DNA of 31,900 bases from an archaeon (lineage in GTDB: Archaea > Thermoproteota > Nitrososphaeria > Nitrososphaerales > CADDZS01). Below the pieces are notes generated by a model. The model saw nothing but the letters and a program-made list of their open reading frames with translations, was not told where the DNA came from and made no database searches. Both the position numbers and the translations under genes were made by a program. Positions 1 to 31,900 of the stretch are shown piece after piece. The DNA lies in the NCBI GenBank assembly GCA_021806865.1, contig JAKAPU010000012.1, positions 1 to 31,900 of the forward strand, read 5' to 3'. Position 1 is the stretch's first letter; the number at the start of each line of letters is the position of its first letter.

Positions 1-126
1 TACGGAACATTTTCAATCGCAGCTGCCAAAATCGTAGGCAAGAGAGGTGCGGTCGCCGGGAACTATGGTTTGAACTTGAGGTCTCTTCAGTGCACAATTC
101 TTCGGGAAATTGATTTGAATACATGA
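1..126 (+). CDS. 3' end of a gene entering from the left edge, possibly methyltransferase-like
   Basis: The first frame is open from base 1 to a TGA at 124-126 and encodes 41 residues. Its beginning (YGTFSIAAAKIVGKRGAV) resembles motif I of SAM-dependent methyltransferases of the FkbM type, where a glycine-rich turn is followed by a helix of this kind. The reading then diverges and stops far too soon for such a domain, since motif I normally lies near the start of the fold. The gene is therefore probably broken shortly after this motif, or the resemblance is accidental. The upstream part lies outside the window, so neither the start nor the family can be confirmed. Confidence 0.33.
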   Translation, partial: YGTFSIAAAKIVGKRGAVAGNYGLNLRSLQCTILREIDLNT

Positions 127-621
127 GATGGAACCGAAAGACACTTCCATATAACAATCGACTTTGGTCGATAAAATTCGATCAGAATCCGTTTCGTATC
201 ATATGATGCAACGCAAGATTTTTCGCGGAGTCATGATGTTCTTCGAGATGCGCAATCTAGACAAGTGCGTAACTGTATAACTGGACCACGAGACTTACAA
301 GAGTATTGTCTTCAAGGTGCAAGACAAGGAGGCTACCGCCCAGATGATCAGGAACCCCTTGCTTCACATTAGAATGATAAAGAATCATTGTTTCTGCATA
401 ATGTGCTAGATGGGCTTGAGATCCGGGGAGTCATTGTTGGTCCCCCTCTTCGAATAATCTTGTAAGTTAATTCTCAATAGGAGATTCGCTCTTTCCCTCC
501 CTTAGACCAGGAGAATCAGACCCGGCACCATGATCGGCCCCCCAAGCGAGATAGAAAGCAAAAAGGAAAAAGCAGAAAGCTGTAAAAAAGAGAAACAGGA
601 ATAGAAGTAGAGCATATAGTG
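127..621. other. Gene-poor stretch with a possible decayed ORF
   Basis: No intact gene is visible. On the plus strand one frame starting with two ATGs at 203 is open to a TAA at 278-280 and continues without another stop to a TAG at 407-409. The two halves look protein-like (for example KSIVFKVQDKEATAQMIRN in the second), so this may be a small gene inactivated by a stop codon. No family is recognised. The remainder, 410-621, shows nothing I can support; it is rich in short purine tracts around 540-610. Confidence 0.3.
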
Positions 622-906
622 TCAAGCGAAGTTCCACGCTCTTGTCTTGTGTATCAAAATCGCTGCCGAACCGATGAGCCCTAGCACCGAGCCAACAATC
701 CTGGCTTTACGATTGGCAGTGGAGTTGGTCGATGATGGCAGTGATGTTGATAATGTTGCGTTGTCTAACAACGTGCGAGTCTCAGTTCCAGCAGTCGCAT
801 CAGCAAAGGCAGTTTGATATTCTGTCGCAAAAAGAATGAGAGTCAATGAACTAGCAACTCGAAACAGCCGTGAAATAGGGCGCCGGAATTTAGATCTGAA
901 AACCAC
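622..906 (-). CDS. Small secreted/membrane-anchored hypothetical protein
   Basis: This 94-residue ORF starts with GTG. It has a basic N-terminus, a hydrophobic stretch at about residues 13-27 and a plausible signal-peptidase site after AFA (about residue 35). A Ser/Thr/Asn-rich middle contains N-glycosylation sequons (NAT, NST), and a hydrophobic segment (about 69-86) follows just before a short basic tail. This is the layout of a small surface protein anchored at its C-terminus. It lies about 80 bases downstream of the last of three membrane protein genes on the same strand and could be the last gene of that unit. No family is recognised. The start codon and the reality of the gene are both uncertain. 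Confidence 0.42.
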   Translation of the reverse strand: MVFRSKFRRPISRLFRVASSLTLILFATEYQTAFADATAGTETRTLLDNATLSTSLPSSTNSTANRKARIVGSVLGLIGSAAILIHKTRAWNFA

Positions 907-985
907 CTAATATTCGACTGGCGCGGAAGCAAAAGCTTACGGCGATATCTTGCGCTGGTCTTCAGCAGCAAGATAGACGCGGTCA

Positions 986-1939
986 TCATATACTTCCCTT
1001 TTTCGCAGACGTTCCTGAGGAGTCGCGCCTCACAAATTGAAAATGAAATTTGATCGGAGCTGCTATCAAAAGAATCATAGACGCATAAACCAATACAGCT
1101 ACTTCAGCCATTAACACAATGTATGAGATTCCTGCACTATTCACTGCAACCACACCGGCTGCAACTATACCAGCGCCACCAGCTAGTGATACCGCAGCCA
1201 GTCCTAAAATTGAGAATGCAACTTTTTGCCGAACGAATTGCGGTGAGGAGCCTGTGAATAATCCTTCGAGCACCGAAAGCACCAACACGCCAAGAACTAG
1301 CGAGACAGTGACTGCTGCAAATGCGAAATGAATTGCGACTGCGGTTGCATAGAGTGAAGTGAGCGCGGTAGCCAGGGAAATTGTCCTTGTTGCGACCCCA
1401 GCTATCACTGTCAACGACAACGATACTAAGGTAAGCAAGGCCATCGCAGTAACCGATGAAGGTTTCATCCCACCTTGAGCTTTGGCTTTGACCGTTCTCG
1501 TTGCCTTCGATATCGAGTAGCCTGTTGCAGGCATGCCGATTCCCATTGCCGCAATCATCGAAAAGCTCGTAATGGTGATCTGATTGGCGCTTGAAGTGTT
1601 GCCCAAGAGTAAAAATCCTGTGAATCCGGCTAGCACCATAACCAGGAAAAGCACGAGGTTCAAACTCGCAATCACTTTCTCGCGTTGCAGTGCCGCAAGA
1701 AATGCAATCGCCGCAGTCAGACTCGCAAAAGTCGATGCCATGGTAACATGTATGATTACATCTGGCTGGATCACTGAAATCTGTGTTCCCACGACGGTGG
1801 CGAGCCATATGCCAAAAACATATGTGAGAGCAAGGAAGAGAGCCTGAATGTACATCAGGCGCAGGAGCCGTCTTGTCTGGAGGATACGTACTTCGGGAAG
1901 GACTTCATCCGAAGCGTATACGTTTTCTTGCAAGGCCAA
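986..1939 (-). CDS. Polytopic membrane protein, third of three tandem paralogue-like genes
   Basis: This 317-residue protein has about eight hydrophobic segments and almost no soluble domain. It appears to be built of two four-helix halves. The first half opens with a Tyr-rich/aromatic helix (MYIQALFLALTYVFG), followed after about 20 residues by a helix starting IIHVTMA. The second half repeats the idea with AIHFAFAAVT. The same aromatic helix followed by an H-x-x-x-A helix is seen in the two genes immediately upstream, which suggests tandem duplication. A conserved in-membrane His raises the possibility of haem or metal binding, but that is inference. It starts 16 bases after the preceding gene, so it is probably in one transcript with it. 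No named family is recognised. Confidence 0.75.
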   Translation of the reverse strand: MALQENVYASDEVLPEVRILQTRRLLRLMYIQALFLALTYVFGIWLATVVGTQISVIQPDVIIHVTMASTFASLTAAIAFLAALQREKVIASLNLVLFLVMVLAGFTGFLLLGNTSSANQITITSFSMIAAMGIGMPATGYSISKATRTVKAKAQGGMKPSSVTAMALLTLVSLSLTVIAGVATRTISLATALTSLYATAVAIHFAFAAVTVSLVLGVLVLSVLEGLFTGSSPQFVRQKVAFSILGLAAVSLAGGAGIVAAGVVAVNSAGISYIVLMAEVAVLVYASMILLIAAPIKFHFQFVRRDSSGTSAKKGSI

Positions 1940-1955
1940 GTCTTATCTCCCCTTT

Positions 1956-2471
1956 CTACCTTCGATTGTATGCCTCGATCAGCCTGACAGCTCTCACTAT
2001 CTTCAAAGTTGCGTAGTATGATAGGAAGATTGCAAGCATGAACAGGAGTGACATTTCCCACCCAGCTGCGAGTGTAGTTGCCCCCGAGATTCTCGAACCG
2101 CCAGTCGACAAGAATATTACTCCTCCAGCGGTGGCGGCAGCAATAGATGCGACAGCTCCCAGGCCGAACATTGCAACTTGCTTCATTCCATAGACGAATC
2201 CCACCGTCATAATGATGAATGTCAAGGTAAAATTACCAATCGCAAACAACATGTGTACCAGGTTGAAGAAGTTGCTTATGTTGACGGTGCTCACTCCCGA
2301 GGTTATGTAGATGTTAACGTACATTCCAGTTACAAACAGAAAGAAGTACAAAACGAAATTCACATAACTTAGTTTCAGTGTCGTCCTAAGGCCCCGAAGG
2401 CCGAGGTTTCCAAGCTCTTCTCCCTCTAGAAGCGGAACCACTGGTTTGGCTTCCAATTTAGTTTCCATCAC
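1956..2471 (-). CDS. Four-helix membrane protein, second of three tandem paralogue-like genes
   Basis: This 171-residue protein has an N-terminal soluble tail of about 30 residues and then four hydrophobic helices. The first helix has the sequence YVNFVLYFFLFVTGMYVNIY, which closely parallels YVQFCYYWGTFAAGMYTNYY in the upstream neighbour. The second helix starts with LVHMLFAI, again placing a His at the start of helix two as in both neighbours. Its start overlaps the end of the upstream gene by 14 bases, so the two are likely translationally coupled. It corresponds to the minimal four-helix unit, of which the downstream gene looks like a doubled version. The function is unknown. Confidence 0.78.
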   Translation of the reverse strand: MMETKLEAKPVVPLLEGEELGNLGLRGLRTTLKLSYVNFVLYFFLFVTGMYVNIYITSGVSTVNISNFFNLVHMLFAIGNFTLTFIIMTVGFVYGMKQVAMFGLGAVASIAAATAGGVIFLSTGGSRISGATTLAAGWEMSLLFMLAIFLSYYATLKIVRAVRLIEAYNRR

Positions 2472-3204
2472 TCCCTCGTGATAGCTGGATGCTTCGCTGC
2501 AGAACTTCAGCGGATTTCAGCCGGACGTCTTCTCTGACTATGAATATTCTGCTCAGAAGGGTAAGGAATACTGCTACGGCAAATACGGAAGCCATGGTCA
2601 ATGAAGCAGGACTCGCAATCGACAAATTATTTATCGCGAAAGTAGAGGAAAACAGGAAAAGTGGGCCCATGACGAATCCTATACTCCTGACGCCGATTGC
2701 TGCCGCGTGGAGACTGACAACGTTCTTCAGTCGAACTTTCCTTGCCAGATAGATTACCGGGATGCTCATGCTCGTGCTCAGGATTGCCATGAGTATATGG
2801 GTGAAAAGGTCCGGAGCTAGAATCACATCGGAAACTATGCTCACAAGAGTTGGCTGCAAGTTCCGGGGAATCACGTAATAGTAGTTCGTGTACATTCCTG
2901 CAGCAAATGTCCCCCAGTAGTAACAAAATTGTACATACAGCAGAAGAAAGAGATGATGAAGCGTGTCACGGGTCTTCTCATTCTCAGATACACCCACCTC
3001 AGCGGGGCGTCTCACGTTGTAGAGGACGAATGCAATCGTTGTCACTAACAGTATCGCACCGATGCCATAAACAACAAGTGATGCCCTAATGCCAAGACCG
3101 AGGAATATGAGGCCACTGAAAGCAAACAATACCAGCATCATCAGTGCGTTCAAACTCAACCGGCCTTTACTCGTTTGATCACTGACGGTTGCAGTCAAGG
3201 GCAT
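2458..3204 (-). CDS. Membrane protein, first of three tandem paralogue-like genes
   Basis: This 248-residue protein has two N-terminal hydrophobic helices (about residues 18-62), a short soluble loop and then four more helices. Helix three carries the Tyr-rich motif YVQFCYYWGTFAAGMYTNYY; helix four begins LFTHILMAI. Both motifs align with the two downstream genes without gaps in the helices. The last 30 residues are basic and probably cytoplasmic. It is the first gene of a three-gene unit (overlapping the second by 14 bases) and has a TATA-like AT-rich box at 3268-3276 upstream. I do not recognise the family. Proximity to the Rieske/cytochrome b operon makes a respiratory or haem-related role conceivable but unproven. 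Confidence 0.75.
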   Translation of the reverse strand: MPLTATVSDQTSKGRLSLNALMMLVLFAFSGLIFLGLGIRASLVVYGIGAILLVTTIAFVLYNVRRPAEVGVSENEKTRDTLHHLFLLLYVQFCYYWGTFAAGMYTNYYYVIPRNLQPTLVSIVSDVILAPDLFTHILMAILSTSMSIPVIYLARKVRLKNVVSLHAAAIGVRSIGFVMGPLFLFSSTFAINNLSIASPASLTMASVFAVAVFLTLLSRIFIVREDVRLKSAEVLQRSIQLSRGSDGN

Positions 3205-3520
3205 GATTCAAACTCCAGCGAGTCTGAGCGTTCTCTTCTCATTTTCCAATCTAGGTCCCCAACTACGAATATATTAATGGTGTCAAAGTGTTCTGTCAAG
3301 ATACCGGCCCGTCAAGGCTATTATCAAAAGTCAGACCGTATATCTTTCTTCACGTTTCGCAGAAACAAGGTCTGTTGAAGATTGAGTTTCGAAGAGATCT
3401 TTTTTCGTCAAGGCGATAATGATTGCGTTCATGCGGGATTCTCTTACGCTATCCCTCTGAAGTCTATCGCGTTATGAGTCGGCAGAAAGGTCGAAGAGGA
3501 AAATAGCAATGCTCTAACAA
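3205..3520. other. Divergent intergenic region
   Basis: This region separates the minus-strand membrane-protein unit from the plus-strand small gene at 3521. An AT-rich box (AATATATTA, 3268-3276) is a candidate archaeal TATA element for the minus-strand unit, implying a leader of about 35-40 bases. No convincing gene or RNA is seen; the open frames here have atypical composition. Confidence 0.35.
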
Positions 3521-3721
3521 ATGGGAAGGAAGAAGAAGGCTATGCTTCCCATAGGAAGAGCGTACAAGTTTAATGACTGGATCATAATAGAAGAAATCAA
3601 TGCTTCCTACAACCCCGTGACCGAGCACGTAATCTTCAATTTGGGCGAGGGCTTTTCCACTCTTGCAACAGAGGACATGCAAGAGTTTCTCAAAAGTTTG
3701 GTTACTGAAAGAAAAGAATAG
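3521..3721 (+). CDS. Small hypothetical protein (66 aa)
   Basis: The ORF starts with ATG and ends with TAG, with a basic N-terminus (MGRKKKAMLPIGRAY). The body, with segments such as DWIIIEEINASYNPVTEHVIF and an acidic/basic C-terminus, looks like a compact soluble protein with alternating beta-type hydrophobics. A weak purine-rich tract (GAAGAGGAAAA) lies about 15 bases upstream. It stands alone between divergent and convergent neighbours. The antisense frame is also open but has a Cys/His-rich random appearance, so the plus frame is preferred. No family is recognised. Confidence 0.5.
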   Translation: MGRKKKAMLPIGRAYKFNDWIIIEEINASYNPVTEHVIFNLGEGFSTLATEDMQEFLKSLVTERKE

Positions 3722-3937
3722 CCAAGTGCTCCTAATCCCTCTCTTATTCTAGCAGCAGTAGATTGATAACATGATTCCTTCTCTTTCCTCATTTGTTCTT
3801 GGTGAAGGACGTTCTCGTAAAGTCCCAAGAGGCTGGCATCTCCGTTCTGATCTTGAAATCAGATGTAAACTGAATCCCCGATGGCCCAGAAGTCTGTGAT
3901 TGTCGGTCTGATTGGTGGGGCGATGAGTTAGCACTGC

Positions 3938-4192
3938 CTAGACGAACGCTAGGCTTAACATGATCGCCATCGCGAACAACCACATGCTGAACCAGAGGAC
4001 GGCGAGGTGCCCGAAGTCCTCATGCATGTAGACATAGAGCAACATGGCGATGGTGAAGAACTCGGACCCTAGGAGCGCTGCGAACTGATTCTGCTGCGAG
4101 ATTGGGTTGAAGAACCACATGGCTACGCCCGCCACCACCAAGTATACTGACAGCGGGATGGCTGCAAAGCCTCGCAAGTCGCGGGCGCTCAT
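3938..4192 (-). CDS. Small membrane subunit of the cytochrome b/Rieske operon
   Basis: This 84-residue protein is almost entirely hydrophobic, with about three membrane helices separated by short loops (SQQNQ, YMHEDFGH). Its start overlaps the stop of the cytochrome b gene by four bases (ATGA type), implying translational coupling. In Archaea that encode a Rieske/cytochrome b complex, a small hydrophobic ORF often accompanies the two catalytic genes, so an accessory subunit of the complex is the natural reading. It has two His residues (H57 and H62) near the predicted membrane border. No catalytic motif is visible and its exact role is unknown. Confidence 0.7.
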   Translation of the reverse strand: MSARDLRGFAAIPLSVYLVVAGVAMWFFNPISQQNQFAALLGSEFFTIAMLLYVYMHEDFGHLAVLWFSMWLFAMAIMLSLAFV

Positions 4193-5682
4193 AGTCCCTT
4201 GACCCTCTCATTGATTCTGACAAGCCTCTTCACCATGATGGACATCAGAGCGAAACTGGCCAACAGAGTCACAAGGCTGACAAACAGCACACCCATCTGG
4301 CTCTGGGGAGCGCCAAGAGTGTCGACAAACGAGGCAAACGCAATGCTTCCCACTAGCAACAGCATAACGAAGGCACCCGTCATCACAGGTACCTTGAACG
4401 GGATCCTCAATGCCCTAATTATGGATGCGTCTGATCGTGGTGCCGGAGTGGAGGGGGTCACCCGAGGTGCTCTCGGCTTCCTCTTCCACCAAATGAGCCA
4501 GACGGCGCCAATGGTCGCTAACGCAGGGACTGCCAGGCCTATTGTGGATTGCATGACTGGGATGTCTTGGCCTGGGGTGAGGTATCCCCATATCGTGAGC
4601 CAAATGAGTTCGACGACGAACACCAGCCCCAGGGTCGAATAAACTGGCCTCTGCATTGGATTCCGCCTATGGTTCCTGTCGACGAAGGGAAGCAGAATTG
4701 CTAAAATGAGACCTACCGTGACTAGCGCCATGGCGTCTGGCTCGTGGACACCTGCGAAGAACCCTAGCTTCAGCAGTTGATAGAGCGAAATGAAGTACCA
4801 GTCGGGTCTAGCCGTATAGTTGGCAGCCGCAGCGACGGAGTACTCAGGAGGGAGTGACAAGGGGAAGATGACCGCCACGGCCAGAAGCAGACCCATGAAG
4901 ACTGCTCCGATCATCATAAGATAGGAGAGTACTCCTGGGAACCATGCGTAGTGCCTCACTTCCTGCTTTATTCCCGTGGGAGGCTCGGAGGCGCCATGAG
5001 TCTCGAACATGTACATCTTTCCAACGAAAAGCAACAGAAGAACAGCGGGCAGCACCAAGACATGAAGATCGAGGAACCGAGTAAGCTCTGCGGAATTGCT
5101 AGTGGTTCCTGCGGCGAGAAACGTCACAATCTTGGCCAACTGAGGAGGAAGAAGGCCAATCATGCTTATTGAGACGTCAGTCGCAGACTTTGACACAACT
5201 GTCCACGGAAGTAGATAACCGGTTAGCCCCATCATCAGGGTTACAATGCCCATTAACATGCCGGTGACCCACATCATCTCCCTTGGCTTCTTATGAACGC
5301 TGGCAAAGTAACCACGCATAAGATGCAGGAATGTCAGGAGGATCATCGCGTAAGCGCCATACAAGTGCACAGTTTCTACAAGCTCGCCGAAAGGCACCGT
5401 GTGCATTATGGTCATAGTCGATGAATATGCCTGTTCAGGAGTAGGCACATAGTAAAGCAGCATTAGGCAACCAGTCAGGACCTGGATGCCGAAGGCCATT
5501 ATAGCAAGAGCACCGAGCCAATAGAAGGGATTCAGGCTGTACGAAGGTGCAGGCTTTAGCATGGTGTTTGTGAAGCCGACGCGGTTGTCAACCCATTTTG
5601 TCAGATTCTCTGGTGTAAGGCTCTGTTTTGTCTTCTTGGCCTTTCCTATGGCCTTCTCCACGAGCTTACGTACACTAGGCAC
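4189..5682 (-). CDS. Cytochrome b (b/b6-type) of an archaeal complex III-like enzyme
   Basis: This 497-residue membrane protein should oxidise quinol and pass electrons between two b haems, partnering the Rieske protein encoded six bases upstream. Helix B carries H106 and H120 (spacing 14), the usual ligand pair. Helix D has H207 in a typical HxxxLP setting, but the residue at b6 spacing 15 is K222, not His; the next His is H229. The Qo-site motif is PDWYF (about 293-297), the PEWY equivalent. The b6 and subunit IV parts are fused in one chain, and a C-terminal extension (about 430-490) adds two further helices. The ATG start follows a short basic N-terminus. The Rieske, cytochrome b and small-subunit genes form a tight operon. 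Confidence 0.93.
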   Translation of the reverse strand: MPSVRKLVEKAIGKAKKTKQSLTPENLTKWVDNRVGFTNTMLKPAPSYSLNPFYWLGALAIMAFGIQVLTGCLMLLYYVPTPEQAYSSTMTIMHTVPFGELVETVHLYGAYAMILLTFLHLMRGYFASVHKKPREMMWVTGMLMGIVTLMMGLTGYLLPWTVVSKSATDVSISMIGLLPPQLAKIVTFLAAGTTSNSAELTRFLDLHVLVLPAVLLLLFVGKMYMFETHGASEPPTGIKQEVRHYAWFPGVLSYLMMIGAVFMGLLLAVAVIFPLSLPPEYSVAAAANYTARPDWYFISLYQLLKLGFFAGVHEPDAMALVTVGLILAILLPFVDRNHRRNPMQRPVYSTLGLVFVVELIWLTIWGYLTPGQDIPVMQSTIGLAVPALATIGAVWLIWWKRKPRAPRVTPSTPAPRSDASIIRALRIPFKVPVMTGAFVMLLLVGSIAFASFVDTLGAPQSQMGVLFVSLVTLLASFALMSIMVKRLVRINERVKGL

Positions 5683-5688
5683 TATTGC

Positions 5689-6441
5689 TTAACCCCCAGA
5701 ACCTGAGCTCGAACTCGAAGTTGTGATGGTGCTGGAACTCGAAGTAGATCCTGTACTGGACTGCGTCGTCGAAACTGTATCAGTTACCTCGGTCCCCCCT
5801 GTCAAGTCTGCCTCTAGGACGGCGCTCGGTTCTACGGCTCCAGTATCATGGCCGAAGATGCTGGGAGGCCCCATCGATGTAGCAAATATGTCACCAGAGG
5901 ACTCGTCGAGTTCCAAGTTCACCATAGGAACAGGCCTGGGCGCAGGCCCCCCGATCACAGCGCCCTCCTGGGTGAAGCTGTAGTGACTACCATGGCAACA
6001 GCAGTAACCTCCGTCAACGGGCATCTTGTATGATGCGTTGCATACGGGCGAGTCTCCCTTTGGGACGAACGCATAGATGCAACCCAGGTGCTGGCAGATA
6101 AGGCTGAACGCCACGATGTCTTCGTTCGGCCCGATCCCCTTCTCGGCCTTCACCCCCAGTTTCACTAGGACGTTCGGTGTATTAGTCAGCGGATAATTGA
6201 AGTTGATTGGCTTAAGATCCTGAAGATCCCTTATGTTCGCAACCTTTACCTTGGGCCACACCAATTTTACTCCCGCGCTTGGAACGAAAGTCAGATAGTC
6301 CGTGAGAAACCCCCCGACTCCGACTATTGTCCCGATAACCCCCAGAGCGACAAGGGCCTTCAGGAAGTCGCGCCTTTCTTTCACCTTATTACCACTGGGA
6401 TCACTTCGCGGAGCTTCTTTCTTGTCCTCCTGATCGCCCAT
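5689..6441 (-). CDS. Rieske iron-sulfur protein with twin-arginine signal
   Basis: This 250-residue protein accepts electrons from quinol at cytochrome b through a [2Fe-2S] cluster. The cluster motifs are complete: CQHLGC (116-121) and CCCHGSHY (147-154), giving ligands C116, H118, C147 and H150, with C121 and C149 able to form the stabilising disulfide. The N-terminus has a twin-arginine motif RRDFLK (23-28) followed by a hydrophobic segment (about 29-48), so it is probably exported by Tat and kept as a membrane anchor. The last 40 residues are a Ser/Thr/Gly-rich tail that could be glycosylated. Its gene precedes cytochrome b with a six-base gap. Confidence 0.94.
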   Translation of the reverse strand: MGDQEDKKEAPRSDPSGNKVKERRDFLKALVALGVIGTIVGVGGFLTDYLTFVPSAGVKLVWPKVKVANIRDLQDLKPINFNYPLTNTPNVLVKLGVKAEKGIGPNEDIVAFSLICQHLGCIYAFVPKGDSPVCNASYKMPVDGGYCCCHGSHYSFTQEGAVIGGPAPRPVPMVNLELDESSGDIFATSMGPPSIFGHDTGAVEPSAVLEADLTGGTEVTDTVSTTQSSTGSTSSSSTITTSSSSSGSGG

Positions 6442-6621
6442 TTCGAGATACTCTTTTGGAGTATTCTAGAAAAGCCTTCTCTATGTAGGGATAATCCGTC
6501 ATCGTAGACGCAAATTTGCCCTAGATTGTTCTTGATCCCTTCTTCCAGCCATACTTTCACTCCTCCTCTCCTTCGTGAAACCATATGTTTTGGTGACGGA
6601 ATAACTCGGTCAGAAAACGAA

Positions 6622-7602
6622 TCACGCATGTAGTCTGGGAAGAAATCTAGAAGTCGCCGTTTTCTTCTTCTTCAATCGGATCAAGCTGTCTATTTGTCCG
6701 TGTATTGACTTTCTGTACTGCATGAGCGTTTCCCTCACGACCCATTCCTCGTTCTCGTCAAGAGAGTCCAATACTTCATCCATTCTCGTCATACATAGCC
6801 TCAGTGATGCGATGTACTTGCTGAACGCCCGGTCGAGAACATGTTGTCGAACCTCCTGCATAGAAAAGCGATAGGAAAATAGTGATTTGTCACTCTCCTC
6901 TTGCTCCTGTTTACAATCAAATTCGCTCCTCTTTCTTGGAACAAGCTGTTTTGGAATATCAGTTCTATTGCAACAACTTTTCGTCATGTCGCTGACAATG
7001 TGTCGTAATTCACTGCTAGTAGCCACCTTCCCTTCTACTACAAGTTCCGTAATCACCTCGGCAATTTGTTCATCGTCCACCAGCGGCAAAATTTCTTGTG
7101 CCATTCCGACTTTTGCGCTCCGCAAAATTTGTTCCTGAGTCTTCTCAGGGAGTTTTAGTAATGATATCCTTCTGCTAACGTACGATGGACTCTTCCCTAT
7201 TTGTCGTGCGAGATCTGACTCACTGCCGTATCCCAAATCATCCACGTATTTCTTGAATGCCTTTGCTTCCTCAAGAGGGTTGAGAGTCTTGCGCTGAACG
7301 TTCTCGACAAGCGATGCCTCGTACGCTTCCTTATCGTCAAACTCTGCTACATAGCAAGGGATCATCTTAATGTCAAGTCTCTTGCATGCTTCGAGTCTTC
7401 TGTTTCCTGCAACGACTTCGAAAAACAGATCATCTGTCTGCCTCACAACTATGGGCGAAAGCAAGCCATTCTTCATTATAGACAATGCCAATTCGTCTAG
7501 CGCACCAAGCTCGCTTCGCAGTGGTGATCCGGATCCGTGAATCCTGCTGACTTTAATATGTTCTACGAAGCCTTGGGTTGTCACAATTTCTGAGCTTTTC
7601 AT
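6622..7602 (-). CDS. ParB/Spo0J-like DNA-binding protein
   Basis: The protein has the ParB N-terminal (CTPase/nuclease-fold) domain with the box GNRRLEACKRL, followed by box II ENVQRKTLNPLEEA, then a helix-turn-helix in the segment SESDLARQIGKSPSYVSRRI. The basic C-terminal third is unlike bacterial ParB dimerisation domains and ends KKKKTATSR. I chose the ATG at 7602 (326 residues) because the ParB domain starts about 15 residues later; an open frame extends 22 residues further upstream to 7668 with an atypical Cys-rich sequence. No ParA/Soj ATPase gene is adjacent, so it may act as a stand-alone nucleoid or plasmid-type partition factor or a transcription regulator. Family assignment is firm; the role is inferred. 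Confidence 0.88.
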   Translation of the reverse strand: MKSSEIVTTQGFVEHIKVSRIHGSGSPLRSELGALDELALSIMKNGLLSPIVVRQTDDLFFEVVAGNRRLEACKRLDIKMIPCYVAEFDDKEAYEASLVENVQRKTLNPLEEAKAFKKYVDDLGYGSESDLARQIGKSPSYVSRRISLLKLPEKTQEQILRSAKVGMAQEILPLVDDEQIAEVITELVVEGKVATSSELRHIVSDMTKSCCNRTDIPKQLVPRKRSEFDCKQEQEESDKSLFSYRFSMQEVRQHVLDRAFSKYIASLRLCMTRMDEVLDSLDENEEWVVRETLMQYRKSIHGQIDSLIRLKKKKTATSRFLPRLHA

Positions 7603-7880
7603 TTTGATCAGACAGCATTGCTCAACCATACAATTTCTTAGTGTTGGTACAATCCTCAAAATCACCAATGTCTTCTACAGCGAGTACCCGATCTGGCAGA
7701 AAATAGAATTCCAAAGATTAGTAGACTTCCTGAAAGTTATCTGAAATGATATGAAACAATGAAGGTGATGACAGCGGCCCGCTATCGTAACACAATGCAA
7801 GATTGTGGTGCGGACCCCTCTAGAAGGAGAACACTTCACGGAGGACAGTTGGGGGAGGGTCAGGGAGGGGGGTCTGAAAA

Positions 7881-8438
7881 ATGGTCTACAAATCAAAGTG
7901 GATGCCAGACGAAAAGATTCAGATAGTGCTTGAGTCTCTCAACACGAACATCTACGCATCCGAGCTGTGCAGGAAACACAGTGTGGGCCCCAACGCCTTC
8001 TATTCATGGAGAGAGAAGTTCATTCAGGGAGGCAAGCTCGCTCTGTCAGGCTCACTCAAAGATCCAGCCAAGGAAAAGGATGCCGAAATCCAAAGGCTGA
8101 AGCAGCTCATAGCGGAGCTCACAATCGCAAATGACTATTCAAAAAAAACTTTGGTGATGTGGCAGCCTGTAACCTTTTCAGTCCAGTCGAGGAAGATGCG
8201 ACCGATGGAAGTGTCTGAACCCCTCGTGGTTAATCGGACACATGGTGCTAGTAATAGCCTGTGTGAAAGCTCCGAGGATAATGCCCCAGTCCTAGCAAGA
8301 GGAGACTGCACTGTGGGGCTAACAAACAGCTGGGCCGTACGGCATCTTAGAGGGCTTGCAGGAAACCTGATTATGGCTGAAAAAAGTCTGTTATCAAGGC
8401 GCCTGCATTCTACTCGGCAATGTCACGGCGCGATGTAG
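7881..8438 (+). pseudogene. IS3-type transposase orfA, truncated, with non-homologous tail
   Basis: Residues 1 to about 92 match the small orfA protein of IS3-like elements: a helix-turn-helix (KIQIVLESLN to HSVGPNAFYSWREKF) followed by a leucine-zipper-like coil around KDAEIQRLKQLIAELTIAN. Homology ends at about base 8155, where intact proteins normally terminate within a few residues or fuse to orfB. The remaining 90 codons look like random open frame. No orfB (DDE integrase core) could be found downstream, so the element is inactive. A purine-rich stretch at about 7800-7875, with a G-rich run before the ATG, is probably part of the element's left end. Confidence 0.75.
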
Positions 8439-8712
8439 TATATCCAAGGGAAGGAGCATCAGTTAGGGCGCAATCCATCATGAATGAAGGCGTACGGCTT
8501 GAGCGCAAAAAAGCGTTCTCAAAATGGAGGAGGGTTTCCAGTCCAAACTCATTCTCTTGTGCCAAATCATAACGCCTGTAATCCCTTATCTCTTTCTTCC
8601 TTGCAACGTACGGAAACTCCCTTTTCCTCACGCTTTCGACGAGGCGATCGAGCTTCTCCTGTTGCTCCTTCGGTGATGGGCATCGTTGCTGCTGATGATG
8701 AAGCGTGAGCGA
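8410..8712 (-). pseudogene. Fragment of an unidentified protein, possibly transposase
   Basis: A minus-strand frame is open from about 8712 to a stop at 8410-8412 and has no ATG at its head (a GTG at 8631 is the only mid-frame start noticed). The middle is strongly protein-like: KEQQEKLDRLVESVRKREF and then ARKKEIRDYRRYDLAQENEF, a charged helical sequence of the sort found at the N-terminus of archaeal DDE transposases. The last 35 residues look random. It overlaps the tail of the IS3 remnant on the other strand, as expected in an IS graveyard. The family assignment is weak. Confidence 0.33.
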
Positions 8713-9082
8713 TCACATTCATCAGGTGTAGTGAATTAGGTCGTATTTAGGCCTGCATGTACGCTAGATCCGTTTGCAGTACGGCGACATCAATATTAGG
8801 GCGGACATCGTAGGGCTTGTGGCCGGCATTCTGATTCGTAGGAGAGCAGTACGTACGCATGCAATCCAGTCGTTGCTCGTACAGCGCTGTTAAGCAAGGT
8901 TCTGTAACAGCAACTTTGCTCGGGAGCAGTCTACAAAAAGAGGCCAAAATTCAGGGAACCGAAAGAAACCTCGAACCATCCTTTTAAAGCGAGCCGCATG
9001 AGTAAATCGCTAGGGAACTGTTGCCGTTGTCCCACAGCCAAAACAGGCAAAAAGGATTTACAGGTCATACTGCTCTCTATTC
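8713..9082. other. IS graveyard filler without a supportable gene
   Basis: A 66-codon minus-strand frame (8747-8947) contains HKPYDVRPNIDVAVLQ, which could be another transposase scrap, but nothing firm can be assigned. No terminal inverted repeats could be paired by eye. Confidence 0.25.
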
Positions 9083-9310
9083 ATGAGAGTCCTGATCTGC
9101 GTAATGAAAAACAAGCGCCATGAATCGAAGCTCGCAGTCAAGATTGACAAGGCTGATCGAAAACAAAAGGCAACAAAGGAAAAAGAAACCAAACCGAGAA
9201 AGCGATCGGGCCGTCCATCGCAGGGCTTGCGCCCAATAAGCGAAGATCTCAGTTCTCAGTACGAGGAGTCTGAAGACGAATTGGAGAGGGTCGGGCGCGG
9301 CCCAAAATAG
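9083..9310 (+). CDS. Small highly charged hypothetical protein
   Basis: The frame encodes up to 75 residues; the second ATG at 9104 gives 68. It is strikingly hydrophilic: a Lys/Arg-rich body (DKADRKQKATKEKETKPRKR) followed by an acidic segment (SEDLSSQYEESEDELE). Such charge-segregated small proteins are common in Archaea as nucleic-acid-associated or disordered proteins, but the composition may also arise by chance from purine-rich DNA. The antisense frame is also open over 131 codons and I consider it the shadow. Neighbours are IS remnants, so this may be cargo or a fragment. Confidence 0.35.
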   Translation: MRVLICVMKNKRHESKLAVKIDKADRKQKATKEKETKPRKRSGRPSQGLRPISEDLSSQYEESEDELERVGRGPK

Positions 9311-9672
9311 CCTAATATTCCATTCCCACCAAAGTCTTCGCTCAGACTTGTGATGTGTTTGGTCTTTGGGTGTTGGTCGAGCAGGACGCGAGCGCAGCGA
9401 CGACTTCGGTAGTGGAGAGAATTCCAACATCGAAGTCAGTTGATTATGTTGCGTTACGCTGTCATCTAACACTCTTCTGTTCGTTCAAGCCCTTTGTTGC
9501 GCGCAGATAACAGCTGCGTCTGCAGGTCATTGGATAGTGGCTAGTTGGGATTGTGTTTCCGTTGCATCACGGGAGCATGGTCGCATTTGACATGTACCGT
9601 ACGTTTCTATCTCTTGATTCTATCACGAATCTCTGGAATGTGTCCTTCATGAGCCGCAGATGGATGATTGGT
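9311..9672. other. Intergenic, nothing recognised
   Basis: No gene, RNA or clear repeat is visible between the charged small ORF and the downstream end of the IS4-type pseudogene. The IS element's right end probably lies near the boundary at about 9670. Confidence 0.3.
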
Positions 9673-10685
9673 TCACTGGGAAGAAAAGGAGCTCGGTTGG
9701 ACTTCCTCGCCAGGATCAGACTCGCGAGGAGTCACGTATTGTAAAGAATCAGCACATAGTAGAAGTACAAGAGACGCAGTGTGATACTTGCTCGTTGTCC
9801 TTGACCTAATCTCTTCTACATCTATGTAACCGCTTTCAAGACCCCACATCAATCTCTAGTCCTTTGGGAGCCTGCTTATGTTCGACAGAATGTATCCTCT
9901 CGGAATGTTCGTTGCAAATACGTTGTACTTGCCTGCAGGATCTTTTTCATTCTCTTTCTCCTCGCCCTCGCATTTTCCAACTTTCGGAAGTATCACTAGG
10001 GTGAATGTGCATGACAGTTCCTCTTTTCCTTCGTTCATTGTGTACTCGGAGATGCTCTCCGTTTTTCCATCGATGAACTCCATGATTGCCCTCTTTATTC
10101 CTGTGTTTTTGGTTGCTGGCGTGAGGCAAATCGGTGGATTTTCTTGAACATCCTCATCGTCATTGAGTTGAAGAATGCTCGATCCGCAAGTTGAAGAGCA
10201 ATGTATATTCCAAAGAGTCTTGACTCCAAAATGAGTTTCTCAAGCACCACATGTTTCTCGTCGAATATGCCGATGTGCTCGCAAGCAATCTGCACTCTTT
10301 TTCCTTCTTCAACAGACTGGAGCGTCATGTACTCTTCGAACGTCGATGTCCCCTTCTCGTTCTTTCCCCTTGTAAGATAGCCGTGATCAAGATTCTTATC
10401 GTGTCTCGGTATCTTGTGGGTGTCTGTTCCAGCTATTATTAGGGCAGAGAATATCTTGAAATCTTGGAGCTGGTTTACGGTGGAGTTAAGAGCGTTCTTC
10501 AGCTTCTGCGTCATAGCATCTTCGGGAACCTTTTCTACAGTGCCCCTTATCCATGAACCTGAAGGAACATCTTCAGGTGGAAGAGCCGAAGGCATGTTGT
10601 TCTTTGCAAGGAGAAGGTTCTCCATCCCTGATTCTGCATATCCGTTACTCACTGCAAGGTGTATGAGCGAGCGGTGAAGATCCAT
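9673..10685 (-). pseudogene. IS4-superfamily DDE transposase, inactivated by frameshift and stop
   Basis: Read on the minus strand, three pieces join into one transposase. Codons from 10685 to about 10140 give the core, including SALIIAGTDTHKIPRHDKN with the first catalytic Asp region, then LFGIYIALQLADRAFFNS with the second (LxDRaFF motif). A frameshift near 10100-10140 leads into the frame giving KRAIMEFIDGKTESISEY and KYNVFATNIPRGYI. An in-frame TAG at 9856-9858 then interrupts it, and the same frame continues with RLMWGLESGYIDVEEIRSRT, the YxxRWxIExxYR signature that contains the catalytic Glu. That frame ends at 9673. The element is dead but its DDE family is clear. The N-terminal part above 10685 was not resolved. 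Confidence 0.8.
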
Positions 10686-11068
10686 TTCATCAAACGTCGC
10701 GTTGTTTTTCGTAGGACTCCTCTGATGCTTCTACTTCATATGCCAGTTTCAAAGATGATTTTGTGTTCATGTCCAGAGGGGCTGGCATTGAGGCCAAAAG
10801 CTTGGGGTGGCAAAACTGCGGCCATCCAAGCTCGTTGCTGGCCAAGCTGGCATACAAACCTCCGGGCCAGTGGCCGAAATGAGGCCTAACTTTCAACATA
10901 GAATATTGTTGGGGATGTGCCGCCGCCGTCATCCCAAGCACATTCCCATCGCGGCAGAATCCCCTGTCCTAGTCTGAACCAAAGGTTTAATCCTCTCTCT
11001 GCACTTTCTCCTTTGAATTTTTGCTTAGCGAACATGCAACTATTGGGAAAAACTGAAGACGATTGGAC
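10686..11068. other. Probable 5' end of the IS4-type pseudogene plus promoter region of the MaoC gene
   Basis: A minus-strand frame (10690-10941, 83 codons) ends just before the pseudogene core and contains YEVEASEESYEKQRDV; it may be the frameshifted N-terminus of the same transposase. Closer to the MaoC gene, an AT-rich element GGTTTAATCC (about 10984-10993) could be a weak TATA-type box for the plus strand. No other gene is seen. Confidence 0.3.
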
Positions 11069-11572
11069 ATGTTTCAGAAAGAATTTTGTAGCTTGAGCAC
11101 GGTTTTAATGCATATGGAATCATATCCAGATTTGGGAGTTAAGCTAGTCACTGAAAAGAGGACGGTTACTGAAACTGACATAGTCAACTATGCAGGTCTC
11201 TCAGGCGATTTCCATCCTGCTCATACGGATGCAACATATGCGGCCAAGACACGGTTCAATAGAATAATGGCACACGGATTATTGACTCTCTCGCTCAGTC
11301 AGGGCCTCCTCACCAGGACCGAGTTTAGAAAGATCATACAAGCCTTATTGGGGGTCAACAATGTGAAATTTGTCAATCCGGTATTTCCTGGAGATACTAT
11401 CGGGACAATCTTCGAAGTGACTGGGCTGAGACAGAGCAAATCCAAGCCGGACATGTGGATTCTGACTTTGCATGCTGTCGTCCAGAAAAATGGAGAAGTA
11501 GTAATGGAGTATGATACGTCATATGCTGTATTCCCACCTCCGGCAAGAAAATCTACGTACCAGATTGAGTAG
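11069..11572 (+). CDS. MaoC-like (hot-dog fold) enoyl-CoA hydratase
   Basis: The protein is a single hot-dog domain of the MaoC/(R)-enoyl-CoA hydratase family, which adds water to enoyl-CoA thioesters. The hydratase signature is present: AGLSGDFHPAHTD gives the catalytic D-x4-H pair, and RIMAHGLLTLSLSQGL is the typical helix that follows. The usual length of the family is 140-160 residues. The conserved part begins about 15 codons downstream of this ATG, so the ATG at 11108 or 11114 is an equally likely start; a TTG at 11063 is also possible. It converges with the CoA-transferase gene, and together they suggest metabolism of a short-chain or dicarboxylic acyl-CoA; the substrate is not evident. 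Confidence 0.88.
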   Translation: MFQKEFCSLSTVLMHMESYPDLGVKLVTEKRTVTETDIVNYAGLSGDFHPAHTDATYAAKTRFNRIMAHGLLTLSLSQGLLTRTEFRKIIQALLGVNNVKFVNPVFPGDTIGTIFEVTGLRQSKSKPDMWILTLHAVVQKNGEVVMEYDTSYAVFPPPARKSTYQIE

Positions 11573-11623
11573 CGGAGTCATTCCGAGGGACTACACAGCC
11601 AATCTTACGAATTGGGAGAGGGT

Positions 11624-12799
11624 TCAAACTACTCCATCTGAAACTAGGGCGGATATCTGTTCCTTGGAGAGGTGAACCAATTCGCCGTATACTTCCTGAT
11701 TATTAGCACCAGGTTTCATCCCGGGCCACTTGATGCCGCAATCATATCCCTGAATCTTAAAGACGGTATCTGGCACCATCAGATTCTTCGAGCCTAACTT
11801 CATACTCCTGTATAGATTGCGCGCTACTGTCTGGGGATCGGCGCGAACCTCCGACAAATCTTTGAGTGGAGCTGCAGCTCCGCCACATTCAAGGACACCT
11901 TTTACAAGGTCCTCCCTCTTCATTTTCTTGACTTCCTCTTGTACTATCTCTGTTAAAATCTCGCGGTTTTCGACTCGCTCGCTGAGGCTTCGAAAGCGTT
12001 GATCTCTCTGAAGGTCGGGTTTACCGATGAATTTACAAAACTGTTCCCACGATGATTCATTCGGAATTATCACGTAAGCCGCTCCGTTTTGCGTTTGGAA
12101 CAAATACTCTGGAGCAAGAACAGCGCTTGTTGGTCCTTGCCGAACAGGGTATCCTGCTTCCAGATAGATCATGCTTTGCATGGTTAGCATGACGCCCACA
12201 TCAAACATTGACATGTCAATGAAAGTTCCTGATCCGGTTGCAGATCTAGTTATCAATGCCGCGAGAATCGCTACCACGGCAAAACTCGGAGTGACGAAAT
12301 CTAGAAGACCCATGCCAGCTCTTGTGGGTCTATCCGGATAGCCTGTTGAATCCATCAGACCGCTAACAGCTTGAACAATTGGGTCAAACGCCGGAAGATC
12401 ACGGTAAGGGCCGTTCTCGCCCCATCCTGTAATTGAAGCATAAATTATCCTTGGGTTGATCTTATTCACAGTCGCATAATTCAAACCTAGTCTTTCCATC
12501 GTCCCTGGTTTGAAGTTCTCAATCAAGATATCACTATGTTTGACTAGTTCGAGGAAGATATCTTTTCCACGTGGATTCTTAAGATTGAGAGTAACAAACT
12601 TCTTGCCAGCATTATAGTAGATGCTGTGTAAAGAATCTCCCTCTACAATCGGCGGAGATTGCCGCATGGGGTCTCCCCATGGTGGTTCCACTTTGATGAC
12701 TTCTGCACCCAGTTCTGCCATCAATCTACTGGCAAATGGGCCATTGAGATACGCGCCAAGTTCCAGCACACGCAGCCCCTTCAACGGAACTCTCTCCAA
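11624..12799 (-). CDS. Class III CoA-transferase (CaiB/BaiF family)
   Basis: This 391-residue protein is full length for the family, which moves CoA between carboxylic acids through an aspartyl-CoA thioester intermediate. It opens with the typical LKGLRVLELGAYLNGPFAS, followed by ELGAEVIKVEPPWGD and NLKNPRGKDIFLELV. The catalytic Asp is D139 in AFDPIVQAVSGLM. Residues near 170 (GMGLLDFVTPSFAVVAILAAL) match the dimer-interface helix. The start codon is TTG at 12797-12799, chosen because the family motif begins immediately after it. It lies 170 bases downstream of the solute-binding-like gene on the same strand. Donor and acceptor acids cannot be read from sequence. Confidence 0.92.
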   Translation of the reverse strand: MERVPLKGLRVLELGAYLNGPFASRLMAELGAEVIKVEPPWGDPMRQSPPIVEGDSLHSIYYNAGKKFVTLNLKNPRGKDIFLELVKHSDILIENFKPGTMERLGLNYATVNKINPRIIYASITGWGENGPYRDLPAFDPIVQAVSGLMDSTGYPDRPTRAGMGLLDFVTPSFAVVAILAALITRSATGSGTFIDMSMFDVGVMLTMQSMIYLEAGYPVRQGPTSAVLAPEYLFQTQNGAAYVIIPNESSWEQFCKFIGKPDLQRDQRFRSLSERVENREILTEIVQEEVKKMKREDLVKGVLECGGAAAPLKDLSEVRADPQTVARNLYRSMKLGSKNLMVPDTVFKIQGYDCGIKWPGMKPGANNQEVYGELVHLSKEQISALVSDGVV

Positions 12800-12971
12800 A
12801 ATTGGTCACACTCACAAATCTCTTGAGAAGACTAACGCCCCATGGTTGTTGCCGTGATAACTACCAAACGACCACTGCTAGATCGTTAGGAATTCAAACT
12901 AGTGTCTTTAACTTTCTTCTCACATGTTCAATTATACTTCACCAGGTTTAATACGAATGCTGACTGGCATC

Positions 12972-14126
12972 TTAAGTCGATAAAGCGTTGTTGCGAATAT
13001 TTGCATACAATTCATTAATTTTTTTCAGGCACAAAGAAGCTTCCTCTGCTTCAATCAAGTATTCTCTGATAATTTGCCCCATCAAAGACTGAGCTTCTGC
13101 AAATCTAGGAAAGCGTGGCCTGACATAGGCAAGTTCCAATGTCTTCAAAGTATTTGTGAAAAAGTCATTTGTCAAACGATTGGCGTTGGCATCTTTCCAT
13201 GCCACGACGTTTCCGGGCTGTCCACCGCTTTCGACATACAACGTTCTCTGTGTATTTGATTCAGTAACCCACATTGCGTACTCGGCTGCCTCGCGTATGT
13301 TATTGGAGCACGAAGAAATCGCCAATCCTGTTCCTCCCAAACATGCTCCTCTCGGTTGATTTGAGAATGATGGGACATTGGAGAAGAGAATCAAATTTCT
13401 TCGGAATCCTAAACGGGAATAATTTGAGTATCCGAATCCCAAAGGCATATATGCAATTTCGTTGTCACTAGCCATTTTCTCAAGCATTTGGGGCGGGTTC
13501 GAGTCTATTGAACTCGGATGAAGAAACTTTGCGAGGTGCTGAAGAAAGTTTAGCACAAAGATGCCCGTTCTCTCAGTTACTACTTCCTCCTTTCCGAATG
13601 GAGGCTCTCCATAATTTGCGCATAGTGACACAAATGTGCAAAAGACATCCGTTGGCAAAAGTGGAACACCCACCATTGCCTCACCAGTCAACTGGCGCCG
13701 TTCTGCTTCCTCCACTACTCTTTTCCAATCGGTGGGCGAGGCTGCCATCAAATCAGGCCGATATGCTGACACTTGCGCAGCGGCATCGATTGGCAGAGCA
13801 AACTGGTGACCATTGAAGAAGTAAGAGTTGAAACTTTGTCCAACAGTTTCGTTCTGCTGTTCAACCAAGAAAGATGAAGGTAGTATTTCATCTAAGGGGA
13901 CGAGATGTTTTTTCGACGTGGCAGAACCTATGAATGGATGGTCTATGATCAGGAGATCGAATTTTCCAGCAATTAGGTCAATGGAACTATCTCCGAATTG
14001 TTGAAGACTCCTTTTCTCCCAGCTGATGTCCACATTTGGATGCAGGTTGTGATACTCGTTTGCAGTCGCAACTAACGGATCGAACCCTCTTGCATGATCC
14101 CAAGTTATGCCTCTCAAAGAAGTCAA
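12972..14126 (-). CDS. Solute-binding-like protein without signal peptide
   Basis: This 384-residue protein resembles family 1 extracellular solute-binding proteins of ABC importers, with the pattern LRGITWDHARGFDPLVATA at the N-terminus, KFDLLIIDHPFIG at about 55-67, and the C-terminal region NTQRTLYVESGGQPGNVVAW that matches the ligand-binding lobe of such proteins. Unlike true binding proteins it starts directly at the mature fold with no signal peptide or lipobox. It starts with TTG at 14124-14126. No permease or ATPase of the matching (MalFGK) type lies nearby. It sits between the UlaG-like hydrolase (43 bases upstream) and CoA-transferase, a combination I associate with bacterial catabolic clusters. 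It may have a cytosolic role; function is unknown. Confidence 0.82.
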   Translation of the reverse strand: MTSLRGITWDHARGFDPLVATANEYHNLHPNVDISWEKRSLQQFGDSSIDLIAGKFDLLIIDHPFIGSATSKKHLVPLDEILPSSFLVEQQNETVGQSFNSYFFNGHQFALPIDAAAQVSAYRPDLMAASPTDWKRVVEEAERRQLTGEAMVGVPLLPTDVFCTFVSLCANYGEPPFGKEEVVTERTGIFVLNFLQHLAKFLHPSSIDSNPPQMLEKMASDNEIAYMPLGFGYSNYSRLGFRRNLILFSNVPSFSNQPRGACLGGTGLAISSCSNNIREAAEYAMWVTESNTQRTLYVESGGQPGNVVAWKDANANRLTNDFFTNTLKTLELAYVRPRFPRFAEAQSLMGQIIREYLIEAEEASLCLKKINELYANIRNNALST

Positions 14127-14169
14127 AAATTGTTATGCCGCCGGCCTGAAGTTCTATTCTGAATTCGTC

Positions 14170-14991
14170 TCATTTAGTGATTTCATAGCGTTCTGCTGGG
14201 TTGAGGATAACGAGACGAGTGGATGCGGACACCTCGGGGTATGAAGCGTCCATCGCGCGCTTTATTGTCAGAGGATCCTCTCGAATCTTGTCCCATTTGT
14301 CATAGTGATGTGGGATTATGACTTTAGGCGACATATCATTTGCGGCACGTGCAACGTCATAAGGTGTGTGGTACCAGTGTCTACCCTTTGGATTCTTTCC
14401 CAAGTTAATTATCGCTGCGTCAATAGTGAATTTGTCTGATATCTCCAAGTAGTTCGGTCCATCGTAGAGCGAGTCTCCATTGTGCAGTATGCAGATGTTA
14501 TCGTAGCAAACCACTACAATATTGGAAGCGTCAGCGTTAGGATCCCGACCAGGCGCCGCGTAAATCAAGACATCGCCATATTCCTTCTTCTCATATCGAT
14601 TTCCATCCATTGGCCAGATTCTTTCCGCAGAAATTCTCCACTTTCTTGCGTTCTCGCACGCAGATCTGGGTCCTATGAAAACGCCTCCCTTAGATACAAC
14701 AGAAAGGCTAGCTTTTTGTTCACAGTGGTCCAAGTGCTCGTGTGTTGAAACATAAGCTGCTGGTGCAGAGATGTCTGCTATGTCGAACGGAAGTGTAACT
14801 GTGCGGCGAAGTTTGAAGCCCGGAGCTCTTCCAAGCGGCGGTTGATCAAAGTCGTTCTTCCCCGCATCCAAGTCAATGAAGACCAATGGCTGGCGATGAA
14901 ACTTTACTGCCACAGACGATCCACCAAGAAACCAGACAAACGCAGCTTTTGATGGGGGATCTTTTTTTTCCATGTCCTCGATGAGAGTCAT
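14170..14991 (-). CDS. UlaG-like metallo-beta-lactamase-fold hydrolase
   Basis: This 273-residue protein is of the UlaG/L-ascorbate-6-phosphate lactonase branch of the metallo-beta-lactamase fold. The metal motif is STHEHLDHCE (HxHxDH), followed by HNGDSLYDG (HxGD) and VIIPHHYDKW at the C-terminus, as in lactonases of this branch. A strand-turn near the N-terminus (WFLGGSSVAVKF) is the usual beginning of the fold. It should be a soluble, Mn/Zn-dependent hydrolase, plausibly a sugar lactonase. It is first in a minus-strand unit with the solute-binding-like protein and CoA-transferase, and is divergent from the LLM oxidoreductase across 171 bases that include a GCAATTGC palindrome. The lactonase role in sugar oxidation is inference. 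Confidence 0.87.
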   Translation of the reverse strand: MTLIEDMEKKDPPSKAAFVWFLGGSSVAVKFHRQPLVFIDLDAGKNDFDQPPLGRAPGFKLRRTVTLPFDIADISAPAAYVSTHEHLDHCEQKASLSVVSKGGVFIGPRSACENARKWRISAERIWPMDGNRYEKKEYGDVLIYAAPGRDPNADASNIVVVCYDNICILHNGDSLYDGPNYLEISDKFTIDAAIINLGKNPKGRHWYHTPYDVARAANDMSPKVIIPHHYDKWDKIREDPLTIKRAMDASYPEVSASTRLVILNPAERYEITK

Positions 14992-15065
14992 CTGTCATCA
15001 TGTTGAGCGGGTAACAGTTATAACAAATTATCAAACATGTTAGATTTTCTACAATATAGAATAGG

Positions 15066-15073
15066 GCAATTGC
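15066..15073. promoter_or_regulatory. Palindrome GCAATTGC in divergent promoter region
   Basis: A perfect 8-base palindrome lies between the UlaG-like and LLM genes, 75 bases before one start and 90 before the other. The identical palindrome occurs once more, at 19143-19150 in the KdaD/ABC-importer divergent region. A related half-site CTGAATTG follows at 15120-15127. Candidate TATA-like sequences (GTTATAAC at about 15016, AATTATAAC at about 15142) flank it. It is a candidate operator shared by the two loci. Confidence 0.4.
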
Positions 15074-15162
15074 TGTATCAATTTACACTGCCGTAACTTT
15101 CCATGTCGGACTCAGGAAACTGAATTGTTGGAACAAAATGCAATTATAACTACTGCCATCTA

Positions 15163-16200
15163 ATGGTCACAATGCATCAGGAGGGAAACCATCAAGACAA
15201 GGAGGCTGTATCGTTTGGAGTCTATCTGCCTATTTACGACAGTGAATCAAATCTGGACCTGGCGATTGAATCGGCTATGAGCGCAGAAAGAAACAGGTTC
15301 AGCTCTGTATGGTCCTGCGACCATTTGATGGGCGTTGATTCGGTAGTCAAAGACGATTCAACTCCTGGTGTATTGCATGGCTTTACTTTGCTGTCATTTC
15401 TTGCCGCAAAGACAAACAGAGTGATTCTTGGAGGTCTAGCAGCGGCTCCTTACTGGAATCCCCTTGTACTGGCGAAGACTGCGTCAACATTGGATCTACT
15501 TTCGAAGGGACGTGCTGCAATAGCAGTGGGTGCGGGATGGCGTAAACGCGAATTCTATGCTGCTGGGCTCCCATTTGAGAATTTCAGTATGCGACTTCAA
15601 AGAACCAAAGAGACAATTGAGATATTGCGAGGGCTCTGGAAATTCAACGAGTTTTCCTATGCGGGTAAATTGTATGACATACACAACGCATCACTCTTAC
15701 CAAAACCCGTTCAGCGTAACGGACCAAAAATCTGGCTGATTGGATCAGGTGAAAAAATCACGAAACTGGCGCCATTGACTGATGGATGGTTCCCGCCTGC
15801 ATTGAGCGCAGAAGATTATGACATGAAATCTCTGGAGATAAAGAAAATCGTTTCCAATCCGAATTTTGACTTCGCAATGGAGCTATACACCTGTTGTGCG
15901 GCCAGCAGGTCTCAAGCATTCGACACTTGCAAGAGGTTCTGCAACAGATGGTTCGGAGCAAGCCCCGAACAACTCTTTGACACCACCTCGTTAGACCATG
16001 TAAACGAACTTGATACGTCTCCTATGAGGGGAAGGAAGATTGGAGTGGTCATTGGATCTTACGAAGACTGCTCGAATCAGTTGCAGAACTATGCACGCGT
16101 GGGAGTACGAAATTTTATCCTTCACTTTATGGATTCTTCGTTTACAACTCAAGGCATTGAGGGTTACTCAGATCACATCATTCCGACCATAGCACAATGA
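15163..16200 (+). CDS. LLM-class (F420- or FMN-dependent) oxidoreductase
   Basis: This 345-residue protein is a full-length luciferase-like TIM barrel. It has the opening FGVYLPIYDSE, the first-strand CDHLM segment, TNRVILGGLAAAPYWNPLVL, and the family signature of LDLLSKGRAAIAVGAGWRKRE (about residues 106-126), with the C-terminal dehydrogenase-type segment. In Archaea such enzymes generally use deazaflavin F420 rather than FMN; members include F420-dependent glucose-6-phosphate dehydrogenase and methylene-tetrahydromethanopterin reductase. The cofactor here is inferred. It is divergent from the UlaG-like gene and convergent with the aldehyde dehydrogenase. The ATG at 15172 is an alternative start. 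Oxidation of a sugar or an alcohol is possible, but no substrate can be read. Confidence 0.9.
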   Translation: MVTMHQEGNHQDKEAVSFGVYLPIYDSESNLDLAIESAMSAERNRFSSVWSCDHLMGVDSVVKDDSTPGVLHGFTLLSFLAAKTNRVILGGLAAAPYWNPLVLAKTASTLDLLSKGRAAIAVGAGWRKREFYAAGLPFENFSMRLQRTKETIEILRGLWKFNEFSYAGKLYDIHNASLLPKPVQRNGPKIWLIGSGEKITKLAPLTDGWFPPALSAEDYDMKSLEIKKIVSNPNFDFAMELYTCCAASRSQAFDTCKRFCNRWFGASPEQLFDTTSLDHVNELDTSPMRGRKIGVVIGSYEDCSNQLQNYARVGVRNFILHFMDSSFTTQGIEGYSDHIIPTIAQ

Positions 16201-16534
16201 AATCCGAAATGTCGATAATGAATCTGATAGGTGCCTCGTAGTATCGACTGTTCAATAATGCCGACAACCTAGCTGCCATTGGGGCTGTATGTTTTTGCCA
16301 CGATCTACGCGCACAGGTTTGCATCTTCCTCTCATGACGAATGAAGCCGAGTAGACACAACGGCGTTTCAGTCATCTAACGAGCAAAACTCATGTTGTGC
16401 ATTTGCGAATGTGGCATCGCAGACCGAACGCCAATCAAGCTTTAGCATATGTCGTATTGACTTTCTCGGCGTAATTCCTAGGTCAGAGTCTCAAAACTCA
16501 TCTCGCTGTAGCTCAACAGAGAGCCGATCTTCCT
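16201..16534. other. Convergent intergenic region, no gene
   Basis: The LLM gene and the aldehyde dehydrogenase gene end toward each other here. Short open frames exist on both strands but none has a credible start, codon use or recognisable sequence. No terminator hairpin was found by eye. Confidence 0.35.
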
Positions 16535-17977
16535 CTACCATCCAAGATAAACAGTCTTTTCTCGCGTGTAAAATGCCATCGCTTCCTCACCCATTTCTTT
16601 CCATGTGTTCGCACCTGACTTTTTGAAAGCTCCGAATGGAGCCTGCAGTTCAACACCGACGGTGGGTCTATTCACTTTCACTACTCCTGTGTCCACCGAG
16701 TTAACAAACTTCATTGCTGTTGGCAGATTTTCTGTGACTATGGCCGAGGTGTGGCCAAAGCTAACCGAGTTGACCAGCTCTATGGCTTCGTCTTCGTTTT
16801 TAGCTCTTATTACTGAAAGCACAGGACCAAATATCTCTTCCTTGAATAGCCTAGATTCTGGACTTACGTCTTCAAAGATTGTGGGCTTCAGAAACAATGA
16901 GTTGCTCCCTTCAATGCCTCCACCATACATCGGTCTAAGTCCCTCCTTTTTGCCCAACTCGATATACTCGAGATCAGTGTTGAGTTGGTTGCCATCTACG
17001 ACGGGGCCCATATTCACATCATCTTCGGTGCCAGGCCCGACCTTCCAGGAATTCATCTTGATCAGAATTGCGTCTTTCAGTTGCTGGTAAATGCTCTCGT
17101 GGACTATGAGCCTGCTGGTGGCAGTACATGACTGTCCTGTAAGACCGAAAGCTCCTCTTACAGCGATGTCAGCGGCTTGGTCAACTTTAGCCGAATTGTC
17201 CACATAAACAGCGTTCTTTCCCCCGAGCTCCAGCTGAATCCTTGTTGTATTCTCCTTCTTGCCCAATAGCGAATGAATGTGATTTCCAACTGGTACAGAA
17301 CCCGTGAAGGACACTGCTGCAATCCTTTTATCGCTTACAAGCAAATCACCGAGTTTGCTTCCAGTTCCAGTGATGACGTTTGCCACATCTCTTGGAAGTC
17401 CTGCTCTGTTTAGTATGCGCATGAATTCCAACACGATAAGCGGTGTCTTGGATGCTGGCTTAAGAACAATCGAGTTTCCTGCAGCCAAAGCTGGAGCAGT
17501 TTTCCATACAGGTATTGAAAGAGGGAAGTTCCATGGCGTGATGAGGGCAACCAAGCCTAGAGGCTCCTTGAATGTCAGAATAGTCGTCGCGTTGGTTCCT
17601 GACGGTATTGTTGAACCTCCATGTCTTAGGGCAACCGACCCATAGAATTTGAGCGTATTGAAACTTCTTGTGACCTCTAACCTGCTGTCAGACAGGGTTT
17701 TTCCTTCTTCCATTGTCATCAGAAGCGCGAGCTCTTCGACCTCACTTTCCATGATTTCTCCAGCTCTTGTGAGTATTTGTCCTCGCTTTACCGGATTCGT
17801 TCTTGACCAAGTCGCGAATGCTTCAGCTGCTCTTCTAATTGCAGCCTCCACATCTTCTTCACTCATGGTTTTCACTTTCGCGATGACCGAGCCGGTGGCC
17901 GGATCTTTGTCTTCTATTTCAGAACCATTACCTAGAACTTCATTTCCCAAGGATTGGTAATCAATCAAACTGATCAC
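16535..17977 (-). CDS. NAD(P)-dependent aldehyde dehydrogenase, likely alpha-ketoglutarate semialdehyde dehydrogenase
   Basis: This 480-residue soluble enzyme has all aldehyde dehydrogenase superfamily residues: N150 in TPWNFPLSIPVWK, K173, the nucleotide-binding VSFTGSVPVGN (222-232), general base E250 in LELGGKN, and nucleophile C284 in GLTGQSCTATSR. Size and sequence fit the succinate-/ketoglutarate-semialdehyde branch. Next to a KdaD-like dehydratase, the likely reaction is oxidation of 2,5-dioxopentanoate to 2-oxoglutarate. The start is ambiguous: GTG at 17977 overlaps the TGA of the preceding small ORF, while the TTG at 17968 has an excellent Shine-Dalgarno sequence (GGAAGTGATC) just upstream. 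Confidence 0.92.
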   Translation of the reverse strand: MISLIDYQSLGNEVLGNGSEIEDKDPATGSVIAKVKTMSEEDVEAAIRRAAEAFATWSRTNPVKRGQILTRAGEIMESEVEELALLMTMEEGKTLSDSRLEVTRSFNTLKFYGSVALRHGGSTIPSGTNATTILTFKEPLGLVALITPWNFPLSIPVWKTAPALAAGNSIVLKPASKTPLIVLEFMRILNRAGLPRDVANVITGTGSKLGDLLVSDKRIAAVSFTGSVPVGNHIHSLLGKKENTTRIQLELGGKNAVYVDNSAKVDQAADIAVRGAFGLTGQSCTATSRLIVHESIYQQLKDAILIKMNSWKVGPGTEDDVNMGPVVDGNQLNTDLEYIELGKKEGLRPMYGGGIEGSNSLFLKPTIFEDVSPESRLFKEEIFGPVLSVIRAKNEDEAIELVNSVSFGHTSAIVTENLPTAMKFVNSVDTGVVKVNRPTVGVELQAPFGAFKKSGANTWKEMGEEAMAFYTREKTVYLGW

Positions 17978-18171
17978 TTCCTTAAACAGAATAATTGAAA
18001 CTGATGAGACTGAAAGGGTATCCTTCCATCTCCTACAGTGCAGGATTGCACTTCGGCAATCAGGGAGGGAGCAAATCGAAGAATATTCAGTGTATCACGG
18101 CTAATCCTCTTTGGCAGTGTTTCACTCAAGATGAGATCTTCCTCCGATATGATCTTCACTTCGATATTCAC
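17974..18171 (-). CDS. Small ORF (65 aa) coupled between KdaD-like dehydratase and aldehyde dehydrogenase
   Basis: This ORF fills the gap between its two neighbours exactly: its GTG overlaps the TGA of the dehydratase (GTGA), and its own TGA overlaps the GTG of the aldehyde dehydrogenase (GTGA). Double four-base overlap is the usual sign of translational coupling, so it is probably translated. The first 45 residues (IEVKIISEEDLILSETLPKR, then FAPSLIAEVQ and VGDGRIPF) have a beta-strand-rich pattern distantly reminiscent of the first half of cyclophilin-like domains (DUF369/DUF3830 types), but the chain stops at half that domain's length, so it may be a truncated relative. The C-terminal dozen residues (SHQFQLFCLRK) look less convincing. 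Function unknown. Confidence 0.5.
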   Translation of the reverse strand: MNIEVKIISEEDLILSETLPKRISRDTLNILRFAPSLIAEVQSCTVGDGRIPFQSHQFQLFCLRK

Positions 18172-19064
18172 GACGGTTTGGGAAGCTGTAGAACCTTATT
18201 TCTAAGCGCCCCTATGCCTTCGATTTCGATGTCGACTAGGTCGCCATCCTTAAGCGAAAAATCATCTGGAGGAACAATTCCTGTGCCGGTCATTAGAATG
18301 GTTCCGTCTTGCAAAACGTTGTCTCTACGAAGGTATGAGGTGAGCTCCTCGAAGCTTCTCTTGAGTTGAGAAGTAGATGTGCTGTTTTGGAAGGCAATAT
18401 CTCTATCTCGGTATATCGTCATTGTAATTCCTAGAGATCCAGGGTTTGTTAGTTCCTCGGGGGTTACCAAAACAGGTCCAACCGCACAACATCTAGAAAA
18501 TATCTTTGCTTGCGGCAAATAAAGTGGGTTTGTCCCTTCTATATCTCGTGCTGATACGTCGTCTCCAATTGTATAACCAATGACTCGACATTCGGAATCC
18601 AATACAAGTGAAAGCTCTGGTTCTGGAACAGTCCATTTAGAGTCGCTTCTGATTCCAATACTGTCTCCAGGTCCAACGCATCTTGTCCCGTTTGCTTTGA
18701 AAAAAATTTCCGGCCTTTCGGAGTCATACAAGTAGTTATACAATCCCTTAAGGGCGGTTTCAACCTCTCTCGCCTCTCTGCTCCTCTTGTAGGTTATGCC
18801 GGCGCCCCAAACTTCTGTAGGCACTAAGGGAATATTGAGTTTGGTTGCTTTCGCTTCGTACTTTGGAGCGGCTTTTGCACCTGCCAATGAGTCTCGAATA
18901 GTTTCAGAAATACTTCTCTCTGTACTCTTCGCATTCCTCAGAAGCGAATAGAAGGAATTGAACTGAGGTTGATTTAAGGCAGTCAGATCCAATATTGTAT
19001 TATCAGTAATCATTCCAAGTCTTGGTTGTTCGTTTCCTGTTGTTGAGAAGCTGCAAATTTTCAT
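18168..19064 (-). CDS. kdaD: 2-keto-3-deoxy-D-arabinonate dehydratase-like FAH-fold enzyme
   Basis: This FAH-superfamily protein closely follows the archaeal KdaD enzyme, which dehydrates 2-keto-3-deoxy-pentonate to 2,5-dioxopentanoate in oxidative pentose catabolism. Characteristic segments are VWGAGITYKRSREAR, RPEIFFKANGTRCVGPG, and the metal-site stretch with E148 and E150 (VPEPE) and D169 (GDDVSARD), numbered from this start. TNPLYLPQAKIF and LQDGTILMTGTGIVP are further matches. The ATG at 19064 gives 298 residues, the size I recall for Sulfolobus KdaD, and has a TATA-like box centred about 30 bases upstream, suggesting a leaderless mRNA; an upstream ATG at 19118 would add 18 residues. 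Downstream genes overlap it as a coupled unit. Exact stereochemistry of the substrate is unknown. Confidence 0.86.
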   Translation of the reverse strand: MKICSFSTTGNEQPRLGMITDNTILDLTALNQPQFNSFYSLLRNAKSTERSISETIRDSLAGAKAAPKYEAKATKLNIPLVPTEVWGAGITYKRSREAREVETALKGLYNYLYDSERPEIFFKANGTRCVGPGDSIGIRSDSKWTVPEPELSLVLDSECRVIGYTIGDDVSARDIEGTNPLYLPQAKIFSRCCAVGPVLVTPEELTNPGSLGITMTIYRDRDIAFQNSTSTSQLKRSFEELTSYLRRDNVLQDGTILMTGTGIVPPDDFSLKDGDLVDIEIEGIGALRNKVLQLPKPS

Positions 19065-19090
19065 TTCGAAAGTCATTTGATGCTCGTTGA

Positions 19091-19102
19091 TAAAAAATAT
19101 TT
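19091..19102 (-). promoter_or_regulatory. TATA-like box for the KdaD operon
   Basis: On the minus strand the AT-rich stretch AATATTTTTTAT lies about 26-37 bases upstream of the ATG at 19064, the distance expected for an archaeal promoter driving a leaderless transcript that starts near that ATG. This favours 19064 over the upstream ATG at 19118. It was assigned by position and composition only. Confidence 0.5.
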
Positions 19103-19123
19103 CTGGGAAATTGGGCATTTAGT

Positions 19124-19150
19124 GCAATTCAGCAACAGAATTGCAATTGC
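19124..19150. promoter_or_regulatory. Inverted repeat/operator candidate between KdaD and ABC sugar importer
   Basis: GCAATTC (19124-19130) and GAATTGC (19138-19144) form a perfect inverted repeat with a seven-base spacer, and an overlapping palindrome GCAATTGC follows at 19143-19150. Thus two arms and a full palindrome of the same half-site are packed into 27 bases, midway between the divergent KdaD and sugar-binding protein genes. The arrangement suggests a dimeric regulator controlling both directions. The HTH_10 protein encoded at 22421-23098 is a candidate, untested. Confidence 0.5.
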
Positions 19151-19222
19151 CACTTTCTCTATCTCTAATATTTCATACTTGTTAGAGCTCTGCTTAAGTG
19201 TCACTGTGTAACCTCGGAACAT

Positions 19223-20419
19223 ATGGTAGGCAAGATGAAGCCGGGACATTTGTCAATTAATCGCAAAAGAGGTATTTCGACAACTATTGCAGCTGTAACA
19301 GTTATAATCGTGATAATAATAGCTGCGGCCGCGGTCGCCTTTACACTCTCTTCCTCGAAGACAAGTACAGTTACTTCAACAGTTGTCTCCACATCCAGTG
19401 GAAGTACAGTAACGTCAACGATTGTTTCGACGTCCAGTGGAAAGACGAATTACCTGATCTACTTCTACATGGAGTCGTTTGATGTCACTTATTTTACGAA
19501 CATTATCGATGGTGCAAATTATGCAGCTTCGCAATTTAACGCGGCTTACCCGAATATGACAGTAAGCATTGTTTCCTTCAATGGACAGGACGATCCGGCG
19601 CTACAAACTTCACAGATTCAAGATGGCATTTCTGTGCACCCGGCAGGAATGATAGTTGACCCAGTGACGGATTCTGTCAGCGCTGCAGTCTCCAGTGCTG
19701 TCGCTGCAGGCATACCTGTTGGAATTGTTGACCGAGCTCTTACCAACCAGAGTGGAACGTTGTTTGTAGCGACATCCAATCAGACTGCCTATGGTCAAAT
19801 GATTGCGGAGACAGCGATGAATAAGATGAAATCAATGAACATCCCCACGCCTTGGAATGTGGTTAGCATCCAAGGAACGATTGGGTCGCCCACAAATACG
19901 GAGAGGAACAACGGCATTCTCTCGGTCCTCAACGCCTACGCAGCTAACGGGACGATCAAGATAGTTTCAGACTCTCAGAGTGGGCAGTGGTTGGAGCAAC
20001 CAACCGTCTCTGTAATGTCGGCGCTATTGGCGCAGTCGAAGAATATTAACTTGGTGATTACATCTAACGGGCCGGAGGGAGAAGGCGTCGCTACTGCAAT
20101 AACGCAAGCAGGCTTAACCCCGGGCAAAAATATCTACATTGTTTCGGGCGATGGAGGTGCGGGAACATACGGTCTGATATCGTCTGGTCAAATCTTGGCC
20201 TCAGTGGATCAAGAGCCATACGTGATGGGATATTGGGGCACAATAATGCTCATGAATAATGTCTTGCACAACATCACGCCGCCGACGTATCTAGTTCCAA
20301 CTGCAATCATATCTGTTGATTCCACGAATGTTGCGCATGTGGGTCCATACGGTGAACCCCTGAACGTGACAGCCGTTCCTCCCCCACCTCTCCCGCAGGG
20401 ATACGGGCCGATGCCATAG
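19223..20419 (+). CDS. Sugar-binding protein of a ribose-type ABC importer, with pilin-like signal
   Basis: This 398-residue protein captures sugar at the cell surface for the permease and ATPase encoded downstream. The N-terminus (RKRG at 14-17, then a 24-residue hydrophobic run from ISTTIAAVTV) matches a class III (archaellin/pilin-type) signal cut after the Gly, the kind used by Sulfolobus sugar-binding proteins that assemble into bindosomes. A Ser/Thr linker (43-75) with two 13-residue repeats follows and is likely glycosylated. The rest is a periplasmic-binding fold (Peripla_BP_4): YFYMESFDVTYFTNIIDGAN, GIPVGIVDRALT, and SGDGGAGTYGLISSGQILAS with the conserved Q-x-P hinge. An alternative start is the ATG at 19235. 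The likely ligand is a pentose or related monosaccharide. Confidence 0.9.
   Translation: MVGKMKPGHLSINRKRGISTTIAAVTVIIVIIIAAAAVAFTLSSSKTSTVTSTVVSTSSGSTVTSTIVSTSSGKTNYLIYFYMESFDVTYFTNIIDGANYAASQFNAAYPNMTVSIVSFNGQDDPALQTSQIQDGISVHPAGMIVDPVTDSVSAAVSSAVAAGIPVGIVDRALTNQSGTLFVATSNQTAYGQMIAETAMNKMKSMNIPTPWNVVSIQGTIGSPTNTERNNGILSVLNAYAANGTIKIVSDSQSGQWLEQPTVSVMSALLAQSKNINLVITSNGPEGEGVATAITQAGLTPGKNIYIVSGDGGAGTYGLISSGQILASVDQEPYVMGYWGTIMLMNNVLHNITPPTYLVPTAIISVDSTNVAHVGPYGEPLNVTAVPPPPLPQGYGPMP
19364..19441 (+). repeat. Tandem 39-bp repeat encoding the S/T linker of the sugar-binding protein
   Basis: Two imperfect 39-base units each encode STVTST[VI]VSTSSG (residues 48-60 and 61-73). Third positions differ between copies while the protein is kept, so selection is probably on the Ser/Thr-rich linker rather than on DNA identity. 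Confidence 0.8.
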
Positions 20420-20442
20420 TCCGCATCAACGCACGAAAAATG

Positions 20443-20469
20443 ACCCGATGTCTTCAAATGACATCGGGT
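20443..20469 (+). terminator. Strong hairpin between binding-protein and permease genes
   Basis: ACCCGATGTC (20443-20452) and GACATCGGGT (20460-20469) are perfectly complementary across a seven-base loop. There is only a short T-rich run afterwards (TGCTTTGCC). It starts 24 bases after the binding-protein stop and 180 bases before the permease ATG. Such intra-operon stems commonly protect the binding-protein mRNA end or attenuate read-through, giving more binding protein than permease. The element is certain as a hairpin; its effect is inferred. Confidence 0.65.
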
Positions 20470-20654
20470 TGCTTTGCCGCCATCTTTAAGGGTGCACAGC
20501 GAGAGTCAATAGTCACGCAGAAATTCAGGAGATGGAATCACATACATCATCGCTTCAGATTTGTTGCTGAATCAGAAATCAAGAAAACCCTGTGCGAGCG
20601 ACACCTTTCACACAAGTTAATCGTCGTAAGACTTCAGAGAGCTTGAGTTTGTGG

Positions 20655-21629
20655 ATGAAATTACACTTGACGAGCGCCCTTGGAAAGCTTGTACGTGATG
20701 AAAAATACAGGCCATTGATTTTCCTCATTGCATCGTTGGTCGCTGGCGAGTCAATCTCCAGCTCATTCTTGACCACTGAAAACATGCGTTCATTGGCCAT
20801 TTCGTCAGCCCCACTAGTTGTTATGACCATAGGAGAAATCTTGGTCATGATGACAGGCATGATAGATCTCGGGGTGGAGTCGGTGGCTGCAGCCTCTTCC
20901 ATGCTCGTCGCCTACCTGATGCTTTATACTACGCTGCCAATACTTGTGATAATCGTGATCGTCCTGGGCCTCGGACTTGCTGTCGGATTGTTCGATGGTT
21001 TCATGGTGACAAAATTCAGAATGCCTTCGTTTCTTGTAACCTTGGGAATCTATTGGGGCATGAAAGGATTAGCTCTCATAATTGGCAATGGCGCAACATT
21101 GTCTCCTGGTTCTGTCTTTCCTGCAAAACCTTTTGGCATCGTCTCATTAAACGGTTCAATAGGATCCGTCCCAGTCCTATTCGTTGTGGGTGTTGTACTA
21201 ACAATCTTCTTCCAGATCGTCATATCCAAGACAATAATGGGGAGGCACATCCTAGCTGTGGGAGGAAACGAATTAGGCGCAAAAGAGTTGGGTGTCAACA
21301 ACGTTAGGATCAAGTATATTGTGTTCATTGCTTCCGGAATGCTCTCATCGTTTGCAGGAATAATGCTTACTGCATGGCTGAACTCGGCGTATCCTCTGGT
21401 AGCTTCGGGATGGAGCTTGGAATCGATAGCCGGGGCTATCCTCGGAGGCGTGGCTTTTTCCGGTGGAGTAGGGAGCATAGTTGGTGGATTCGTCGGTGCA
21501 TTCATAGTAAACATGTTGACAGACATAATAGTTCTTGCACACATATCCGCTCTCTACAGCTACGTTGTGGTTGCAGTCATACTCATATTGGCTGGTCTTC
21601 AACTGAAGAGAGGGGAAATCGCGAAGTGA
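20655..21629 (+). CDS. Ribose-type ABC sugar transporter permease
   Basis: This membrane protein of about 324 residues belongs to the RbsC-like (BPD_transp_2) family and would form the channel for sugar delivered by the upstream binding protein. It has eight or nine hydrophobic helices. Family marks include GMIDLGVESVAAASSMLVAY near residue 72, DGFMVTKFRMPSFLVTLGI, GRHILAVGGNELGAKELGVN (the cytoplasmic EAA-like loop that contacts the ATPase), and GAILGGVAFSGGVGSIVGGF. The chosen ATG removes 21 residues of unconvincing upstream frame that begins with GTG at 20592. The stop lies 21 bases before the ATPase start, so the two are one operon. Confidence 0.9.
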   Translation: MKLHLTSALGKLVRDEKYRPLIFLIASLVAGESISSSFLTTENMRSLAISSAPLVVMTIGEILVMMTGMIDLGVESVAAASSMLVAYLMLYTTLPILVIIVIVLGLGLAVGLFDGFMVTKFRMPSFLVTLGIYWGMKGLALIIGNGATLSPGSVFPAKPFGIVSLNGSIGSVPVLFVVGVVLTIFFQIVISKTIMGRHILAVGGNELGAKELGVNNVRIKYIVFIASGMLSSFAGIMLTAWLNSAYPLVASGWSLESIAGAILGGVAFSGGVGSIVGGFVGAFIVNMLTDIIVLAHISALYSYVVVAVILILAGLQLKRGEIAK

Positions 21630-21650
21630 CGATGTCGAGGAGCGTGATTT

Positions 21651-22391
21651 GTGACGGATTCATCCAGCAATAAGCCAGTTCTAGAAGCACTGAACATCCG
21701 TAAACATTTCGGAGCTATAGCAGCTCTCGAATCAGTGACTTTCAGCATAGGAAATGGTGAAGTCGTCGGACTTGTAGGGGATAACGGCGCTGGAAAATCC
21801 ACTTTGGTGAAGGTCATCACTGGTTATTATTCAGACTATTCTGGTGAAATCAGATTGCGCGGAAAATCGATTCACATGGGTTCTCCTAAGATTGCGCATG
21901 ACCTCGGCATAGATGTTGTGCATCAGGATCTTGGACTTTCTCCGAATCTCTCGGTCCGCGACAACATTTTTCTTGGTCGCGAGATAGTTTCACGATTCAA
22001 ATTCATTGATTATAGGTCAGAGTCTGAAACTGCAAGGAAAATATTGGATCAACTCAACAAGGAAGTAGACACCGAAACCAAGGTTGGATCGTTATCTGGG
22101 GGTCAGAGACAACTTGTGGCTATTGCACGAATAATGCTGCGCAACCCCAAGATCGTCTTCATGGATGAGCCGACTTCAAATATATCGGAACATGCAGCCA
22201 AAGAGGTCTTGGATTTGATTCGAAGGCTGAAGACAGGAGGAACCTCAACCATCTTAATCAGTCATCGACTCCAGGAAGTACTAGATGTCTGCGATAGGAT
22301 ACTTGTTCTCAGAAACGGGCGATCTGTAGCGGACGTGAGTGCAAAAGGCGCGTCGATAGAAGGTGTGCTTAGACTCATGGTAGCCGGTTAA
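21651..22391 (+). CDS. ABC transporter ATPase, single domain, sugar importer type
   Basis: This 246-residue cytoplasmic ATPase powers the upstream permease. It has Walker A GDNGAGKST (43-51), Q-loop Q92 in VVHQDLGLSP, signature LSGGQ (148-152), Walker B IVFMDE (168-173) and switch His H205 (ILISHR). It is related to RbsA/XylG, but has one nucleotide-binding domain, whereas most members of this importer class fuse two; a homodimer is therefore expected. The start is GTG with a good Shine-Dalgarno sequence (GAGGAG, 21637-21642) about eight bases upstream. It is the last gene of the transporter operon and converges with the HTH_10 regulator. Confidence 0.93.
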   Translation: MTDSSSNKPVLEALNIRKHFGAIAALESVTFSIGNGEVVGLVGDNGAGKSTLVKVITGYYSDYSGEIRLRGKSIHMGSPKIAHDLGIDVVHQDLGLSPNLSVRDNIFLGREIVSRFKFIDYRSESETARKILDQLNKEVDTETKVGSLSGGQRQLVAIARIMLRNPKIVFMDEPTSNISEHAAKEVLDLIRRLKTGGTSTILISHRLQEVLDVCDRILVLRNGRSVADVSAKGASIEGVLRLMVAG

Positions 22392-22420
22392 TTGTTTCAT
22401 CAGAAAACTTACCGGTGCAT

Positions 22421-23098
22421 TCACATCTCGCCCGAAGCATTCAGAATAATCGAAAGGAGCTTGTTTTGGGCGTTTCGTAAATGATAGGACAAAGTAGTTT
22501 TGTTTAATCCTAGTTCTCTGCCTAAATCTTCCAGCCTAACTCGGTGCGGGTAAGCAAAATAGCCGGCTCCATATGCGGTCAAGATTGCTTTCCTCTCTTG
22601 GGAAGTCAGGTTGATTGCGCTACACAATCCCGCCATTTCTAGAGCTGCCATCTTGTTGAAGTCTTGACTATCAGTGACTGTTTCCCGCCAAGATCGAATG
22701 GCACCCAGAGACTCGCAATCCTCTTTGAATTGGGATGTTGTTTCCTTGGCTGTTATAATGTTCCATGTTTCTAATGTACCGCTTATGGTCTGTCTGAAAA
22801 TGGGTATCTGATACTTGTAAACAAGTTCAGAAATGCTATCGGTTAGCTTTGTTGTCAAGTCAACCAAGTAACGCGCCCTCGTGACTTCAATCACGTGATT
22901 GATATCTAGTATTGAGGAATGTCTGAGATGATGCATTAGACTTGTCTTTGGATCCTCATCGTCACGAACATTTGCGTTGAAGTAGAACAACGAATGTATG
23001 TAATTCTTGTCTTGATAAACCGTCTCTCTGACCAGAGATGCGTCTACATCCTTATCCAACAAGGCTTGTGACCAGCACATGTCATGATTGATTTGCAT
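22421..23098 (-). CDS. HTH_10 (bacterio-opsin-activator type) transcription regulator
   Basis: The C-terminal 70 residues carry the archaeal HTH_10 domain: LTSQERKAILTAYGAGYF, YPHRVRLEDLGRELGLN and KTTLSYHLRNAQNKLL, which correspond to the winged-helix found in Bat-type regulators and many haloarchaeal/thaumarchaeal factors. The N-terminal 150 residues are a sensory domain without recognised motif (YLVDLTTKLTDSISELVYKY). The ATG at 23098 is preferred over a GTG ten codons upstream. It is a lone gene next to the sugar importer and KdaD operons and is a plausible sugar-responsive regulator of them. This is inference from position. Confidence 0.88.
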   Translation of the reverse strand: MQINHDMCWSQALLDKDVDASLVRETVYQDKNYIHSLFYFNANVRDDEDPKTSLMHHLRHSSILDINHVIEVTRARYLVDLTTKLTDSISELVYKYQIPIFRQTISGTLETWNIITAKETTSQFKEDCESLGAIRSWRETVTDSQDFNKMAALEMAGLCSAINLTSQERKAILTAYGAGYFAYPHRVRLEDLGRELGLNKTTLSYHLRNAQNKLLSIILNASGEM

Positions 23099-23288
23099 GG
23101 TAACGGTACGGAAGCCCTTGACTAACACGATTGCTAATGTCAGATTGCGCTGATTTAAGTTTGAGTCCCAGTGCCAAAGCTGCCTGTCATCTTCGAAATA
23201 ATTCGCTCTATCTTCGCTCTTGAGCTCTGGTTTAGCTGCGTTCTTGCGCCATAAATCAGCCGAAATAGCGAAGGAATCAAGAAAGAAA

Positions 23289-23450
23289 TCAGGCGACCGA
23301 TTGTTCCATCCAGTTTGTCACGTCGTCGCAGCATGCAAAACTCTTGCTAACTATCCGCCCTGCCTGGTTCGAGGAAAGGAGTATCGGCGCAAGACACTCT
23401 CTGTGATTTGCGGCCTTGCAATTATCGCAAATGGATCTGTTGCTGGACAT
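23289..23450 (-). CDS. Cys/His-rich microprotein (53 aa)
   Basis: A minus-strand ATG at 23448-23450 opens a 53-codon gene ending in TGA. The product has ICDNCKAANHREC near the N-terminus and FACCDD near the C-terminus, a CxxC-x5-H-x2-C...CC arrangement that could bind one zinc ion. Small proteins with this CxxCxxxxHxxC plus C-terminal CC layout are, in my recollection, common in Thaumarchaeota. A longer open frame reaches 23564, but its extra part looks random. It stands alone between the HTH_10 gene and IS debris. Confidence 0.48.
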   Translation of the reverse strand: MSSNRSICDNCKAANHRECLAPILLSSNQAGRIVSKSFACCDDVTNWMEQSVA

Positions 23451-23697
23451 CGTCGCCGCCGACTGGACTTTGTTTTTCCTCTGACATAAGTGTTTGTTTG
23501 AGGTGGTTTGATGATGTAGAATAACCTGTTGCCGAACTATCTTCAGCAGATGGCCCCCTATCATTGATATACATGGGTTTGGCTCGAGACTCTATATCTC
23601 ACGAGTCATGATGGTGCCTAAACAAAACAGATCTCTACATTTGCTCCAGACATCCTGAGAAAGATGATTCCCCAAAACGCTTGAAAGACAGTACTCG

Positions 23698-23931
23698 ATG
23701 ATGTCATACGATGACTGCGATGGTGGATGTCCTAGGTGTAAATCGCAAGAATGTGTAGTTGGATTCGGACGGTTCACAACGACGTTCCACACTGCAATCA
23801 CGGAAAGAGGAGGATTCGAGGATGTCAATATCAAAGTGAGGAGATATCACTACAATCGCTGCAAGCACACCTTCCTTGTCTCAGATGCTCCTTCTATAGA
23901 CCATAGGCATAATTGTACCCTTTTTGGATAG
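23698..23931 (+). pseudogene. Zinc-ribbon N-terminus of a transposase, truncated
   Basis: The 77-residue frame has a zinc-ribbon layout: CPRCKSQECVVGFGR near the start, then KVRRYHYNRCKHTFLV. This pairs one CxxC with a degenerate second site (YNRCKH), as found at the N-terminus of several transposase families (the typical CPxC...RYxCxxCxxTF pattern). It then stops before any catalytic domain, and the next sequence on the other strand is unrelated IS debris. It is therefore probably a truncated transposase; a free-standing zinc-ribbon protein is the alternative. Confidence 0.5.
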
Positions 23932-23964
23932 TAGGACGAGTGATTTCGTCAACGCATATTCGCT

Positions 23965-24280
23965 CTAAAGGAATGCAGTTGATTTGCCTATTCCCAGCAT
24001 CCGCATGTTCACGATGCCGGAGACGATGCTTGTCATGGCATCGTAGTGCGGTAGCCTATTTCTGAACTCTTCTCCAATTATCCGGAACTTCTTCAACTTG
24101 GAGATTGTGTGCTCTACCTCGACCCTAATCTTGGAAAGCTTCCTATTGAACCGTCTCTTCCTTTTCCAGAGCTTTCTAGGATGCCACCTGTTCCTCTTGA
24201 ACGGGATCATCGGCTTCAGCTTGGGGAAGTCTTTCTTGACGTCCTGATATCCGAGGTCGAACGCACCGCTGACTCCACCC
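23965..24280 (-). pseudogene. C-terminal remnant of an IS5-like DDE transposase
   Basis: On the minus strand, the frame beginning about 24280 reads GAFDLGYQDVKKDFPKLKP, then KRRFNRKLSKIRVEVEHTIS, KKFRIIGEEFRNRLPHYDAM and SIVSGIVNMRM. This is the last part of an IS5/DDE_Tnp_4 transposase, including the region of the catalytic Glu in RVEVEH. The N-terminal part with the first catalytic Asp residues is missing because IS630-like sequence is joined at about 24280. An internal ATG at 24210 gives the 81-codon open part. Confidence 0.72.
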
Positions 24281-24284
24281 CCTC

Positions 24285-24935
24285 ATCTTAGACCATTTGA
24301 GGTGAGTCCAATGAAACACTACGGGATTGAACTTTGGGTAGTACGGGGGGAGCCTGAATGCGGTTATCCTTTCCTTGTTCTCTTCCAGAATGTCGTTGAC
24401 AACGCCAGATCGGTGCGGAGACGAACCATCCCAGAGCAAGATTATGTGCCTCTTATGTGCCTGAGAAGCTGACTCAGATACTCCATCACAACTCCGCTGT
24501 TTACAGATCCCTCGCACAGCTTGAAGTGGACACTTCCGTTGAGACTTATTCCACCAATCGCTGAAAGGTGCTCCCAGTTGAAGTTGTATTTTATAATCGA
24601 CATTTCCTGACCGGAGACCACGTCTTACCAACGAGTGGAATCAGCGAGAGACCGGACTCGTCCTCGATCACGAGTATTCCATGCGTAGCTTGTAGCTTTT
24701 TTGATTTCAGGGAAGTGTGTTTTGCACCCAATCACTGACCTTCTCTTCATCGAATTCTCTTGCCTGACCATCTGGCTTCTTCCAGGAAAGGTTGAGCGAG
24801 TGCAAAATCCTCGCAACCTGGCCTGTCAGCGACCTGATGCTCAGAAAGCGCTTCTTCGACAATTATCCTGACTCCCTTGAGCCGTCTTTCCTCAAGGGTC
24901 AGAGCGTCTCTCCTTTTCTGCTCCCATGCCGCCAT
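24285..24935 (-). pseudogene. IS630-like transposase, broken by several frameshifts
   Basis: Pieces in all three minus-strand frames follow the order of an IS630 (DDE_3) transposase. The N-terminus has TLEERRLKGVRIIVEEALSE (helix-turn-helix region), then QVARILHSLNLSWKKPDGQA in a second frame, LVIEDESGLSLIPLVGKTWS with the first catalytic Asp region, and HIILLWDGSSPHRSGVVNDI followed by LPPYYPKFNPVVFHWTHLKW, the DxxxxH and PYxPxxNPxE-type motif in which the catalytic Glu appears as Val (NPVVF). Several frameshifts and this replacement make it inactive. It abuts the IS5-like remnant at about 24280, so one element inserted beside or into the other. Confidence 0.75.
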
Positions 24936-25063
24936 GTTCTACGTCAGCAATATGCGAAAACCTTGGCAGGGCCAAAAGCCTCAATGTCAACATTCCTAGG
25001 GAACAACGTAGCTATGCGCAAGTCAATAGTTGAGAAAGCCGGATCGATCTAGGATCGCCTTAA

Positions 25064-25912
25064 CTAGTTGTCTCTTTCTTCAGAAAGTCTCGGCAGAGGA
25101 ATCCTCAGGCCCCCTACCGGCATTCCGACGAGACTCATTGCTTCCTTTAGGCCGGCCGGAAATTTCCCAATTCGTATGGCCTCGATCAATGGCAGCAGAC
25201 TGATCTGAATTTCTCTTGCACCCTTGTGGTTGCCGACTTTGAATTCATCAAATATCTTGCTTGCTATCTTTGGGGCAACATTCGAGACCCCAATTGTGGC
25301 TCCACTGCCGCCAAACTCTAGGTTAGTGTAAGCCATTGCGTCTGATCCGGTGAACACAGCAATCTTGTCCCTCAGTGCATTCAAGAATCTGATAAGGTTT
25401 AGGAGGTTGTATTCGGTGTATTTCATACCAACAATGAGCTTTTCTTCGGCTAAGCGTTTAACAACATCGAGTGGGACGAAATCATGTGTCCAGTCAGGAA
25501 TATTGTAAACAAGAAGTGGTAGATCTGTGCGTCGTGAGATAGTTTTGAAATACTCATAGAGACCTTCATCCGTGGTTTCATAGTAATAAAGCGGGGTAGC
25601 AATCACCCCGTCAACACCTGCGTCTTTAGCGTCTTTAGAGAAATGTATCACGTTCTCAACGCTGGGATCCGAAACGCCACCGATAATTCGGACGCGACCA
25701 TTAGCCTGATCAACCACGCTCTCAAGGACATCCCGCCGTTCCTCGACGGATAGAAGTGCGAACTCCCCAGATGTCCCCAGAGCAAGTATCCCGTCCAGGC
25801 CACCATCTATCAAAAAGTCCACCAACCTCCTAATCGCTCGCCTATCAACGCTCCCGTCAGTCTTCAGAGGAGTTGGCATAGGAGACCAGATGCCTTCGAG
25901 TTTTAAGGCCAA
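25064..25912 (-). CDS. Dihydrodipicolinate synthase/KDG-type aldolase
   Basis: This 282-residue TIM-barrel protein is a class I aldolase of the DHDPS/N-acetylneuraminate lyase/2-keto-3-deoxy-gluconate family. It shows GTSGE (46-50), the catalytic Tyr in LLVYNIP (Y136), and the Schiff-base Lys in VGMKYTEYN (K164). The DHDPS lysine-feedback residues cannot be judged. With a KdaD and ketoglutarate semialdehyde dehydrogenase nearby, cleavage of 2-keto-3-deoxy-pentonate or -gluconate to pyruvate plus an aldehyde is more likely than lysine biosynthesis. The start is TTG at 25910-25912, preceded by a purine-rich AAGGAAAGTGA; no ATG is available upstream. It is a single gene between IS remnants. Confidence 0.9.
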   Translation of the reverse strand: MALKLEGIWSPMPTPLKTDGSVDRRAIRRLVDFLIDGGLDGILALGTSGEFALLSVEERRDVLESVVDQANGRVRIIGGVSDPSVENVIHFSKDAKDAGVDGVIATPLYYYETTDEGLYEYFKTISRRTDLPLLVYNIPDWTHDFVPLDVVKRLAEEKLIVGMKYTEYNLLNLIRFLNALRDKIAVFTGSDAMAYTNLEFGGSGATIGVSNVAPKIASKIFDEFKVGNHKGAREIQISLLPLIEAIRIGKFPAGLKEAMSLVGMPVGGLRIPLPRLSEERDN

Positions 25913-26076
25913 TGATTCACTTTCCTTTTTCTGAATTCGCCTTCTTTATCTTCCAGCTAATTGAGTCTCTAATCTTAGAGGGCTGTGAATAACGCCGTAT
26001 AGTCTTTCTTGTCTAGCTTTTGTGACATACGCGAGTAAGGCCCACCTTCGGAGATCAAGGTGATTGGTTATGTCAC

Positions 26077-26505
26077 TTGAAGACTCCAAAGGATGGGAAT
26101 GGAGCCTTACGCTCCAGTCAAACTCTCAGCTGTGAAGGTGTTAAGGAAGACGAAGACAAGAAACCTAAACCTATCAGAGAAGAATCTTTCTCCTCGAAGT
26201 TTGTCTTTCAAAAGAATGATTTCGGATACATAGACAGAATCGTAGATCCGAACAGGAGGAAGAGAGGTGGTCCGAAAGGCTATCCTCCGAGCTCAATATT
26301 CGTGGCTCTCCTTCTGATGTACTTGAAGAGCCTGGGGAGTGTGCTCGACCTAATCAGGTTCCTCAATTCAAATCCTGACTGGCTTGTAACACTCAACCTG
26401 AAGAGGAAGATAGATGGATTCCGACCAATTTGCCAATGGTCGACGAAATTGGTATTGACATTAACGATCGGATCACATTGGCATCAAATCAGATTCATTT
26501 CTTGA
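26077..26505 (+). pseudogene. Truncated transposase (N-terminal part)
   Basis: The protein-like part runs from about codon 40 to 125: FVFQKNDFGYIDRIVDPNRR, KRGGPKGYPPSSIFVALLLM, YLKSLGSVLDLIRFLNSNPD and WLVTLNLKRKIDGF. A basic linker, then a Y-P-P-S-hydrophobic run and a helix, is typical of the N-terminal domain of archaeal IS4/IS5-like transposases. After about 26430 the frame is random and no DDE motif follows, so the gene is truncated or frameshifted. The open frame begins with TTG, not a convincing start. Confidence 0.6.
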
Positions 26506-26702
26506 GGAGGGCAGCGAGCACATCTCCCAAAGGGCAGAGTCAGGACAGAAAATCTTTCTTACCTAATCGAATGCAGATACATTACATCACGAGAAGCAAA
26601 GAAATGCAAGGCTGAACGAAAGAAATGAAGTGATGGACGCATCGGATCCTTAGTTTATTTCTGGTTCCTCAACTCTTGGATAGTGCCAGCTGTCTCGCAA
26701 AC

Positions 26703-28199
26703 CTACGCTTGAGAACTCGCCAGTTCTTCTCTTGTGGTTTTCACCAGTTCCTCTCCCGAGACATCTTCGAGTGAAATCTTCTTTGACTCCTTCAGTCCAA
26801 GTGTGAGAAGAGCCCCTACAATGCTCACGACGGCGAGCATCTCTAGGATGCCCTTCACTCCGATGCTCAGAAGCAAAGCTGGGAAGAAGAATGTTGTGAT
26901 CGCCGCTCCCGTCTTGCCCGCCGCAGCAGATATTCCATGGCCTGTTGTCCTGTGCTTTGTTGGAAACATTTCCGCGGGAATGACGAAGGTCGTCGTGTTC
27001 GGACCAAAGTCGATGAAGAAGAATGAAAAAGAATACACCCCGAGTGCTATCGCCGCAGGGACCACAAACCCTGTTATGCTTGTTCCCTTTGTGACAGCTA
27101 GGGCAGCCACGACGAGATAGAGAACCGCCATCATGATGAATCCCTGCAGCTGGGTCAACTTTCTTCCCAGTCTATCCATCAACGCGACAGCAGTGAAGTA
27201 CCCAAAGAATCCTACGAAGAACGGTATCCCTGCCTCAAAGACTTTGGTAAACAGCTGCGCCTGCACCGGAAGCGAGCTGCTTATAGGGATGATGGCAGAC
27301 ACGATGGGACCCGAGTATATTCCGGTGCCGTAAAATGCCATGTCAAGCAGGAACCAGCTTCCGGCAGTGATAACGAGCGTCTTCCAGTACCTTTCAAAGA
27401 ACTTTGATATGTTTGACGAACTTGACCTCACCTGCGTATCCACAATCTCGGATTGAAGTGTACTAGCCCCTCTCTTTGCTTCGGTGCTGTCTCCCTTGAC
27501 GAGCAGCGAGTATCTGGGTGTTTCAGGTACTTTTCTGCGGAAGTAGATGACAGCGAGAGCTGGTATGGCGCCCGCTCCCAATGCGAATCTCCACGCCAGA
27601 GAGGGAGGAAGAAATGCTACCGATCCCAGTCCAACAAGAACCGCCACAACGGAGCCTATCCCTTGGTTTGCAAATATGAGTGAAACAAGCTTGCCTCTGT
27701 CCTTCACATTGGAATACTCGCTCATTATTGTCGCCGATATGGGATAGTCTCCACCTATTCCAATGCCCTCGATGAATCTGAACAAAATCAGCCAGTACAC
27801 GTTTGCCGAAAGTGCACTCAAAATCGCCCCCACTGCGAGGATGGACGCCTCAATGCCGTAGACGGTCTTCCTCCCAATTTTATCGCCGAGATAACCGAAT
27901 ATCAGCTGGCCTATTACTGCAGCGAAGATGGCAGAGGAACCGACAAATGCTGCTGCAGACTGACCGAAGATACTCGTACCGAGCGAGAAACCGGGTAGCG
28001 AATATGCCCCAAAGATTAGAAGAGCAACGCCTATTATGAAAAGATCGTAGGCATCCGTGAAAAAGCCCATTCCTGCTGTGAACCAGATCTTGATGTGGCT
28101 AAACGAAAGGGGTTTCTCATCCATTAGGGCGAACGGTGTAGTAGACGATCCTGCAGAGTTTAGGGTCCTTTTTGCAGTGTTTCCATCAGAAGATTCCAT
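26703..28199 (-). CDS. Major facilitator transporter, phosphate:H+ symporter-like
   Basis: This 498-residue protein has 12 predicted membrane helices in two six-helix halves. The opening FTAGMGFFTDAYDLFIIGVA and the GYLGDKIGRKTVYG loop with IEGIGIGGDYPISATIMSEY are hallmarks of the phosphate:proton symporter branch (PHS family) of the MFS. A second GRK-type loop (MDRLGRKLTQ) lies between helices 8 and 9. Many archaeal paralogues of this branch carry other anions or organic acids, so the substrate is uncertain. The start is ATG at 28199, with a TATA-like element 32-41 bases upstream. It is a single-gene unit. Confidence 0.92.
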   Translation of the reverse strand: MESSDGNTAKRTLNSAGSSTTPFALMDEKPLSFSHIKIWFTAGMGFFTDAYDLFIIGVALLIFGAYSLPGFSLGTSIFGQSAAAFVGSSAIFAAVIGQLIFGYLGDKIGRKTVYGIEASILAVGAILSALSANVYWLILFRFIEGIGIGGDYPISATIMSEYSNVKDRGKLVSLIFANQGIGSVVAVLVGLGSVAFLPPSLAWRFALGAGAIPALAVIYFRRKVPETPRYSLLVKGDSTEAKRGASTLQSEIVDTQVRSSSSNISKFFERYWKTLVITAGSWFLLDMAFYGTGIYSGPIVSAIIPISSSLPVQAQLFTKVFEAGIPFFVGFFGYFTAVALMDRLGRKLTQLQGFIMMAVLYLVVAALAVTKGTSITGFVVPAAIALGVYSFSFFFIDFGPNTTTFVIPAEMFPTKHRTTGHGISAAAGKTGAAITTFFFPALLLSIGVKGILEMLAVVSIVGALLTLGLKESKKISLEDVSGEELVKTTREELASSQA

Positions 28200-28230
28200 C
28201 GTTATTAGCCAAGTACGAACCAGCCAGCGG

Positions 28231-28240
28231 AATTTATTTA
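28231..28240 (-). promoter_or_regulatory. TATA-like box for the MFS transporter
   Basis: On the minus strand TAAATAAATT lies 32-41 bases before the ATG at 28199, consistent with transcription starting about 5-10 bases before the start codon. It was assigned by position and composition. Confidence 0.4.
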
Positions 28241-28594
28241 CCGCTTACTTATTTAGACTATATTGGCACAATAGAGCCTCCCAGTTTGCACCGCGAAGTG
28301 ATTTCGACAGCTCGCAAACAAATGGAGAGCGAAGATCGTCCATAAGCAGCCTCGGAAATGATGCTCTACAAAATCAGGAACGAGCTTTCGCACTTACTCA
28401 CTTGTGATAGCTGCCTGGTTCATGGAGGAGCAAGCAAGCAAGATTCTTCAGCTCTGTAACACCTCCCTCCTTGAGCTGTCAGACTATTTGTCAAGAAAAT
28501 ACTTCTAGATATTCTGAATGTTCGATATTGTGAAGGGTGGCTAAACACAAGCGTTATTATGTGAATCTGTACCGTTCGTTACCGCTGAGAAAAA
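28241..28594. other. Divergent intergenic region between MFS and small protein genes
   Basis: Apart from the TATA-like element just before 28241 and AT-rich stretches near 28245-28265, no gene, RNA or repeat is seen. The plus-strand gene at 28595 has no strong Shine-Dalgarno sequence. Confidence 0.3.
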
Positions 28595-29158
28595 ATGCGA
28601 AGACACGGATTCGTGGAAAGAGACGCAGACCCAGCTCAAGTATACTCGAACGTCAAGGCACTCCTTCAATCTGAGGGATTCAAAGTTACCTCTGAAGAAA
28701 CGAAGAACAATTACTGGGATCTGCATGCGAAGAAATCCGGAATCGAGAGAATCGCTCTCGGAAAGGTGAGGGATGTCGATGTGATAGTTGCAGGAGACAA
28801 AGGCAAGTTTGAAGTCCAGCTCCATGCAGGTGTGTGGGGCAGAGATCTGGCAGTCCCTGCAATAGAAGGAGTTGCAACGCTCGGACTAGCCTCAATGGCA
28901 GAGCTCCACTCGGCTCACGAGTTTGAAGAGCGGATGTGGGAGCAAATCGTGCACAAAATAGATCCTTCGCTCAAGATATGCCAGCTCGATGGTTTGCTCT
29001 TCAATTCGGATCAAGAGCTGCAAAGTCACGCGAAGATGCACTTGCAGCAGCAACAAGCTTCACAGAGTACAATGATGAACTCGATGTTGATGATGGGCAT
29101 GCTGGGTGGAGTAGGCATGATGGGAATGGGAATGATGGGCGGCGGGTTGTGGATATGA
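28595..29158 (+). CDS. Hypothetical protein with degenerate zinc finger and Met/Gly-rich tail
   Basis: This 187-residue protein starts with ATG. Residues 10-110 form a soluble alpha/beta domain of unknown family. A finger-like segment follows: C129 (KICQLDG), then H145 and H149 (LQSHAKMH); the expected second Cys position is D132, so the site is incomplete for a classical C2H2 zinc finger. A Gln-rich linker (QQQQ) leads to a Met/Gly tail (MMGMLGGVGMMGMGMMGGG) that might bind metal such as copper or sit on a membrane. No family is recognised. The next small gene, also zinc-finger-like, starts 11 bases after its stop. Confidence 0.78.
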   Translation: MRRHGFVERDADPAQVYSNVKALLQSEGFKVTSEETKNNYWDLHAKKSGIERIALGKVRDVDVIVAGDKGKFEVQLHAGVWGRDLAVPAIEGVATLGLASMAELHSAHEFEERMWEQIVHKIDPSLKICQLDGLLFNSDQELQSHAKMHLQQQQASQSTMMNSMLMMGMLGGVGMMGMGMMGGGLWI

Positions 29159-29168
29159 CTCTCGCAGC

Positions 29169-29303
29169 TTGGAATGGGCGGTCGTTCAAAAGTTGCCGGT
29201 GTGCCCAAAGTGCGGCAAACTGATCAGTGAAAGGAAGATCAGGCGGCACATCGGAAGATGTGGCACGAGTCACAAGAACAGGCTGACTTATGAGCTACCC
29301 TGA
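29169..29303 (+). CDS. Zinc-finger microprotein (44 aa)
   Basis: A frame without ATG but with a TTG at 29169 encodes 44 residues ending LTYELP. It holds the metal-binding motif CPKCGKLISERKIRRHIGRC, a CxxC-x9-11-H-x3-C arrangement of a complete CCHC zinc finger, followed by a basic tail. The frame is closed just upstream by a TGA, so it cannot be an extension of the previous gene by frame. A GTG just before the first Cys (29199) is an alternative. The coding signal is the finger itself, so I rate it above chance. Confidence 0.5.
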   Translation: MEWAVVQKLPVCPKCGKLISERKIRRHIGRCGTSHKNRLTYELP

Positions 29304-29589
29304 TTGTGATGGTTGATTGCAAGGCTATTTTTCATCCGATCAGTTACAGGGTGCAACCAACATCTAGCAGCTCAGGTCTTCTGGAAGGGGAGGAAGGCAG
29401 GATGGACTATGAGAATCCTTTCCGTTCTGAACTGAAAGCGCGCGATTTCGTTCCCGGTTGATTTGCTTGCGTGGACAGGAAAGTTTTGCTCGTGGTGAGA
29501 GCTCTTTCCTCGAATCTTCGGTGCTGTTCAGACAACATTCACGCAAGGAAAAATCGTTGTTGCTAGTTCTACGATAACCACAATCATTT

Positions 29590-30174
29590 CTAGGGGGCCA
29601 TAGCAAGCGTCGCCATGATGAAAATCAGGACGATCTGAAAGACAGCCTGGCTACCCGACAGGTAGATGTTCCTCATCCCGAGCTTGACTATCTTGTCTGT
29701 CGATGGGTTTGCCTTCCTTAGCTCAAGAAATATTCTGACTTCTGTTGGCAGTAAGACCGCAAAGCCCTGAACCGAGAGGATTATTACAACTATTCCTGCA
29801 GCAATTATTTGGGGAGAAAGGAAGCTCAAGCCTTCGCGACCAGCCATGTAGACGCCGGCAGTTATCGCGACTGAAGCTAGTGCAGGCATCAGGAAGAGCA
29901 TGATGGGAACAAGTTTCTTGATGAACTCGACGCGAGAAGGGGGTGCAAGGCTTCGAAGAATTCTGCTCATCACTATTCCCATGAAGATGTCTATTCCAGT
30001 CCATGTCGCTCCTGTGATCACGTGCACGTAATCTAGCAGAAGAAGACTGCCGCTCAAAAGCGCGGCAAGAAGAGCTGCAATGGGGACTATCAATGTGACA
30101 AAAGAGCTGTACCCGATCAGAGGGGCCTCTTGGCGAGCGGGGTTTGGCGCCAGAGGTTTATTCTCGGAACTCAT
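29590..30174 (-). CDS. CopD/DUF2269-like integral membrane protein
   Basis: This 194-residue protein has about five membrane helices. The second helix region contains YVHVITGATWTGIDIFMGIV, the H-x-x-x-G-x-x-W-x-G pattern of CopD- and DUF2269-type proteins, in which the His near the membrane border is thought to bind copper or haem. The loop SPQIIAAGIVVIILS starts the fourth helix. The N-terminus is soluble and Pro-rich, and no signal is needed. It is a lone minus-strand gene; the start is ATG. The family resemblance is modest. Confidence 0.75.
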   Translation of the reverse strand: MSSENKPLAPNPARQEAPLIGYSSFVTLIVPIAALLAALLSGSLLLLDYVHVITGATWTGIDIFMGIVMSRILRSLAPPSRVEFIKKLVPIMLFLMPALASVAITAGVYMAGREGLSFLSPQIIAAGIVVIILSVQGFAVLLPTEVRIFLELRKANPSTDKIVKLGMRNIYLSGSQAVFQIVLIFIMATLAMAP

Positions 30175-30202
30175 CGCGTGTGTCTTTTTGCTCCGCTTTC
30201 TG

Positions 30203-30514
30203 TTAAGATCTTTGCGTCATCAAAAGCGTGTCGCCACGTGCGTGGGAATGTCTATTCAAGAGTCCGTCTCGACTGCTCTCGATCCCGAATTGTCGGAGGA
30301 TAGTCAGTCGCCCCAAAATGAGGGGCTCGCCTAAGTGAAGCAAATTTAAAATTTTCCTGTCATACGCGCGGATCTTTGGTGGCGCATCATCAGCGCCAGA
30401 ATTTTGTAAGTAGCGGGTTTTGACATCTCTCGCAGCAGTCGAGCATCGAGTTGCGGATTTTCCTCCTGTTTTGCTTCCTCTTCCGCTCTTGACAATTCTC
30501 TTGTTTGCATTCAT
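30203..30514 (-). CDS. Basic small hypothetical protein (103 aa), doubtful
   Basis: The frame begins with ATG 28 bases after the stop of the beta-helix gene on the same strand. The N-terminus is strongly basic (KRIVKSGRGSKTGGKSATR), and the middle has APPKIRAYDRKILNLLHLGE and LILGRLTILRQFGIE, which could be amphipathic helices. Codon use looks acceptable, but the last 25 residues are poor. An AT-rich element (AAATTTAAAATTTT, about 30344-30357) interrupts the frame's DNA and may instead be a promoter for the CopD-like gene. No family is recognised. Confidence 0.3.
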   Translation of the reverse strand: MNANKRIVKSGRGSKTGGKSATRCSTAARDVKTRYLQNSGADDAPPKIRAYDRKILNLLHLGEPLILGRLTILRQFGIESSRDGLLNRHSHARGDTLLMTQRS

Positions 30515-30542
30515 GTGCCACCGCTCAACCAGATAGAGAGAA

Positions 30543-31900
30543 TCAGGGCTTCGGCTTACGCCTTAACGCACCCGCGCCGATGCCAACTGCAACAAGAGCT
30601 ATGACGATGCCGACGATTCCAAGTACCGAAGCAGTTGTCGTGTTGGCTGCCTGCTGGACGGTGGTGACAGAGGAAACCGTTGTTACCGAAGTCACGGTGG
30701 TGCCCGCTTGCTGCACCGTTGTCACCGAGTTTATCGTCGTTGTGAAGGTAGGCGGCGCAGCGATTGAAGCACCAGAAACAGGCACGGTTACCGTTGGATC
30801 AAAGCTATTGTCCGAACTGACAGTCGTACCGGTGCTGTTGAGCGCCAGTATGCCAAAGAATTCGTTGCGCACCACGTTTCCCGATATGAGCGTGTTGCTG
30901 ACCAATGTCGCGGTGCTGTTTATCTGCCCGATTAAAGTTATTCCAGTGGTCTTTGGTCCAAAGCCTCCGTTGCCGCTGATCGTGTTGCCACTTATGATTG
31001 TACCAGTGACAACATCGCCAGGTGTGTTGCTGTGAACGATTATTCCGGGAATCTTGTTGTTTAGTACAGTATTGTAAGCTACCGTGTTGTTTACCGCAGA
31101 AGTGTGTGGGACGTCGGCAGCCACGACGATGCCGCCGGGGAGGCCGTTGATGACGTAATTGTCAGTCACGATGTTGCTGATCACTCCTTCGCCTGGATTG
31201 TATGCGGCAACCACGATTCCGCAACCAACCAAGTTGCCAATCACTGTGTTCCCGCTGACCACGTTACCAATGGCTGCGTTCGGAGTACCTGCTGACAGAC
31301 CGCCAGGATTGATTTGTCCGTCGTCTGCTATTCCTATTCCGCCGTCAGCCATGTTGTTGATCACCTGGTTGTCTACTACGGTCGAATGCGATGTACCTGT
31401 TAGCTCTATTGCTTTGTTCTCCTGTATGCAGAGACCGGTAGGCGTCGCCGGTGGTGAAGGGCAAGCGACTGGATGTAGTCCGTTGCTCACAACGTCGTTG
31501 TGCTCTATTGTGACGCCAAAGCTGTCCTGGACGAATATTCCGTGGTTGTTTGCAAGTTCTACCGTCAGTCCTTCTATCACGGTGCCGTTGGAGTCGGCAC
31601 CAAGCACGAAGATACCGTAGACTTTTCCCGTCGCATTAATTATTGTGTTGGATGGATTTGAGGTAAGCGACTCCAGCGTAACTGTTCTAGAGATATTCAC
31701 CATCCCGTCATACATTCCGGGTTCCACTATGACAACGGCGCCAGTTGGAGCCGAAGAAACTGCGTGTGAGATAGTGGCGTATGGAGAGGTTATGGATCCT
31801 GTGCCAGTCGTATCACTGCCAGAAGTACTGACGAATATTGTAGGTGGAGCCTGCTGGGCGGAAGTCGGGAGAGTAACCACGCTAGCAAAAAAGATCGGAA
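30543..31900 (-). CDS. Parallel beta-helix surface protein (NosD-like repeats), partial at window edge
   Basis: The gene runs on the minus strand off the right edge; its signal peptide begins outside (visible FFASVVTLPTSAQQ). A right-handed parallel beta-helix follows, seen as repeated units of about 22-26 residues with asparagine ladders, such as NNHGIFVQDSFGVTIEHNDV, GNVVSGNTVIGNLVGCGIVV, NIVTDNYVINGLPGGIVVAA and TIISGNTISGNG. These are typical of NosD/pectate-lyase-like proteins that bind polysaccharide or form surface structures. A Thr/Val/Ser-rich stalk leads to a C-terminal membrane helix (about 20 residues) and a basic tail RRKPKP, so it is anchored in the membrane with the helix outside. 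Substrate or role cannot be read. Confidence 0.88.
   Translation of the reverse strand, partial: PIFFASVVTLPTSAQQAPPTIFVSTSGSDTTGTGSITSPYATISHAVSSAPTGAVVIVEPGMYDGMVNISRTVTLESLTSNPSNTIINATGKVYGIFVLGADSNGTVIEGLTVELANNHGIFVQDSFGVTIEHNDVVSNGLHPVACPSPPATPTGLCIQENKAIELTGTSHSTVVDNQVINNMADGGIGIADDGQINPGGLSAGTPNAAIGNVVSGNTVIGNLVGCGIVVAAYNPGEGVISNIVTDNYVINGLPGGIVVAADVPHTSAVNNTVAYNTVLNNKIPGIIVHSNTPGDVVTGTIISGNTISGNGGFGPKTTGITLIGQINSTATLVSNTLISGNVVRNEFFGILALNSTGTTVSSDNSFDPTVTVPVSGASIAAPPTFTTTINSVTTVQQAGTTVTSVTTVSSVTTVQQAANTTTASVLGIVGIVIALVAVGIGAGALRRKPKP

Follow-up and report, generated by a model that had tools for sequence, protein, structure and literature searches.

Close to the locus described here among known systems is the oxidative D-arabinose pathway of Sulfolobus solfataricus, in which the KdaD gene presumably lies next to a KGSADH-like aldehyde dehydrogenase (ALDH) gene. 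For the lactone-opening step, the pentonolactonases known so far are SMP30 proteins (PMC9795676), and no pentonolactonase of the metallo-beta-lactamase (MBL) fold was found in the literature searched (titles and abstract openings, with the fold class of the Haloferax pentonolactonase not covered). UlaG-like proteins of haloarchaea are already in print, in a paper that sees no functional relation between them and bacterial UlaG, since they lack the parts needed for oligomerisation (PMC3219644).

The window, that is, the whole 31,900-nucleotide stretch of archaeal DNA (order Nitrososphaerales) that was analysed, harbors the following genes at the locus:

11063..11572, + strand: MaoC-type hydratase/dehydratase (PF01575, E 1.5e-28)
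11624..12799, - strand: CaiB/BaiF family III CoA-transferase (PF02515, 346 bits)
12972..14126, - strand: SBP_bac_1-like protein, possibly cytoplasmic (PF01547, 38 bits; no signal peptide seen)
14170..14991, - strand: UlaG-type metallo-beta-lactamase-fold hydrolase, probable sugar lactonase (Foldseek, metal ligands)
15163..16200, + strand: LLM (luciferase-like) oxidoreductase outside the FGD clade (PF00296, 136 bits)
16535..17977, - strand: ALDH, probable 2,5-dioxopentanoate (KGSA) dehydrogenase (PF00171, 523 bits)
18168..19118, - strand: KdaD-like FAH protein (252 bits, E 7.8e-74 to KdaD, PDB 2q18)
19223..20419, + strand: sugar-binding protein of a CUT2-type ABC importer (PF13407, 137 bits)
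20592..21629, + strand: CUT2-type permease (PF02653, 114 bits)
21651..22391, + strand: single-domain ATP-binding protein of the importer (PF00005, 122 bits)

The importer (19223-22391, + strand), with Peripla_BP_4, BPD_transp_2, and ABC_tran genes in a row as expected of the CUT2 type, is divergent from KdaD across a gap of 104 bp, and the gene calls thus agree with the divergent pair of dehydratase and dehydrogenase genes and ribose-type importer described in the first-pass annotation. The LLM gene is likewise divergent from the UlaG-like gene, as that annotation would have it, with 171 bp between them, but its placement of this pair 3-4 kb away was wrong, as just 334 bp separate the ends of the LLM and ALDH genes. 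The UlaG, SBP-like, and CaiB genes form one co-directional run with gaps of 43 and 172 bp. The MaoC, CaiB, and SBP-like genes had gone unmentioned in the earlier text. The Pfam scan comprised 28 translations out of 36 window ORFs of at least 120 aa (the other eight overlap scanned ORFs or represent a second form of one), and these 28 proteins included neither an aldose 1-dehydrogenase or recognised sugar dehydrogenase nor a pentonate dehydratase, the latter having been reported missing from the start.

Based on the gene content, the family and fold assignments, and the neighbourhoods in relatives, we infer the activities, the substrate, the pathway order, and the cooperation of the window's two gene groups, and we favour, with modest confidence, a sugar-acid catabolic locus of a Nitrososphaerota (Thaumarchaeota)-like archaeon, leading from the importer via an UlaG lactonase and KdaD to the ALDH, with a side branch and with an LLM from outside the family of F420 sugar dehydrogenases. 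The sugar taken up by the importer would be oxidised by a sugar dehydrogenase, the UlaG-type protein would open the sugar lactone, and an aldonate dehydratase would follow; neither this dehydrogenase nor the dehydratase was found in the window. KdaD would convert 2-keto-3-deoxypentonate to 2,5-dioxopentanoate, from which the ALDH would produce 2-oxoglutarate. UlaG is encoded in one run with the CaiB CoA-transferase and the SBP-like, presumably cytoplasmic protein, and these two partners may constitute the side branch; the LLM is tied to the locus by position.

Judged from sequence, the KdaD assignment is well supported, the match to 2q18 identifying the protein as a 2-keto-3-deoxypentonate dehydratase, and that of the ALDH as KGSA dehydrogenase is fairly supported, its top NCBIfam model being 2,5-dioxovalerate dehydrogenase (493 bits, cut-off 750). 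Both results bear out the earlier proposal that the pair ends an oxidative pentose pathway. KdaD was detected in 18 of 400 genomes of the order, and an ALDH 46-55% identical to that of the window adjoins it in 10 of these 18 relatives.

Fold, ligands, and gene neighbourhoods suggest that the UlaG-like protein is probably a sugar lactonase. Its top Foldseek matches were UlaG structures (2wym/2wyl, TM ~0.85), and it has the THxHxDH motif, D173, and H229 in common with E. coli UlaG, so that fold and metal ligands place it in the UlaG family; it falls outside the ascorbate-6-phosphate lactonase equivalog (70.5 bits, cut-off 306). Relatives in family A1 were 48-61% identical to it. One relative (51%) in a Thaumarchaeota MAG (L001) lies in a sugar-type cluster, flanked by an RraA-like gene on one side and Azf-like and Gfo/Idh genes on the other; past the RraA-like gene comes a galactonate-dehydratase-like gene (325 bits, cut-off 311). 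Within the order, an UlaG-like match was found in 3 of 400 genomes, all three with KdaD (chance probability 8e-5, uncorrected for kinship), and UlaG lay beside KdaD in none of them. Elsewhere in the phylum, 12 further genomes contained 13 UlaG-like places, where genes for kinases, glycosidases, or class II aldolases were the neighbours and no KdaD, ALDH, or LLM match was seen in the stretches viewed, some of which were short (one UlaG match was partial). No UlaG relatives were found in viral contigs.

The haloarchaeal neighbourhoods, together with that of the Thaumarchaeota MAG, lend support to the lactonase function suggested earlier, although the haloarchaeal UlaG-type proteins are only ~24-27% identical to that of the window. 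In 10 of 16 loci, the gene for an ALDH sharing 64% identity or more with the one from Halorussus vallis was located within 8 kb of the UlaG-type gene; all three of these ALDHs that were scanned scored above the 2,5-dioxovalerate dehydrogenase cut-off, and nine of the ten loci also had Gfo6 or uronate dehydrogenase. Over all 16 loci, Gfo6 (at least 48% identity), uronate-dehydrogenase-type, and KdaD genes occurred within 8 kb in 4, 6, and 4 cases, respectively, with the Gfo6/MBL/MR-MLE/KdaD/ALDH set united at one locus in Halorussus vallis. Three loci had an ALDH of only 36% identity (the two scanned were of the methylmalonate-semialdehyde type), and two had none of the sought genes.

Concerning the LLM, that it is a passenger, LLM genes being frequent, and that only the UlaG/SBP/CaiB and KdaD/ALDH genes make up the functional locus is quite conceivable, if somewhat short of probable. 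The presence of 33 LLM matches in one genome of 2.4 Mb (G001), the identity of only 23-34% to 24 aligned homologues, and the failure to find an orthologue with kept neighbours in relatives are consistent with a passenger. Arguing against it are the 171 bp divergent promoter region common to LLM and UlaG and the finding that, in two archaeal groups, LLM genes occur close to KdaD or UlaG-type genes more often than expected. An exact-pattern scan of genome contigs likewise revealed no relatives of the window LLM.

It is possible, but doubtful, that the LLM belongs instead to the CaiB/SBP/MaoC branch, e.g., as an FMN or F420 enzyme acting on a CoA-linked or keto-acid intermediate and not on free sugar. 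CaiB and MaoC genes in the same stretch, and fold neighbours that use small organic substrates (SfnG, MsuD, SsuD, RutA), would fit this role; however, no LLM gene was annotated in the stretches viewed of the eight bacterial SBP/CaiB loci opened. In all eight, a CoA-transferase gene adjoins the SBP-like gene or lies two genes away. The top NCBIfam model of the MaoC protein was RipB/Ich, with 67 bits far under the cut-off of 340. The SBP-like gene has a TTG start with only two in-frame codons upstream, and its relatives on plasmids are mostly 30-40% identical.

Rather unlikely is an unrelated pathway for the UlaG/SBP/CaiB run, placed beside KdaD by chance. The UlaG relatives in L001 and at the phylum places without a KdaD neighbour are in line with such chance, as is one close SBP relative in G350, the neighbours of which resemble succinate dehydrogenase genes (by eye only). 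Against it, the window CaiB is 50% identical to the CaiB of G382, its best match in the 18 KdaD-bearing genomes (429 bits, next 254), which sits 1.0 kb from KdaD; the CaiB/SBP-like pair in bacteria is often found within fucose/rhamnose-type oxidative clusters; and in the haloarchaeal locus L099 the UlaG-type and KdaD genes are 15 bp apart.

The favoured sugar-acid locus leaves the LLM outside the F420 sugar dehydrogenases. Its NCBIfam scores were 141 bits for TIGR03560, 138 bits for TIGR03619, and 36 bits for TIGR03554, the FGD model (cut-off 420). In place of the DHxxPW and GE motifs, which we take to have a catalytic active-site role in the FGD/FSD/Adf clade and which were present in 12 of 12 FGD-group alignment rows (positions taken from the Rhodococcus fgd row), it carries CDHLMGV and GAGW. 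In the phylogeny, which the first-pass annotation had named among the tests that could refute its idea of an F420-linked pentose oxidation, it was placed outside the FGD/FSD/Adf clade (fork 100/95), and positions inside the FGD clade (p-AU 0.011) or as sister to the LLMs of L103 (p 0.035) and L044 (p 9e-5) were rejected, the window row having a long branch. In the fold comparison, FMN monooxygenases matched best and Mer and Adf ranked further down at similar TM-scores, an order that speaks weakly against an F420 sugar dehydrogenase. A conserved LLM-ALDH-KdaD order was also considered through G399 (L044), where an LLM gene lies 3.3 kb from KdaD in the same orientation, and was dismissed, since the window LLM has better matches in that genome and the two LLMs are not sisters. 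That the LLM is an F420-dependent aldose dehydrogenase which, together with the UlaG lactonase, opens the KdaD pathway in two steps is therefore improbable: the position of the LLM gene, FGD-type LLM genes near KdaD (G344, G415) and UlaG-type genes (G403, L099, L101, L104), and a TIGR03619-type LLM near an UlaG-type gene in Natrinema DC36 favour it, but the score, motifs, phylogeny, and folds do not, and other dehydrogenases are at hand, as 3 of 18 genomes encode a relative of a Zn-dependent alcohol dehydrogenase no more than 4 kb from KdaD.

In more detail, 2 of the 18 KdaD-bearing relatives have an FGD-type LLM gene directly next to KdaD, one such gene is divergent from an UlaG-like gene in G403, and 3 of 16 haloarchaeal loci had one within 8 kb of an UlaG-type gene (0.14 expected). 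KGSADH and KdaD were also present in only one of these three, L099 of Natrinema gelatinilyticum, and the other two look inositol-type; the methylmalonate-semialdehyde-type ALDH and annotated glucose 1-dehydrogenase near these two make an F420-linked pentose variant less probable. In Natrinema DC36, the LLM gene lies by a galactonate dehydratase gene, 4.5 kb from the UlaG-type gene; this LLM is nearer to the window's kind. A relative (at least 69% identical) of the Haloterrigena FGD-type LLM occurred in 12 haloarchaeal plasmid records, with an UlaG-type gene beside it in only two and ~16 kb away in a Halomarina record; no UlaG-type match was found in the remaining nine, one of which, from Salinigranum, showed Gfo/Idh, MR/MLE, and IclR genes when opened. 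Linkage of FGD-type LLM to KdaD on such plasmids was rejected, as the two were at least 28 kb apart in three Haladaptatus records among the matches listed. The combination of FGD-type LLM, UlaG, and KdaD stands as a cluster in L099 and in parts elsewhere, but not with the LLM type of the window.

The haloarchaeal role of F420 was "enigmatic" as of 2021, with a single F420-dependent reaction reported (PMC8305020), and Gagatemarchaeum genomes carry up to 12 copies of an annotated F420 glucose-6-phosphate dehydrogenase, explained there by stress resistance (PMC10640624). An archaeal F420-linked oxidative pentose variant, in which an FGD-type LLM oxidises the sugar, an UlaG-type MBL protein opens the lactone, and KdaD and KGSADH finish, is a speculative and unlikely proposal, with the window as a divergent case whose first step would fall to a different type of LLM or to an enzyme encoded outside the window, and whose CoA-transferase and cytoplasmic sugar-binding-fold partner would add a CoA-linked branch. 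The substrate in Natrinema gelatinilyticum would then probably be ribose freed by nucleoside hydrolases. Neither an F420-linked Weimberg route nor CaiB/SBP/fuconate clusters were reported in the titles and abstract openings searched. The clustering of an FGD-type enzyme with UlaG-type lactonase, KGSADH, and KdaD points to sugar oxidation as a catabolic role for F420; if true, archaea would gain an MBL-fold sugar lactonase, and the CaiB/SBP-like pair would be an unexplained part of sugar-acid catabolism common to archaea and bacteria.

Compared with FGD, FSD, and Adf, the window LLM shares the superfamily and the DH pair of the first motif, but lacks the PW and GE positions and stands outside their clade. 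The UlaG-type protein shares fold, THxHxDH, and further metal ligands with E. coli UlaG, the L-ascorbate 6-phosphate lactonase, but is shorter and 22-23% identical (structural alignment), and no ascorbate genes were seen. Like the Sulfolobus solfataricus system, the window has a KdaD-like FAH dehydratase with an adjoining KGSADH-like ALDH; unlike it, the window adds the UlaG-type lactonase candidate, CaiB, SBP-like, and MaoC genes, with no sugar dehydrogenase or enolase-type dehydratase found. The fucose/rhamnose-type clusters of Labrenzia (L096), Martelella (L097), and Roseibium (L098) resemble the window in an SBP-like protein (37-38% identical), its CaiB neighbour (CoA-transferases of such loci ~32-39% identical where matched), MaoC, and a putative lactonase nearby, whereas their lactonase is an amidohydrolase, L-fuconate dehydratase and Gfo/Idh genes are theirs, and no KdaD/KGSADH pair was seen there. 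Compared with the xylose-type clusters of Halorussus vallis (L108) and Haloarcula litorea (L100), Gfo6 and MR/MLE genes are theirs and the LLM gene is the window's, while UlaG-type MBL, KdaD-type FAH, and ALDH are common to all, and the Haloarcula litorea gfo6/MBL cluster also shares an importer with a single-domain ATPase, 44% identical to that of the window.

From left to right, Pfam and NCBIfam scans placed in the locus a MaoC gene (+), a CaiB/BaiF CoA-transferase (-), an SBP_bac_1-like (SBP-like) protein (-), a UlaG-like hydrolase of the metallo-beta-lactamase (MBL) fold (-), an LLM protein (+), an ALDH (-), a FAH-fold protein (-), a three-gene CUT2-type importer (+) and an HTH_10 regulator (-). 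The first-pass annotation had missed three of these genes (MaoC, CaiB and SBP-like) and had wrongly set the LLM/UlaG pair 3-4 kb apart from the KdaD/ALDH group, as only 334 bp separate the LLM and ALDH genes.

Features of the window and intergenic gaps
4189-6441, -, cytochrome b (SoxC-like) and Rieske genes; a cytochrome b 47% identical to this one was found near an SBP relative in genome G350 (locus L034)
7881-8438, +, and 24176-24631, -, short transposase-related ORFs (HTH_Tnp_1, DDE_3) flanking the locus on both sides
12972-14126, -, SBP-like protein; 172 bp from CaiB, 43 bp from the UlaG-like gene
14170-14991, -, UlaG-like hydrolase; 171 bp from the LLM gene (divergent)
15163-16200, +, LLM protein; 334 bp from the ALDH gene (convergent)
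16535-17977, -, ALDH; 190 bp from the FAH-fold (KdaD) gene, which lies 104 bp from the importer (divergent)
25064-25912, -, DHDPS-family protein (DapA model 205.5 bits, just below the cut-off of 206.15), perhaps for lysine synthesis
26703-28199, -, MFS transporter (top model phosphate:H+ symporter, 322 bits, below cut-off)

The core of this locus is ordinary, comprising KdaD (2-keto-3-deoxypentonate dehydratase), a probable KGSADH (2,5-dioxovalerate dehydrogenase) and an importer. The FAH protein scored 252 bits against KdaD 2q18 and 62 bits against the next solved FAH protein, and the top NCBIfam model of the ALDH was 2,5-dioxovalerate dehydrogenase, with a score under that model's cut-off. 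Among the 120 KdaD matches listed, those of named source included Nitrososphaerota, Thaumarchaeota, Bathyarchaeia, Caldarchaeum and one Heimdallarchaeota entry. KdaD was detected (E<=1e-30) in 18 of 400 genomes drawn from the order of genome G001, and searches with named proteins around the best KdaD place of each genome (n=18; a second copy in G202 left out; a contig end <1 kb from KdaD on one side in seven places) revealed an adjoining ALDH in 10. The proposed KdaD/KGSADH end of an oxidative pentose pathway thus stands.

The first-pass annotation had further proposed the LLM protein as a possible F420-linked sugar dehydrogenase acting before a UlaG-like lactonase. The protein scored 141 bits with TIGR03560 and 138 bits with TIGR03619, both below cut-offs, and 36 bits with the model of F420-dependent glucose-6-phosphate dehydrogenase (FGD); its homologues were distant (23-34% identity, alignment of n=24). 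Among 55 aligned LLM proteins, the DH(F/Y/V)xPW motif and the GE position occurred in 12/12 FGD-group rows, where the window protein has CDHLMGV and GAGW. The tree split it from the FGD group with 100/95 support, and a constraint placing its long branch inside that group was rejected (p-AU 0.011). Its top fold matches were 3rao and FMN monooxygenases, with Mer and Adf lower at barely different TM-scores. Given the FGD score, motifs, tree and fold ranking, the protein is not to be named an F420 sugar dehydrogenase and, judged from its sequence, misfits the role proposed.

For the sugar-oxidising step, a Zn-dependent alcohol dehydrogenase is a more usual candidate, and relatives of one lie within 4 kb of KdaD in 3/18 genomes (G001, G407 and G382), making a conventional dehydrogenase an equally good step-one candidate in relatives. 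In G001 (L027, 2235-5523) and G407 (L053), these genes, 76% identical to each other, occur with DUF4432-like genes near KdaD.

The UlaG-like protein is likely an MBL-fold sugar lactonase, as the first-pass annotation had suggested, and is so called chiefly because of the sugar-type neighbourhoods of haloarchaeal UlaG-type genes, although it is only about 24-27% identical to their products. Its predicted structure (pLDDT 91.4) matched UlaG best among solved folds (2wym/2wyl, TM about 0.85), and THxHxDH, D173 and H229 are common to it and E. coli UlaG. Its close family (48-61% identical) is carried, by score, only by G001 among the genomes searched, and matches are rare, being found in 2/400 genomes of the class and 13/334 of the phylum (both E<=1e-20) and in 3/400 of the order (E<=1e-15). 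All three UlaG-bearing order genomes also have KdaD (chance 8e-5, ignoring kinship), the genes not being adjacent. The G001 member (L001, the one relative of named source, a Thaumarchaeota MAG) is flanked by RraA-like and galactonate-dehydratase-like genes on one side and by Azf-like dehydrogenase and Gfo/Idh genes on the other. From this relative and the named KdaD matches, a Nitrososphaerota-like host is inferred. At 13 UlaG-like places in 12 further phylum genomes, no KdaD, ALDH or LLM match was seen; FGGY kinase, GH31 and class II aldolase were among the neighbours that could be named. The UlaG-like genes of L131-L140, near one or another of these, perhaps have another sugar role.

The Haloterrigena homologue matched 42 places on 39 plasmid records, and 16 of 18 haloarchaeal places were opened, the exceptions being H199, nearly a duplicate of H198, and a further place on NZ_CP100757. 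Several are orthologous near-copies, so the 16 are not independent cases. Within 8 kb of the UlaG-type gene were found an ALDH in 13, a uronate-dehydrogenase-type gene in six, KdaD in four and Gfo6 (>=48% identity) in four; L105 and L109 had none of the genes sought. Ten of the 13 ALDHs are at least 64% identical to that of Halorussus vallis, and the three scanned of these (L099, L108, L110) scored 841-868 bits with the 2,5-dioxovalerate dehydrogenase model (cut-off 750). The other three (L101, L104, L113) are only 36% identical to it. The H. vallis row combines MBL, ALDH, Gfo6, MR/MLE and FAH/KdaD beside xylan-type genes, and Haloterrigena pHTUR02 and Halostagnicola carry uronate-type loci next to pectin-type genes. 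Haloarchaeal UlaG-like proteins were already described in 2011, in a paper that judged them functionally unrelated to bacterial UlaG (PMC3219644).

The pathway of the first-pass annotation may exist in other archaea, with the strongest comparative evidence at one haloarchaeal cluster. The gene set does occur together there, though not with the LLM type of the window. Among the haloarchaeal loci opened, only L099 (7685-13364, Natrinema gelatinilyticum NZ_CP100757.1) had the complete set, in which an FGD-type LLM gene is divergent from genes for an ALDH (above the KGSADH cut-off), a nucleoside hydrolase, a UlaG-type MBL protein and KdaD, the last two 15 bp apart. This arrangement makes L099 a candidate nucleoside-ribose oxidation cluster. 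A second nucleoside hydrolase and an adenine-deaminase-like gene lie upstream. FGD-type LLM genes occurred within 8 kb of the UlaG-type gene in 3/16 loci (L099, L101, L104) against 0.14 expected (P 4e-4; 0.008 with the orthologous pair L101/L104 taken as one), an expectation possibly slightly low as it uses gene counts of 60 of 78 records. Gfo6 (48%) or uronate dehydrogenase was present in 0/3 of these and 10/13 of the others (P 0.036, near-copies kept in). Judged by genes annotated as glucose 1-dehydrogenase, iolM and Gfo/Idh and by ALDHs of methylmalonate-semialdehyde type, which score above that model's cut-off, L101 and L104 look like inositol loci. On the plasmid records, most haloarchaeal genes related to the Haloterrigena LLM lacked a UlaG-type neighbour, which counts against a general link.

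In the order, an FGD-group LLM gene immediately adjoins KdaD in 2/18 genomes (G344, L054; G415, L057) against 0.047 expected from 56 FGD-group genes (>=160 bits) in these genomes (P(2 or more) 0.001); counting all LLM matches, 0.18 were expected (P 0.015), both figures assuming a density of 1 gene/kb and two neighbours in view. In G403, an FGD-group LLM gene and a gene for a distantly UlaG-like protein form a divergent pair. The F420 synthesis gene CofE was detected in all six order genomes searched, as a fragment in G403. F420-dependent sugar-6-phosphate dehydrogenases (FSD) are reported to oxidise xylose slowly at 400 mM (PMC6279831).

From comparative analysis, we think that CaiB, the SBP-like protein and MaoC would form a branch of sugar-acid catabolism linked to CoA, in which the SBP-like protein is a putative binding partner. 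Only two in-frame codons precede its start, so no signal peptide was seen. Its relatives occur on 146 plasmid records, and eight bacterial loci were opened (L090-L098, L095 and L096 being one). A CoA-transferase gene (CaiB/BaiF) was adjacent in seven and two genes off in the eighth, with MaoC-annotated genes near in six, a rhamnose-mutarotase-type gene or RhaT in six, an amidohydrolase in four and L-fuconate dehydratase in three (L096, L097, L098). The window CaiB is 50% identical to the KdaD-linked archaeal CaiB of G382 and thus nearer to it than to the CoA-transferases of the bacterial SBP-like loci (about 32-39% where matched). In Martelella (L097, 17773-26397), a second cluster beside the first holds genes for FAH, a sugar ABC importer, enoyl-CoA hydratase, CoA-transferase, SDR and aldose epimerase, and recalls the archaeal locus of G382 (L056) with its enoyl-CoA hydratase, CaiB, SDR and KdaD.
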